Of a stretch of DNA of 64,000 nucleotides, positions 1 to 64,000 are shown one piece after another (the stretch's first letter is position 1; each line of letters opens with the position of its first letter). Made by a program: the position numbers and the translations under genes. The DNA comes from Pyropia yezoensis (Eukaryota; Rhodophyta; Bangiophyceae; Bangiales; Bangiaceae). The notes under the pieces were generated by a model. The model saw only the letters and a program-made list of their open reading frames with translations. It made no database searches and had not been told where the DNA came from. Location of the stretch: assembly GCA_009829735.1 (NCBI GenBank), contig CM020618.1, forward strand, positions 13,436,568-13,500,567. The letters are read 5' to 3'.

Positions 1-1061
1 ACCGAGGCCTCCACTTGCCTGGCGTGCGCTGTGCGTGGACACACCGACCGACCTTGTCAGGCATCTGGCCGCGATCGGCCGTGGAGAGGCGCCCGTTCCA
101 AGTTGCATTCCCTTGCTGTTGCAGATGTGCGTGTCCGTGTGGCGCTGCTCCCATTGGTGGGCCCATAAATATGACTGCGTCACGAACGGTACAGACCGAG
201 ACCGCCCCTCTGATCCGGGATCACGCGAGTTCCCCGTGAAAGAGGGTAATTATCACACAGACTTTCGCAGTAGCCCTGCCCAGGACGCAATTAACAGAGC
301 TTTTCCGTGCCCCACGCAATCGACCAGGGCGGACGCACCTCGCGCTTGCCACCTTCCCGTGGGGGAAATGGCGGTGAGCGTAGCAACCGGCCGTGCTTTC
401 TGCGGCTATCACGTAGTCCCGGTCCGGCGAGGCGACCTCTTCCACCCAGCGCCCCCCGTCCCTAGCCCCCCTGTTCCGCCTTCCTTCCTCTCTGTACTGC
501 GACGTCCCTATCGATGGCGATGGAGGCGAAGGGCGTCGAGCGGCGGCGGTGGGCAGCGGCGGCGGCAACGGCGGCTGTGGCGGCGGCGGGGGCGCAGTTG
601 AGACGACGGCGGCAGCGGCGTACGGCGGCAGCGAAGGTGCGGGGCACGCCGCCGCAACGCCGTCGCCAACAAGGAGCACGCGTGCCCGCTGACGCACCGG
701 GCGCCGCACGTACCGTATCCATCGTAGAGGGGACTGCGCCCGCCGCTGCCCCGGGGCCTGCCCAGGCCAGCGAGCTTCACCGTGACCCGAGCCACGGCGG
801 GATGAAACCACACAAAACCAGAGTTTTGCGCCAGCCTCACTTTTTAATTTCAATTTTCATTCAACGGCGCCCCTCGATTGCTAACCGGGAAGCGCTGTTT
901 GCAACAAGAGACACTTAACTGGGCTGAGCTGCTCGAGTTCAGCGCAAGACGAGTATGTAGCAAGAGACAAGTGAAGAGGCAGGAAGCAGCCTGCCTCGAT
1001 GAGAAACACTTCGAATGAAACGGCCGAAGTACAGAGTCGCAGAGCGGACACGCGTCGCCCC
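1..1061. other. Intergenic, no supported gene
   Basis: The open frames here overlap on both strands and are Arg/Pro/Ala low-complexity products of GGC/GCG triplet-rich DNA around 510-700. None shows a domain. The stretch carries one copy of a dispersed repeat (142-270) and lies downstream of the protease gene's 3' end. Confidence 0.5.
142..270 (+). repeat. Dispersed direct repeat, copy 1
   Basis: It begins GCGCTGCTCCCATTGGTG and includes the shared cores GTCACGAACGGTACAGACCG and CTGATCCGGGATCACGCGA, ending near CAGACTTTCG. The same blocks recur in the same order and orientation at 3371-3502, with small indels. The two copies flank the protease gene. The family is unknown; it could be an old non-autonomous transposon or solo repeat. 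Confidence 0.7.
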
Positions 1062-2399
1062 TTACTCTCCCTGTGGCATGCGGGCGCGCGAGCAAGCCGG
1101 GTTGGCCCACGCGAGTGGGTAGCCGCCCACCCGCGGCGCCGCCCGCGTCAGCCTCTCCAGCACTTCCATCTGCCCAAGGGACCCCCCGTTGGGATCCTCG
1201 GCCAGCACCAGCGCGGCGAGCCCAGCCACGTGCGGCGCCGCCATCGAGGTCCCCGAATCCAGCCTGAGCCCCGCAGACGTGTTCGAGTCCACCGAAAGAA
1301 CTCCCACACCGGGCGCCGAGACGGCCACGCACTGGCGGCCGCGGGCGCTGAAGTACGCCAGCCGATCCCGCAGGTTCACGGCGGCGACGGTGATGGCGCC
1401 CTCTGCCCGGGCGGGGTGGTTGCGACACGCGTTGACGGGCTCGTTGCCGGCAGCGGCGACAAAGACGACGCCCGCCTCCGCTGCCCGGTTGGCTGCGTCT
1501 GTCACGGGGGAAAAATCTTCGCTGTCAGACCCGAACGAGGCGTTGAGGATGATCTTGGCTTTGGGGTCCCGCTCCTTGACCGCCGCCACGTAATGAATGG
1601 CCGCCCACGCGTCTCTCGCCCGGATGAAACCGCCGGCATTGGCCACGCGGATACCAACAAGGGTTGACTCCGGCGCCACGCCCGCGGTGGCTCCCCCCAC
1701 TGTCCCCGCCACGTGACTGCCGTGCCCGTTTTCGTCGCTACCGTCTGGGTAGGGCGAGCCAGGCGCCGCAAAGACCGAAGCGCGGTCGCCAAATTGCGCG
1801 TGGTCGACCTTCAACCCCGAGTCGAGAATGTAGACGGTCACGCCGGCGCCTCGCCGGGGGAAACAGCTTGGGAAGGTAACGCCGTCGAGCGGCAGGTTCC
1901 GCTGGTTAACCCGGTCCAGCCCCCAAAACCGAGACGCCTTGATCGTCTCCCCCGGCGCCACCGCCGTGCTTTCTGCAGAGGTGGCGGGCGTCAAGGGCGG
2001 CAACGCTGGCACGACCGCGTCGGCCGATGCCGACTGCACGCCCGACAGGCGACGCGGGTTCCAGCCGCCGCTGCGGCCCTCAGCCGAGGCAGCCACGGCG
2101 GCCGGCGCACAGTGCGCCGAGGCCAGCTTAAGCGCCGGGAAGAGGCGCACCTCGTCACACCCGGCGGCCTCCAGCGACGACACGACGTTGGCCTGGCAAA
2201 TCTCGTCACAGGTCTTCTTCAACACCAGCAGCTGCACATCCTTGGCGGCCTCGCGCAGGGCGTCCTTGGCGTTGGTGGCGCCGGTGCGGCCATCACCAGC
2301 GCTGGCGGCAGCGGCGACGAAGGCGGCAGCGGTGGGGGCTCCGGCCAGCAGAGAGCCGGCCACGAGGAGGGCGCCCACCAGCGGCGCGGCGCGCGCCAT
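1062..2399 (-). CDS. Secreted subtilisin-like serine protease (S8, proteinase K type)
   Basis: This 445-residue protein is a serine endopeptidase of family S8. The ATG at 2399 is chosen because it opens with a signal peptide: basic/small residues, then an Ala/Leu/Val-rich core to about residue 26. An inhibitor-like propeptide follows (about 45-110), then the catalytic domain from about 165. The triad is visible as Asp193 (VYILDSG), His226 (GHGSHVAG) and Ser385 (SGTSMAAP), with the oxyanion Asn319 in AAAGNE. The motif spacing fits the proteinase K branch. The enzyme is probably secreted or vacuolar and self-activated by propeptide cleavage. The frame runs upstream of 2399, but that extension is Pro/Arg-rich and lacks a better start. 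Single exon. Function is sure at family level; the substrate is unknown. Confidence 0.93.
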   Translation of the reverse strand: MARAAPLVGALLVAGSLLAGAPTAAAFVAAAASAGDGRTGATNAKDALREAAKDVQLLVLKKTCDEICQANVVSSLEAAGCDEVRLFPALKLASAHCAPAAVAASAEGRSGGWNPRRLSGVQSASADAVVPALPPLTPATSAESTAVAPGETIKASRFWGLDRVNQRNLPLDGVTFPSCFPRRGAGVTVYILDSGLKVDHAQFGDRASVFAAPGSPYPDGSDENGHGSHVAGTVGGATAGVAPESTLVGIRVANAGGFIRARDAWAAIHYVAAVKERDPKAKIILNASFGSDSEDFSPVTDAANRAAEAGVVFVAAAGNEPVNACRNHPARAEGAITVAAVNLRDRLAYFSARGRQCVAVSAPGVGVLSVDSNTSAGLRLDSGTSMAAPHVAGLAALVLAEDPNGGSLGQMEVLERLTRAAPRVGGYPLAWANPACSRARMPQGE

Positions 2400-3519
2400 G
2401 GGAACGACTCGGCAGACCAACGGGGGCGGGAGGGTCGAGGTCAACTGGCAGCGCCAGTGCTGCAAGCTTGGTTGGGGGGAGAGCCGCGGGTGGGTGAGAC
2501 CAGGACAAGCTGGGCTCAGGGGCTCCCTGGGGTGGGGTTGGGGGTGGTGGCCTGCGTTCGAAGAAGTGGACGTGACCGCCCCTAGGATGGTCCTTTTATG
2601 CGAGACCCACGACTGCAACTCGTGCCAGTCGGGCGCTGACCAAGGTGCCGGCTTCGTAGTCACCTTGTGGGCGGGGGGGTCGTGCTGAACGCGGCCGACG
2701 TATCCTCCCACCAGTGAAGGAAAGTCAGCGTAGCAGCCCTGTGGGGCCCGAGGGCACCAGGGCGCCAGAACGATGGCGTTCTCTCCTATGAGCTGGATGC
2801 TCACGAGCAGTGAAGAGCGGGACCCCTTTCCTCCCACGAGAGGCAACGTGAGTCGACATTGTTCCTCGGCCTACTCTTCTCCACTGTGCGTTAGGATACG
2901 CATGGTACGCGCCGTGCTATCTCTGGTGGGCAGCCCAGCCGCGATCCCAGACGCTCCCCTCACGGCCAGCGTGGACTCGGATTGGACGGTACCGGTTGAT
3001 CCAACGCACACGCGGAGTCACTCCCGCAATGATATGTATATGATAAATGCAGTGCCGGTCACCGAGACCATGACGGCCCACGTATAGTTCCGCTCCGGGC
3101 GGGACTGGTAGATCCAGCGTACAGGCAGACAGGCGGTTGAGGACGACGCACCCCCGCCACCCCAGAAAGCTCTTTCTGGATGCATACGTTGCGCATGGGA
3201 GCCAGAGACGGTCGGAGCGCGGCGTGTGGCAAACAGTGACGAGGGCAGTACTACATGCAGAAAACGAACTGGTTTTATTATTTTAGGACGCCTTTATCGC
3301 GGATTCGTGGCTCACAATCGCTCTCAGAGTGAGGCCAATAATAAGTGTGCTGTGTACGTCTGTACGAGTAGCGCTGCTCCCATTGGTGCACCCATGTGAG
3401 TGTGTCACGAACGGTACAGACCGCGACCTCTCCACCACCCTTCTGATCCGGGATCACGCGAATTTTCCTATTACATGACACGGACTGTTGCAGACTTTCG
3501 GCCGCTGGTCGACCAAAGA
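2400..3519. other. Intergenic, protease promoter side
   Basis: This is the upstream side of the minus-strand protease. No conserved frame is seen. It is less GC-rich around 2880-3110 and 3250-3360 and holds the second dispersed-repeat copy near its right end. Confidence 0.45.
3371..3502 (+). repeat. Dispersed direct repeat, copy 2
   Basis: Same order of blocks as 142-270: GCGCTGCTCCCATTGGTG, GTCACGAACGGTACAGACCG, CTGATCCGGGATCACGCGA, CAGACTTTCG. It lies immediately left of the inverted-repeat element at 3520, which the first copy lacks. Confidence 0.7.
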
Positions 3520-4263
3520 GCACCTCTATCGGTCTGCCATATTTCGCCCCCATTCGCCATTCTTTATGGCGAATGCGGCAGAGCATCTCTATCGCTTGAC
3601 CGCAATGCGACATGTAGAAGTTCACATTTTGTTTGAGGTGCTCACGAAGTTCATGCGGCTTGGCCTCTCCAACTCCTTGCAGCGCTGGCTCGCGGGCAGG
3701 CCGGCGCCCCCACGGCCAACCGTTCCCGTGCTGGTTGTGCCGACCCACCTCCCGCGGGACGCTCTGTACGAGGCGCACCCCCTCCCCTCCTTCCGCGCTG
3801 GCACTTCCTGTGGGTTTTCGTTCCCCCCCTCCCGCTCGCGAAGAAAAGAAGACAACTTGAGCCATGGGAAGCGAAACGAGCGGGCCAGCGCTAACGTGAC
3901 GGTAGAGAGACGAGTCAGTTTCCGTGCGGTAGTGGGGCTTTTAGCCGCCATGGGCGACCCGGCGCGCAGCGCGGCGGGCCGTCGTGGTGCAAGGACAACT
4001 CAATACAGCAACCTCCAGGAATGCCAGTGCACGGAGGCTCTGTCAAGTGCCGAGTGCTTTACGCCTGTGGTGAACAGTGCCCGAATGGCCTTCGCTCATT
4101 GGCCAGACCATGTGCAGATAGAAATGGCGGCCGCCATTTCCATCGCCATATCGCGCAAGAATGGCGATGCAGATGGCGAATGGGGGTCAGATTTGGCAGT
4201 TTGCTTGTCCGATAGACATGCCCGGCGCCAAATATAAGGCGATTGGCGCACCGATAGAGGTGC
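3520..4263. mobile_element. Putative non-autonomous inverted-repeat (MITE-like) element
   Basis: The ends are inverted copies: GCACCTCTATCGGT at 3520-3533 and ACCGATAGAGGTGC at 4250-4263. A second inverted pair lies inside, CCCCCATTCGCCAT (3547-3560) against ATGGCGAATGGGGG (4173-4186). A perfect hairpin CATTCGCCAT/ATGGCGAATG sits at 3551-3575 and a perfect 20-bp palindrome centred on GCGGCCGC at 4121-4140. No transposase is encoded. I see no clear target-site duplication, so the exact borders and superfamily are open. Confidence 0.5.
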
Positions 4264-4448
4264 CAACAACGACAACCCCACTACTCGTCCCCTCGCTCTC
4301 CCCGTGCTCCAGTCCTGTCCTCCCCCCCCCCCACCCCCCTTCATCCCTCTACTCGCCCACTCTACTACTTTTGGGTAGGCCGTCCACACCTCTCCCTCCC
4401 CACCCTTTCCACTTCATCTGCTTTTGCCCCCCATCTGCTCCAGGTACG

Positions 4449-6148
4449 ATGCCTGAAAAGCGCCCCGCCGCGGGCGGTGGCGGCGGCGGGGGTGGCAGCG
4501 GCAAGCGCAAGAAGGCCAAGTACATGAACCGCGGCGGCCGCGGCGGCGGCGGTGGCGGTGGCCGCGGCGGCAGCAGTGGGGCGGCGAGACGTTCAACTCT
4601 CCCCACAGGCCTGCGAGGCTTTATCGTCACTTGTGAGCCGCGCCACGACGTCCGCGCCGGCCGGGAGGCGGTTGCCCTACTGGGTGAGTTTATCGACCGG
4701 GCGCTCGCAACGGGGTGTGGGGGGGGAGGAGAGGGGGGGGGGGGGGCGGGGGTGGCGAGGGCGGTGGGGGCAGTGGCGGCGGCGGCGGCGGCGGCGGCCT
4801 GGCGGCGGCGCTGGAAGGGGAGTTGGCCGAGCTCCGCAGCGGCGGCGTTGGGGGCGAGCGCGCCCTCAAGCGCGTCGAGACGGGCGTCCTCGGCTCCTTC
4901 TTCCTCACCCTGTCGGAAGAACGGGTGGACCCGTCGGCGGTGGTGGCGGCGCTGCTGGCGGCGGCGGTGGCGGACCCCGCCGACCCTGGCCCGTCTATCG
5001 CCGCCCGCTACTGCGTCCGCTTTGTCCCCGTCGCCACCACCGTGACCGCAACGCCCGCGGCGGTGGCGGCGGCCGCCGCCGCGGCGGTACGGGCGGCCTT
5101 CCCCCCGCACCCCGTTGACTGGGCGGTCGTCTACCGGTGCCGCCACAACGCGGGCGCCGCCCGGGACGATTACACCGCCGCCGTTGGCGCGGCCGTCGCG
5201 GAGGTGGCGGCCGAGGTGCTTGGCGCCGACGGGGCGGGCGGCTGGCGCGTTGCGCTCGACGCCCCCGACGCGGTGGTGGTGGTGGAGGTGCTCAAGACGG
5301 CCGCCGCGGTGGGGGTGGTGGGGGGGGGGTGGGGGGGGATGGGGCGCCTCAACTTTCGGGTCCTCGCCGAGCGTGCCGCCGAGGCGCGGCGTCTCGCCGC
5401 CGGTGGGGAAGGGGGGGCGTCTGCCGCCGAAGGGGGGGGGGAGGCAGCCGCCGCGGGCGTCACGCCAGCAAAGCCCGCGACGGCGGCCAAGCCAGACACG
5501 TCGGCAGCGCCGGCAGCGGCCACCATCCCGGCGACGGCCGCCGACCGGGCGACGGCCGCCGACTCCGTGACGGCCGCCGACCCGGCGACGGCCGCCGACT
5601 CGGCGACGGCTGCCGACCCGGCGACGGCTGCCGACCCGGCGACGGCTGCCGACCCGGCGACGGCTGCCGACCCGGCGACGGCCGTCGACCCGGCGATGGC
5701 CGTCGACCCGGCGACGGCGGCCGACCCGGCGCCGGCCGCCGACCCTGCGCCGGCGGCCAACGCAACGGCGGCCGACTCTGCCAAGGCGGCTGAGCCGTTG
5801 ACGGTGGCCGCCGCGGCGCCCCCAGCTGCCGAGGCCGCCACGAACGACGGGGGCGCAGCGGCCGAGGGCGCGGCGCCCGCGGCCGACCCAGCGGCGGCCA
5901 ACGCTGAGACACTGGCGGCGGCAGCCGCGGGCGACCCCGTGATCGCGCCCGCCGCCGTGGCGGCAGCGGCGCCCGCCGTGTCCGCCTCAGCCGACCCACC
6001 GGCGGCGCCCTCTCTGGCCGCCCCGACGCCGACTTCCGACGCGGCCGCCGGCGCGGCGGCTGGTGTGGCCGCTGAGGCGGCCACGGACGTGCCGGCCGCA
6101 GCGGCGGCGGTGGGTGCGGCGGCCTCGGCGGGCCCGCCACCGGGCTAG
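4449..6148 (+). CDS. THUMP-domain protein, Tan1/THUMPD1-like, with repeat tail
   Basis: Tan1/THUMPD1 proteins bind tRNA through a THUMP domain and help the acetyltransferase make N4-acetylcytidine at tRNA position 12. The N-terminus (ATG 4449) is Gly/Lys-rich and nuclear-like, followed by GLRGFIVTCEPRHDV, which matches the family's early 'TC' block. The THUMP core continues as RVETGVLGSFFLTL, then RYCVRFVPVATT, VVYRCRHNAGAARDDY and DAPDAVVVVEVLK. The two halves lie in different frames (0, then 2). The switch falls in the G-run at about 4717-4765, so either the run length is wrong, a tiny intron is present, or the gene is broken. After the domain, about 14 copies of an 18-bp unit encode ATAADP-like hexapeptides (about 5510-5780) in an unusually long Ala/Pro tail. 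TAG stop at 6146. Confidence 0.72.
5510..5780 (+). repeat. In-frame 18-bp minisatellite (ATAADP repeat)
   Basis: Tandem GCGACGGCYGCCGACCCG units lie inside the tail of the THUMP-domain protein. Copies differ by single bases (ATAADS, ATAVDP, AMAVDP), and length changes by whole units keep the reading frame. Confidence 0.85.
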
Positions 6149-6666
6149 GACACTCCGCCGCCCGTGGACGGAGGGCTGGGGGGCGGCCGCCGCTTTCCGC
6201 AGCGGCACCTTTTGTTCCCACCCACCCCACAGGGCGGGCGCGCGTCCCCCCTCTCGTCTCTCGCCCCTCCTGTTATTCTCGGTGGCCCGCCGCGAGACGG
6301 GTACGAGCAGCAGCGGGCACGGGGGGCGGCCGCACGAAGAGGGGGAAGTGACAGACGCGACCGCCGCGGCCGCACGGCAATGGAGAAGAAATCGACGGCC
6401 CCGTCACCAACCAACGCCCGCCCGCTGCTCCGGGCGGCGAAGTCCGAGGCGCGTCGGCGGAGCGGCCCCCGGCCCGCCGTCCCCCTTTCCCCCCCCGCCC
6501 CTCGACTGCCGGCGGTGCGTGAAGCACCACACGCACTTAGACGGCGCACCTCCCACCCGCCAGTGAATCCCTGCCCCTCTCCCCTTCCATTCCCTGCTCC
6601 CCGCCTTCATCCGGGCCCAGTGGCGTATGCCCACTCCGCCGGCGCGGCGCGGAGTAACAGCCCTCG

Positions 6667-6703
<37 letters not shown>

Positions 6704-7173
6704 CCCCCACAAGGAAAGCGCATTATGCACGCCGCCGTCGCCGCCCCACGGGCACGCTGCCCCCACGCACGCTTGCACGCAGCGCACGCGGCGCGGCGCG
6801 GCACGGTGCGGCGCCCTACAGCCTGGCTCGACGTGGCAGACCAGTGGACGGAGAAAAGAGAAAGAAAAAAAGAAAAGAAAAAAAGAGGAAGAAATGGCGC
6901 CCACCGTCGAGTCGGCCATGCGCCCTTGCGTGCCAACGGCGGCCACCGGCGCTGCCGCGCCGCCCTGTGCACAAGCGGCGGGCCGACGGCCGGTGTGCAG
7001 TCTCCCTCCCCCTCCCCCCCCCCTCCCCCCCCCCACCAACCCCCCCACCCCGACGAGCGCAACGCCACAAACGCACATCCACAACCCTCCCCCCTCCCAT
7101 CCCCGCAACGACCAGCCCCACCCACCCCGACCGCCCCGCCCCCCACCCCCCCCCCCAACCTCCCCAGCCCGAC
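6149..7173. other. Convergent intergenic region with poly-C tract
   Basis: This gap lies between the 3' ends of the THUMP-domain and BAR-like genes. It contains a C run of about 36 nt near 6667-6702, an A-rich purine patch (6853-6893) and C-rich runs at 7010-7165. Overlapping frames are Pro/Gly artefacts of these runs. Confidence 0.5.
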
Positions 7174-8379
7174 TCAGCTATTGTCCTGGGCCTCTGCCGC
7201 CTCAGCGGCGACGGCCACCCACGCGGCCGCCGTGTCAGCGGCGGTAGCCTGCTGCGCCTGCGCCAAGTTGAGCGCCCACTCGTTGAGGTGCGACACGGCG
7301 TAGGCGGTGAGGGCGGTGGCGGCCTCGCCCAGCGCCCGTGCCGACGCGGCCGCCGCGGGGCGCGCCGCCGCCACCGCCGCGTCCGCATCGGCCGCGCGCG
7401 CGCGCGCCGCGGCGGCCCCGTCCCCACCGCCGCCACCATAGCCGCCGTCCCCATAGGTGCCGCCACCGCCATAGCCGCCGCCACCGCCATAGCCGCCGCC
7501 CCCCCCCGCGGAATCCGCATAGCCGCCACCGCCGCCGCCGTAACCCCCCTGCCCGCCGCCGCCGTACCCCCCGCCGCCGACGCCGCCGCCCCCCCCCCCC
7601 CCCGCCGCCGCCACCTCGGCGGCCCGCACATCGTCGGCCGCCTTGGCCGCCGCCCGCACCGCCTTGGCCGCCACCGACCGGTCGGCGGCGTACCGGCGGC
7701 GTGCCGGCACCACCACTGCGGCGTGGCGTTCCTCCACCACCCGCGCTAGCTCCGTCAGGGGGGTCTCCATGTCCAGCGCGAAGCGGGTGACCGCCGCCCC
7801 CGCCGCGGCGGTCGTCTCCGCCAACTGCACCTGGGCGTTGATGCGCGGGGGGGGGAGCACCGCCTCGAGCGCCGCGATTGGCACCCCGACGGGCGCCGAC
7901 GGCCGGCCGCCGCCGCCACCACCGCCCACGCCGCCGCCGCTGCCACCGCTGCCGCCGACGCCGGCGGCGGCACCCCCATGGCCGCCAGCCCCAGCGTCTA
8001 GCCCACCCCCAACTCCCCCGCCCACCCCCGACCCCGCCAGCGCTGCGCCCACCGCCCGCTGGGCGTCGGCAACGGCAAGGAGGGCGGCGCGGTGCTTGGC
8101 CACCGCCGCCCCGGTCGCGCGGAGGCCTTCGCGGGTGGCGTCGAGGGTGGCCATCGTCGCAGCGAGCTCCGGCTCGCCCGCGTAGAGCGCGCTGCTGCCG
8201 CCGCCCGTGCCGGGAAGGTCCCCCAGCCGGAGGTTGGCGGTGGCCTCGGCGAGGGAGGTGGAAAGAGAGCGCGAAGCCGCCCGCACCTTGGGCTGCAACA
8301 CAGACGACGCGTCCGCGGCGGTCGCGCGGACGCGGTCGCTCATGTCGCGGAGGAAGGAGAAGCCCGAAGAGGACGCCAT
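7174..8379 (-). CDS. BAR-like coiled-coil protein
   Basis: A 401-residue protein; the start is the ATG at 8379 (MASSSGFSFLRDMSDRV). Three helical blocks are visible: about residues 10-110, 170-250 (FALDMETPLTELARV, then RRRYAADRSVAAKAVRAA) and 315-400 (ALGEAATALTAYAVSHLNEW). They are separated by two Gly-rich loops, the second a Gly/Tyr repeat (GGGGYGG-like). A 'pL..l' turn followed by RRxYxxDR and a later paired helix resembles BAR domains, which dimerise into curved membrane-binding bundles. The overall helix-loop-helix-loop-helix order supports this, but no signature residue proves it. It could be another vesicle-coat or spectrin-like bundle. Single exon. It shares an upstream region with the UBX gene (divergent). 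Confidence 0.55.
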   Translation of the reverse strand: MASSSGFSFLRDMSDRVRATAADASSVLQPKVRAASRSLSTSLAEATANLRLGDLPGTGGGSSALYAGEPELAATMATLDATREGLRATGAAVAKHRAALLAVADAQRAVGAALAGSGVGGGVGGGLDAGAGGHGGAAAGVGGSGGSGGGVGGGGGGGRPSAPVGVPIAALEAVLPPPRINAQVQLAETTAAAGAAVTRFALDMETPLTELARVVEERHAAVVVPARRRYAADRSVAAKAVRAAAKAADDVRAAEVAAAGGGGGGGVGGGGYGGGGQGGYGGGGGGYADSAGGGGGYGGGGGYGGGGTYGDGGYGGGGGDGAAAARARAADADAAVAAARPAAAASARALGEAATALTAYAVSHLNEWALNLAQAQQATAADTAAAWVAVAAEAAEAQDNS

Positions 8380-9068
8380 CGTTGCGCCTGGCCGCGGGAC
8401 AGACACGATGAGGAGCTGGACGGGAACAGGTCGTTCCCTGTAGTAGCGAGTCCCAGCAAGTCCTGGTATCAAAAGGGAACCGAAGAAAGGTGTATGTAGC
8501 GGGAAAGGGAGGGGGGGAAAGGGAGGGAACTGCGTGTGTGGGGATACCTTTGACACGGGGAATGGCGCCAGTGGTTGTCGCTCCCGAAGTCGACACCCCG
8601 TGATGGTGCGTCCTCTGGAGGCAGATGGTGTAACACACGCTGCAGAGCGCTGTCCCGCGGGAACAGAGGCAAGAGGGTGGGCCACTGCATAGATTCCCTG
8701 GGATCAACCGATCCAGAAAGATGAAGCGATCGATCGCAGTGGATAAGAATAGCAATTGTGACAGAAATTACATCAATTTGCAAAATACACTTCGAGAACA
8801 GGTGGCAGTACAGTACGTGCCACGCGCCACGGCCCCGCGGCTGCCACTGCACGCGGGCTTGGGCCTGGGCAGCGTGACAGCAAGCCGGACCGCTGCTAAC
8901 TAGGTGCGGAGCGGGCTGTGCCTGGCCGGCATCGGGCTCTTCAAGCCGCGAGGTGGTGCCCGCCTATCGCCCGTGCAGCTCTTGCGGGCTTTGGCGCTTC
9001 GTTCATCTGCTCTCCCTCCATTTGACAGAGGTGGCCTGTCGCGGGTTCTCTCCGCTTTCCCCGCCATC
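8380..9068. promoter_or_regulatory. Shared upstream region of divergent genes
   Basis: About 690 bp separate the start codons of the BAR-like (-) and UBX (+) genes, so both promoters must lie here. The middle (8700-8815) is AT-richer than its surroundings. No clear TATA box could be assigned. Confidence 0.4.
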
Positions 9069-10718
9069 ATGGACGGCGCAGCGGTGACGCAGTTCATGTC
9101 CCTGACGGGTACCGATGCGGAGACGGCCCGCCTGTGGCTGGCCGCCTCGGCAGGCGCCGGCGGTGCCGTCGACGTGCAGGCAGCCCTGTCGATCTATTTT
9201 GAGGCCCAAGGGTCAGTTGGTCCCGCGGCGGGCGGGGAAGACGACGAGGAGGAGGACCCTGCTGCAGCTGCGTTGGCACGCGGCAGGGGCAGTGGCGGCG
9301 CGGCGGCGGCAGCGGCGACACAGCCACGAGGTGGGCTGCCAGTGCCGGGCAGGGGCCGCGGCGGCCCGTCTGCGCCGCCGCCTGCGCGCCGTGGGGGCGG
9401 AGCCCGCGGCGGCCGTGGCGCGGGAATCGCGACGCTCAACTCCCTGCGCGACGATGGCGAGGAGGAGGTACGGGCGGGGGTGGGATGGCAGAAGGGGACT
9501 GGCGGGCGACGTGGAGTTGGTGGATCTCAAGATGCTGTGCGCGGGGCGTGAGGGCGTTTGGAGGACGACGGCGTGGTGCATGTGCCCTTCTCAAGGGCGG
9601 CACGTACTTGTACTGACAGGCATTGTTCTTGGTTGACGCCTCGGTCGTTCGGTTTTCTGGGTTTGCCTGGTTTTCTGTTTCTATTGTGCCGGCTCCGTCT
9701 GGGCATGTGCTTTCGGTTGGCACCATCTGTTTCCTTCCACCCTTACCCGTTATGGCCGCAGGAAGATGCCCGGGAGAGCTACTACGCGGGTGGGGAGCGG
9801 TCGGGACAGATGATCCAGGGACCCGCGGACCCCGCGCCCCCGCCCCCTGGGGGCCCTGGTGGTCGCCGCCCCGGTCGCACGCCAGGACCCAGCCTCGCTG
9901 CTGGGGAGGAGGACGAGGGCGCTGATGAGGACGCGCTCGCTGACTCCATCTTTGAGCGCGCCCGGGCACGTGGCCCCCTCACCGACGCTGAGACGGAAGC
10001 ATTTTCCCCCAACGCCGCTCAGGCTTTTACGGGTGCGGGGTATCGCCTGGGTAAGACCCCATCCGAAGCGGACGGTGCTGGCGCAGACGCTGCCCCAGCG
10101 GCGGGCCCGCCGCGGCCTGATGTGGTTGGTCGCCGCAACGTGACCCGCACGCTCACGTTTTACCGCGACGGCTTTACTGTCGACTCGGGTCCGTTGCGTC
10201 GGTTTGATGACCCGGCGAATGTGGCGTTTCTCCGTTCGGTTGATGCCGGCTTTGTTCCCGAGGAGATGGAGACCCCCGAGGTGGGCAACGTCAACATTCA
10301 CCTTGTGGACCGCAAGGATGTAGACTGGGCGGAGAGCGGCACCAACGGCCGCAAACCGCCGGTGGCATCCTTCTCGGGCGCCGGCCACCGGCTTGGGGAC
10401 CCCGCCGGTGGCGGTGGCGCTGCCTCTTCGGCGCCGGTCGAGCCTGTCGACCCAGCGGCGGCGGGTGCTGAGGTGGTGGTGGACGAGGCGGCTCCGGTGG
10501 CGACCATCCAGGTCCGTCTTGCCGACGGCCGGCGGCTGCGGGCGCGCTTCAATACCACCCACACCGTGCGGGACCTGCGGGCATGGGTGGCGGGTCGGTC
10601 GGGGCTGTCCACTTTTGAGCTGGCCATGACCTTCCCGCGAAAGGTGCTCAGCGACGGGGCGGTGACACTGGGAGAGGCGAATCTGAACGGTGCGGTGGTT
10701 GTACAGACCAAGCGCTAG
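9069..10718 (+). CDS. p47/NSFL1C-like UBA-SEP-UBX adaptor of Cdc48/p97
   Basis: Two exons: 9069-9467 and 9762-10718, giving 451 residues. The intron begins GAG|GTACGG and ends GCCGCAG|GAAGAT, phase 0; joining gives GEEEDARESYYAGGERSGQ, the p47 block before the SEP domain. Order: UBA-like helix bundle (1-42, FMSLTGTDAETARLWL), Gly/Arg-rich linker, acidic patch, SEP (about 265-305, TFYRDGFTVDSGPLRRFDD), SFSGAGHRLG linker, UBX (about 379-451) with the p97-contacting loop FPRK. p47 proteins recruit the AAA-ATPase Cdc48/p97 to ubiquitinated substrates in membrane fusion and protein degradation. The start codon sits in GCCATCATGG, as in the next gene. Alternative: the related UBXN2 group. Confidence 0.92.
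9468..9761 (+). other. Spliceosomal intron in the UBX gene
   Basis: A 294-bp intron with GT (9468-9469) and AG (9760-9761) ends. A T-rich stretch lies about 25-150 nt before the acceptor. It is the only clear host-gene intron in the window. Confidence 0.85.
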
Positions 10719-11234
10719 ACCCGTGTTTGGTTGAGGCTCGATTGTGTACCCTGGAGAGCGGTGAAGACTTGTGTCGCGGTCAGTGATATTGTGTCCAAAG
10801 TGGCCGATTCTTACACGGAAAAAGCGAGGCCATCTATGAGTTGGGCAGTGTGTACACAGCGCAAAACACACAAGCTCATATCATGCAGGTTGACAAGCCG
10901 TCCAAGGCTCGGCAGCTGGTCTGCTCGTATGTACTGTTTGTACAGAGCAGTACAGTAGTACAGTACATGTACGTACGTTCATAGATTGTCGATTCGAAGC
11001 CTGATCATGCATTTTTAGAACGCCGGGACTGGGGTTACTTTACAAGTAATTTAAGACAATTACGTTTGCTTTAAACTGCTGTCACCGTCGGCGTCACCGC
11101 GTCGTGACGAAGATCGCCGTGTCGCTTGTCCGTACGACAGACTCCCCGGTCGCAGTGTTCTTTCCACAGGGCGTCGATCCTGTGTGTCATTTGTTTGCTG
11201 CTACGTGCACCGTTTTCCCCGTACCCTCGCCATC
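10719..11234. promoter_or_regulatory. Intergenic/promoter region of eEF1B gamma
   Basis: This gap is AT-richer (10780-11090). It includes an alternating GTACAGTAG/TACATGTACGTACG patch at about 10940-10980. No gene is seen. It must hold the UBX 3' end and the eEF1B gamma promoter. Confidence 0.5.
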
Positions 11235-12470
11235 ATGGCGTACACTATGTATACGTACCCGTCGAACCCGCGTGCGGAATGCGCCCTGATCGCCGCCGAG
11301 CTGTCGGGCATCACCGTTGAGGTGCCTGAGTTTGCCCTTGGCAAGGACAACAAGACCGATGAGTTCCTGGCGCTGAACCCGCTCGGCCGTGTGCCGACGC
11401 TCAAGCTCCCCAGCGGTGCTGGCGTGTTTGAGTCCGAGGCCATTGCGCGCTACATGGCGCGGCTGCGTCCCGAGGTGGGCCTGATGGGCGCCACCTTTGC
11501 CGAGTCGACCGCCGTGGACTGCTGGGTGGCACTGGTGTTCGCCGACCTTGCGCCGGCGCTGATGCCACTTGTGTGGGTGCACCTGTTCAACATGAAGTAT
11601 GACGGGAGCGCCGCGATCAAGGCGAAGGCCGCGCTCGACCGCGTCCTCACCACCCTCGACTCGGCGCTGCTCTCCCAGACGTACCTGGTTGGTGAGCGCG
11701 TGACTCTCGCGGACACTGTCATGGTGGCCTTCCTGAACTTGTTCATGACGCACGTGCTGGACGCCAAGGCGCGCGACGCGGTTCCGAACGTCATGCGCTA
11801 CTTCAACACCCTGACCGCTCAGCCGGCATTTGCCAAGGTTCTGGGTGAGGTGAAGCTGTGTGAGACCCCCCTGGCGCCGGCCAAGAAGGAGAAGGCGGCC
11901 AAGAAGGAAGTGGCCAAGCCGGCCGCTGCGGCCGCGCCCGCCGCGGAGGCGGCGGAGCCCAAGAAGCCCAAGTCCAAGGGCCCGTACGACGACCTGCCCA
12001 AGAGCTCCATGGACCTGGACGAGTGGAAGCGTGAGTACTCGAACAACGAGACTCGCGAGGTGGCGCTCCCCTGGCTGTGGAAGAACCTGGACACGGAGGG
12101 GTATTCGCTGTGGCGCTGCGACTACAAGTACAACTCGGAGCTTGAGAAGACGTTTATGTCAGCCAACCTCATCAATGGCTGGTTCCAGCGCTCCGAGCAC
12201 CTCCGCAAGTACATCTTCGGCAACGTGCTTATCTTTGGCGCGTCGGGCCCGCCCGGGTCGGTGCAGATCTCGGGGGTGTGGCTGTTCCGCGGCCAGAACA
12301 TCCCGCCCGAGTGGGACCAGGACGGTAACGACGCCTATTACTATGAGTGGAACAAGCTTGACATCTCCAAGCCGCAGGACAAGGCCCTCGTCGAGGACTA
12401 CTTTGCGTGGGATGGCAAGTTTGAGGGCGGCCCTACCAAGCCGTTCAACCAGGGCAAGACCTACAAGTAG
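11235..12470 (+). CDS. Elongation factor 1B gamma (eEF1B gamma)
   Basis: A 411-residue protein; start ATG 11235 in GCCATCATGG. An N-terminal GST-like thioredoxin fold (1-80, LNPLGRVPTLKLP, SEAIARYMA) is followed by the GST helical domain (85-210), a Lys/Ala/Pro hinge (215-250) and the conserved EF1G domain (about 255-411: LDEWKREYSNN, FMSANLINGWFQR, NVLIFG, PYYYEW-like DAYYYEW). eEF1B gamma is the structural subunit of the exchange-factor complex that reloads eEF1A with GTP in translation; its GST part mediates complex assembly. Full length, single exon, TAG stop. Expected to be strongly expressed. Confidence 0.97.
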   Translation: MAYTMYTYPSNPRAECALIAAELSGITVEVPEFALGKDNKTDEFLALNPLGRVPTLKLPSGAGVFESEAIARYMARLRPEVGLMGATFAESTAVDCWVALVFADLAPALMPLVWVHLFNMKYDGSAAIKAKAALDRVLTTLDSALLSQTYLVGERVTLADTVMVAFLNLFMTHVLDAKARDAVPNVMRYFNTLTAQPAFAKVLGEVKLCETPLAPAKKEKAAKKEVAKPAAAAAPAAEAAEPKKPKSKGPYDDLPKSSMDLDEWKREYSNNETREVALPWLWKNLDTEGYSLWRCDYKYNSELEKTFMSANLINGWFQRSEHLRKYIFGNVLIFGASGPPGSVQISGVWLFRGQNIPPEWDQDGNDAYYYEWNKLDISKPQDKALVEDYFAWDGKFEGGPTKPFNQGKTYK

Positions 12471-13800
12471 ATGTGCGGGACGGTTGCTCCGCGCGGGATG
12501 CGGGCAGCACATTGATGTATCATCACGTGGCTTTCATATAGAGTTGGCTCTGTGACATGGAACATGTTTTTGTTGCTGGGGTCGTTTTTTTGCCCTGTCC
12601 ACGTTGGCACCCCTCTGTTCTGGGGAAAACGCGTGTGGATAACCAGGCTGCGGCGCTCGTCCCATGTATATACAGTACACTGGACAGGGCTCCCGCAGAC
12701 GTGACGAAGCTCCCTCGCCTGCTGATAGGCGCTGACCGTGGCCGCGGTGGAGGTCGAGGGCTGATCGAGGGCTGATCGGAGTATGCACCGTCGTGGCCCC
12801 ACTCACTTCGTCAACACGGACGCTTCGACCGCCACATCTCACCGCTCCTCCCCCATTCTACACTCCCACCACCTGCCACCATCGTGAGGGTGCGCACCCC
12901 AATCGGCCCAGGTTGGACTGGGGCTGTGGACGTGTCTCGTGAGTGCGCGCGACGCCCCGACACTTGTAAACTTATGTATTGAACCATAAAATCATTCTGC
13001 GGCAAACAGAACGGAGTGTGTATGCAAGTTGAATCGCAGTCAAAAGGCGTCCAGCAGGACCGCCACCACGAAAATGAACGGCCTGGGGCAGAGTACCACT
13101 GGGCTGTCAGTGTCTCTCAGCCATTCAAGGGGCCTCCAAGAGCGAGCCAAGGAGGAAACGGCAGGCACCCAGCTGTGTCCCAGACACGTCAACAAGCCAA
13201 ACGCTCACCCGGGATCAGCGCCCCACCCCGCCTCCACCGGCCAGGACCGTCGATTCGTGGGTTTTGAGGTCAGGTCGAGGGTTGACCCAGATCCACGACT
13301 GGCATGGTCCGCCGCCATGATGGTGCACGTGTCAGCCACCCAATCGGCGCGGGCGGCGGCGAGGCCAGCCTCCATCAGCCTCCACCCGCTCGTCCTGTTG
13401 GGCGCGCCGCCCCCCGACCGCTCGCCGCCAACCAGACACACCCAATCTGTGGTTCCATCCCCAAAATCAGCGCCAAACTTTCAATACGAGAGGCACTGTA
13501 CGTGCTCGCTCGAAGCGACGGCTCGGGCGGGACTGTGCGCACGGCACGTTCGGTGAGACAGCCTCCACCGTCCCGCCGCCACCGCCGCGCCGCTATCACC
13601 ACCCCGCCCGCAACGGCAGACCGACAGCTGGGCGGGGACCGTCGACGCCGGCCTGCGTGGTCGCCATCCTCGACCGCCACCGTCACCGCCGCAGCAACCG
13701 CCGCCGCCGCTGCTGCTGCGACCGCTACTGTCATTGCCGCCTTGCCGCCGGCCGCCGCCGCCCCTTACCTTTGCGCCTTGGCGCCCACGTCGGGGGTGCA
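12471..13800. other. Intergenic region before the ABC transporter
   Basis: No conserved frame is seen. The left part (12500-12700) should be the eEF1B gamma 3' UTR. From 13550 to 13800 it becomes GCC-triplet-rich. The transporter frame is open back to 13657 but has no ATG before 13801. Confidence 0.5.
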
Positions 13801-16800
13801 ATGGCGGGCGCGAGTGGCGACGCGGCAGCCCCGTCTGCCGGCGCGCCCTCCCCCTCCCCTACCGCCGACGCTGTCCCCGTTGTCGCTGCCGCCGGCGCCA
13901 CCCCCCCCGCCCCCCTCTCCCCCGCCGCGGCCACCCCGCCTGACGCTCCCAATGGCGGCGACAGGGACGCGGCTGCCGCAGCGGCGGCGGGGTCCCCTCG
14001 GTCTGCCGACCGCGCGCACGCCCGGCTGGCGAGTGGTAAGCGTGTGGAGGCCGAGTTTGCCACCACCCACCCGCTGTCGCCCGAGCTGTCGGCATCCCTG
14101 CCGTCCCGCATCATGCACATGTGGGTGGTTCGGCTGGTGCTCGGCGGCTGGCGGTCACCCCTCACCGACGCGGACCTGTGGGAGCTGGCGCCCCCCGAGC
14201 AGTCGCGCTTCACGTCGGCGACGTTTGCCGCCGCGTGGCGGTCGCGGGCGCACGAGAAAAAGGGGCGGCTGCCCAAGACGGTTTGGACCATCCACCGCTC
14301 CTTCCTGCTGTTCACGGCCGTCCTTAAGGCGGGGGACGTGGCGCTCGGGCAGGTGTCGCCCGTTTTCCTCAACCAGCTGCTCGAGTTTTTGGAGCGGCCG
14401 AACGAGCCGGCCGCCTCGGGGTACGGTTGGGCCATTGCGCTGCTGGTGGCGCCGCTCGTCAAGACCGTTTTTGAAAACGCCTACTTTCTCAAGACGATGC
14501 GCATGGGCATCCGGGTCCGGTCGGCCATCCAGGCCACCCTCTACCGCAAGTCCTTGGCGCTCTCTCCGTCGTCGCGGGCGGGCAAGACCGTCGGTGAGAT
14601 TGTCAACTACATGCAGCTGGACGCGCAGCGGATATCCGACTTTTGCCAGTTCATCCACGTGACGTGGGCGGCCCCCATCCAAGTGATTGTGACCGTCGCG
14701 CTGCTGTACGTGTACATTGGGCCGTCTGCATTTGTGGGGCTGGCCATGGCGGTGGTGACCATCCCCCTCCAGTCTTATCTGGTGAAGAAGCAGGCGGCGC
14801 TGCGGAAGCGGGGGGTGGGCATCACGGACCAGCGGGTCAAGCTGATCAATGAGGTGCTGCAAGGCATCAAGGCGGTCAAGTTTTACGCGTGGGAGAAGCC
14901 GTTTGCGTCGGCCATTGACGAGGTGCGCGAGCGGGAGTTGGCCAACTACCGGGCGGCCATCGTCGTGCGCTCCTGCTTCCTTGTCATTATCATGACGGTG
15001 CCGACGGTGATTGCGGTGGTGACCTTTGCGTTTTACGTGGGGGTCTTTAAGGAGGAGCTGACGCCGTCCAGAGTGTTTACCGGCATTGCGCTGCTGAACC
15101 AGCTGCGGCAGCCGATTATGATGCTGCCGTTTGTGGTTTCTGCGCTCGTCGACGCTCGCGTCGGTGCCAAGCGCGTGGAAGCCTTTCTCGATCTGGACGA
15201 GACGGACGGATACCACCGGCAGGGCGCTGAGAAGGCCCCCAACCAGTCCCTGGCGCGCAACACGGGTGACGTAGACAGCGCCGAGGTGCGATCGTCGCTG
15301 CACTCGCAGCTCCGCAAGGCCGTGTCTGCCGCCGAGGCGGCCCGCCGCGGTCGCCGCCCGGTGTCGGACGCGATGGACCTCATTGGGGAGCTCCCGTCGC
15401 CCATCCCCAAGAGCCTCGTCGACGCAGACGGCGCCACAGGGCGGGGCTCCATCACCGTTGTGGACGGGGAGTTTGCGTGGGACGCGGTGCTTGCTGCCCC
15501 GACCGAGGCGGCCACCACCTCTGCTTCCCCGCTCTCCCGCTTCAAGTGCCTACCGCGTCGGCGGCAACGGGCGGCTGCCGCTGCCACTGGTGGCTCCCCG
15601 GCCGACTTTGCGGTGCCCATTGACGGCGCGTCGCCGGCGGCGGCGGGGCGGCCTGTCCCCGTGTCGACCGACGCTCGTGCTGGGGATGCGGTGGACGGGG
15701 TGGCAGACGCGGCGGCCGCCAGTACGACGACGGTCACTGGGGAAGGGGGCGTTGTGTCGGCCCCGGTGCTTCGGGACGTGAACCTGGTGTGCCAGCCCGG
15801 CAAGGTCACGGCGGTCATTGGGCGGGTTGGGGCGGGCAAGTCTTCGCTCGTCCACGCCCTCCTCGGCGAGATGCGTAAGCGCCGCGGCACCGTGGCCTTG
15901 GAGGGCACCTGCGCGTACGTGGCACAAAACGCGTGGATCTTCAACGGCACCCTCCGGGACAATATCCTCTTCGGCCGTGCCTACGACGCAGAGCTGTATC
16001 AGCGGGCCATTCACTGTTCAGTGCTGGAGACGGACCTGTCGATTCTGCCCTTTGGGGACGCGACCGCCATTGGCGAGAAGGGCATCAACCTGTCGGGGGG
16101 GCAGAAGCAGCGCGTATCGCTGGCACGGGCCATCTATGCTGACGCGGACGTCTACCTATTGGACGACCCGCTGAGCGCGCTCGATGCCCACGTGGGGGCA
16201 GACGTCTTTGAGCGGTGCCTGTCGCCCGCGACGGGCGTCCTCCGGAACCGGACGGTGGTGCTGGTGACCAACCAGCTGCACTTCCTCCCCGAGTGCCACA
16301 GCGTGATTATGCTGGCGGATGGGCGGGTGAAGAACTCGGGTGAGTTCCGCACCCTCCTCCACGAGGATGCCGACTTTCGGTTGCTGATGGAGGAAAACAC
16401 GGGCGCGCGGGACGAGCAGACGCTGTCCGCCTCGCACTCGCGGTCCGTGTCGCGGTCGCGCAAGCGGTCGCAGGCAGCCACCAGCAGCGGTGGCCTCGTC
16501 GTGTCGGGCCCGGGCCGCGCCAGCCGGTCTGCCCACTCCATGTCGATTGAGGCGGCACCCGCGGCGGTGCGGGCGGCGGCGACCGCGGCGGTAGCGTCCA
16601 AGGCTGCCGAAGCCACCCCCCCGACCGGCGGCGCTGGGACGCCTGAAGGCACCACGTCGTCGTCGTCTGGGTCGGTGTCGGGGTCTGGGGCCACGTCTGG
16701 GGCGGTGGAGAAGGCGCCCAAGGAGGACAAGCTGATCACCCTGGAGGAGCGCAAGGTTGGCAACGTCCGCTTTGCGGCCTACTTTGAGTACGCCCGCGCG

Positions 16801-18726
16801 TGCGGGGGCCTCTTCATCTTCACGCTCATTCTGGGCCTGTTTGCATTGGCAACAGCGACCAACGTGCTGAACAACTGGTGGCTGAGCTACTGGTCGCGGC
16901 AATCGCAGCCCGGCTCGACGGTCAGCCATAGCCTTGGCTTTTACCTGGGCATCTACTGTGGGTTGGCGGTCTTGTACGCGGCGCTGACGTTTGTCCGCAG
17001 CGTGTGGTACCTCTTCTCGGCGCTGCAGGCGTCGCGGCGGTTGCAAAAGGGGGCCATCCGGTCGGTCATGCATGCGCCCCTCTCCTTTTTCGATACAACC
17101 CCCATTGGGCGCATTCTGTCGCGCTTTTCGCGCGACACGGACGGTGTGGACGTCCAGCTGCCGCAGTTCTTCCAGCAGATGCTCACAACCGTCTTCCAGT
17201 TGATCGCGTCGTACGTGTACATTGCCGTCATTTTGCCTTGGTTCATTGCCGTGGCCATCCCGATTGGCTTTGGCTACTACGCCCTGCAGCGCTTCTTCAA
17301 CCGCACGTCGCTCGAGCTGAAGCGCCTCGACTCCATCTCCCGGTCGCCCATTTACGCCCACTTTTCCGAGACACTCGGTGGCCTAAGCACCATCCGCGCC
17401 TACGCGCGGGAGGCGGACTTTACCAAGGACAACCTCAACATGGTGGACACCAACGTCCGCGCCTACTTTTGCTACATTGCCGCCAACCGGTGGTTTTCCC
17501 TGTACCTCGAGATTATGGGGTCGATGCTGGTGTTTGCGACCGCCATCCTGGCCGTCGCGGGCCGCGGGAACGTGTGGGCGGGTGACGTGGGGGTGGCGCT
17601 GGTGTACGCGCTGCAGGTGACGGGCATCCTGGGCTTTACGGTCCGGTCCATCACGGAGCTGGCGGGCCAGATGAACTCGGTGGAGCGCCTCGCCTACTAC
17701 GCGTCGGAGTTGCCGCAGGAGGCGCCCCACGAGGCGGGGACGGAGGGCAAGGTGGCGGCCCCGGAGGGGTGGCCAGCGCGGGGCGCGGTGGAGATCAACA
17801 ACCTCAAGCTCCGCTACCGGGAGGGCCTGGACCTTGTCCTCAAGGGCCTCACCATTGACATCAAGGCCGGGGAGCGGGTGGGGGTGGTTGGCCGCACGGG
17901 CGCCGGCAAGAGCTCCCTGATGATTGCGCTGCTGCGGCTGGTGGAGGCTGCCGAAGGCACCATCACGGTGGACGGGGTGGACCTGGCCAGCCTCGGCCTC
18001 AGCACCGTCCGCCGGGGCGTGACCATCATCCCGCAGGATCCGGTGATGTTTAGCGGCACCCTCCGCTTCAACATTGACCCCTTTGAGGAGTTTACCGAGG
18101 CCGAGCTGTGGGCGGCGCTGGAGGCGGCGCACCTCAAGGCGTTTGTCGAAAACTTTGAGGGCGGCCTCAACTCGCGCGTCGCCGAGTATGGGGACAACCT
18201 GTCGGCGGGCCAGCGGCAGCTGGTGTGCCTCGCACGGGCACTGCTGCGCAAGCCGCAGCTCCTCCTCCTGGACGAGGCGTCCTCGTCGCTCGACGTGACG
18301 ACCGACGCGCTGCTGCAGACGACCATCCGCACCGCCCTCCGCGGGTGCACGATTATCACCATTGCGCACCGGCTGTCGACGATTGCCGACTATGACCGGG
18401 TGCTGGTGCTGTCTGACGGGCTGGTCGCGGACTTTGACGCCCCGTCGGTGCTGCTCGCCGCCCGGCCGCCCAGCCTGCTGCGGCAGCTGGTCGATGCGCT
18501 CGGCCCGGCGGGCGCCGCCGCCTTTGAGCGCCTCGTCGCGCTCGCCGACGACAACCGCCGCGCCGGCGGCGGCGACGTGGACAACGTGCGGCGGTTTGTC
18601 GAGCTGGCCGGCGCCGCGGCGGTGCAGGAGGGCGCGGCGGCTGCCGAGGACGACGGGGACTCGGGCGCCGAGGGCGGTGGGGGGGCTCCACCTCCCTCAC
18701 TGGGTGCCCCCACCCCTGTTGCATAA
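13801..18726 (+). CDS. ABC transporter, ABCC/MRP subfamily
   Basis: A 1641-residue full transporter; the first in-frame ATG is 13801. The order is an Ala/Pro-rich cytosolic N-terminus (1-130, no TMD0), TMD1 (about 165-560), NBD1 (about 650-860; Walker A GRVGAGKSS near 674, signature LSGGQKQR near 764, Walker B YLLDDPLSALD), a Ser/Arg linker (870-975, likely phosphorylated), TMD2 (about 985-1300), and NBD2 (Walker A GRTGAGKSS near 1364, LSAGQRQL near 1467, LLLLDEASSSLD). The degenerate NBD1 Walker B (Asp for Glu) with an intact NBD2 Glu is typical of ABCC. Members export glutathione, glucuronide or metal conjugates across plasma or vacuolar membranes. Single exon. The C-terminus is Gly/Pro-rich with no PDZ motif. 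The substrate is unknown. Confidence 0.96.
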   Translation: MAGASGDAAAPSAGAPSPSPTADAVPVVAAAGATPPAPLSPAAATPPDAPNGGDRDAAAAAAAGSPRSADRAHARLASGKRVEAEFATTHPLSPELSASLPSRIMHMWVVRLVLGGWRSPLTDADLWELAPPEQSRFTSATFAAAWRSRAHEKKGRLPKTVWTIHRSFLLFTAVLKAGDVALGQVSPVFLNQLLEFLERPNEPAASGYGWAIALLVAPLVKTVFENAYFLKTMRMGIRVRSAIQATLYRKSLALSPSSRAGKTVGEIVNYMQLDAQRISDFCQFIHVTWAAPIQVIVTVALLYVYIGPSAFVGLAMAVVTIPLQSYLVKKQAALRKRGVGITDQRVKLINEVLQGIKAVKFYAWEKPFASAIDEVRERELANYRAAIVVRSCFLVIIMTVPTVIAVVTFAFYVGVFKEELTPSRVFTGIALLNQLRQPIMMLPFVVSALVDARVGAKRVEAFLDLDETDGYHRQGAEKAPNQSLARNTGDVDSAEVRSSLHSQLRKAVSAAEAARRGRRPVSDAMDLIGELPSPIPKSLVDADGATGRGSITVVDGEFAWDAVLAAPTEAATTSASPLSRFKCLPRRRQRAAAAATGGSPADFAVPIDGASPAAAGRPVPVSTDARAGDAVDGVADAAAASTTTVTGEGGVVSAPVLRDVNLVCQPGKVTAVIGRVGAGKSSLVHALLGEMRKRRGTVALEGTCAYVAQNAWIFNGTLRDNILFGRAYDAELYQRAIHCSVLETDLSILPFGDATAIGEKGINLSGGQKQRVSLARAIYADADVYLLDDPLSALDAHVGADVFERCLSPATGVLRNRTVVLVTNQLHFLPECHSVIMLADGRVKNSGEFRTLLHEDADFRLLMEENTGARDEQTLSASHSRSVSRSRKRSQAATSSGGLVVSGPGRASRSAHSMSIEAAPAAVRAAATAAVASKAAEATPPTGGAGTPEGTTSSSSGSVSGSGATSGAVEKAPKEDKLITLEERKVGNVRFAAYFEYARACGGLFIFTLILGLFALATATNVLNNWWLSYWSRQSQPGSTVSHSLGFYLGIYCGLAVLYAALTFVRSVWYLFSALQASRRLQKGAIRSVMHAPLSFFDTTPIGRILSRFSRDTDGVDVQLPQFFQQMLTTVFQLIASYVYIAVILPWFIAVAIPIGFGYYALQRFFNRTSLELKRLDSISRSPIYAHFSETLGGLSTIRAYAREADFTKDNLNMVDTNVRAYFCYIAANRWFSLYLEIMGSMLVFATAILAVAGRGNVWAGDVGVALVYALQVTGILGFTVRSITELAGQMNSVERLAYYASELPQEAPHEAGTEGKVAAPEGWPARGAVEINNLKLRYREGLDLVLKGLTIDIKAGERVGVVGRTGAGKSSLMIALLRLVEAAEGTITVDGVDLASLGLSTVRRGVTIIPQDPVMFSGTLRFNIDPFEEFTEAELWAALEAAHLKAFVENFEGGLNSRVAEYGDNLSAGQRQLVCLARALLRKPQLLLLDEASSSLDVTTDALLQTTIRTALRGCTIITIAHRLSTIADYDRVLVLSDGLVADFDAPSVLLAARPPSLLRQLVDALGPAGAAAFERLVALADDNRRAGGGDVDNVRRFVELAGAAAVQEGAAAAEDDGDSGAEGGGGAPPPSLGAPTPVA

Positions 18727-19228
18727 TCTTCTTTCTTGGGTCTCCTCCCTTTCGGTTGTGGTGTCCTGACCATTGACTTGTGTGTGTGTTTATTGACCGG
18801 CGCTGTGGTGAGGCGGGCGGGGGATGGGGCGGGTGGGCTTCGTCTCTTTTTATTTTTTTTCTCGCCTCAGGGTTCCCCCCTGTCCCCCCCACTCCACACG
18901 GTCGTGGCGCGGCATGCCGTCGCCGCCGCCAAATGACTCTGTTGACTGCTTTTGTGTGTGAGCGCTGGTGCGTGTCCCCCGTGGCCGCGCCTGCGTCCGT
19001 GTTCAGATGACTACTCATGGGACATTGACATTATGCCTGTATTTACATTGACCCTGCTCTCGCGTTGACCTTGGCCTGCAGCGCGGAAGCATACGCCCGC
19101 CCTGCCCCCGGCTGCCAGCCATCATCCAAAAAATAGACGCGAACCCCTTCACACCCAGGCTGTCCGCCTCCTCCCCCCCCCCCCCACCCTCTCTCCATGC
19201 CCCACGTCCCCCCCCCCCCGCCCCCCCC
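18727..19228. other. Convergent intergenic gap
   Basis: This gap lies between the 3' ends of the ABC transporter and the HAUS1-like gene. It has T-rich and C-rich patches (18848-18862, 19170-19230). No frame is supported. Confidence 0.5.
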
Positions 19229-19561
19229 TCAGCACCGTGCCAGCGCCGCCGCCACCTGCCCGTCCAGGGCGGCCAGCTCCTCCCGCAGCCGCGCCACCTC
19301 TGCCCGCGCGGCCACCACGTCGGGCGGCAGCCCGCCGTACCGCGACACCGCCTCCCGCACGGCCGCAGCGTCGCGGTCGGCCGCGACGGCCGCGTCGCTC
19401 GCCGCCCGCACCGCGTCGTGCGTCAGCCCCCCGCGCATGCCCGCCGCCCGCACCGCCGCCGCCGACGCGGACCGCGCCCGCCCATATTCGGCCGCCTTGG
19501 CACGCAGGCGGGCGGTCGACGCGGCGGCGGCCGCCGCCGCCGCAGCCACCGTCGTTGTCCC

Positions 19562-19593
<32 letters not shown>

Positions 19594-20284
19594 CATCGCC
19601 GTTGCCATTGCCATTTCTGCTGCTGCCGCCGCTGCCGCTGTGGCTGCCCTGCCCGGCGGCAGGCGCCGCGTCGGCCGCGACCGCCGTGGCGGCGGCGGCG
19701 GCGGAGGCGGCGGCGGCGCGGGCAGCGGCCGCCACCGCCGCCGCCGCCGCCGCGTCGTTCACCGCGGCGGTACGGCGGGCGGTGGCGGCGGTGGCGGCCG
19801 CCGCGGCGGTGGCAAGCGCCGCCACCAGCGCGGCCTCGACGCTGTCGCCGCCGCCCGGGGGGCCGACGGCGGGCAGGACGCCCCCGCCGTAACTGTCGGC
19901 TGCGCCCGTGCCGGCGGCGCCCGCCAGGTCGCGGGGGGCGGCCAGCTCCGCCACCGCCAGCGCCCGCGCCAGCCGCCGCACCCGTCGGTGGGCGCCCGGC
20001 GGGAGGCCCGACCCGAGCAGCGACGCGGGCTCCCCCGCCGCCGCCGCGGCGGCCGACGCTGTTGCCGCCGCCGCGCCGGCGGCGGCCACCACCGCCGTGC
20101 ACGCGGCGGCGTGCGCAGCGTCGCGGCGGTACAGGAGGGTGACCGCACGGGCGAGGGCGGGGGGGGTGGTGGCGGCGTCAACGGGGGGGGCGGCGGGAAA
20201 GCCGGGGGGGGTGGCGGCGGTGACCAGCCTGGCTGCCCAGGCGAGGGCGTCGGTGGTGGTGGATGGGGACAGGGGGTCTTCCAT
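19229..20284 (-). CDS. Coiled-coil protein, HAUS1 (augmin)-like
   Basis: A 351-residue protein; the ATG at 20284 (MEDPLSPSTTTDALAW) is preferred over the Pro/Ser-rich upstream extension. It is almost all Ala-rich helix with one Gly/Asn insert (about 210-240). The C-terminus reads SRYGGLPPDVVAARAEV then LREELAALD, matching the end of HAUS1, where a 'LP.p..A...I...k.EL..Le' pattern is kept. The N-terminal 'W...L...tPPgF' with an RD pair also fits. HAUS1 is part of the augmin complex that nucleates spindle microtubules from existing ones. The match is by pattern only; a generic coiled protein is possible. Single exon. Confidence 0.42.
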
Positions 20285-20574
20285 GGGGGGGGGGGAGGGG
20301 CAAAGGGTGAGGATGGGGGAGGGAGACGATGACTGCGACCGCGCCGTGGGGGTGGGAGAGAAAGCGGGCGAGGAGGACACAGCCCTCGAACACCAGGGCT
20401 GGCTGGTCACCTCGCAGACATTGAATTCAAAATTTAAACGTCAACGGCTATGTATGCGCCGTATTTCTACGGGATCGACCCCAAACATCCTGGCTGACCT
20501 CAATTTAGGTCACGGGGCGCTCGTAGTACCTAAAGCTTTAGGGCATGCGTGAACGCGTACGGACACTTCTTCAT
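20285..20574. other. Short gap before the inverted-repeat element
   Basis: This is the promoter side of the HAUS1-like gene, AT-richer from 20410. No frame is supported. Confidence 0.4.
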
Positions 20575-22546
20575 CTAGTGTCTATTCTACCGTGGGCATC
20601 ATTTGATGCCCTCGGCATCAATTGATGCCCATTTTCAACCTGTGTTTCCGGTGTGTTCCCGACCTCTCAGGGCAGTTTTGACTGCAGAATCGGACGCAGC
20701 GCCGTCTGTTTGACTTTGGGGGAACTCACGTGCGTCCTAGCCTGCTGAGAACTCGAGTGTCACGAGTTTTCCCGCGTGCGCCAACGGTCCTGCGGGCACA
20801 CACGTTGTCCTCTCGGGGTGGACCGCTGCAGCCCCCCCCCGGCGGTCATTGGCCGTCCTGTCCCCGTCGCGGGTGTGTCCCGCCGCCCCCTCACCTTCCT
20901 CCCCCCCGCCGCCCTCCATCCCACCCCACCCCCCTCCTTTTTTTTTCTCCGCCCACGCCTCGTCGGCGCTTGGTGTTCCCGCTGGTGCCGTCGCCGCCGC
21001 CGCCGCCGCGCGGGCGTTGGGGCGACGGCCGGCGGCGCGACGTGCGCCGCGCGGACGGCCGCCCATCCCGCCGCCCCCCTTGGTCGCCGCCCCGGCGCGG
21101 TCGTTGCTCTCGCCGGGCCGCATCTACCGCGGCGGGGGGGGGGTGTGTGTGGGGGGGGGGGGGGGGGGCGGGGCGGCGGGGGGGGTGTGGGTGGCGGCGG
21201 TGGGTGGGCGGGCGGGAGGGGCGGCAGGCAACAAGGGGGGGGGGAGGGGGGGGGGGGGTCTCTACACGGTGCGTGGACGCGGTCGACGTGCGCGGGGGGG
21301 GTGGGGGGTGAGGGGAGGGGGGGGGGAAGGGCGGCGGCCGTCGTGGGCAGGCCGGTTTGGTCTACTGGCCGTCGGCCGCGGAGGCCGTGGAGGGGGGGGG
21401 TGGGGGGGGGAGGGGGAGATGGGGGTGTCGGTGGGGGTGGGGGGGGCAAGGCCACCGACGCGGCCACCCGCCGCCCGTGCACCCGTAGTCGCAGCGGCGC
21501 ATCTGTCCCCGGCGCGGCAGAGGTTTTTCCTCCCGTGGCCTCGTCGGCTGGCCCCGGGGTGAGCGGGGGCACCCCCGCGTAGGCCCTCAGAGGGGGAGGG
21601 GATGGTACAGGCCGTGCCGCTAGACGCGGCTGCCGCGGCGCGCTCGCGGCTGCTGCTGCTCCAGCTGGAGCTGGCGCCGGCCAGCGGCAATGCCGGCAAC
21701 GCGGCGGCGGCGGCGGCAGGCAGCTGGCGGCCAAGAGCGGCCGCCACAGACCCCACCACGTCCGCGGCGGCAGTGCACGGCGGCCAGGGTAGGGGGGGGG
21801 CGGGGGGGGGGGGGGAAGGCGGGAGGTGAGAGGGATTCCCATCTTTTCAGCCCATGATGCGAATGGTGGGGGTGCTCGGGGGGTGCAAAACAGTTGAGCA
21901 CACTTCCCAGGTGTGAGGGTCAGCGGGAAGGGTGACGGGCCTTCGGCTGACCCGTCGACCGGCCTGTCCAGATATTCAATCAAGGATGCCCCGACCGCAT
22001 CCTCTTTCCCTGCCACGAGGCCCAGCTCGAGGATGCCACCAGACAGACAGGGGCGTGTCCGAAGTCATTTAGGGAGGGGGCCGACCTGGACCTGTTGATG
22101 ACGTTGGAGGGCGGGGCCAGACTCTCGAGAGTCCGCTCGTACGCAGGACTCCGGTGGCCTCTTCACAAGGACGAGAGCACCCTGGAATTGTCATGGAGGG
22201 AGTGGTCGGGGGTCGCGTGTGCTCCCTTCGTGAAGCGTGATGCTGTCCGTGTCATTCTGTTGGCCTCCCTCGACCAGTCAAAACCCGCGCAAGAAGAGGA
22301 GATCGGAAGCAGAGGGCACGCAAAAGGTGCAAACATACTGAACCGTCAGCGAGCGCCGCGTCAATGTGCCCAGGACGCCTGCTACTGGCCAAAAACGGAA
22401 GAAGCGCTTCACATGTAGGCCTCCAGAATGCGATTTTCCTATGCCGGCGACCTAGAATCGGCGATCTTGGGGTCCCGGATCCCGGGCATCATTTGATGCC
22501 CAGCCGGGCATCATTTGATGCCCAGATCCGGTAGAATAGACACTAG
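20575..22546. mobile_element. Non-autonomous DNA transposon with 18-bp TIRs and doubled palindromes
   Basis: The ends are perfect inverted repeats: CTAGTGTCTATTCTACCG (20575-20592) and its complement at 22529-22546. Just inside each end sit two near-palindromes: GGGCATCATTTGATGCCC and GGCATCAATTGATGCC on the left (about 20594-20630), and two copies of GGGCATCATTTGATGCCC on the right (22484-22501 and 22506-22523). The outermost CTAG could be a 4-bp target duplication, or the TA inside it a 2-bp one. The inside is G/C homopolymer-rich and encodes nothing recognisable; frames on both strands are Pro/Gly/Arg artefacts. The superfamily is not assigned. Confidence 0.75.
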
Positions 22547-23044
22547 ACCCCAGCGCGCAACAAGAGGGGCAAGGTCTGCTAGTGACAAGTGAATGGCAAG
22601 TGTGATCAATGGAAGCCCCCCTCCCCGAGAGGGGCTTATAGCGAAGCCCTCTAAGAGGGTCCTACACTATCACTGATGAACCGTGCGACCATTGCCCCCG
22701 CCGTCGCCGGCAGGGCTCGTCGCTGTGCGAGAATAGGCAGTGGCCCCGTCCAGAGCCCTCACCGAGACGAGTTTGGTCGTCGCCCGGACAGGGTTGGTAG
22801 TACCGCCACCGCCTCCACGGCCTCCACCGCCTCCACCTCCTCCACCGTCACCGCCACCGCCTTCACCGCCTCCACCGCCACCGCCTCCACCGCCACCGCC
22901 TACACCGCCACCGCCAGGACTGTCCGACACAAGCCACGGCGGGTGCCACTCCGATGCCGTGTCTCGGGACCACTGGGCAGTAGCCGCCAGAGGCCGACGA
23001 GGGTGACAGTTGCGGAAAAAGGGAAACCTAAACCGCCCCAGCAA
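22547..23044 (-). ncRNA. Candidate guide-RNA (omegaRNA-like) region 3' of Fanzor
   Basis: The 498 bp between the Fanzor stop and the next element carry no supported gene. Two tandem hairpins lie at 22613-22637 (AAGCCCC...GGGGCTT arms) and 22647-22659 (CCCTCT/AGAGGG). An imperfect CCGCCTCCA-type triplet repeat runs at 22797-22918. In the family the guide RNA overlaps or follows the nuclease 3' end, so its position is predicted here by analogy only. Confidence 0.35.
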
Positions 23045-24808
23045 TTAACTGACCGCCACCTGCGCGATATCGCGCGCCGCGTTCCTGTCCCGGTTGAGGT
23101 ACAGCCGACCACAGTCAGGGTTGACACACTTCTCCACGGACCAGCAAGCCAGCACGTCATAGCCGCCAGAGCGCTTGCCACTGACCAGAATCTCGGCCAA
23201 CCGCTCCCGCGCCTCGCCGGCATCGCGCTCCTCTGCCCTTACTCGCGGCGTCAGGTACTGTGAGGAGCACCCCCCGCGGTCGTCGCATCCGCGACGCCCC
23301 TTGGCCGCCCGTCGCCGGCGCACCGCCACCTTGCGCTTGCCGCCGTCTGCGTCACCAAGCGCCTGCGCCGCGCACTGCGCCACGTTGATGACCTGCCGCC
23401 TGTCATCCGGGGAGAGGTCGGTGGGGTAGACGAGCACCAGCCGACAGTGACAGTCGGCACAGGTCTGCGACGAGTTGTACTCGTCTTGGGTGGCGAGGAA
23501 GCACCCCCGCGCCACGCGGCGCCTCAAGGCGGTCGCCCCACCCCTCGTCGCTGCTGCCCCCCACACCACCAAGACGGCCTTGCCGTCCACGATGCGGCGA
23601 CCATACTCGCCGCTCAGATCCCGTGCGACTTTGGCCGCGAACCGTCCACGCTGCACATGGCGGTGGACGCGGGCCTTGCGCAGCGGCCGCAGCGCGTCTT
23701 TGCCATAGGCGCCAGCATAGTCGTCAGTGCTGCGAGCGGCAGCCCAGGTCAACGCGTCTGCCGACCAGTCCAGCAAAGTCGGCTGCTTGAGGGACGTACC
23801 CTCAAAGACATCCTCTGGGGTGGCCTCGGAGCCGGCTGGCCGGCTGCCCTCCCACACCGCCCGCCACGAGGCCTGCGCCCTTGCCATAATCTCGCCGCCC
23901 GACTGCTCGGCATGCGCAGCACTGCTCACAGACATTGTTGCCCCCCGAGGCGGACAAGTGGGGGGGCGTGATGGCGGGTGTCGGCGCCGTCTCTGCCACC
24001 GTCGTCGACAGGCGCCCTCGCCGTGCGCCCCGGCAGTGCCTTCGGCCCTCGCTGACCGCATTGCCTCTGCACACAGCGTGTCAATTAGCCACGCAGATGA
24101 GCCTGTCTGGGAGAGCTCCTCCCGCACCTCCTTGAGGAGGTCGGCACGTGTCACCCGCCTGGCCGTTGCCACGGGTCCCCGGTGCTTGCCCTGCGACCGT
24201 CGGCGCAGCCGGCCTCGGGAGACCTTGCCCGCCGCTGCCACGGTACCACCACCGGCAGCACCACCACTCGCACTCGCGACGCCTCGACCCACCCCCCCTG
24301 CCAAAGATGCATTGCTGCTGACGTTGAACGGCCCCACCACACTGGGGACGGACTCGCCAGCGACAGCGGTGGCCGCCGCGTCGTTTTCCACAGCCGAGGA
24401 TGGCAGCGTCTTGGGCTTTTTCCGGGTCCTGCGTACGACACACAGGGGCGGCAGGGCTGCCCGCCTTGCTTCTGCCGCCGTCTTGATCGCCTGGGCTTGC
24501 GACGGTGAGGCGAAAGCGGCGGCCAGCCGGATCAGAGCGCGCGCCGCCCGCGCCAGGGAGTGGGCTGCGACCGTCCATGCCCGCTCCGACCGGTACGCAA
24601 ACACGTGTGGCGACGGGACGACGACAAGGTCGGGATCCAGGCCCAGGGAGTAGGCCGTGTAGATGTCATTGACCCCCGGGTCCACGCCCACCACACACTT
24701 CTTAGCCGACCCTTCAAGGGGCAGCCCCATGGCGGCCGCGTGGTGTTCCAGGCTCGTCACCCCGCCGCGCGACTTGGTCCCGTTGCCGTCTCGCAGTCGT
24801 CGGGCCTG
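23045..24808 (-). CDS. Fanzor nuclease, RuvC and zinc-ribbon part
   Basis: This is the C-terminal, catalytic part of the Fanzor. RuvC-I is VVGVDPGVND (Asp codon 24680-24682). The glutamate of the rearranged Fanzor active site is in DEYNSSQTC (codon 23480-23482). RuvC-III is NRDRNAARDI (Asp codon 23087-23089). A zinc ribbon is formed by CADC after the glutamate and CVNPDC before RuvC-III. All expected catalytic and zinc residues are present. Between RuvC-I and the rest is an Ala/Arg-rich insert with KSRG/RRRSQGKHRG basic patches. The open frame's first possible start is a GTG at 24758-24760, so it is probably not translated alone. It continues in frame past a TAA at 24809 into the preceding segment. 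Single-copy here; likely nuclear. Confidence 0.82.
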   Translation of the reverse strand, partial: QARRLRDGNGTKSRGGVTSLEHHAAAMGLPLEGSAKKCVVGVDPGVNDIYTAYSLGLDPDLVVVPSPHVFAYRSERAWTVAAHSLARAARALIRLAAAFASPSQAQAIKTAAEARRAALPPLCVVRRTRKKPKTLPSSAVENDAAATAVAGESVPSVVGPFNVSSNASLAGGVGRGVASASGGAAGGGTVAAAGKVSRGRLRRRSQGKHRGPVATARRVTRADLLKEVREELSQTGSSAWLIDTLCAEAMRSARAEGTAGAHGEGACRRRWQRRRRHPPSRPPTCPPRGATMSVSSAAHAEQSGGEIMARAQASWRAVWEGSRPAGSEATPEDVFEGTSLKQPTLLDWSADALTWAAARSTDDYAGAYGKDALRPLRKARVHRHVQRGRFAAKVARDLSGEYGRRIVDGKAVLVVWGAAATRGGATALRRRVARGCFLATQDEYNSSQTCADCHCRLVLVYPTDLSPDDRRQVINVAQCAAQALGDADGGKRKVAVRRRRAAKGRRGCDDRGGCSSQYLTPRVRAEERDAGEARERLAEILVSGKRSGGYDVLACWSVEKCVNPDCGRLYLNRDRNAARDIAQVAVS

Positions 24809-25312
24809 TTACGCTTGCGCGGCCGCCACCTCGGCCGCGTCGGCGGGCCGCTCCAGCGTAAAGACGATACCCGTCCCGTCAGTAACCACGTACGGGCAAA
24901 AGCGGGACCGCCTTGTACGAACCCCGGCCATGGTGGCCAGCTTGGCGACACCGGCGCTCCCATTCGTGCCGCGACTTACCGCCCACAGGGTGTGCACCTC
25001 GCCGAGCCCCGGGTGTGAGACCAGTTGAGCCCGCTCCATCGCCCGCCGCAGCAGCGCCGGGGTGCCGTGCGTGTAGCGGCACAGGTCGGGTGCCAGGCGC
25101 GGAAAGACCGCATACGACGCGCGCTTCCGCGACAAGAGCAGCCGCTGCAACTCAATGAGGAGGGGAAGGAAAAGCAGCCAGCACCCCCGGCGGCGCGTCT
25201 CGGGGAGGGTGATGGCCAGCTCTGCGCCGAACTTAATGGACAGCACCCGCGAAAAGACATCCTTGAGGTCTGCGGCGATCCGCTGCTGTACGAGGGGTGG
25301 CGCCCCCGCCGG
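24809..25312 (-). CDS. Fanzor middle segment
   Basis: Same frame as the RuvC part. It reads QQRIAADLKDVFSRVLS, then ELQRLLLSRKRASYAVFPRL and CPYVVTDGTGIVFTLERP. Fanzor proteins keep such a helical block with a 'favfPr' motif and a 'tDG..v' strand just before RuvC-I, so order and content fit. It is bounded by a TAA at 24809 and a TAG at 25313. It has no convincing start of its own. Confidence 0.65.
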   Translation of the reverse strand, partial: PAGAPPLVQQRIAADLKDVFSRVLSIKFGAELAITLPETRRRGCWLLFLPLLIELQRLLLSRKRASYAVFPRLAPDLCRYTHGTPALLRRAMERAQLVSHPGLGEVHTLWAVSRGTNGSAGVAKLATMAGVRTRRSRFCPYVVTDGTGIVFTLERPADAAEVAAAQA

Positions 25313-26023
25313 CTACGAGCTGTCCTTGACCTCGTCGGCACCCCCCATCATCGTGTCGGCGATGAACCGCGTGAGCTTGCCGCGGACGGCGCGACGCTCA
25401 CGGTCTTGAGCGCGGCCTGCACGGGTGGACGCCTGCGCTTGCGCCTGTGCGATCGAGGGTGGATGCGCTAGCAGCCCGACCGCTTGCAGGGCGTCATCGA
25501 CCATCACCTTGGCAAGGCACGTCACTGCTGTCTTTGCCGTCCGTGCCACGTGCATCGAGATGGTCGTGGCCGCCGTCTTGAACGCAAGGGCATCGCCCGG
25601 GCCTGGAAGGTCCTTGCTGCAGGGCAGCGACGCCTCTTCTTGAACCGTAGACAAGAAGCGGGCAAAGGCGGTTGCAAACGCCGTGCCGCCCAGCCCGTCG
25701 CCGGCAAAGACCGACTCCAGGGGCTGATTTGCCGGGAGAGTCTGGCAGCTACCAGGGAGCTCGCCGTCGGGCCTCTCTGCCACCGCTGCGCCGCGACACG
25801 AGGTTGCCGCCGCGGCCCACCTGAACTGTGGCGGGTGGCTGCCGCTTGCCAGCGCCAAGGGTAGGGCGTCAACAAACTCCTGCATGGAGGCACTCGCCTG
25901 GTAGACTGACCGGAGAGCATACTCAATGCCCAATGTCACGAGGTTCCTGTGGCGGGTGGCCGCTACGTCCAGTGACTCGAGCGCGTAGCCTAGCGCCTGG
26001 GCCACCGCCGGGTCCCCGACCGT
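25313..26023 (-). CDS. Fanzor N-terminal helical segment
   Basis: Same frame again. It includes FKTAATTISMHVARTAKTAV, then VRGKLTRFIADTMMGG near its end, resembling the N-terminal recognition helices of Fanzor1-type proteins. Before that come unremarkable Ala/Ser-rich stretches. It ends at the TAG at 25313; upstream is the zinc-knuckle segment, joined through the TAG at 26024. The linking residues are open and without a start. Confidence 0.55.
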   Translation of the reverse strand, partial: TVGDPAVAQALGYALESLDVAATRHRNLVTLGIEYALRSVYQASASMQEFVDALPLALASGSHPPQFRWAAAATSCRGAAVAERPDGELPGSCQTLPANQPLESVFAGDGLGGTAFATAFARFLSTVQEEASLPCSKDLPGPGDALAFKTAATTISMHVARTAKTAVTCLAKVMVDDALQAVGLLAHPPSIAQAQAQASTRAGRAQDRERRAVRGKLTRFIADTMMGGADEVKDSS

Positions 26024-26806
26024 CTAGCGCGGCCGCGTCGGCGGCCCACCCCGACCACCATTGTTGTTGACGCTGGTGGCGCGATCTGCCGCCGCCCCCC
26101 CGAATGGAGCCGCCGCCAGGGGGCGGGTCGCCCCAACGCGAGCCAGTGCGAGTAGGACCGAGGTGTGCACCTTGTGCTCGCCCATGGCGTACGGGTCGGC
26201 AGCGTCGACACTGAGACCCCGGTCGCCCCCGACGGGGACCGCCGGGCAGGTGCGCGCCGTGTGCCCAGTCTGGTGACACTTGCCGCAAGGCGGGGCCTTG
26301 CGGCCCGGCTTGCGCGCCGCACCGTCTGCCGTGGCCGTCGGTACGCTGGCCTTGACCGCCGCGGCGTGTGCCGCGACCACGTGCATCTGTGAGTCACAAG
26401 TGCGTACGTAGTGACCCGCCAAGCCGCACCGGGAGCACTTGCGCCTCCCCGCGCTGGTCGTGTGGCTCACGGCAGCGTCACCGTGTGCGGGCTCCTCTGC
26501 AGTTGGACGAGCGGAGACCCGGGCCGGCGGCGTCGCACGGGCTGCCAGGCCACGGGCAGCCTGGCCAGCTGCGGCCGCCGCTGTGCCCGCCCGGTCAGCC
26601 ATCTCTTCCATCTCGGCGGGCACAGCGCCCTGTTGGCGGTCGAAAAAGTCGGCCACCGCCTTGGCCGTCGCCACAACACGCTGCGACACGCGGGCAGTTG
26701 CATCCACAGCGTTGTCGTTCGTAGAGGGGACACTGTCGGCAGGCGCGGGCTCACCCTGTGGCACACCTTTCCCGATGGACGTGAGAGAGTCCTGGGACTG
26801 GGCCAG
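26024..26806 (-). CDS. Twin CCHC zinc-knuckle segment upstream of Fanzor
   Basis: Two knuckles are visible: CSRCGLAGHYVRTC and CGKCHQTGHTARTC, both C-x2-C-x4-H-x4-C, separated by an Ala/Lys-rich spacer. CCHC knuckles bind single-stranded nucleic acid. The segment lies in the same frame as the Fanzor parts, separated from them only by the TAG at 26024, and it continues 5' past the TAG at 26807. It may be the N-terminal part of one long Fanzor polypeptide, or a separate accessory protein of the element (gag-like knuckles occur in many transposons). Confidence 0.6.
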   Translation of the reverse strand: MAQSQDSLTSIGKGVPQGEPAPADSVPSTNDNAVDATARVSQRVVATAKAVADFFDRQQGAVPAEMEEMADRAGTAAAAAGQAARGLAARATPPARVSARPTAEEPAHGDAAVSHTTSAGRRKCSRCGLAGHYVRTCDSQMHVVAAHAAAVKASVPTATADGAARKPGRKAPPCGKCHQTGHTARTCPAVPVGGDRGLSVDAADPYAMGEHKVHTSVLLALARVGATRPLAAAPFGGAAADRATSVNNNGGRGGPPTRPR

Positions 26807-27670
26807 CTAGGCTTGGAGGTCCGACCACCCCATCTCTTGCGCCGCCGCCATCGCCCCAGCCATCTCGTGCGCAGCTCCTCCGACGGCTCCCTGTGGCGCC
26901 TTGCGCTGCGTCGCCACATCACCGTCGGCGGGGGGCGCCTTTCCCCCCCCCCCCCGCGTCCTCGTCATCCGCCGTCGGTTCACCGTCGTTGCGGTGCCTC
27001 TTGCTGGCACGGGGAGGACGGGCGGAAGGTGCAGCTACAGCGCCTGCCCCCGCCCCGGTCGGCACGCTTGGCGCGCCGTCCGTCACGCACGCAGCGTCGT
27101 GGACGGCTCCTGCCAGAGTGCAGCTGCGCTCGAGAAGTAGAGGCCGTGGATGGACGGGCCCGACCAGCCGACTGGCCGCCACCAGGGTGCGCAGCGCAAT
27201 CTCATCAGGCCAGTCCTCCACGTTGGTGACCGGACACTCTCCTGGCGCTCGGGCCGTGTGCCATTGCCGTTGCCGCTGTCATTGTCGCCAGCAGACCCTA
27301 CCCCGTCTTGCTCTGCCACAGCGTGAATGTTGATGCCGTTTTCGACGACAGTCGCATCCGCGTGACTGTTTTTAAAGCCGCCATCCTCTTCCAGAGAGTC
27401 ATTGTCGTCCTCAAAAAGACTGGGAGCGTCAGCGCCTCGGTCGAGTGATGCAGCGTGGACGGCGGGGAAGCCGCTGCTCTCCCCACTGCCGCAGGTGCAC
27501 GCCCCACCACACCCGTCACCGCCACCGGCATCTTCGTTGCCACCACCATCGTCGTCGCCATCGTCGTCGCCCAAGGGCACCTCCTCGTCACTCGTGTTCC
27601 AGTCGTTTAGCGCGGTGGCCCGAGGAGATCCACCCAACCCATCGTCATCGTCGTCACTGTACTCGGACAT
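26807..27670 (-). CDS. Acidic N-terminal segment of the Fanzor locus
   Basis: A likely start is the ATG at 27670: MSEYSDDDDDGLGGSPRAT, followed by Asp/Glu/Gly-rich sequence to about 27240. From about 27235 the better-looking protein is one frame over (NVEDWPDEIALRTLVAASRL). It returns to the Fanzor frame at the C run 26941-26956 (read HEMAGAMAAAQEMGWSDLQA). Two frame changes, one at a homopolymer, suggest run-length errors, small introns or decay. No domain is recognised. Confidence 0.4.
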
Positions 27671-28332
27671 GACGCGTCCACGAGACGCCAAGAGGCAGAT
27701 GTCGGGGGGGGGGGGGGGAGGGAATGGAAGAGGTGACGGAAGGGGGGCGGGGGGGGGGGGGAGGGAACGGAAGACGTGACGGGAGGGGGGGGGGGGGGGG
27801 GGGGTCGGGGAGTGGGAGCGCGCACAACTTACTAGCCACCGTCTGCGAGTGTAGCGTAATAGAACCCAGGTTCCCGAAACTACAAGCCGAAAACACACAC
27901 GCAGAGACCACAGTCCGAAGCCCAGGAAGGAACAGGTAGGAGCCCTTGCTGATCCACTCGCCCGCCACGGTACCAGGCTAAGGTAAACAGGACAAAAGCC
28001 CGAGGGAGATGGAACCCAAAGCACTGTTGATTTTACAAGATGGCCACGGGGAGAACCCTGGAGCACCCCTCAAGAACCTCCCCCCCTGGCCCCTCCAGGG
28101 GCCCAGAGCGAGGCCCCCAGAGGGCCCCCCCCGCGGGCCCAGTGCCAGCAAGGCACTGGCCGCTCACCGGGCCAACACACGAAAAGCAAGCGAAATCTCC
28201 CCCCACACAAATGTCAATCCCCATAAAAAACCCAGTGGGAAAAAGGGGAAAGACACGAAATCCCAAGAAAAACAAATGCGAAAAATCAAGCAAATAACCC
28301 GAAGGTCAGTATCGTCACCAACCGACTTTCCT

Positions 28333-28420
28333 CGCTCAAAGCCAGGATTTTGAGCGCAGTTGATCCTATCAAGATACGAGGTCTGGAGCTGAAGTTGACA
28401 TGTGGTTGATACGGGATCAC
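28333..28420 (+). repeat. Short dispersed repeat, copy 1
   Basis: CGCTCAAA...GATTTTGAGCG forms a short inverted repeat (28333-28356), followed by TGATC and GGTTGATACGGG. A diverged copy in the same orientation is at 29999-30098. The family is unknown. Confidence 0.4.
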
Positions 28421-29819
28421 CCGATACGCCCCAGGATGCGACATCAGGTGATAGGAGTGTGATTGACAGCGCCTACACCAATGAAAAAGCAGTATTTCAT
28501 GAGAGGAACACACATCCCAGCAGCAGTCAAACTGGGGTGGACGGCCACTGCGCCGCCGTCCCCCCCGCTACTCCCCGACCCCGCGCTACTCCCGGCCGCG
28601 TAGCGCGAGCCTCCCACGCTACCAGCGCCGCGCACCACCACCACCGGAAGCGTGGGCCCGTGCACCACCACCACCGACAGCGCGGCGCCGCGCACCACCA
28701 TCACTGGCTGCCCGACGCCGCGTGCGGCCTCCACCGGCCCACGCCACCGCCGGGAGCGCGGCGCCAGCCCCCCACGCTGCCGACGCCAAGTACCACCTCG
28801 GCCGGCGGCGCGGCGCTGCGCACCACAGTGGCCGGCGGCGCGACGCGACCACGCATGTCCCCGCCGGCAGCGCGGCACCTCCGCCCACGCCGGCAGGGCG
28901 ACAAACCCGCCCCCCCCCCGCAGGGCCGCCCTCCCGCCCCGCCCAGCAGCACGAAACCGCCACAGCCACTCTCGACCAACAGCGTGACACCCCCGCCCCC
29001 TCCGGCAACGCGGCACCCCCACCCAGCCAGCAGCGCAGCTCTCACGTGAGCGGGGGTGCGCCTCCCAGCACACACAGAAAAGAAAAGATGAATGAGGAAA
29101 AGATACTAAAGCCACAGGAAAAAAAGCATAACACACTGCACAGGGAAAACACGCCACGCGCGTATACGCGCCACGCTAGGCAAAAGAAAAAGCGAGGGGC
29201 ACCACTGCCTCGACGGATCGGCGTTGGTGACGCCGGTCGGCCACCCCCTCCTGACCAGCACCCCCCCCACCCTACCCCACCCCTCCCCACTCCCCCTTCC
29301 AGCCTTCCCCACGTCCGCTCACCATCCCTCCCGTGCTATCCCCCTCCATCTCCCTGCATCCCCTTACGCCTCTCCCCAACGCACACTGCCCACTCCCCAC
29401 GCGGCTCCTCCGCCAGCAGGAGGGAATTCGCCAGCTCCCGCTCCCCGCAGTCACCGCCCAGCGCACATACGTCGTGTAGCGTTCCGCCAGCCGAGGGTCC
29501 GCAGCTGATGGTGGGGCGCCGCCGACAGTCGGCGCCAGAAAAGGTGAAGGCCGGCGATGACCTACGCAGCGATGACAGCGATGACGGTGGTGGCGGTGGC
29601 GGTTGCGGAGGTGGTAGCGGTGACGGTGGCGGCGGTGGCGGCGGTTGTGGTAGCGGTGGCGCAGTGAGGTTGGCGGCAGTGGCGGTGGCGGTGCAAGTGG
29701 TGGCGGAGGAGGAGGAGGGGCGGCCGACTGCTGTGCATCAGCGCCTGCACTGCTGCGTGGGCTGCAGCACAGCCCACAGTGCTGCCCTGGCACACCCAAT
29801 CTTTCGCGCACTTCAGGGC

Positions 29820-29881
29820 GACTGTCTCGCAGTCCCCCAGGCTGCCCCAGGCTGCCTGAGGAGGGGGACTACGAGACAGTC
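29820..29881. repeat. Strong 19-bp hairpin
   Basis: The arms GACTGTCTCGCAGTCCCCC (29820-29838) and GGGGGACTACGAGACAGTC (29863-29881) pair at 18 of 19 positions around a 24-nt loop. It could be a foldback remnant or a structured RNA precursor. No flanking duplication is evident. Confidence 0.7.
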
Positions 29882-29998
29882 CCCTCGGGAGTGTCTGAAC
29901 GCGGCGATAACTGGCAGCCCCAAGCCTGCTGCACCGTCAGCAAGCGCTCCACCCAATGAAATCGCGCCGCTCAGATCGCACTCGCGACTGGGGTCTCT

Positions 29999-30098
29999 CG
30001 CTCAATCGATCGATTTTGAGCGACAGGCGATGCGCATCAAGTGTCGTGTCAAACCCTACTTCTGAGCGAGGATCCGCGATCAAGAAGGTTGATACGGG
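29999..30098 (+). repeat. Short dispersed repeat, copy 2
   Basis: CGCTCAATCGATCGATTTTGAGCG (inverted repeat 29999-30022) and downstream GATCAAG and GGTTGATACGGG match the blocks at 28333-28420 in order. Confidence 0.4.
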
Positions 30099-30319
30099 CG
30101 TGAGCGGAGAAAAGCGTCTGCTGAAGATGCCCCCAGCCGGGCGAGTCCGCCTCTCCGGGGGGACCAATCAGGGCACCGGGCGTGTCGCCACTGCCCAGGG
30201 CCACTGATGCAGGGATCCCAAGCCAGCGCGTGGTTCCACGTAACGCTGCCAGCCGGGTCCCAAGTCAGCCTCCCAGTTCCCAACGGTACCCAAGGGCCAC
30301 AACGCCACAGCGAGTCCCT

Positions 30320-31148
30320 TTACGATGACCACGGCAACTGCCGCTCCCTCATCCCGTGCCAACAGCAGGCACGCCGCTGCCCGCCGCTGCCCGCCAGACT
30401 CGACAGTTTTGGGAGACGACGCAGTGCACAGCCGCGCGTACCGCATGCCCTGTGACAGGCGTGCCGACTGACACAGTGGCTTTTTGGCGGCTCGCCATGC
30501 CATGGTGCGAGGGCCACTCCGGGGAAAAACCGTCCCTGTGCCCCGAGGACGACCTGCGGCTGCCCAGACCCAGTCGCATGGAGCAATGCACGGGTCGCCC
30601 CGCTACAGGAGAGCGTGTGGTGTCGGAGCGAGCGAGTCGTTCTCTTGGGGCTCTCGATAGAGCTCGCCCGCTTGTGGCACACGACGTACGACGTGGAAGA
30701 CGAGCAGGTTCCTGGGTTGAGCTGCTGCGGGCGTCGGCGCCGTGCACCGCAAACACATCGCCACCGAAAAGTCTTGGTGCGCTGAGAGTGTACGGTGCGG
30801 TGCATGTAGAAATAATTTTGCACCTGACTGACGTTGCCCACCGCGGCCATCCCCCCGGCTGGTCCCGGTCCCGGTGCACGCCCCCCACCGCAACCGCCGC
30901 CGCCCCCTGGCCGTCGTCTGGGCGGAGCCCACCCGTCGCCCCCGCTGCCCCTACCACCACCGTCGCCACAACCGCTACTACCACCATGGCCGCTTCCGCC
31001 GCTCCTGGCTGGCGACGAGCGACCAGCCGCTGCCGGCGCCGGCAGGCTGTCGGCCGCGGCCAGCACGTCGTACGACGCCGCCGTCGACGACGCGACCCCG
31101 CATAACGCCACCCCCACCGCCACAGGACGTCGATAGTCGCTTGTCGCG

Positions 31149-31228
<80 letters not shown>

Positions 31229-31489
31229 AAGGGGGGGGAGGGGGGGGGACGACAGGCTGGAAGTAATCCCCGCCGCCAACCATGACCCCCTCCCCACCAT
31301 GTACGACGCCGCCACCGCCACCCAGACAACCCGAGCCGACGGCCACAGCCCCCAGCGCCACTTCCACCCCTGGCCAGTGCCCCCAGGTAGGACAAGTGCC
31401 GCCCTACATGGACGGCGCTTGTAGTCTGGCCAGCTACACCAAAGGAGGCACGGCGGTATGCCGCCGACACTGCCGTGGACAGGCCAGCA
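30320..31489. other. No supported gene; contains a 78-nt poly-G tract
   Basis: A G run fills 31150-31227, followed by further G-rich sequence. The minus strand has open frames with host-like Ala/Gly/Ser sequence (AVGVALCGVASSTAASYD, about 31050-31120), which may be remnants of a host gene. Their continuity across the poly-G cannot be judged. Confidence 0.4.
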
Positions 31490-31995
31490 TGCCACGTACA
31501 CGGGATTGGGGCCTGCCGGCAAGCCACCTACAAGGATTGGGGCCTGCCGGCAGGCCACCTACGTTGAATTGGACAAGCCGAAAGGCCACCGACTTTGATC
31601 TGGGCAGGCCGGCAGGCCACCGACATTGATCTGGGCCGGCTGGCAGGCCGCCGACATTGATCTGGGCAGGCCGGCAGGCCACCGACATTGAAGTGGGCAG
31701 CCCGGCGGGCCACCGACAATACGTGGCACAGGCCGGCAGGCCACCTATAATACGTGGCACAGGCCGGCAGGCCACCAACATCGACTTGGGGCCAGCCGGC
31801 AGGCCACCGACATTGAAGTGGGCGGCCCGGCGGGCCACCGACAATACGTGGCACATGCCGGCAGGCCACCGACATTGACTTGGGGCCAGCCGGCAGGCCA
31901 CCTACAATACGTGGCACAGGGCGACAGGCGACCGACTTTGACTTGGGCAGGCCGACAGGCCACTTACCATTCATTGGGGCCTGCCGGAAGGCCAC
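31490..31995 (+). repeat. GGCCGGCAGGCC minisatellite, array 1
   Basis: About 15 units of roughly 30-31 bp, each with GGCCGGCAGGCCACCGAC followed by a variable arm (ATTGATCTGGGCA, AATACGTGGCACA or ATTGAAGTGGGCA). The minus strand reads as a repeated WPAGLP/VGGLPA peptide, judged not to be a gene. A second array with the same core lies at 42240-42395. Confidence 0.88.
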
Positions 31996-32169
31996 AGAAC
32001 CCCAGCGGCGTGTCCGCCCAGCCCGCCCCCCCCGTCCGCTCCGCATGTACATCCCCCTCATCCTTCTTCCCGTTGGTCAACGCCCCCCCCCCCCCCCCCC
32101 CCCCCCCCGCCCCCCTCCCGCCCTCAGCCGCCTGCCCCCCGGTCGCCTGGTTCCCCCCCCCCCCCCCCC

Positions 32170-32638
32170 TGTGGCAGTATTAACCCCCAGGTAGGGGGGC
32201 AACACGTGCCATGCAAGGGGCGGCAGGCCACTAGCCTGATCCGTTCCTCCCCCTGCATTTGGGTCCATATTCCCTAAGTTTGGGATAGTTAGCTTAGTAG
32301 TAAATCCAACTTGGATTTGAGGGTTTTCTGCATTTATCGTCTTGAATTTTCGTGTGGCCCGGTGGGCAGGTGCTGGGGTGGGAGATTCTGAGTGGCGAGA
32401 TTCTGAGTGGACCCTGGGGGGATAAGGGGAGGGACAGCGGAGCTTGGCCCTGCGTCCCCGTCCCGACCAAGAAACTGTTGGACCACACACCATCCTCTTG
32501 TTTGTCCGTGGGGGGTTTGCCCCACAACAGGGACAGAGTGTGTGCGACTTGCACTTCTTCCGGTTCCCCCGACACGGGAGGCAGCCCTTGCACACCGCCC
32601 CAACTTGGGTGCCGTGTGTGCATGTGGTTTTTGCCACA
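32170..32638 (+). repeat. 5' LTR of the Ty3/gypsy element
   Basis: 469 bp, begins TGTGGCAGTATTA and ends TTGCCACA (TG...CA ends). It matches 39706-40174 end to end with about seven differences. The sequence right after it (TTTGGTGGAGCAGCAGGGG) is where a tRNA primer site would be; the tRNA is not identified. Confidence 0.93.
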
Positions 32639-32757
32639 TTTGGTGGAGCAGCAGGGGACAGAGGTAAACTTTACCTCCGGGTGCACCCAGGTGTAGGGGG
32701 CCCTCTGTCTCAGAGGAACGGTGGACTTGGACCGTGTCGTACGGATCGTCAGCCAAC

Positions 32758-34704
32758 ATGGCTAGCTCGGACCCCCCGTCGTCCGGGGAGTACACGGGTG
32801 ACGCACGTACTTCAGTGCCTTTGAATACTGGTGAGACACAGGTGGGTTTACCTGGGGTCGCAGAGGGACTAGAGGTCCCTCAAGCCAGCAGGACTGGAAG
32901 TACGGGCGGGCAACAGGCCACCCCAACTCAGTCGGGAGTTCACTCGGGTGACACTTCTGATGTGGGTGGGCCGAAGTCTGGCCACCGCGTGGTATACTCA
33001 ACGGGAACGTCCCAAGGGGTGAGGACTGTCCCCGCGGGTTCCACTCGGGTTGGAGCCAACTTTGGCTTGGAGCCGTCGCCAACTAGGCTTTCGGAGGACG
33101 GCGGACCTCCGTTGGTCGGCGATGGGCTCGCGCCCATGCCCCCGGTTGAGACCCCTGAGGAACGTGGTTACCCCTCAGGCGGACTCCCGGAGGCGGACCG
33201 AGACTCAACTGGAGTCGTCAATCCACTCCTCGCGGAAACTGTCCGTCGGGAGGCGACCAATGTGTTGCGGCAGACTTTGCCGGACCTGGTAGTCACGATG
33301 ACGAATACTATTCTGAATCAGATTGTGGCGAGTTTGCCAGATGGCCTTAATGTCCAGACCGGATTGGGGCTTTCGAGCCCGCAGGCGCAGGGGGAATCTC
33401 CCCTGACGCCTATTCCGGGTCGCCTCGAACAGGGGGGGACCCCTGTGACTCCCAACGTGGGAGCCGCACCATTCTCGGTGGGGCGTACGCCCTTCACGGG
33501 GGAGTTCCCCTCGGAAACGCCGGCGGCTACACCAAGCTCGCCGTACCAGATTACAGGCGCTGAGGGTCAACTTACCCCAGTGCCACAGCGGCTGTTCCCT
33601 CAACGTGAGGTGCCGCCCAAGATCCAGGTAGCCAACCCGGTCTACCAGCGGATCTTTGACTGTGAGACCTACGCCCTCCACAACAAGTCGGTGGCGTATG
33701 GTCCTGACCAGGCCCGAGCCATGGGCCGTGCCAAGAAGAATGCACTTCATTCTTTTGGGCACAAAGCGGAGTGGGATGGAACTCCCCCCCTCCGTGTCTT
33801 TGAGTTCCTACGTCGTTTCACAAAAGCCTGTGACGACAATGCCATAAGTGAAGGCATGGCTTTTTACATGCTACAGGAGTTTACGAAGGGCGACCTACGG
33901 ACAGAACTTATGTCCGTCATGCCCAGCTCCTCAAGTGGAGGCGCTGGGGAGGTGACGTCCTATTTGGAGCTCGTCAACTGGTTGTTGAGAGCCATGGTTG
34001 ATGAGGCAGCGTTGGCTTCTCAAGGCGAGGAATTTACGCAAGCCCACCAGGAAGAGGCGGAGGACGAGTTGTCCTTTGCGGAGCGAGTCCGTAAGCTCAA
34101 CAATCTTTGTGGGTTTCTTCATCCACAAGCTGTGGTGAAGAGTCGGTTTGTGGAGGGACTCCATTGGTCAGTACGGATGGAGACCCGGGAGCATAACACT
34201 GCCCGGGCGACCCTGGCCGAGTTGGCCAGGTTCGCTTACCGCAGAGGTGAGGCCTACCGCAAGTTGCGGGAGGAACAACGCCAGGAGCGTCAGGCCGAGT
34301 TGGCCAAGGAACGGGAGGAGGCGCGCCAGGCCAGAGAGTTGAGAGAGGCACGCCGAATCCGCAAGGAGAGGGTGGTAGCTGCCGTGGGAACTTCCCAGGG
34401 TATCCCTTCGTCTTCCCCAGTTGGGAAGACCCCTCAGGGAACTGACAATCGGTGTTGGACCTGCAACTCCGATGGACACTGGGCATATGATTGCCCCAAG
34501 TTGAGTAAACGCATCCAACAACTTGTTAGGAATGCGAGTAAAAAGACGGCTACGGACGAAGTACGTTCACGCCGCGAGGGTGGGTCTCGACCGGTCGTCG
34601 CGGTCGCCACACCCTCGGCGGAGGAGGCGGACACGTCGTCCTCGGACTCGTCGTCTTCCTCCCCGCCCTCAGATTCGGACGCCAAGTCGGCGGGAAACGA
34701 ATGA
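32758..34704 (+). CDS. gag of the Ty3/gypsy element
   Basis: Capsid/nucleocapsid frame of the element, 648 residues from the ATG at 32758. A Pro/Gly/Ser-rich N-terminus is followed by a helical capsid-like region and one CCHC knuckle (CWTCNSDGHWAYDC), then an acidic Ser-rich end. It overlaps the pol frame by 4 bp (ATGA), in a different frame. Confidence 0.88.
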   Translation: MASSDPPSSGEYTGDARTSVPLNTGETQVGLPGVAEGLEVPQASRTGSTGGQQATPTQSGVHSGDTSDVGGPKSGHRVVYSTGTSQGVRTVPAGSTRVGANFGLEPSPTRLSEDGGPPLVGDGLAPMPPVETPEERGYPSGGLPEADRDSTGVVNPLLAETVRREATNVLRQTLPDLVVTMTNTILNQIVASLPDGLNVQTGLGLSSPQAQGESPLTPIPGRLEQGGTPVTPNVGAAPFSVGRTPFTGEFPSETPAATPSSPYQITGAEGQLTPVPQRLFPQREVPPKIQVANPVYQRIFDCETYALHNKSVAYGPDQARAMGRAKKNALHSFGHKAEWDGTPPLRVFEFLRRFTKACDDNAISEGMAFYMLQEFTKGDLRTELMSVMPSSSSGGAGEVTSYLELVNWLLRAMVDEAALASQGEEFTQAHQEEAEDELSFAERVRKLNNLCGFLHPQAVVKSRFVEGLHWSVRMETREHNTARATLAELARFAYRRGEAYRKLREEQRQERQAELAKEREEARQARELREARRIRKERVVAAVGTSQGIPSSSPVGKTPQGTDNRCWTCNSDGHWAYDCPKLSKRIQQLVRNASKKTATDEVRSRREGGSRPVVAVATPSAEEADTSSSDSSSSSPPSDSDAKSAGNE

Positions 34705-37700
34705 CCGTTGGGGCTGGTCGTCCGAAGCTCACAACGGCAGCCTCGGCCAAGTGGGCCAGGAGGACGAACCAACCGTGCCGGATACTGCGGCGACCTAAGG
34801 GAGTCCGCCCACCTCGGGTAGGACTCTCCAAGAACGTAAACCCACGTCGGGTCATCGCGGTGCTGACGGGTGAGAACTTCCAGGTGGCTGGACGGGTGCA
34901 ACTTGCCCCCGGCCGCGCCTGTTGTGCCCGCATCGTACTTGATACCGGGTCAGGAGCCTCCTTGATACGCAAGTCGCTATTACCAAAGGAGGTGAAGCTC
35001 CAACGCTGGAGGTCCAAAGCTGACCATATGATTGACATCAATGGTGGGGTACTTCCCATCGTTGGTGCCGTGACCCAACAAACTAGGTTGGGGACCCATG
35101 AGGTCGACGTGACCTATGGTGTAGTTGAGAATATATCGGTACCCCTGCTTCTGGGTACCCCTTATGTTGTTACACAAGTGCCTTTGATTTGTGGCCCTGA
35201 GTACTGGGTCAAGTTGATGAATGGGGAGACTATCCCCATCCTTGGTAAGGGAAAGTCTGTGGCTCCTGTGACAGTCTCACAGTCGAAGCCTGTTTGCTCT
35301 GTGAGGGAAGGTTTTACTGCTACCCTGCGTTTAGCCCGTAAAGTCACGTTGCCCCCCAACTCGGTGGCGCACGTTGACGTTGTAACTGATTTTACGGGGA
35401 ACGGGTTGGTGCACCCTTACCCCCGTCTTGCTCGCAAGCACCAAGTGCATGTTGCCCTTGGCACGATGGACTCCAAAGCCGGAGTCCCGTGGAGGATACA
35501 GGTGATGAACCTGAGCTCGTCGCCCCAGTACTTCAAGTCGGGAGCCAAGTTCGGCTATATCGACCAACACGAGGGACCGGTAGTAGCGGTCACCCTCAAC
35601 GCGGGCGCAAGTAGCGACCCGAAGTCCGGAAAGGAGAAGCATCAAGCCAAGTCGGCCGCCTCTCCTCGACCCCATGTGAACATGGAGGGTGTCCCCCCCA
35701 GGTTGAGGGCTCAAGTTGAACGCCTCTTGGACCAATATCACAAGTTGTGGGATGGTCAATTGGGACTCATGAGAGCCACCCAACACCGGATCGAGTTGAA
35801 GCCCGGTGCACCCCCTATACGCCAACAACCGTATAGGGGAGGACCCCGTTCAAGGGCCCTCGTTAAGGAGCAAGTTGCTCGCATGGAGGCCCTCGACGTG
35901 ATCGAGGCCAGCAACGCCGAGTGGGTGAGTCCGGTGGTTATCGTCCCCAAAGTTGATGGGACCCCCCGGTTTTGTATCGACTACCGTAAGCTCAACGAGA
36001 GCACGGTGAAGGACAGTTATCCCCTACCTAGGATGGATGACTGTCTGGACTCTCTGGGGGAGGCAAACGTGTTCTCTACCCTGGACTGTAACGCGGGGTA
36101 CTGGCAAATTCCCATTGCCCCGGAGGACAGGCATAAAACTACCTTTACCTGTCACTGTGGTACCTACCAGTGCAAGCGTCTACCGTTTGGTCTGTGTAAC
36201 GCGCCGGCAACTTTCCAGCGCGCTATGGACATGATTCTGGCCGGAGTACGGTGGCAGATCTGTCTTGTGTACCTAGACGATATCATTGTGTTCTCCCGAA
36301 GTCCGGAGGAACACATTGGCCATCTTGGCCAGGTGTTCAAGCTACTTGCTGACGCCGGTGTGTTACTGAAGGCGAGTAAGTGCCACCTCTTTACTCAAGA
36401 GGTGGAATACTTGGGACATGTTGTCCGTCCGGGGCGTCTCAGTGTCAACGAGAAAAACTTGAGGGCCATCCGTAAGGCTCAGTACCCCCGGACCCAGACC
36501 CAGATGAGGAGCTTCCTCGGGATGTGTAACGTGTACCGACGTTTCACCAAGGGCTTCGCCAAGGTGGCGAAGCCGTTGAATGAGCTAGTGAGCTCAACGC
36601 TACCGAAGAACCTGCCTCCCCCAAGTCGGGTGGAGCAGGAATCCTTTGAGACTCTTCGGGACCTTCTGCTGAACCCCCCCATCTTGGCTATTCCCAGGTT
36701 CGGAGGCCACTACATCCTGGATTTGGACGCTAGCTACGACCAACTTGGTTGTGTGTTGCTTCAGCAGCAGCCGGACAAGGAGTACTTGCCGGTGGGATAC
36801 TTTTGCAAGGGGCTGAACTCGGCCGAGAAGAACTACGGAGTCACCGAGTTGGAAGGACTCGCAGTGGTGTGGGCGGTGACGTCACTTCGTCACTACCTGG
36901 AGGGTGAGAAGTTCCTCATCCGCTGTGACCACCGCGCGTTGCAGTTCATCTTTAAGTCGGACTGTACGAACACTCGTCTCAATCGGTGGAGGGTGCGACT
37001 GGCACCCTTCAACTTTGACATTGAGTACCGACCTGGCAGGCAACATGCCCTTGCCGACGGCCTCTCTCGGGTACCTACCGAGGGGCTGGACACTAACCCA
37101 GTCGATGAGGACATCCCCATCGTGGGGGTAGTCACGCGCTCGGGTCAGGCGTTGAACCCTGAGGCGCCAGGGAACAAGAAGTACTTGCCCCTGTCCCTGG
37201 ACGAGGTGGTGAAGGCCCAGGCCGAGGATCCCTTCTGCAAGTCTCAGAGGGATACACTGGATACAGTGGCGGAGACGCGGTTCTTCTTGGGAGACGATGG
37301 CCTCCTCATGAGGAGGGGGGTATTCCAGGGGACCGAACAACTTGTCGTCCCCGCATCCCTCAAGGGCAGTATCCTTGAGAGGGAGCACAACGCTCCCACG
37401 GGTGGACACCTGGGGTCTAGTAAACTGTACCAGACCCTGAGGACCAGGTACTACTGGCCGTCCATGGTGGTGGACATCTACAGTTGGGTGGCTGCCTGCA
37501 CAAGTTGTGCACAGAACCGTCTGATGGAACGGCGGCCTAGTACGGCTATGCTATTGTTCCCGGCCAAGGAGCCCTTCGCCGCGTTGGCGATGGACATCCT
37601 TGGGCCACTGCCAGTGACCGAAGAGGGCAACCAGTACCTCCTGGTCATCTGTGACCGCTTCACGAAACTTACGCGAGCGATCCCACTGGCAGAGATCACG

Positions 37701-38225
37701 GCCATGTCGGTCGTGTCAGCCTTCCTAGATCACTGCGTTGCCGCGTATGGCATTCCGGATAGTACACTATCGGACAATGGACCGCAATTTGCGTCTGTAC
37801 TGTTTCAGGGAGTGCTGGATATGTTGGGGGTTAAGGCAAACTATGCCACCCCCTACCACCCACATACTAACGGGCAGGTGGAGCGCTTCAACAAAACTAT
37901 TGTTCGGCAGCTGCGCGACTATGTGAGTGAGCATGTGAAAACGTGGGACCAATACATTTCTATTCTTACCACTGCCTACAATTCGCAGGTTCACTCATCT
38001 ACCGGGGAAGTACCCCTCGCTTTTGTGACCCCCCGTCGCGTGCGGTCTATTGCCGTGCGGCGGCCGCTCCCAACTAGGGAGGATGGTGGCAGTACGCCTA
38101 CTCCTACTGAGAGTAAGGCGGATTTCGCTGCTAGGCTTGAAAACCTCATCCCTAAAGTCAGGGCTGAGGTGGACAAAGCACAAAAGCGCTACAAGCGTAC
38201 CTATGACAAAAAGGTGGGGCCGTAA
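34701..38225 (+). CDS. pol of the Ty3/gypsy element
   Basis: 1174 residues. Retropepsin (DTGSGAS), reverse transcriptase (YLDDIIVFS), RNase H (DLDASYDQLG), and integrase with an HHCC zinc-binding part and a DDE core (DILGPLP, LSDNGPQF) follow in that order. No chromodomain is seen at the C-terminus. Confidence 0.95.
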   Translation: MTVGAGRPKLTTAASAKWARRTNQPCRILRRPKGVRPPRVGLSKNVNPRRVIAVLTGENFQVAGRVQLAPGRACCARIVLDTGSGASLIRKSLLPKEVKLQRWRSKADHMIDINGGVLPIVGAVTQQTRLGTHEVDVTYGVVENISVPLLLGTPYVVTQVPLICGPEYWVKLMNGETIPILGKGKSVAPVTVSQSKPVCSVREGFTATLRLARKVTLPPNSVAHVDVVTDFTGNGLVHPYPRLARKHQVHVALGTMDSKAGVPWRIQVMNLSSSPQYFKSGAKFGYIDQHEGPVVAVTLNAGASSDPKSGKEKHQAKSAASPRPHVNMEGVPPRLRAQVERLLDQYHKLWDGQLGLMRATQHRIELKPGAPPIRQQPYRGGPRSRALVKEQVARMEALDVIEASNAEWVSPVVIVPKVDGTPRFCIDYRKLNESTVKDSYPLPRMDDCLDSLGEANVFSTLDCNAGYWQIPIAPEDRHKTTFTCHCGTYQCKRLPFGLCNAPATFQRAMDMILAGVRWQICLVYLDDIIVFSRSPEEHIGHLGQVFKLLADAGVLLKASKCHLFTQEVEYLGHVVRPGRLSVNEKNLRAIRKAQYPRTQTQMRSFLGMCNVYRRFTKGFAKVAKPLNELVSSTLPKNLPPPSRVEQESFETLRDLLLNPPILAIPRFGGHYILDLDASYDQLGCVLLQQQPDKEYLPVGYFCKGLNSAEKNYGVTELEGLAVVWAVTSLRHYLEGEKFLIRCDHRALQFIFKSDCTNTRLNRWRVRLAPFNFDIEYRPGRQHALADGLSRVPTEGLDTNPVDEDIPIVGVVTRSGQALNPEAPGNKKYLPLSLDEVVKAQAEDPFCKSQRDTLDTVAETRFFLGDDGLLMRRGVFQGTEQLVVPASLKGSILEREHNAPTGGHLGSSKLYQTLRTRYYWPSMVVDIYSWVAACTSCAQNRLMERRPSTAMLLFPAKEPFAALAMDILGPLPVTEEGNQYLLVICDRFTKLTRAIPLAEITAMSVVSAFLDHCVAAYGIPDSTLSDNGPQFASVLFQGVLDMLGVKANYATPYHPHTNGQVERFNKTIVRQLRDYVSEHVKTWDQYISILTTAYNSQVHSSTGEVPLAFVTPRRVRSIAVRRPLPTREDGGSTPTPTESKADFAARLENLIPKVRAEVDKAQKRYKRTYDKKVGP

Positions 38226-38485
38226 CTATGGGCTTGTCCGGGGGTGGCGCAGTGTGGCGATCCACCCCCGGGGCATACGAGTAGTCCCCGATGCCCAACC
38301 CCTCTCGTAGTACCACTCAGCCGTCGTGAAGTTCACGAGCGACCCACACGAACTGGCGAAGTGCGCCATCCTCCTTGGGCCCACGAGTGGGGCGGCGCAA
38401 CTTGTGCTCAATGCTCTCCCACTCGATGAACTTGTGGGAGCGCAGCATCTCCTGAAGTAGAGTGAGCTGTCCTGATGAGCACCCC

Positions 38486-39538
38486 TCAGCAGCTAGCTGA
38501 GGGGTGAGCTGTTCCAAACCTTGGATCAGCCGGGGGGGCAAGATGCCAGAGCATCCCCCGCCGCTGAACACAAGACACCCAGGTCGACATGACCTCGAGG
38601 AGCCACTGGGTTGCCAACATGGCGATCACCAGGTGATCCGGGCTAGCCGTCAACATGACGGAGCCGAAGTGGTCAAGCAACCGTAGCAGCAACGCCGGGA
38701 ACCCGTAGGGGACCTCAACTTGAGGCCACCACTCGGGCTTCTTCGGATAGTACTGCTCCTTACTGGCAGCAGACTGTTGAGGAAACTCAAGTTGAGCCGA
38801 GGTCACCAAGTAGGGATCTCGCCGGAAGTCTTTCTCCATCCGCACATCAAAGTGATGAGTGTGCGGATCGGCCTCGTGGAGGTACGGGGGGCGAGTTGCC
38901 ACCGCGTCCCAAGTAAAGGTCGGCAAGTCGCCGGGACCCGGGATAGTTCCCCCGCGGTCCACCATGGCCTTGGCACGCTGAACGTCCTCAACCTCCTCAT
39001 CGTCCAGGAAGGCAAACTGGTCCGTCCTGAAGCCGGCAGGGAACCCGACCCTACGGGGATACTTTTCCCGTAGGCGGTCCCATACCCGACCCATCGCTGC
39101 GCCAAGTCGGCCACAGCGAAGAACAGTCAACCCCTCCTCATAGAGAGGCCAAGCGGGGTAAAACCACCGCCCCAAGGCCTCACGCGGGACAACTTGTCCC
39201 GCCTCCGGGGGAGACCCCGCCGTCAACCCAAAGCCGGGTGACGCGGGAGTCCCATCCCCCGGAGCGATCGCGGAACCCCCGCCGGAAGTCCCGGCGGGTG
39301 CTGCACCGTAGGTGGTGTCCTCCATACGCTCATCTAGAGAGTCCGTCTCCACTCCCGGGGTCGCCATGGCTCTCCCCAAGTTGGGGAGAGACGCTCTGGC
39401 TATCGCGGCACGAGACCCGCCTCGAGTTGAGGGGGACTCGGATCGTGGGTATACGGGTGGCCTCCCCAGCGTCGGGCGGCCCAGTGGAAGGTGAAGAGGA
39501 GGTGGTGGTGATGGTGAAGTGTGAACTGAGGCGAGCAA
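38486..39538 (-). CDS. Antisense open frame inside the Ty3/gypsy element
   Basis: A 350-codon frame on the strand opposite gag-pol, between pol and the 3' LTR. It reads like a normal protein (DLPTFTWDAVATRPPYLHEA, then PYLVTSAQLEFPQQ and WWPQVEVPYGFPALLLRLLD), with a Ser/Pro-rich N-terminus. No family is recognised. Accessory antisense frames in this position are known from some plant Ty3/gypsy lineages. The exact start is uncertain. Confidence 0.55.
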   Translation of the reverse strand: MLASVHTSPSPPPPLHLPLGRPTLGRPPVYPRSESPSTRGGSRAAIARASLPNLGRAMATPGVETDSLDERMEDTTYGAAPAGTSGGGSAIAPGDGTPASPGFGLTAGSPPEAGQVVPREALGRWFYPAWPLYEEGLTVLRCGRLGAAMGRVWDRLREKYPRRVGFPAGFRTDQFAFLDDEEVEDVQRAKAMVDRGGTIPGPGDLPTFTWDAVATRPPYLHEADPHTHHFDVRMEKDFRRDPYLVTSAQLEFPQQSAASKEQYYPKKPEWWPQVEVPYGFPALLLRLLDHFGSVMLTASPDHLVIAMLATQWLLEVMSTWVSCVQRRGMLWHLAPPADPRFGTAHPSASC

Positions 39539-39705
39539 GCTGCCGAGTGGGCAAGCTTGAGGAGAGGGGCGGTCAACGTGACCGCCTCCACATCCGCGTT
39601 ACGTACTCGATGGGGGACAGCAAGTCGCGCCCCCAACGCCGAGACGTGCGTTTACGCACCCCCTCACAGGGCCGACCGGGTCGGTCGTAACTGAGGAGAG
39701 GGGAG

Positions 39706-40174
39706 TATGGCAGTAATGACCCCCAGGGAGGGGGGCAACACGTGCCATGCAAGGGGCGGCAGGCCACTAGCCTGATCCGTTCCTCCCCCTGCATTTGGGT
39801 CCATATTCCCTAAGTTTGGGATAGTTAGCTTAGTAGTAAATCCAACTTGGATTTGAGGGTTTTCTGCATTTATCGTCTTGAATTTTCGTGTGGCCCGGTG
39901 GGCAGGTGCTGGGGTGGGAGATTCTGAGTGGCGAGATTCTGAGTGGACCCTGGGGGGATAAGGGGAGGGACAGCGGGGCTTGGCCCTGCGTCCCCGTCCC
40001 GACCAAGAAACTGTTGGACCACACACCATCCTCTTGTTTGTCCGTGGGGGGTTTGCCCCACAACAGGGACAAAGTGTGTGCGACTTGCACTTCTTCCGGT
40101 TCCCCCGACACGGGAGGCAGCCCTTGCACACCGCCCCAACTTGGGTGCCGTGTGTGCATGTGGTTTTCGCCACA
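39706..40174 (+). repeat. 3' LTR of the Ty3/gypsy element
   Basis: 469 bp, begins TATGGCAGTAATGAC and ends TTCGCCACA. It is colinear with 32170-32638 and preceded by the polypurine tract. Confidence 0.93.
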
Positions 40175-40640
40175 CCCCCCACCCCCGGCCTTGGCCGCCA
40201 CCGCCACCGCCGCGACGGCCAGCACCCGCCGGGCGCGCCCGTCGAGGGCCCCCACCTTCGCGGCGAGCGGCCGCATCACCTCCCGGGTGGCGAGAGTGGT
40301 GGCCTCCACGTCGCCCCCCCGGTGGATGTGTGCCTCGACCAGCGCGTTATAGGCGGGGAGCATCGCATCGGTAGGTAGCGCCCGAGGCGTCCACGCCGGG
40401 TCCCGCCTCTCGGTGGCGGCGGCGGCGGCGGCGAACGCGGTGGTCTCCATCTCCGCCACCGCCGCCTCGGAAACCGCCACTGCCGCAAAGAGGGCGGCCA
40501 CGCCCGCCCCACCCACGTCCCGATCGTCCATGCCCGGGCACGCGTCGCCCAGCATCAGCAACGTCTTGGAGTGGAACCCGCAGCGGGCCCAACAATTTGC
40601 CAGCGCGGCCGGGAGCCACTCACGGGCTGCTAGTCAAATG
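40175..40640 (-). pseudogene. Host-gene fragment at the LTR element's right flank (possible helical-repeat protein)
   Basis: The minus strand reads ANCWARCGFHSKTLLMLGDA, then AYNALVEAHIHRGGDVEATT and REVMRPLAAKVGALDGRA before running into the LTR. 'Y-N-A-L-V-E-A-H...G-D-V-E-A' resembles a pentatricopeptide-type repeat, and the first block resembles the helical pairs of RAP/FAST-type proteins. The insertion seems to have cut a minus-strand host gene; its other side would lie left of 32170, where only low-complexity frames are seen. The assignment is weak. Confidence 0.35.
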
Positions 40641-42050
40641 TGGCAACCGCCTGGGCCGCGACTGTGCCCCCCCACACACCCGGTCCGACGCCGGCCGCCC
40701 GGCGGTCTTGTCCTGGGTCTACCGCGCGGGGGCGGCAAACGCGTCAGCGGCGGCCGCCGCCGCAACAGCCACCGCCACCGCCGCCACCGCCGCCGACACC
40801 GCCACCACCTCTGCGGGTGCCAGTGTCACCGATCCACACCGTACCGCCCTCCCGGCGGCGCTTACCGGCGAACTCCCTCCCCCCACCCGCGGGCGCCATT
40901 GTCACCAACCCACGCTCCACCGCCCTCCCGGCGACGCTTACCGGCGACCTCCCCCCCCCCACTCGCGGGTGCCGGTCGCCGCCGTCCGGCCTCTAATGGC
41001 GGTCACCACCGTCCCGAGGCTCCTCGCTGCCGTCACGGGGCCGCTTGCCACCGTCACGGTGGGGCGCGTCGCCGCCGGGACCGGGCACGTCGCGGTCGGG
41101 GTGACGGCGCTTGCCGCCGCCGGCGGCGGGATCCACCGTGCCACCCCCCGCCATCTCCGTCGCCGTCCTATGCAGCCACCTACGGGGCAGACACGGGGAC
41201 CCCACGGTCCGTAAGCGCCCGCAAGGTGCCATCCGCATAAAGCACGAACAGGTCCCGACACGGACGGCGCGTACACCTGCAAGGTGGTGCCCCCGCCGTC
41301 GCTGCCCGCGGCGGCCGCCCGCGCCGCGTCGACGCGGGCGCAGAGCGCCGCCTTGGCCGCCACCACCCCCATTCACCGTTCGCCCAGACGGCGGAGCGCC
41401 GCCGCACGGGCGGCCAGGTCGGCCGCCCGCCTGGCGGCCTTCGCCGCCCCCCCGTCACGGCACTTTGAGGATGTCCACACACCCCCGCCGCCGCCGCCGC
41501 CGTCCGTGCCGCCACCATTGACCACGCCGATGCCGCCGCCGCCGTCATTGTCATTGTCGTCAGCGGCAGAAGGGGGGGGGGGGGGGAGGGGAGTCGGAGG
41601 GCGCAACCGCCGCGGCGTCCGCCGCCTCCGCTGTTGCTGCAGGGGAGGCGGGGGACGGCGGTGTCCCCCGGCGGGTGGCGTGGGTGAACACGCGGGGTAG
41701 CCACGATGCGTGTTGGGATGGCGGCGACGGCCGTGCGGGCGGGCGGGGGCGCGGCGTCCGTCCGCCGGTACGGACTTAGCGGTCGCGCGCCTGGCGGCCG
41801 TCGGCGGCGACCTCCGAGGTACGCCTCAACCTGCGGGGCCGTTTGGGAAGAGGCAGGCAGGGCCATGTGGGGGGGGATAATGAGGGGTGGGTGCGGGGGA
41901 GTGGCCTGGGGCAACTGTCGCCCCCCCCCCCCCCCCCCTGTCGCCGGGGCGCATTTGGGGGGGGGGGGGGGGGGGGGGTCTGGAACCGGGTAAGGGGGGG
42001 GCCCGGTGCAATCGCCCCCCCCCCCCCCACCCACCCACTTTCGGCGGTCC
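40641..42050 (-). other. Possible host-gene remnants on the minus strand
   Basis: Protein-like pieces occur in changing frames: AARRAADLAARAAALRRLGE, AALCARVDAARAAAAGSDGG, TTLQVYAPSVSG, then RDLFVLYADGTLRALTDRGV ending at a TAG near 41213. The order suggests one gene with frame changes at the G/C runs (41573-41590, 41920-42025). No family is recognised. Confidence 0.25.
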
Positions 42051-42239
42051 CCCCCCGCTCCCCCCCCCTCCCCTCAGAAACCGTCGTCCGGGTGACGGAG
42101 GCGCGGGGGGTGCGGACACTGGGAAAGGGGGGGCCTGGTGCAACCGTCCGTCCCTCCCCCCCAAACCAGACGGCGGTTTTTGAGGGGCAGGGCACCTACA
42201 CGGCAGTGCGGCCTGCTGACGAGCCACCGTTACGTGATT

Positions 42240-42395
42240 GGGGCAAGCCGGCGGGCCAGGGACTTTGAATTGGGCTGGCCGGCAGGCCACCGACAATGCG
42301 TGGCACAGGCCGGCAGGCCACCGACAATGCGTGGCACAGGCCGGCAGGCCACCTACAATACGTGGCATAGGCCGGCAGGCCACAGAAAATACGTG
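42240..42395 (+). repeat. GGCCGGCAGGCC minisatellite, array 2
   Basis: Four to five units of GGCCGGCAGGCCACCGACAATGCGTGGCACA type, the same core and orientation as 31490-31995, now on the other side of the LTR element. Confidence 0.88.
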
Positions 42396-43600
42396 GTGCC
42401 CGCAACGTGGGAGGAGGACGAAGGCGGAAAGGGGAAAAGCTGGGCCCAATTCGGTAACACGTTCCCTGGACCAGTGCAGGGTCCACGCTCCAGATTTCAT
42501 AGTAAACTGGGCCGCTTCTAGACCCACCACCAAAAAAAAAAACTGCCTCCAAACCCAGGTCTGGGGTTGGGACCAGGGATGGGACCGCGACAAAGTACAG
42601 TCAGTCAATCGATCGGACCGAAATCAACTGCCCATAAAGCAAAGAAGTCGTATCAAGTCGATCAGTGCGCAACCACAACTCGGGTGCCGTCGGCAAGCCG
42701 AGTTTCCGAGCGCGAACGCTTGGCAGTGGCGAAACCCCACCCCCCCATGCTTGACATCTGCAGTGTCTGCGCCATCGCGCGGTTCAGTCAACACGCGCAC
42801 GTCGGCTCGCCCCTCGTCCCTCCCTCGCATGGCCGCTGCCATTCGCGTCCGGTGTGGTTTGCGCCGCGATCCTTTCCCGCCGTCTCTCCCCCATCACCGC
42901 CTCGTGTTCCTTTGTGTGCACGCCGCCGCTGTTGGGGACTGTGCGCCACCTCCCTGCCGGTACTGCACCGGTTGTTGGCCGGCTGTCCAGCGGGCCCCCT
43001 CTCCTCCCCTCCCCTTCTCCGCCACCCTCCCCTCCTCCCCCCCCTGCTGTCCGCCGTCCCTCGCCTGCCTGCGTGACATCCCCCCCCTCCACCTTCCTGT
43101 ACCTGCATGTGTCCCGCTGGCCGCTCTGTGTCTCCTTTGCGCCTCCCCCCCTTCTGCCATCAGCCTTCCGGCACCTTCTGGCGTCCTGTCGGTCCCCGAT
43201 TCACTGTACTCCATCCCCCCAACCTGCCCTGTTGACTTACCCGCTCTTCCCTATCTCTCCTGTGCGGGTCGTTAACCTCCTGTTTGTGTTTGTGAACCCT
43301 TTCGATCTTTCTGCCTATCCCTCTCGTCCTCCACCCGCACGACAAAGAGGGCTGCATCGCTCCACAGGGCTGGCCACCCTCAAGGTCATCCAGCGCTCAG
43401 TGCTCTTCCGTGCTCGCACACCCTCACCGCTCCAACCCAGTCAACCTGCTACCGGCACATCCCCGGCGCCCACGCCCCTTTCTGTGCTGCTGCCCTGGAC
43501 AAGATGCCATGAAGGCGAGCTCAACTTTCGGACCAAGCATGGGAGGACCCCCTCGGCGACTGTGATGACCAAATCTACGACATATTTTCTGTCGGTCGTG
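42396..43600. other. No supported gene
   Basis: Mixed-composition DNA. Long plus-strand frames (about 42850-43650) are Pro/Ser/Leu-rich with cytosine-rich codons and no domain. The right part merges into the start of the Harbinger element, whose left end was not found. Confidence 0.4.
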
Positions 43601-43647
43601 GCGCCGGAGGATTTTCGCCCGATGGTGGCGCCGATGCGGATGCTCTT

Positions 43648-44867
43648 TTGACCGAGGCTGATGTGGGTGGCTTGGCCGTTGAGGATGAGCCGCTGCCTGA
43701 GGACGATTTTGATTCGGGCCTAGCTGGGAGGGAGGCCAATATCCTCGATGATGCAAGCGACGAAGAGACCGGCACGGCCGCTCTTTTGGCGTTCTCCGTC
43801 GCGCTGCTTTTTCTAAGGCCGGAGGTGTCGCTCCCTGCCAGTACGTGCGTGACAACGGTAAAGAATGGATACGGCGGCTTGACGAGCGCGATGGCCCGTA
43901 TTTTTTCTCGAAAATCCGCATGACACCGTCGTCGTTTGAGGCTCTGTACGAGCTGGTGTTGCCCTTTTCGCGCGTGGATGGCGACGGCGCGGTGGGGCGT
44001 CCACCGTCAATATAGCCTCGCGTTCGACTGCTCGTAGTCGTGTTCCGGCTTGGCCAGGGGGGGAGCCAGAGCACTTCTTGTAACGTGTCGGACATAGCTC
44101 AGTCAACGTTATCTCCCATACTGCGCGAGGTGGTGAATGCCATCCTCGACGCTCTGCCCCGCCCTCGCTTCCCCACGACGGAAGCGGGGCAGGCTGCCGT
44201 GGCGGAGCGGTTCGAGTCCCGACTGGAATGCCGTATCCGCAAAGTCGCGGGTGCCGTCGACGGCGGCCTGGTGCCAATCCGCACCCCCCCCGCGAAGTTT
44301 AAGGCGGCGTTCAACACGAGGAAATGCTTCTATGGAGTCATCTTGTTCGCCATCGTCGACGCCGCCAAGCGGTTTCTGATGACCAGATAAGGACTGCGTG
44401 GCTCGATGGCCGACAGCCGCGCCTTCAAGGAAAGCGCATGGTACGACCGGCAAGTGAGCAGCACACCTGTGCTTCACCCGGGATATCTTCTTTTGGCTGA
44501 CGGGGGGTTCGCCCTGGAGACGTGGCTTGTCAAGCTGTACCCAAAGGACCAACTGACCACCGAATGGCGGCGGTTGTTCAACCGGTTTGCATGCTCACCT
44601 CCAGCTGTCGTTGAGAACGCCTTTGGGCTTTTGAAGGGACGTTGGCGCGTCCTACACCAGAGCGTCTCGGCTGAAACGGAGTTTGTGCCCACCATTATTG
44701 AGTGCTGTGTACGCTTGCACAACTTCCTGCTTGACCAAGGGGACACCTGGCACGACACGGTGGACTCGCGGGAACAAGACGACGCGACGACAGCAGCTGA
44801 CGCGCTAAACAGTGACAATTACGAGCGATCTGTTCAAATGCGTGATGACTTAGCAGACGCTCTGTGA
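43648..44867 (+). pseudogene. PIF/Harbinger (HARBI1-like) DDE transposase, decayed
   Basis: An acidic N-terminal stretch (43648-43800) is followed, in frame 0, by ERDGPYFFSKIRMTPSSFEA, VFRLGQGGSQSTSCNVSDIA, VAGAVDGGLVPIRTP, FKESAWYDR, LLADGGFALETWL and VENAFGLLKGRWRVL. These match the HARBI1/PIF order and give a DDE triad: Asp in AVDGG, Asp in LADGG, Glu in VENAF. The frame is constant from about 43842 but is cut by a TAG (44013-44015) and a TAA (44388-44390). The acidic part is in another frame. No terminal repeats or TWA duplication were found. Confidence 0.82.
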
Positions 44868-45407
44868 GAACTGTGTCATGCGTAAGACTTTTGTGAATCT
44901 TGTGACGTACAAATTCAGCCAGTCGAGGCCTCATTGAAATCGCGACCAGCAGGAGCAGCCTGCATGGCGGCCCCCAGCCTGTCCGATGAGAACAACAATT
45001 CAATGCATCGATACGACGGTTACAAGCACAGAGTGAGCCCTGCAACAACTTGAGGACTCTTCCAATTGCAGTGCGCTAAGGACAAAACTACTCTGGGAGT
45101 CTCTGCCCGACGCCGGGCGCCGGCGCACTGACCTGCTACGGCACGAAAACACTAGCAGATCGACCCCTGTCGTCTACACGGACCCCCCCGCAGCCGACTC
45201 TCCCCCAGTCGCCCCGACACCACCTGCCCCCCCCCCTCGTGCCGCCTCGCTACTCCCGGATGCCCCGCCACCCCTGGCCGCCCCGCCTCCTCCCACAGGC
45301 GCCTCACTGCCCGCCAGTCCGGCGTCCCCCGCCGCGCTGCCGCCGCCGGCAAGGCCGGCCAGCCCATCACCATCACCCGCAATCAACTCGCGTTGCATAG
45401 CAAGCAT
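44868..45407. other. Gap between convergent Harbinger genes
   Basis: This is the 3' space between transposase (+) and Myb-like (-) genes. C-rich at 45180-45380; no frame is supported. Confidence 0.45.
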
Positions 45408-46783
45408 CTACGGCACAGTGACGTAGGCGGTCGCAAAGTGAAGCATGCACGCCGTGATACTCTCGCTCGTCTTGCGGCGCTGGTCCGCGTCGTTGTTTTG
45501 CTGCAAGAGGGCAGCCTCTTTCTCCTTCACCGAGACCATACGCTCAGCGAGTGCCAGCCGCCCGTCTGGATATTCATTTGTCCACTGGGCCTCCATTAGA
45601 ATTGCCTGAAAGCGCTCCGCGCGGCTGGACTCGGCGCTGGTCATCGCATCGGCGACGCGGTTCAGCACTGCCATCTTGGCAGGTGCAGAAGGCTACTTGC
45701 TCTTCAACGCGCCCGGAGGCGCTACGCGCGCCACGCCAGGAAGCCCAGGTGAGCCAGCAGGAGATGTGGGGGGCGAGGCCGAGTTGCCCCGCAAGCCACC
45801 ACCGACGGCAGGGGGCCACGGGCGCGCAGGTTACCCACGGGGTGCTTGGGGATCTGAGGGTGAGGGGGGCGAAAGACCTCCAGCCCGGCTGGAGGGAGCG
45901 TCGCGTCCGATGGTGTCCCCGACGCAGCGAGCCTGCTCCATCACTCCCTGATCCCCTTCTACGGCACGGGCCCCGGAGCGCGCAGGGGAGGGTACGGCGC
46001 TGGAACGCGCAGGAGAGCGGGGAGGGGTCGGCAAGCCAGACTCTAGCACAATCTGACGCTCCACCTCCGCGGTCGTTTTCCAAACAGCGTGCCCTCTGTC
46101 GTAGTCCCCGCATTCGGCTGCGCGACAGGGGCTCCTCACCGCGGGGGGGGGGGGGGGGGGGGGATTGTTGCGGTTGGGGAGGTCGCGCTCGGTGGGATTT
46201 TCATGGCTCCCACGTAGTCAAGGTAGATGAAGAGTCAGCACGAGTAGAGGGTATACGTACCTTTCTTGTCCACGACGTCTTGCGTGGCTGCCCCACGATA
46301 AAGCAGCTTGGACACCTGCTCGTCGACAGCGCGCCATACACTCGACAGCTTCTTGATCTTCGCCATCACCTTGGGGCCTTCAAAAGCCTGTGAGGCATTG
46401 GTGTTGTTGAGCACGGTCGCCCAGCGAGCGTAGATTGCCCCCAGCTGTTTCGTCTTATTGGTGCTCTTCAGCGCCAATCGCCTCTCGCTGAAATCGCTCA
46501 GCAAGCCCAGGACTTGCGCTGTGGCAGCCGGCGTCCACCAAATCTTCTTAGCCGCTGGGGTCCCCGCCGAGGTGCCCGTGGAGGCGCGGGGCGCGCGCCG
46601 CCGCTTGCGGTTGCGGCGTGCCGAGCCACGCGCAGGCCCGTCCATGTCCGGTGATGAAGTCCCTGCGGCCGACACGTCCCCCAGACGAGGAGGGGGAGCG
46701 ATTGATGTCGTGTCCGATGGGGAGGACCCACCCCGAGCGGCAGGGAGTGGGGCAGTAGGTGAGGGACCCGACGGAGAAGGCAT
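45408..46783 (-). CDS. Myb/SANT-like DNA-binding protein of the Harbinger element
   Basis: Start ATG 46783 (MPSPSGPSPTAPL). A basic patch (RRNRKRRRAPRAS) precedes a Myb/SANT-like trihelix: IWWTPAATAQVLGLLSDF, LGAIYARWATVLN, AKIKKLSSVWRAVDEQV. PIF/Harbinger elements encode such a partner that carries the transposase to the ends. A likely intron runs from GT at 46260 to AG at 46118 (minus strand, G|GTACGT...GCAG|CC), joining to ECGDYDRGHAVWKTTAEVER. The C-terminal helix (VKEKEAALLQQNNDADQRRK, 45408-45674) lies after a stop at 45831, so another small intron or a break is needed. The 143-bp intron holds a G run. Confidence 0.65.
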
Positions 46784-47332
46784 TCTTCCTGGATCGCACG
46801 GGGAGGCGCGACACGGGGGGGGCAGGATGGGGCGACGACGGTGAGGCTGTCGATGGGTGGTGTGTCTGGGTCGCGAAGAGATGACGTGGTGCAGTGGCAG
46901 TGACGTCGTCGCACCTGGGTCGCCGCAGAGCCCGTTCTCCTTCAAGGTTGGTGCACGATTGCGCTGGAAATCTCGATAATACACTTGAATACATGTACTT
47001 GTGTTCCACAAATGCGTCGTTGTCCTAGACTTGTTAGTCCAGTTCCCAGGACCTGCCACCACCGCCGCCCCTGGTGCGATCAAAGCACATCGATCGTCAC
47101 AGGGCGCACGCCGCGAGCCAGACCGTGCACAGGGTACGCATTACCGGATTGGGCACTGACGACTCCCCATTGGCACGGGTAAGGCCGTCTGCAGCACGGG
47201 AGCCGGCGGCTCAGACGGGAGCAACCGCACAGGAGATGGACTAAATAGAAAAGACAAACAGGAGCAAGGGATATGTACTCAGAGCCCATTGCTCCTTGTC
47301 TTCTTTGCCCTCCCCGCACCCCGCCCGCACAC
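46784..47332. other. Gap right of the Harbinger Myb gene
   Basis: No gene is seen. It should contain the Myb promoter, the unseen right end of the element and the 3' end of the zinc-finger gene. Confidence 0.4.
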
Positions 47333-47955
47333 TCACGCGCTGCTGCTTGTCAAATCGTGGCGGGTGGCCATGTGGACGGCCAGGTCGCTGCGCTGGCTAA
47401 ACCGCGCCGCCGGACAGCGCGGGCACTGAAACGGCCGCTGCCGGTCGTGGACGGCGCGCTCGTGGCGGGTCAGGTGCGGCCGCTGGCCGAACGCCTTGCC
47501 ACAGCGGGTGCACGTAAACGGCCGCACCCGCAGGTGGACGGTGAGGGTGTGCGAGTGGAGGTGCGCCGCCTGGATAAACCGCAGGTCACACTGCGTGCAC
47601 GCGTACGGCCGCTCCTTGTCGTGCGCGGCGGCAACGTGGAGGTTGAGGCTGTGTTTGTCGCCAAAGACGGCGGCGCAGCGCTTGCAGCCGACCGGCGCGC
47701 GGCGCTGGTGCACCAGCCGCGTGTGCCGCTGTGCAGAGGACTTGTGGAGGAAGGTGGCCGTGCACTGGGTGCACGAAAAGATGGCGCGGCCGCCCGCACC
47801 GGCCGTCGTTTTGACAATGGCGGGGGGGAGGGAAAAGGGGGCCGACCGGTGGCCGTCGCCGCCGCTGCCACCGCCGCCGCCACCAACACCGCCGCCGCCG
47901 CTGCCGGGGCTCACAATGGGGACGCCGCCACCAATCCGTCCGCCGCCACTGCCCA

Positions 47956-47987
<32 letters not shown>

Positions 47988-48200
47988 ATAAAGGGCGGTG
48001 TCTTGGAGGTGGGAGACCCCGTCGACGGGCCTGGCCTGCCGCTGGCCCCGCCGGGCCCACCACCCCCGCCGCCATATGCACCGCCAGGGTGACCGGACGG
48101 CGGCCCCCCCTCATTGAGGCCGTCCCCTCCTCCACCGGGCGTGCACGACGTCATCTTGACTTCGGGCAGGCCGCCCAACGCCTGGAATGGGTCGCCCTGC

Positions 48201-48231
<31 letters not shown>

Positions 48232-48727
48232 GGACCGTGTCAAAAAAGGTCGAAGAGCGGCCGCTGTCGCCAAACGCCCCCCCGTCCAGGCCATCGGCGG
48301 CCCCGCCCCCCCCTCCCACCCCTCCCGCCGCTGCGCCGCCCACATGCAGCGGGTGCATTGGCAGCGACAGGGCGGGTGGGAAAGGATGGGCGAGGACGCT
48401 GAGGTGGGCGTCCTCCAGGTGGCCCATCTGCGGGGTGGAAAAGAGGGGGTGCACGGGCATGGGCAGGCCGACCAGCGAAGACGGCGGCAAGTGGCCACCG
48501 TGAGCGCCGCCCAGGGGGGTGTGCCCGGGGTGTGACGGCCGCCTGACCGGCCCCTCATGGTACTGGGCCAGGAGGTGAGGGGGGAGTTGGGCGGGCGGGA
48601 TGGGCACGTGGAACGTTGTCGCGGGCGTCATGGATGCCGGGTAGGGGCCAGAGGGCCGCTGCTGCTGTTGATGCTGTTGTTGCGCCATCAGCTGCTGTTG
48701 CTGATGCTGCTGCAAATGTTGTTGTTG

Positions 48728-48803
<76 letters not shown>

Positions 48804-51142
48804 AGCTGCAGCTGTTGCTGGGTCAAGTGGGTCATTCGCTCCAGATGCGCCGCCCCTCCATCGTCCGTCGCTCCGCCAATGGCGTTGAGGAGCGTCACGG
48901 GCAGGCCCCCGTCCGACACCTTGCTCCCGCTCCCGTCACTGTTGTTGCGGCTGAGCGGGTGGCGTCCACCGCCGCCGCCACCGCCAGCCGCTGCGCCACC
49001 ACCGCCCGCCCCCCCCGCACCGAGGGCGTCATGAAGGTCGGACAGGGGCCGGAACGAGGAGCCGCCCAGGCCAAAGAGGGCCCCTGCCCCCAGCGGCGCC
49101 TCCTCAGCCAGCCCGCCGGGGCGGCCGCCCCCACCAGTGCCGCTGCCACCACCGACTCTTGGGGGCGGGGGGAGGACCTTGGGCGCCCCGCCGCTTGGGA
49201 AGTGCCCGCCCACACCTCCGCCGCCGCCGCCGCCGCCCCCACCGCCCGATGTCGCCTTCTCCAACGACCCCGCCCGGAAACCGTGGGTCCCCACCGCACC
49301 GGCCAGCACCCCCGCGGGGACTGGCCGGTACGGCGGGGGCGACAGCGTGGTCGACGCCCTGAAGGCCGACACGGAGGCGGCAGCGGCCGTGGCCGGGGCC
49401 GCCGCGGCCGCTGTGGCGGTCGATGCCGGCGGGGGCGGTTGCCACAGAGACGTCTCGGCAGCCCCGCCGCCCAATAGGTGGGACGTCATGTGCAGGAGGG
49501 CGGGCGTGTCCAGCGCCAATATTGAATGTCGCGACGGCTGGGGCAGCCCGCTGCCGCCGCCGCTGCCACCCGTCCGGACACCGGAAACGCTCCCAGCAGC
49601 TGCCCCTCCCCTGCCACTAGCACCACCTCCCGCTGCACCATCCCCCCCTTCGTGGTCCTCGAGGGAGTGGTGCACCCCCCCAACCCCCCGCCCCCCACTC
49701 CCCCCCATGGGGGACAGCAGGTGCGACGGCAGCCCGCCGTCAGACGCCTTGCTCCCACTCCCCCCACTGCCGCCGCTGTTGTTGCGGCTGAGCGGAAAGC
49801 GGCCCGCAGACGCAAGCACCCCCCCCGGCGCTCCCCCCGACAGGGCGTCGGGATAGTCCGCCATCGGCCGAAACGGGGACGACCCAATGGTGTACAGCGC
49901 GTGGCCAATGGCGCCCATGGCGTCGCCCCCAACGCCGCCACCAACGTCGCCAAGGGAGTCGGCAAAGCCGGGGCTCCCCAGTGGGCCAAGGCCGCAGCTC
50001 GTCCCGACGCCACCGCGGTCGCCGCGGTCGCCCCCACCAACGCCACAACCTACACCGCCGCCACCGTCACTGCCACCACCGCCGCCGCCGCCACCGAGAA
50101 GCGATGGAACCTTGTACGCACCAGCGCCATAGCCAGAGGGCGGAGAGGGATCCCCAACCGTTCCTCCTTCAGGGCCACCGCCGGCACCCCCCCCACCACC
50201 GGCGCCACTGCCACCACCGCCACCACCACGGTCATTGGTAGCAGCACCGCTGCCGCCGCCAGAGCCGCCACCGTCGCCACCGCTGCTGCCGCCGCCGCCC
50301 GCCCCTCCCCCCCCACCCGCGCCATCCGCGGCGCCAGCCACCCAGCCGGCACCCCCCCCCGCCGCGGGGGTGTCAAAGATAAAGTAGCCAGGGCTGACGC
50401 CGTCATCAGTGGCGGCGCCGTCGGCCGCCTCGTCGGCGGCCGTCCCGCCCGTCCGCCCCGCCACCGCTGCCGGCACCGCCGGCAGCGGTGCCGTCCCCAA
50501 CGGGGCACCGCCCCCGTCCCGTGGGCTGTATCGTCCGCCGCCGCCGCTGCCGGCTGCGCCCCCCGAGCCGCCCGACGGGTTACGGCTAAGGAGCCCCCCC
50601 ACCCCCCCTTCCCCCCCGCCGCCGCCGGCGGCCGCGGCAGCGCCCCCGATGCCACCGCTGCGGGGCGTCGTGTGGCTGCTGCCGCCGTCATTGAGGCCCG
50701 CAATGTTGGTCGGCGACGCGTTGCTAAACGCCAAGCCCGTCAGCGTCGACAGGGGGGGGAGTTTGAAGTTGGGCATGCCCCCGCCGCCACCACCGCCGCC
50801 GCCGCCACCACCACACCCACCGCTACCGCCACCAGTGCCACCGCCACAGCCACCCCCCCCACCACCGCCACCGCCGCCCCCCGCACCGCCGTTGCCGACC
50901 TTGGCTTTGGGCCCATGCAGCGTCCGAAGGGCCACCCCGGCCATGCCATCGCCGTCAGCAGCATTGCCGGCCGGGCGACACAGCCGCCCCGGAGCCGCCG
51001 ACGCTGCTGCCGCCGCCGCCGCCGCCGTCACCGGGCCGCCCCCGCCGCCGCCGCCCCCGTCGCCGGCGCCATCCCACCGGGGTGGCCCCGACGGCGGCAC
51101 CGCCGCTACCCCCCCACCGCCTCCTCCGTCTCTCCCGCCCAT
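47333..51142 (-). CDS. C2H2 zinc-finger protein with polyglutamine tract
   Basis: A 1269-residue protein from the ATG at 51142 (MGGRDGGGGGGVAAVPP); the frame stays open a little further upstream. Nearly all of it is Gly/Pro/Ser-rich and probably disordered. A Gln tract with His breaks lies at nt 48660-48825. The C-terminal 150 residues hold five tandem C2H2 fingers: FSCTQCTATFLHKSSAQRH, VGCKRCAAVFGDKHSLNLH, YACTQCDLRFIQAAHLHSH, FTCTRCGKAFGQRPHLTRH and FQCPRCPAARFSQRSDLAVH. It is likely a DNA-binding transcription regulator in the nucleus. Recurrent internal blocks (PFRPMADYPDAL, FRPLSDLHDAL, PLSRNNSGGSGG/PLSRNNSDGSG) suggest internal duplication. Single exon. The target is unknown. Confidence 0.85.
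48655..48830 (-). repeat. CAG/CTG trinucleotide tract (polyQ)
   Basis: Nearly pure CTG on the plus strand, read as CAG on the coding strand, with a few TTG and ATG interruptions. It encodes a run of about 25 uninterrupted Gln plus flanking QH-rich sequence. Confidence 0.93.
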
Positions 51143-51624
51143 AGAGTCCAACGTCAAGGCCACAGGCGCTCACGACGCCTGCTTTCTTGGACACCCTCGG
51201 CCTCCAACCCCCCCGCTCCCCTCCCCCCTCGCCCGACCCCTGACCCCACCCAGCCCGGTCACACGCGTCCCACCACAGGGGCTGCAGGGGCCACACAGGT
51301 CCCGGCGGCGCACCGACCAGGACGCTGCCGCCGGGCGGCCGGCTACCACAGCGCTACTGACCTGGTCGACAACCAGACACTGGGTGTGGGATGGATGGCC
51401 CACCGCACGACCGCCGTCTGGCCCCGCCGCGTCCACGTCGTCGGCCCGGCTCGGTCGCCGCGCAGGTGTGGGGCGCCGGCCCGGCACTGCTCTTCACCCC
51501 GCCTGCCGCTGCCGCCGCCGCCGCCGGGGCGGGCACTCACCCCTGCCTCAGTCGTCACCCCTGCTGGCGCCCACCACCGGCGCACCTGCGGGGCGCGGGC
51601 GATACGGACCCACCCGCCGCCGAG

Positions 51625-51664
<40 letters not shown>

Positions 51665-53340
51665 GTGCGCCGCGCGCACCGCCGCCGCGTCGGCGGCCCG
51701 CCCGCCCACCCACCCGCCCAACCTCGCCTGCACTGCCCGGCACCGCACGCGACACGCCCGTAACGCTCGTTGCGTGGAGCCGCCTGCCCTCTTTCCCCCC
51801 TCCCCCACCCCTCACGCCCGCCTCCTCCCCCCCCCACGCACTCGCACCCGCCCCCCAGCCCCATGAAAGCGCGCGGCCGCACGAGCAACGGCAGGACCGC
51901 CGCCGCCGTCGCCGCCGCCGCCTCCATGCATTGCTCCCAAGGGGCGAGCAAGAAGAAGGAAAGACCACCACGTTGCCCCCCTCGCGGACGCCGTCGGGGC
52001 CACACGCACCAACTCCCCGCCACCGCCGCTAGCACACCCCGCCCCGCAAGGCGCCACGCGCCTTTTACCGCCCCCCCCCCCCAGGCCGGCGGCGGGACGG
52101 CCGCTCATGAGGCGCCCCGTACCTCTGCAGCCCGCCCACCCGGCTGGCCGGCCGCAACGAGCGGCGGCGGCCGCCGCGGCGGCGGCGCCGACGCGCGCGC
52201 CGCCGGGGTCCTCGCGTGCAGGTAAAGGGCGGGATGCATGCGAGGGGAGATGCACGGGGAGGGGCGGGGGGAGTGGGTAGGGCGACTGAAGAACGAAGCG
52301 AGGCCACGGCGGGGGAGGAGGTGCAGGAGGGGAGGGGGGGGGGGGGGGGGGGGTGAGACGACAGAAGAACGAAGCGAGACGACACCCTCTCCGCGGCGCG
52401 CGTGGCGGGCCGCCCCTCCGCTGGCCACCGCTGCCGCTGCTACGCGGCCGCTGCCGGCCGGCGGCAGCCACGGACGCTACCCCCCGCGGCGGGCGGGGCG
52501 CAGCGGCGGTGGCGGCGCCCCGCACCCCCCCCTGCCGCCACCGCCACCACCATCGCCGCTGTCGCCGCCGCCGCTGCTGCTGCTGCTGCCGCCGCCGCTA
52601 CCCAAGCCACCGTCGCTGCCGCCGCCGTCGCTACTCAAGCCGCGGCCGCGGCCGCCACCACTGGGAATGTACGCCCCGCCCATGACAATGGAGACGAAGG
52701 GGGAGGGGGGTGGGGGGTGGTGCAGCAGCTGCGTGACGCGCCGGCGTGCCGCCTGGCGGGGGCCCGCCACCGGTGGGGGGTGGCGCCTGCAGGAGAGGGA
52801 CAAAAAAAAAACAAGGAGAGGAGGGGCGCCCCCGGCGGCGCCGCACCGTGTGTCTGGGGGTGGGGCGGCACCGTGGCGGCGGGCGGTGCGGGTGCGGTGC
52901 CTGGGCGGTGCCGGTGCCGGTGCGGGGCCAGCGGGAGGGGGCAAGGTGCATGGTGCATGGGCAGGGGGGGCGGATGGGTGGGCGGGCCGGTCGCGGAGCG
53001 GACGGTCGCGGTGCGAGTACAGTCGAGACCGCGGTGCGAGTACAGTCGAGACCGCGGTGCAGATCAAAATATTTTCCCCGCGACGCGCACCGCGTGGGCA
53101 TGCCGGCAGCTGCCAATACGATTGCCTTCCGCGGTGCAGCGCTTCCGTCCGTGACCAGGAATCACGAGGTAGCTGCCATCGGATGGAATGGGAATGCCTC
53201 CTGTTGGGAGGGGGATACTGTACTGTACAGTACATACGGGGCAAGACACAGTCGGGCTGAGCATGCAAATGTTTGCAAAAGCCGAGAGCTTCTTTCTTCA
53301 CGGGGCTTGTTCGCAGCCGTCTGGCTGTATGGAATCGACA
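51143..53340. other. Upstream of the zinc-finger gene; low-complexity, no sure gene
   Basis: G/C runs at 51628-51662 and 52328-52353. A minus-strand frame from ATG 52681 (MGGAYIPSGGGRGRG) is Gly/Ser-rich and could be a small gene or an upstream exon, but lacks a domain. A 23-bp unit, GCGGTGCGAGTACAGTCGAG plus ACC, is tandem at 53008-53053. 53200-53240 has the palindromic TACTGTACAGTA. Confidence 0.4.
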
Positions 53341-53748
53341 TCAATTTGCATGCCCATGAAGTCCAGAGAATGGGGGGAAGCTGGCAGAGATGGGTGAGAA
53401 CGATGGCGCAACTGATCTGGCCTGCTGCCACGGCGGCGCGCCACAGCCGGCGTCGCCGCCCCGCGCTCCCGCCCCCCCTGCCCCGTGCCTCCCCACCGCC
53501 GCCGTCGCCGACGCCGCCGCCCGCGGCGTGGCGGCGCATTCCTCCACCCCCCCCTTATCAAAGCCGTCGTCGCTGCCGCCGCTGCCCGCAGGCGCGACGT
53601 TCACCCCGTCCTCCTGCCAGGCGGCGCCACACTTGAAGAGGTTCCGTCTGCGTCGGGTGTGTCGGTACCAGCGGTGGGTGGCGAGCCCGCGGGCAGCCGT
53701 GGGGGCAGCGCTGCCGCCAGCACAGACGGCGCCTGCACATAGCGGCGA

Positions 53749-53801
<53 letters not shown>

Positions 53802-53925
53802 GCGGTGGGTGGGAGTCCCCATCCGAGAGGAGACACCCGGCGGCCGGCCGGCGCAGCACCGCCGCCGCTTCCGCGCTTTCCACGGACGGCACAGTCGCGG
53901 CGGCGGTGCGCCACCAGCAGCCCAC
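53341..53925 (-). CDS. Hypothetical protein
   Basis: An open frame with protein-like composition and G/C-ending codons in the middle: LATHRWYRHTRRRRNLFKCG, AAWQEDGVNVAPAGSGGSDD, GFDKGGVEECAATPRAA. A Pro run lies before it, made by GCC/CGG triplets. The first codon is a GTG and the true start is not known. No family is recognised. The opposite strand is open too, so coding is uncertain. Confidence 0.3.
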
Positions 53926-54006
53926 CGCGTGGTATACCGCGGCGGTGCCGCGGCGGCGCGGGCAGCGCCTGCGCTGTGGCGGTGGCGGTGACGAGAGATG
54001 CAGAAG

Positions 54007-54318
54007 TCAACACATCAGCTCGGCCTTCTGCAAAAGCTCGATGCTCATGCCCACATCAAAGATCATCCGACCGTACAGGTCCTGCAGACCATCCAAGCCG
54101 CCTACAATGGTGCGCGGTAGGCCAGGTACATCGGCTTCGTCAATACGCACAGAGATGTTGCGACGCAAGATGTGTGCCATGGCGACGCGCCCATCCCAGT
54201 CCTCCCACGAAGAGCCAAATATGTCCTTCACGTCAAACCAAGCGCGTGGAACCATCGTGGAAGCGGAGAACGAGCCGTCCTTGCCCGGTGCAGTGCTCTT
54301 CAGAGACAGCAGCAACAT
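54007..54318 (-). CDS. Hypothetical protein fragment
   Basis: 103 codons in less GC-rich DNA, with ordinary amino-acid composition: WFDVKDIFGSSWEDWDGRVA, MAHILRRNISVRIDEADVPG, LQDLYGRMIFDVGMSIELLQ. It is unlike its Ala/Gly-rich neighbours, which suggests a fragment of an inserted or transferred element. No family is recognised. Confidence 0.35.
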   Translation of the reverse strand: MLLLSLKSTAPGKDGSFSASTMVPRAWFDVKDIFGSSWEDWDGRVAMAHILRRNISVRIDEADVPGLPRTIVGGLDGLQDLYGRMIFDVGMSIELLQKAELMC

Positions 54319-54806
54319 GACGAGGTCACCCTGCCGGCAGGTGTCATAGGCCGTTGACTAGAACAAGAACGAGAGCCAGAGTGCTGCCGCTCCCGGTCCA
54401 TCCAAGAGAGGTCGATTGGCTTTTTTTTTTTTTTTTCAACAGCCTATAAAGCCCCGATCACGACGCTTAATACATTCTTGAGTGGTATGGGCGGCATGCT
54501 GATGAGCTCTTCTTTCCTCTCGTATCATCCGCTCCGTTTTTTGCTTCTATGTATCATGAGCACCATGTGCAGAAGTGCCGCCTGTGCAATCTGCGTCTGC
54601 ACCCCCAACGAGGTGGATTGCCCTCCCCAATGGCCTTTCAAGAGGGGTCCCACAGGTCAGACTTCCAGATCCTCAGAATTTATCACCGTGACTCATGGGC
54701 TTTGGCCCGCGTCGGCCCTCTCCGCACTCACGCCCCTTTTCATAGGGCGAAGACGGCCGAAGGGGGCGAGGAGAAGGCGGGGATTGCGCCACGCGCTCGC
54801 ACCTGC

Positions 54807-55235
54807 ATGTATCAGCCGCCACTTTCCGTTTTTGTCCTGCTTCTCTGCTTCTTCGCGGTGGTACTGGCTGTGGCGGTGGTGCTGGCTGAGGGCGACGGCG
54901 GCGATGGCGGCGGCAGCGGGGGCAGTGGTTCAGTCCTTTGTCCTTGGCCACCCTTCCGAATTTTCGCCCTGTCCTCCTCACCTTCCTCCTCGAGCCGCCA
55001 CGTTCCCGTTGCTCGCGGCTACCCCACCAATGCTTATTTCTGGTGGGGCGATGGCAGCAGCGCTTGTTGTCTGGCATGCCTCGCAACAGGGGAGCAGCTG
55101 TCTGTGTGCCACATGGCTGGAGGCGGCAGCGCCGACGGCGGCGACGAAGCGGAGGTGACGGCCGCATTTATGGGGGGGGGGGTGGGGGTGGGTTGTGCCC
55201 GCGGGGGGGGCCGGGAGTGCAGACTATATAGATGA
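54807..55235 (+). CDS. Possible small secreted or membrane protein
   Basis: 142 codons from ATG 54807. It opens MYQPPLSVFVLLLCFFAVVL, a strong hydrophobic segment like a signal peptide or anchor, then an acidic Gly stretch and a Cys/Ser-rich rest. Upstream are a T run (54421-54436) and CCTATAAAG (54445-54453), a TATA-like site about 350 bp before the start. No family is recognised. Confidence 0.27.
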   Translation: MYQPPLSVFVLLLCFFAVVLAVAVVLAEGDGGDGGGSGGSGSVLCPWPPFRIFALSSSPSSSSRHVPVARGYPTNAYFWWGDGSSACCLACLATGEQLSVCHMAGGGSADGGDEAEVTAAFMGGGVGVGCARGGGRECRLYR

Positions 55236-56580
55236 GGAATCCGTGGGGAACGCGGGACCCGGGACAGGTGTGTAGGAGGAGGGGAGGATGGGTGAGGAGG
55301 GACGGCGAACAGATGTCTGCGAGCTGCCCTCCCCAACCCGTGCACCCAAGCACGTCACAGCGGCTGCCCTAGGGGGGGCGTCTCTGGCGCGGCGGGGTGG
55401 GGCGCCGCCGGCAGGAGAGAGCGGGGGCGATGGGAGGGAGCAACAATGGCTCGCCCCTGAACCGCCCCACCGCGCCCGCCCGCAATATGCCGGTCGGTCG
55501 CGTCGGATACGCCGGGCATGCTGGCGGACACCCCTCCTCACCGCCGGCGGCCGCCACCCGAGGAGGCCGCCGCCACGGCAGCCGCGTCTTGTCGCTGCCG
55601 CCCGTCCGCCGCTAGTTCCATGCGGTCGCCCTCGCCGGCTGGTGTGCGTCTGGCTGCTCGCCATCGCAGCCGGCGGCTGCCGCCAGTGCCGCCTGCCGCT
55701 GCCACCGCCGCCGGCCGGCTCCCGCCGCTGTCGTCTGTGCCGCGGCGCAGAGGGAACCGAGGTCGACGGAGACCCAAAACACGCTCTGGCACGTGCTCGC
55801 ATTCGCATGCGCGAAATTCTAGGTACATGGATTAAGATCCACTGCGCAGGAGGCACGCCGCCCCGATTGGAGGGGGGAAGGTGGAATCAGAGGCCCGCAG
55901 CGGTTCCTCTTCTTGGCTCGTCCCCTCCCCCACGCGCGCCCGCACGAGAGACCCACCAGCGCGCCGTGGCGCCCGCCCCCCTCCTCCCCCCGCCAGCCGC
56001 GCAGTCTCCTACACGCGCGGCCGCCACGGGGGCCTTCCCCCCCAACCCACCCCCCCCGTCCCATGCCCGCCCGCCGCAAGCTCATGTCAACCTATGTAAA
56101 TACCTCCCCACAAACGCTCCCTCTCCGACGGACCCCCCCCTCGGCCCCCCCCCCCGCGTGACCACCAGCCGTCACCTCCTGCCCCCTTACCCCCAGCCCT
56201 CTTGGCCCCCCCCCCATCCCCCCCCCCCCCCCCGCCACCTCCCCCCCCCGGCCCCCCACCCGCTCGGTCACCCACACGGCGTCTGCATCTTTGCGCAGCA
56301 CGCGTCCACCGGCGACGCGGCGGCAATCGCCACCGCCGCCGCCGCTGCCGCACACGCGGCCGAGCAGCAGCGGCGGCCGCCGCCGCCACCGGGGGGCGTC
56401 CACGGCCGCCCGCCCGACGGGCAGGCGCAGCCGTCGCCGCCGCTGCCGCCGCTGCCGCCGCTGCCGCGGGACGCCACCGCCACCGTTGCCGCCGCGGCGG
56501 CTGCGCCGCCCGTCGCGGGCGGGGGGGGCGGCCGCCCACCCCCCGTGGGGGGGGGGTGCCAGACGGGCGCGCCCACCGCC

Positions 56581-56611
<31 letters not shown>

Positions 56612-58905
56612 ACGCGGTGGTGGTTGTGGTGGGGGTGGGGATGGCCGGTGCGGCGACCGCCCGCACAGCCGCCAGAGGGGCGGAGCCGTCTGGCATGGAC
56701 GCGCGGCGGGGACGGCGGCGACGGCGGCGGCCGCCGCCGCCGCCGACGGCAGACGGCCGCGCACACGCCGCCACGTGGGCCTGCCGGGATGGGAAAGCAG
56801 CCGCCACCGGTGGGCGAGCCCCCGTGTGTGTGTCCCTACCCCCCCCGCTGGTGCTGCCCCCCGTGCCGGCTTCGTCACGGACGGGGGTGGTAGTGGTGGC
56901 GGCGGCGGCGGCGGCGCCGCCGCCGCCACGCCCGCCACGCCCGCCGGCCGACCCGCCGCCGCGGCGACCGGCGGTGGCCCCAGCCGCGGGCGGCACGGCT
57001 AGCGCGGCAACCCCCCAGGGGGTGGGGTGGGAGACGCCGCCGCCCGCCCAGCGGGCCGCCACCGCCGTCGGCGGGCCGGCCGCTCCGGTGGCCGACCGCA
57101 GTCGCCCACCGCCGGCAGCCGCCGCCAGGCCAGCGGTGGCGGTTCCACAGCCGCCGCTGTGGACGCTGCCGCCGCCGCCGCCGCCGCCACCGCCGCCGCC
57201 GCTGCTGCCGCTGCTGCCGCCACGCGACGATGGCGGCACGGCCGCGGCGGCCGCCCCTGCCGGGGGGGCGCCCACGGTGGCCACCACCACCACCGCCGCC
57301 GCCGCTGCGGCCACGGCCGCCCGCACTATGGCCGTTGGCGTCTGCCGGCGGGACGCCCGTGGGGGGCACGGCCGCTGCGGCGGGTCGTTGGGGCTGGGAG
57401 GCCAAAACGACTCGCGCGCCATTCTTCGTGGGGGGGGGGGGGGAAAGTCAACCCACGGCCGGCGGTACCAGCGACGGCGACGATGGCAATGGGTGGGAGC
57501 AGGGAGGACGGGGGGGGGGTGCTCGTGGCAGCCAACAGCAGTGCCACACGCCCAACTGTCGGGGTGTCACGACGGCCCACCGTACCGCAGGCGACGGCGG
57601 GCGGCTGACGGTGACTGCCGTCCCCCCCGTGGCCTCACCGCCCGGCGCCGCCAGTACGGTCAAGTACCACCGCGCTCCCCCCCCCCCCCCATCCGCCCGC
57701 GCGCGAGCGACCCGCGCCGCCGCCACCGTCGCTGCCACGACCGCCGCCACGCCCCTCTGCCGCCTCCAGTCGCCCCGTTTGCCGTCGCCGCGCACCCCCC
57801 CCGCCCCCGTCCCCACCCCTCCCCTCCCCTTGGCACCTCTGGCGGCGGGTGCCGAGCCAGCCGCCGCTCTGCCCTGCTGCCGCCTCCAGCGGCCACGTCG
57901 CTGCGTTTGAGCCCGCCCCCCCCCCGCCAGCGGCGATGCCAGCGGCGCGGCAGCGGCGGCGGCGGCGGCGGCGGCAGCGGCCGTTGACCGGGTGCCGCCC
58001 CAGCCCCGCCCCCCTGCCCCGCCACGTGCGTGGCGCACATGCGGACGTGCAGACCCAGGCCGTGGGGGGTGGGCGCACTCGGCGGCAAGCGGCACGGTAG
58101 CTCCCACCAGGCGGCACGGCCGGCGGTGGCGGGGGGCGGCGGCCTCTGCAGCGGCCGCCATCTGGGCTGTGGGGGGGTCCCCCGTCGTTGCCGCCACCGG
58201 GCGGCTGTCGCCCCCGCCCACCCCGCTGGTCACCCCTTCGGGTGCACTTTGGCCGCGCGCCCCGCTGCCCACCTCCTCCGTCGTGCCGACCGCCCCGCAA
58301 AACACCGCCAACGTCACGGTCAGTTGGCCAAAGGGACGGCACAAAAAAGGGTGGGCGCTGCTGCCGTGGTGGGCGCGCGACAAGAGGCGGCCGTGGTTGC
58401 CACGATGGCGACCGCGGCGGCGGGACGGCACCGCCGCCGCCGTCGCCGCCGCCGCCGCCGTCCTTGCAATGCGACACTGTGTCGACCGCGTCGGTACGGG
58501 TGGCACAGGGGGCGGGAAACCGCTCATGAGGGGGGGTAGGGGGGGGGGGGGGGCGGGCGAGCCGCCGGCGCGTGCGCCACTGTTGGATGAGGCAGAGCCG
58601 CCGGGCAGCGCCGCCGCCGGGTGGGACCCCGCGGCGGTTAAAGAAGTGCACGGGCCGCCCGTCCTGGTGAGCGAGGGCGCTGGGAGGGGGGCGGAGTGGA
58701 GGGAGGGAGGGGGGGGGGGGGGGAAGGGGGAGCGCCATGCAGGCGGGGGCCGTCTCCCCTGCTCGCCATTGACGCGAGGGACGCGCCGCCACGGGCGACG
58801 TCGGCTGGATCTCGCGGTGGGGGGGGGGGGGACCCACCCGTCGGGCCCGCCACGCTCGGTAGGCAGACAGTCATGCAGCGGGATCATGCACTGATGAGGC
58901 TGCAC
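55236..58905. other. Low-complexity region, long open frames on both strands
   Basis: Long Ala/Gly/Pro frames run on both strands: plus 55288-57987 and 57992-58894; minus 56268-57422 and 57448-58905. The plus segment at 58230-58340 reads like protein (SSVVPTAPQNTANVTVSW) with G/C third positions. The minus strand has LTVTLAVFCGAVGTTEEV over the same DNA. I cannot decide which strand, if any, is coding. GCC/GGC triplet runs explain much of the openness. Confidence 0.35.
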
Positions 58906-60062
58906 CTGTTGTGGTGGGGAGGGGGGGAAATAATCTCTTCATCCCCGGGCGGGAAAAGAGACAAGAACCGCGGGGGGGTGCCCCGGTGGGGGGGGGGGGC
59001 CTGCTGACCCCGGGGGGGGGGCAGGGAGAAAGGTCAGGGGATCAACGGGTGTGCGAGGGGGAATGGAACAAGGTAGGAAAGGGAATGGAGGGGGCGGCGA
59101 GGGGAAAAAACAGAAGCCACTACGTCCTGCACATCGTCATATGTGCAGGCCACGCGCGTCTGTCGGCTGCCTGTCGGTACTCCACATCGCAGGCGCTTCC
59201 GTGCCCTCCGGACAGGTCAGTGCACTCGTGACTCCTGCCCGTGAGGGTTCAACCAAGAGAGCCGCGGCAGTGGGGGTTCCGCACCCGACCCTCCTCAAGT
59301 GGTGCATACCCCTGCTCGTTGCACATATCTATGCATGATTGTCTCGGCGGCGCATGGTGGTGGCGGGCCGTCATCAACGCTCTGCGTGGGTGTTTGGGGC
59401 AGCTCACACAGCGGCAGCCACGTTGCCGGCACCGCCCGCTGGCCGCACAGAGCCGCGGAAAAGGGCTCGACCGCTGGGAGGCCTACAGCGCAGGGGTAAA
59501 GTGGTCCGAAGCGTCCACGGGCGGGGGTCCCGCCCCCGCCGCTGCCCTGCAACAGCACAACGCAGTAACGGACGCGGGCCAGGGACAGGGGGCCCTCAGT
59601 GCTCGCGCAGCGGTGCTGCTGTCGAAGACGGCTGGATGAGAGAGGGGCGGAGAGATCTGCGTTTGGTGTGGTTGCCTCCTTGATTGGAAAGAGTGCCCGC
59701 CTCTTCTCGTGTCGAGGCACTTGCCGTCGACCAAGCACCTTGACCTCCTTGGTGTGCCGGCGAGCTACGAGCGCCCGCCACTCTTTCGTCCGTCAGCCCG
59801 GATATGCCCAGACTGTTCTCCATCAATTGCGATCAAATGCAGAAAATCATTTTGATTTGAATCGTCTCGCACGAGGTCGGTCCTCCCAGTCTCGATGCTC
59901 TGCTACCGCGGAGCTCACTCGCCTCTTGGCGACGTTTTGTTTGTTCCGTAGCACATCCCTGCCCACTTCCACGGGCCTGCAAACCACCCCAGCCTCCTTC
60001 TGGGGTGCCACCCGCGTGTACATTTTTGCTCCCCCCCCCCCCCTCCTGCGCTGGGCGGCGCT
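58906..60062. other. Intergenic region upstream of the dehydrogenase
   Basis: G-rich patches (58918-59040), then mixed DNA. The last 250 bp are AT-richer with a C run (60031-60042) just before the gene. No frame is supported. Confidence 0.45.
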
Positions 60063-61172
60063 ATGGCGGCTGCCGCCTTCCTCTCCGTCCCCCCGGGCGG
60101 CGCGCCGCCCCCCTGCCGCCTCTCGCGGCGGCGACCTGTGCGTCGGCGGCGGCGCCCGCCGCTCCCCCCGCCCACCACCTCCCCTCTGTCGGCCTGGCGG
60201 CTGGCGACCCGGCGGTCGGCCACGATGGCAGCGGCGGCGGCGGCGGCCGGCGGACGCGGCACGTCGCGTCGGCTGGCACTCGTTACGGGCGCCACCGCCG
60301 GGGGCATTGGCGCCACCACCGCCACCCGCCTTGCCGAGGCGGGCGTGGACGTACTGCTGACCGGGCGCAACGAGGCGGGCCTGCAGGAGACCGCCTCGCG
60401 CATGGCGGCGGGCTCGGTGGCGGGCATCCTCACCGCCGACCTGTCCACGGTGGCGGGGGTGGGGGAGCTGGCGCGCGGCGTGCGGGCGGTGGTGGAGGCC
60501 CGCGGCGGCGGTGGCCTCCACACGCTGGTCAACAACGCGGGGGTGTTCCTCAAGCGCCGCACCGAGACCGCCGACGGCCTTGAAACGACGTTTGCCGTCA
60601 ATGTGGTTGCGCCCTTCCTCCTCACCTCCCTCCTGCTGCCGTGCCTGGAAGAGGCGGCAGTGGCAGCCGCCGACGCTGCCGCCGACGGTGGTGGCGGCAC
60701 CCCCCCCCCCCCGCCTCGGGTGGTGCAAGTCAGCAGCATCAGCCACATGGACACGGGCGGGGTGGTGGCCTGGGGGGACCTTCAGAGCACCCGCGGATAC
60801 TCGGCCTACTCCTCGTATGGCCACTCCAAGCTGCTCCTCCTGATGGTGGCCCGCGAGATGGCCTCCCGCTTTGCCGCCGCCGCCCCCGCGCCGCGGTCAC
60901 GGGTGGAGGCGCTGGCGCTCGACCCGGGGACGGTGAATACGGCGATGCTGCTTGCAGGCTGGGGTCCTTGCGGCATTGACGTGGCCGACGCAGGGGACAC
61001 GGCGTGGGCGGCGACCGCCCCGGACGTGGCGTCGGGGGCCTACTATGTGGGCCGCACCCCGCGGGGGGGAGCGCCCGTGTCACGCGACCCGGTGGCTCGG
61101 GCACGGCTGTGGCGGCTGCTAGCAGAGGTGGTCGCGTCGCATGGGGGCGGGGAGGTGTTCCCGAGCTTGTGA
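60063..61172 (+). CDS. Short-chain dehydrogenase/reductase, probably plastid-targeted
   Basis: 369 residues from ATG 60063. A Ser/Arg/Pro-rich, acid-free N-terminus (1-54) looks like an organelle transit peptide, and a second Met at 55 precedes the Rossmann fold. The cofactor loop is TGATAGGIG (75-83), one Gly longer than the usual TGxxxGIG. NNAG is at 157-160, the catalytic Ser lies in VSSIS (near 225), and YGHSK (Tyr252, Lys256) completes the site. DPGTVNTAM follows, as in retinol-dehydrogenase or protochlorophyllide-reductase-like SDRs. It should reduce or oxidise a carbonyl/alcohol with NAD(P)(H). The substrate is not predictable. Single exon. Confidence 0.92.
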   Translation: MAAAAFLSVPPGGAPPPCRLSRRRPVRRRRRPPLPPPTTSPLSAWRLATRRSATMAAAAAAAGGRGTSRRLALVTGATAGGIGATTATRLAEAGVDVLLTGRNEAGLQETASRMAAGSVAGILTADLSTVAGVGELARGVRAVVEARGGGGLHTLVNNAGVFLKRRTETADGLETTFAVNVVAPFLLTSLLLPCLEEAAVAAADAAADGGGGTPPPPPRVVQVSSISHMDTGGVVAWGDLQSTRGYSAYSSYGHSKLLLLMVAREMASRFAAAAPAPRSRVEALALDPGTVNTAMLLAGWGPCGIDVADAGDTAWAATAPDVASGAYYVGRTPRGGAPVSRDPVARARLWRLLAEVVASHGGGEVFPSL

Positions 61173-64000
61173 GGTGTCGCGGGGGGAGGAAGAGCAACGG
61201 GAGCGGTGACCGTGGCAGTTGAGTAGCGTGCCTTGACGCCCCCCTCTTCCCCCTCCTCCTGCCCTTGGGGTGGCCACTGCCACTGCGCCCCACCCTACTA
61301 CTACACCCTATGTGTGTGTTTTCAGTCTCGCCCTTTTCCACACCGCTGGGGTTGCCAGGTCGCGGCGTCGGGGCGTCCCGCTGCCACCATGCTGCCTGCG
61401 AGTCGTTTGGACCACGGACCCCCTGGTTTCTTCTGGTGGTCACAGCATGCGCCAACCATCAGCGGTCCGCCCGCAGGTGGACCGTCGCGGCCGCACCTTG
61501 GCGCCAAGGTAGGTTCAATGGGGACGGCATCGTCGGCACGGTCACCTTCACCAAGCCCTTGGACAGGGCCTTAGACGCAGAGATTGTACTCTGACGTGTC
61601 CACATGCTGAGGATGTAATCGTTCGTCGCACTTTCTCGATCATGACGACGAGCACGTCATGATCGTTCACCTTTTGGAAAGTTTGTAGATCGCTAACTGT
61701 AACATCCCCTTTCATATTTCTAGACAGATATCTAGAAGAATCTGAACAGCGTTTCGCATTTTCTCTGCAACAGGAACGTGTATTGTCAGCACCTCCGGCG
61801 TTGTGATGTGAAACTATGTTTTCCAAGCTCTCGAACGTGACTGTTGAGGACTGCGTATCGGGCCCCTTTTTTGACAGGGCGCGGGACGACGGCGCTAAAA
61901 CGCGCCGTGGTAGTGGGCCTTGACAGCCGTCATTGCGCACGGGGAGCAACCCTGTAGCCCCCCCATAAACTTTGATTGGATAATTGTTAGTCCCTCTGAC
62001 TGGTTACAGAGGTATTTCACTTCAGTTTTCCCGCGGATTCTGATCGCGTTTTAGTCCCCCAGTGACCTCGTCGAGACATAGATATCAAGAAGCGTCCAGC
62101 GCGCTCAAATTATTTTGTTATAGTTGATGTTTAATCGCGCCTCAATCGAGCATTCAGACCCAGGGCGAGGCGGGGCGCATCGAGCAATAATCGCTTGGTC
62201 CCTCAGCAGCGCCCAAGTGACAACCTTTAAAAGCGCCTTAGGCGCTTGGCACAGCCCTAAACGTTACTGTGCAACTTTAGCACGGACCGTGCACGAGAGT
62301 CTTCCTCGATGTCTGCAAGGAGAGCCACCAACTAATGCTTCGGCACTTTTGGACGTCCCGCGATTGATTTCGTCCCCGACTCCTTTGTTAGGGACGGTGG
62401 GGCAGACCATGGCCCGCGCAGATTTCCTCTGATCTCTGTTTCTTCGTGTTCCACCATGCATCTTTATCTCTCGTAAACCAGAGTACTTTCGAGCGAAAAA
62501 TGTACCCGAAACTCGTGTTTTGTGTTCTGCTTTGTTCTTCGTCGCGTATCTCCGTGTGTATCCTTTCGATTGACCCGGTCGTTGCGGCACGCGCGGGGGG
62601 GTACAATTGTACCCCACTGGAAGGGGAGACGCGACAGATACTGACGGCCTGCCGGCGGGCACCAGCGCAGGGCAAGGGCGGGCGTGGCAGGCGCGTTGCG
62701 CCGCTACAGATGACCCGCCTCTTCCCTGGTTCCTTGTTCCCGCCTGACCGGCACGTCCGTCATCATCGCGCCTCACACATTCCTCCCTGCGTGCACATCG
62801 CTTGCACACATCTGCCGCTTTCGTTGGACTTACCAGGGAACCCATCCTCTGCATGAGCGGGCGTTTTTTTCTACTCGTTTGCTTTTATATCTCTTTTCCG
62901 CAACCCAAGCGAATAAAAACACGGTCAATGGTTACTGCGGCGCTGCTGGTGAGTTTGTTACAGAGTAAGAGAGTGTCCCGAGGCAGACTGGTGGTGCATC
63001 ACGATGGAACAGTCACTATCGTCGGCTTTCCATCAATTTGGAGGTAGGCAAATCGCCGCGACCGCCGTCTCGAGCTCTTTCGATTGAGTTCGCTTTTGTT
63101 CGCGACGCCCAGTTTCCAGCGAGAATATGTAGAAATGTCACAGATCACACTATGTCTTTACTTCAGGCGCTGTTCGAAACGTGAAGACGTGCTCGCAACC
63201 CGCTGGATACTCTCAGGTCCGTAGGACGATGGAGAATCCTTTCTAGTTAGCTCATGGCGCATGGGAGTCCGAAGACGTTCCAGTGTACATTTTCAATGGG
63301 GGCTCTCTTGGCTGCTGGATCTTAAACAGTCTGAGGGTTTTAGATATCGTCATCCGCCACACTTAAACAAATATTTTTTGCCGACTGACACGGCTGACTG
63401 CGATCTCAGTCAAGAACCAAACTGACGAGTGCACCTCGAGTCGAGGTGTGTAATGAGCACCGTCTAAGACCTAATGAGCAGTTGGGAGAGCAGGGAGGGC
63501 AGAGACAGAGGTGGGTCACATAGCGGACTGGGTAAGCCCACCTTGAATGCCATGTGGCGGATCCACGTCCTCTCAAGCCCTTCAACCAATCAAGGTACCG
63601 AACAAAGAGCACAGAAACAGAAACAGAACACACGAAGTTCCACACACAGCGACTATTGTACTTGTCGTTCCCAATTTTATCCGATGTGGTCGAAATCTAA
63701 CATATTACAGGCACTCTCTCCGAGCCAGTAAAACCGCAGAAGACCCAAGTGCCCATATGTGTCGAGGTTATAAAGAAGAAACAATTTTCCAATTCAGCCT
63801 ACATTAAGTATGCAGTCTACACTGAGTATGCAGTCAATAAGTCGTTGATTGAACTGCACAGTCTCTTTAATGAACTTCAATAAACTTGATTAACGTTAGA
63901 TATGCAAGATGAAGAAACAAACCCTTCAATGCGCTCACACCATGCACTGCTCATCTCATAACTACCCCTTCTCTCACCAAAACAGTTGCTTGTAAGCAGT
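61173..64000. other. Less GC-rich end region, no supported gene
   Basis: From about 61600 the DNA is clearly AT-richer than the rest of the window, and open frames are short. A perfect 11-bp hairpin is at 61637-61665. A frame ending at 61594 contains GDGIVGTVTFTKP, faintly like Cu/Zn superoxide dismutase, but it is too short to call. TA-rich runs at 63700-63960 have no gene-like content. It may be transposon debris or a regulatory spacer. Confidence 0.45.
61637..61665. repeat. Perfect 11-bp hairpin
   Basis: CGATCATGACG (61637-61647) and CGTCATGATCG (61655-61665) are exact complements around a 7-nt loop, about 465 bp after the dehydrogenase stop. Confidence 0.75.

Follow-up and report, generated by a model that had tools for sequence, protein, structure and literature searches.

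Published Fanzors are proteins of 400-700 aa. According to the accessible part of PMC10711439, they are defined by the signature DPG plus E-x6-CxxC, and their zinc ribbon is searched for with the pattern CxxC-x(12,18)-CxxC; the older pattern of Bao and Jurka reads D-X(125,275)-[TS][TS]-x-x-C4-X(5,50)-RD. The element SPu-1 of Spizellomyces punctatus is about 2.1 kb long, has 33-bp inverted repeats and encodes a 633-aa protein (PMC3627910), and a 75-nt scaffold is described at its right end (PMC10432273, in the part available). Among algae, the Chlamydomonas elements CRe-1, 2, 3 possess five to ten exons and have been interpreted as products of one-ended transposition, and one Fanzor1 family (CMe) of the red alga Cyanidioschyzon merolae is listed in Table 1 of the same study (PMC3627910). 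PpFz1 of Parasitella parasitica, with an insert of about 100 aa, is singled out as exceptional in a group whose proteins measure 600-700 aa (PMC11423790). What Fanzors do for their hosts is described as unknown (PMC10432273).

Investigating a stretch of 64,000 nucleotides of the red alga Pyropia yezoensis (the window; contig CM020618.1), we found what its sequence very probably identifies as a degenerate member of a transposon family encoding a very large Fanzor-type RuvC nuclease (Table 1).

Table 1 Features of the decayed element, in positions of the window
Feature	Position	Strand	Remarks
Fanzor-bearing transposon copy	22605..42396	-	about 9.3 kb after subtracting two insertions
Putative omega-RNA scaffold	22605..22677	-	three-way junction closed by AUCAGUG/CAUUGAU; stops exactly at element right end
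Fanzor pseudogene	22670..27670	-	family reading frame, ATG near 27670 to TGA 22670-22672, about 1,660 codons
C-terminal tail, glycine-rich run	22673..23044	-	coding in other copies
RuvC part	23048..24808	-	DPG (Asp 43), DEYNSSQTCADC (Glu 443), CVNPDC, NRDRNAARDI
Middle part	24812..26023	-	VTDGTGIVFTLERP, which aligns with STDGVAVTFFLSRP in the related family
N-terminal part, two CCHC-like zinc knuckles	26027..26806	-	Pfam zf-CCHC match
Nested LTR-like insertion	27850..30309		TG...CA ends, 5-bp duplication GCGAG; no demonstrated LTR pair
31-bp tandem array, within element	31474..31995	-	
Nested LTR retrotransposon	32169..40174		LTRs 32169-32639 and 39705-40174, 98.7% identical
31-bp tandem array, element left end	42277..42396	-	

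Motifs and domains of the predicted protein

All motifs quoted in a first-pass annotation of this DNA (VVGVDPGVND, DEYNSSQTCADC, CVNPDC and NRDRNAARDI) are found in a minus-strand ORF of 587 codons (23045-24808), which carries the Fanzor signature: DPG, a glutamate six residues before CxxC, the zinc cysteines and NRDxxAAR. Their strict order was recovered in none of 20,000 shuffles of this ORF and a loose form in four of 20,000; even the loose form is absent from all other stop-to-stop ORFs of at least 200 aa in the window. The DPG of RuvC-I lies in VGVDPGVND (ORF residue 43), being kept in six of 11 aligned rows of the window family and lost in five; decay would equally produce such a loss. 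The rearranged glutamate stands in EYNSSQTCADC in the window and in EFNTSKACSEC and EFNTSQACSEC in two proteins of a related, intact-looking family from the same genome (L041 and L042, respectively), with which all three acids of the window protein align. The earlier claim that this algal genome carries a gene for a Fanzor/TnpB-type protein whose catalytic and zinc residues are present thus holds at the level of sequence, including the alignment of the three acidic residues and the placing of the zinc-ribbon part with TnpB/Cas12f by profile search.

The spacing of these motifs is unusual. Order and residues fit the pattern of Bao and Jurka (SSQTC...NRD), but the first Asp is separated from SS by 402 residues instead of 125-275, and this gap contains low-complexity stretches. 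Likewise, CADC and CVNPDC are about 107 residues apart, the cysteines of the latter are four residues apart, and the zinc ribbon of the window ORF thereby departs from the published search pattern, harbouring an insert of about 93 residues. With about 1,660 codons, the predicted protein exceeds the usual length of Fanzors by a factor of more than two. Its N-terminal part matches Pfam zf-CCHC in two stretches (E=0.0031; 18.0 bits, below the cut-off of 20.8), and the middle part may, by its position, be recognition/wedge-like.

Once the 93-residue insert was removed, Pfam TNB (PF07282) was matched with 31.5 bits (cut-off 26.3; E 2.1e-7); with the insert retained, the score was 21.8-23.9 bits and hence below the cut-off, and of 13 untrimmed members, six matched PF07282 with E no higher than 1. 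The related family reached 26.2 bits trimmed, just under the cut-off, and 15.2 untrimmed. A PHROG transposase was matched by the trimmed probe at 8.4e-5 (E 0.31 and 0.41 for PHROGs with the insert retained). In the PDB, the trimmed probe was weakly similar to mimivirus L79 (0.15), with aligned glutamates, and to ISDra2 TnpB (0.32), a chance match to cathepsin D scoring better (0.07); L79 is TnpB-like and presumably a Fanzor2. When the PDB was searched by profile with A1 and A2, glycine linkers dominated the results, and no single-sequence match to any solved Fanzor was significant. PF07282 gave no match across the same genome at E 0.001, and searches of viral contigs, phage records, NCBIfam and Rfam yielded nothing confirmed.

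Putative omega-RNA at the right end

The last 73 bases of the element fold like an omega-RNA, which we regard as putative and without covariation: over 13 rows, no compensatory changes on both sides of a pair were found in the right-end fold. The stretch 22605-22700 has an MFE of -44.2 (z -3.58), equalled by one of 200 shuffles, and 94.3% of cells are paired across the 13 rows, a value which shuffles equal. The fold is placed like the right-end scaffold of S. punctatus, as described in the accessible part of PMC10432273. A guide would be supplied by the flanking sequence below 22605.

Both the protein and this RNA have to be considered when asking whether the family encodes a TnpB-related protein devoid of RNA-guided cutting, which would serve its element otherwise, by DNA binding or regulation, and would owe its length and knuckles to that task. 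Twice the known Fanzor size, long inserts, the knuckles and the missing covariation could be read this way; however, both related proteins that were read retain the first CxxC as well as all three acids, and the right end is laid out like tested omega-RNAs. We regard this explanation as unlikely, albeit worth keeping in mind beside the preferred one of a Fanzor-type nuclease.

A broken gene with a history of selection

The interval 23045..26023, to which the gene had been assigned at first, covers only its middle and end: the family frame extends from about 27670 to 22670, its ATG being inferred from the window copy alone, and the N-terminal frame is unbroken in L003 and L013 in the copy comparison. 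Five in-frame stops interrupt the window copy (TAG 26807-26809, TAG 26024-26026, TAG 25313-25315, TAA 24809-24811 and TAA 23045-23047); the upstream ORFs 24812-25312 and 25316-26023 share the frame of the RuvC part, as had been stated, but the third and fourth of these stops, which separate them, had not been mentioned. Two frame changes were read by eye, near 27240 and in the G-run 26942-26953. Owing to five nonsense codons, two frame changes and two insertions upstream, the window copy is, as far as its sequence tells, dead, and a Fanzor protein cannot be made from it. Taken alone, it is an ordinary dead relic.

A gene that is intact and spliced, with the stops hidden in short introns, would instead make the window copy a working Fanzor. 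Of the four internal stops, three have the form TAG after C or G, resembling intron ends, and GT...AG stretches can be drawn by eye around some of them. Yet the stops at 24811, 25315, 26026 and 26809 occur in 0/11, 0/14, 0/12 and 0/12 aligned rows, respectively, a small insertion near one of the sites being seen in a single row (L025); compared residues 337-955 in L004 and 509-1109 in L005 are open, both spanning the 24809 stop site; and private variants are as unconstrained as neutral DNA. Short introns across the stops were therefore rejected, and a working window copy is very improbable. The stop at 23047 was likewise found in none of 15 aligned rows, TAA 23045-23047 being private to the window copy, which we continue to read as a pseudogene.

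Codon changes were counted after merging loci of one copy, omitting the near-duplicates L015 and L029 and skipping sites with fewer than six copies. Shared variants gave N/S 361/239 = 1.51, private ones (singletons) 1301/565 = 2.30, the neutral value being 2.43; shared and singleton ratios differ (Fisher p = 2e-5), and the effect is missing from the two other frames. Since shared variants avoid amino-acid changes, private ones do not, and this frame only is concerned, the gene was functional in the source lineage, whose predicted Fanzor frame thus shows past purifying selection. The derivation from an active lineage, as proposed in the first-pass annotation, is hereby supported as regards selection in the source, but the window copy is broken and its retained residues say nothing on activity.

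The transposon and its copies

We fetched 29 related loci from the same genome, 23 once parts of one copy were merged and two near-duplicates dropped. Loci reaching the right end have it in common and their flanks vary, as expected for carriage by a transposable element; it is sharp at 22605, where 13 of the 15 related rows reaching it stop at 22600-22605. The left end near 42396 is only approximate, because the two longest matches begin (at query 1005 and 1007) inside the repetitive array. L031 is unbroken across both insertion sites of the window element. No target-site duplications of the Fanzor element were detected, the longest words shared by the flanks being 4-6 bases, and no transposase was found for the window family. 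As for a Helitron carrier, 3' hairpins are present, the 3' end reads CATTGAT and not CTRR, and a Rep protein may yet be encoded among the listed upstream ORFs, one of which was scanned with Pfam. One-ended transposition, as in CRe of Chlamydomonas, was suggested by the common 3' end and the differing 5' start points of many copies. In eight of 14 rows, the sequence at the 5' break ends in ...CA, exactly or to within one base, just before the element resumes, which is LTR-end-like, and two flanks among these eight resemble each other; nested LTR insertions therefore are the simpler reading.

Past selection on the reading frame might also indicate that a Fanzor had been domesticated as a host gene. 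The 29 loci with their common right end in varied flanks, wherever reached, the two insertions inside the window element, and an open frame of at most 631 of 1,378 compared residues in every fetched locus of the window family argue for a transposon copy, leaving domestication with an even slimmer chance than splicing. Chance look-alike motifs, conceivable with a GC of 0.51-0.81 by 2-kb step (mostly >0.6) and the many long open frames that follow from it, are refuted by the shuffles, by selection specific to one frame and by the homologous family with aligned motifs, and their probability is negligible.

A related family linked to a helicase

The related family, at 34% identity to the window family, is represented at 17 places by frames that stay open for no fewer than 1,445 codons, two of which were read directly: DPG is present in both L041 and L042, the Fanzor of L041 has 1,413 aa, and its second zinc pair is CYTC. 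A gene for an SF1 helicase (Upf1/Sen1-like; >2,000 codons between flanking stops in the copy examined, with one internal stop) has a related Fanzor downstream on the same strand at 28 of 40 places, wrong order or strand occurring at none. On the helicase side, this count uses 40 of 42 rows, the other two being second pieces of an already listed place; the 40 rows on the Fanzor side leave aside the family of the window itself, any second match at an already listed place and 10 matches of 36-46% identity (e.g. C2:18415767, C1:4352294), apparently further relatives. At E 0.001, neither the window nor L001-L040 showed any similarity to the helicase, and the helicase-Fanzor element has no known transposase within the stretches seen so far, which stop short of its left end.

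We give about even chances to the view that Pyropia, perhaps all Bangiales, harbours a giant Fanzor lineage (about 1,400-1,660 aa, acidic N-terminus, CCHC-like knuckles, glycine-rich tail), one intact-looking multicopy branch of which moves as a helicase-Fanzor transposon (helicase then Fanzor, same strand) without a known transposase. If true, helicase and Fanzor would form a novel combination among the RNA-guided nucleases of mobile DNA in eukaryotes, in which the helicase might open the DNA so that the element can be copied, or for Fanzor repair.

By analogy to tested Fanzors, source copies of the window family would make omega-RNA from the right end, with a 3' guide from flanking host DNA; the Fanzor-RNA complex would cut DNA with a matching target and target-adjacent motif, e.g. 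the emptied donor site, and repair off the element-bearing copy would keep or multiply the element. The window copy would no longer perform any step of this cycle. In one genome, a family in decay whose past selection can be measured stands beside a related one that has many open copies and a linked helicase gene, so that the question of how the nuclease serves its element can be addressed directly.

Comparison with known systems

Fanzor1 of Cyanidioschyzon merolae, listed as a single family, likewise comes from a red alga. Mimivirus L79 (PDB 9b0l) and ISDra2 TnpB align with the trimmed probe over about 50 residues of the zinc ribbon and RuvC-III, at E-values of 0.15 and 0.32 only; unlike the window protein, both are compact (chains of 520 and 408-410 residues). 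The Helitron-borne Fanzor1 elements CRe-1, 2, 3 are algal and multicopy as well, with a 3'-end hairpin and 5' parts often missing, whereas the 5' breaks of the window family are LTR-junction-like in 8/14. PpFz1, a Fanzor1, has an additional RuvC-domain insertion, too. The Fanzor1 of S. punctatus (SpuFz1, SPu-1) shares the RuvC D-E-D, the glutamate adjoining the zinc ribbon, carriage by a transposon and, following PMC10432273, a structured right-end stretch of about 75 nt, which in the window element is a predicted fold. In contrast to SPu-1, terminal inverted repeats were not noticed in the window element, which is about 9.3 kb long and combines about 1,660 codons, CCHC-like knuckles and a glycine-rich tail with 31-bp arrays; such size and knuckles would broaden the known range of Fanzor architecture.

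A Fanzor-type protein and its profile matches

The minus-strand ORF 23045-24808 (587 codons) contains VVGVDPGVND, DEYNSSQTCADC, CVNPDC and NRDRNAARDI, that is, all the RuvC and zinc motifs on which the first-pass annotation had based its Fanzor assignment. When this ORF was shuffled 20,000 times, their ordered combination turned up in none of the shuffles in its strict form and in four in its loose form; in either form it is absent from all other ORFs of at least 200 aa in the window. Fanzors are told from TnpBs by DPG together with E-x6-CxxC (PMC10711439), both of which we found in the window protein; judged by these predicted residues it is a Fanzor, although its spacing and length depart from the published pattern. 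The profile search proposed as a check supported the assignment in part: untrimmed, the window protein scores 21.8 bits (2.2e-4) against the Pfam TNB domain and stays under the 26.3-bit cut-off, whereas a trimmed probe, in which the two zinc-ribbon halves are joined and the 93 residues in between are left out, passes it (2.1e-7, 31.5 bits). The trimmed probe also matched a PHROG transposase (8.4e-5), Cas12f models (4e-4 and weaker) and, in the PDB, mimivirus L79, LaTranC and ISDra2 TnpB at E 0.15-0.32, with chance matches to cathepsin D (0.07-0.08) ranking above these three.

A decayed copy of a selected gene

The gene extends on the minus strand from an ATG near 27670, seen in the window copy only, to a TGA at 22670-22672 (about 1,660 codons). 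The window copy is a pseudogene, since its in-frame stops are private, it appears to shift frame twice in the N-terminal part (near 27240 and at the G-run 26942-26953), and this part is uninterrupted in L003 and L013, two other loci of the family. We conclude that the window holds a dead copy from a transposon family whose encoded Fanzor-type protein is of unusual size. Each fetched locus of this family comprised the match with 1.5 kb added, and within these parts, as distinct from whole copies, an open stretch covers at most 631 of 1,378 compared residues, the longest being found in L004 (626 aa) and L005 (601 aa).

Features of the window; aligned rows are other places in the genome, some being parts of one copy or near-duplicates (L008/L010, L014/L015, L028/L029)
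Feature	Position	Strand	Observation
In-frame stop	26807-26809	minus	0/12 aligned rows have the stop
In-frame stop	26024-26026	minus	0/12 aligned rows have the stop
In-frame stop	25313-25315	minus	0/14 aligned rows have the stop
In-frame stop	24809-24811	minus	0/11 aligned rows have the stop
In-frame stop	23045-23047	minus	0/15 aligned rows have the stop
LTR-like insertion	27850-30309		splits element upstream; TG...CA, 5-bp duplication GCGAG
LTR retrotransposon	32169-40174		splits element upstream; LTRs 98.7% identical
22-bp tandem pair	22482-22525		perfect, partly palindromic, CCGGGCATCATTTGATGCCCAG; just past the element's right end
tRNA-Arg (ccg)	20034-20109	minus	sole tRNA by ARAGORN in the window

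In a codon test of the region 23048-26806 over 24 merged copies including the window, the nonsynonymous/synonymous ratio was 361/239 = 1.51 for minor alleles present in two or more copies and 1301/565 = 2.30 for alleles seen once (Fisher p = 2e-5), the neutral expectation being 2.43; stop alleles numbered five among the shared and 48 among the singletons. The signal of constraint was gone or reversed in the two other frames (2.54 vs 2.45, p 0.76; 3.10 vs 2.51, p 0.05). This pattern points to a gene that selection maintained in its source copies and that decayed once inserted. The first-pass claim of derivation from an active lineage is supported in so far as that lineage was under selection; the copy itself, with its five stops, is dead.

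The transposon and its right end

The window lies at C1:13436568-13500567 in a genome of 107,475,971 bases and 11 contigs (C1 and C2 among them). A DNA search of this genome with 22450-28450 gave at least 52 matches (best 40 of 922 candidates scored), 12 of which fall in a nested insert and not in the Fanzor element. The right end is well defined: of the 15 rows that extend to it, 13 stop at 22600-22605. Taking the left end as near 42396, where a 31-bp tandem array lies, and subtracting the two insertions, the element measures about 9.3 kb net. A copy at L031 is unbroken across both insertion sites. Inspection by eye of the element's upstream ORFs revealed no transposase, and a Pfam scan of the upstream ORF 40178-40633 only gave no match.

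Several neighbouring repeats were also recorded. The 475-bp end of the LTR-like element (27850-28324) has 12 more genome matches, 11 of them at 93-94% identity. The LTR retrotransposon, sitting in the element's 5' part, is young, contains frames of 1227 and 678 codons between stops, and has relatives in the stretches fetched around other Fanzor copies (L032, L035, L037-L039). Arrays of the 31-bp unit (GCCGGCAGGCCACCGACATTGA...) occur in both orientations near Fanzor elements (31474-31995, 42277-42396, L031:189-3040). A separate repeat at 42440-43400 has four long matches (87-91%); its copies mostly stop at 42440-42442, roughly 45 bp away from the left end of the element. A stretch similar to the 22-bp pair comes after the broken 3' end of L022.

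The final 73 bases before the right end are predicted to form a three-way junction closed by AUCAGUG/CAUUGAU, the stop codon sitting at its first strand; the fold of 22605-22700 has z = -3.58, with 1 of 200 shuffles equally good. In S. punctatus, a 75-nt right-end region serves as omega-RNA scaffold and a 14-15 nt guide from the flank comes after it (PMC10432273), and by analogy the fold is a putative guide RNA. Paired cells make up 94.3% of the total in 13 rows; conserved pairing does not follow from this, because no pair changed on both sides in these rows and shuffles do equally well.

A related family linked to a helicase

Searching the genome at the protein level with the ORF of L005 yielded 79 matches and shows, beyond the window's own family, a group at 31-47% identity. 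At 17 places of this group the match is free of stops and lies in a frame open over at least 1,445 codons; C2:10733596, one of the 17, has a TGA in its second match. The remaining places have shorter frames or stops. Two of the intact-looking places were read, L041, whose ATG ORF encodes 1,413 aa, and L042; the two are identical at 1341 of 1399 aligned residues. Their alignment to the window protein stretches from its CCHC-like knuckles as far as its glycine tail (422/1,228 identical, 34%), and in it the three acids and the first CxxC occupy matching positions. Ten more matches to the L005 protein at 36-46% identity (such as C2:18415767, C1:4352294 and C2:15964607), outside both lists used for the pairing below, may represent Fanzor relatives of greater divergence.

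With the 3' end of this group as query, at least 42 matches were obtained, spread over at least 40 places (best 40 of 271 candidates scored), 39 of them stopping at query base 629-635. In the nine copies examined the terminal motif was found (up to three errors allowed), followed by differing flanks. The right-end fold is weaker here (z = -1.64, 13 of 200 shuffles equally good).

An SF1 helicase gene (Pfam AAA_12 4.8e-35, AAA_11 8e-22) is located upstream of this Fanzor gene in the same orientation. Among the helicase places listed (best 40 of 57 candidates scored), at least 28 of 40 are followed within 15 kb by a same-strand Fanzor of the related family, and none of the 40 has one in the wrong order or strand; at least 23 of these 28 carry a listed Fanzor 3' end, at a median distance of 6,972 bases. 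Conversely, a listed helicase stands upstream of at least 23 of the 40 listed Fanzor 3' ends. The helicase is Upf1-like at L041, L042, L059 and L060 (C1:21.75 Mb, C2:27.92 Mb, C2:10.74 Mb), and in the C2:10.74 Mb copy its frame exceeds 2,000 codons from stop to stop, with one stop inside.

Comparison with known Fanzors

The result of most interest lies outside the window, in the related family, many of whose copies are open and which is linked to a helicase gene. Our literature search was thin on subscription journals, so Fanzors of giant size or with a linked helicase may already have been published elsewhere; in the literature covered, mostly outside such journals, no paper pairs Fanzor with Porphyra or with a zinc knuckle. 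Among the Fanzors described, Fanzor1 proteins are mostly 600-700 aa long (PMC11423790) and Fanzors overall 400-700 aa (PMC10432273), and a red algal Fanzor1 is recorded from Cyanidioschyzon merolae (PMC3627910).
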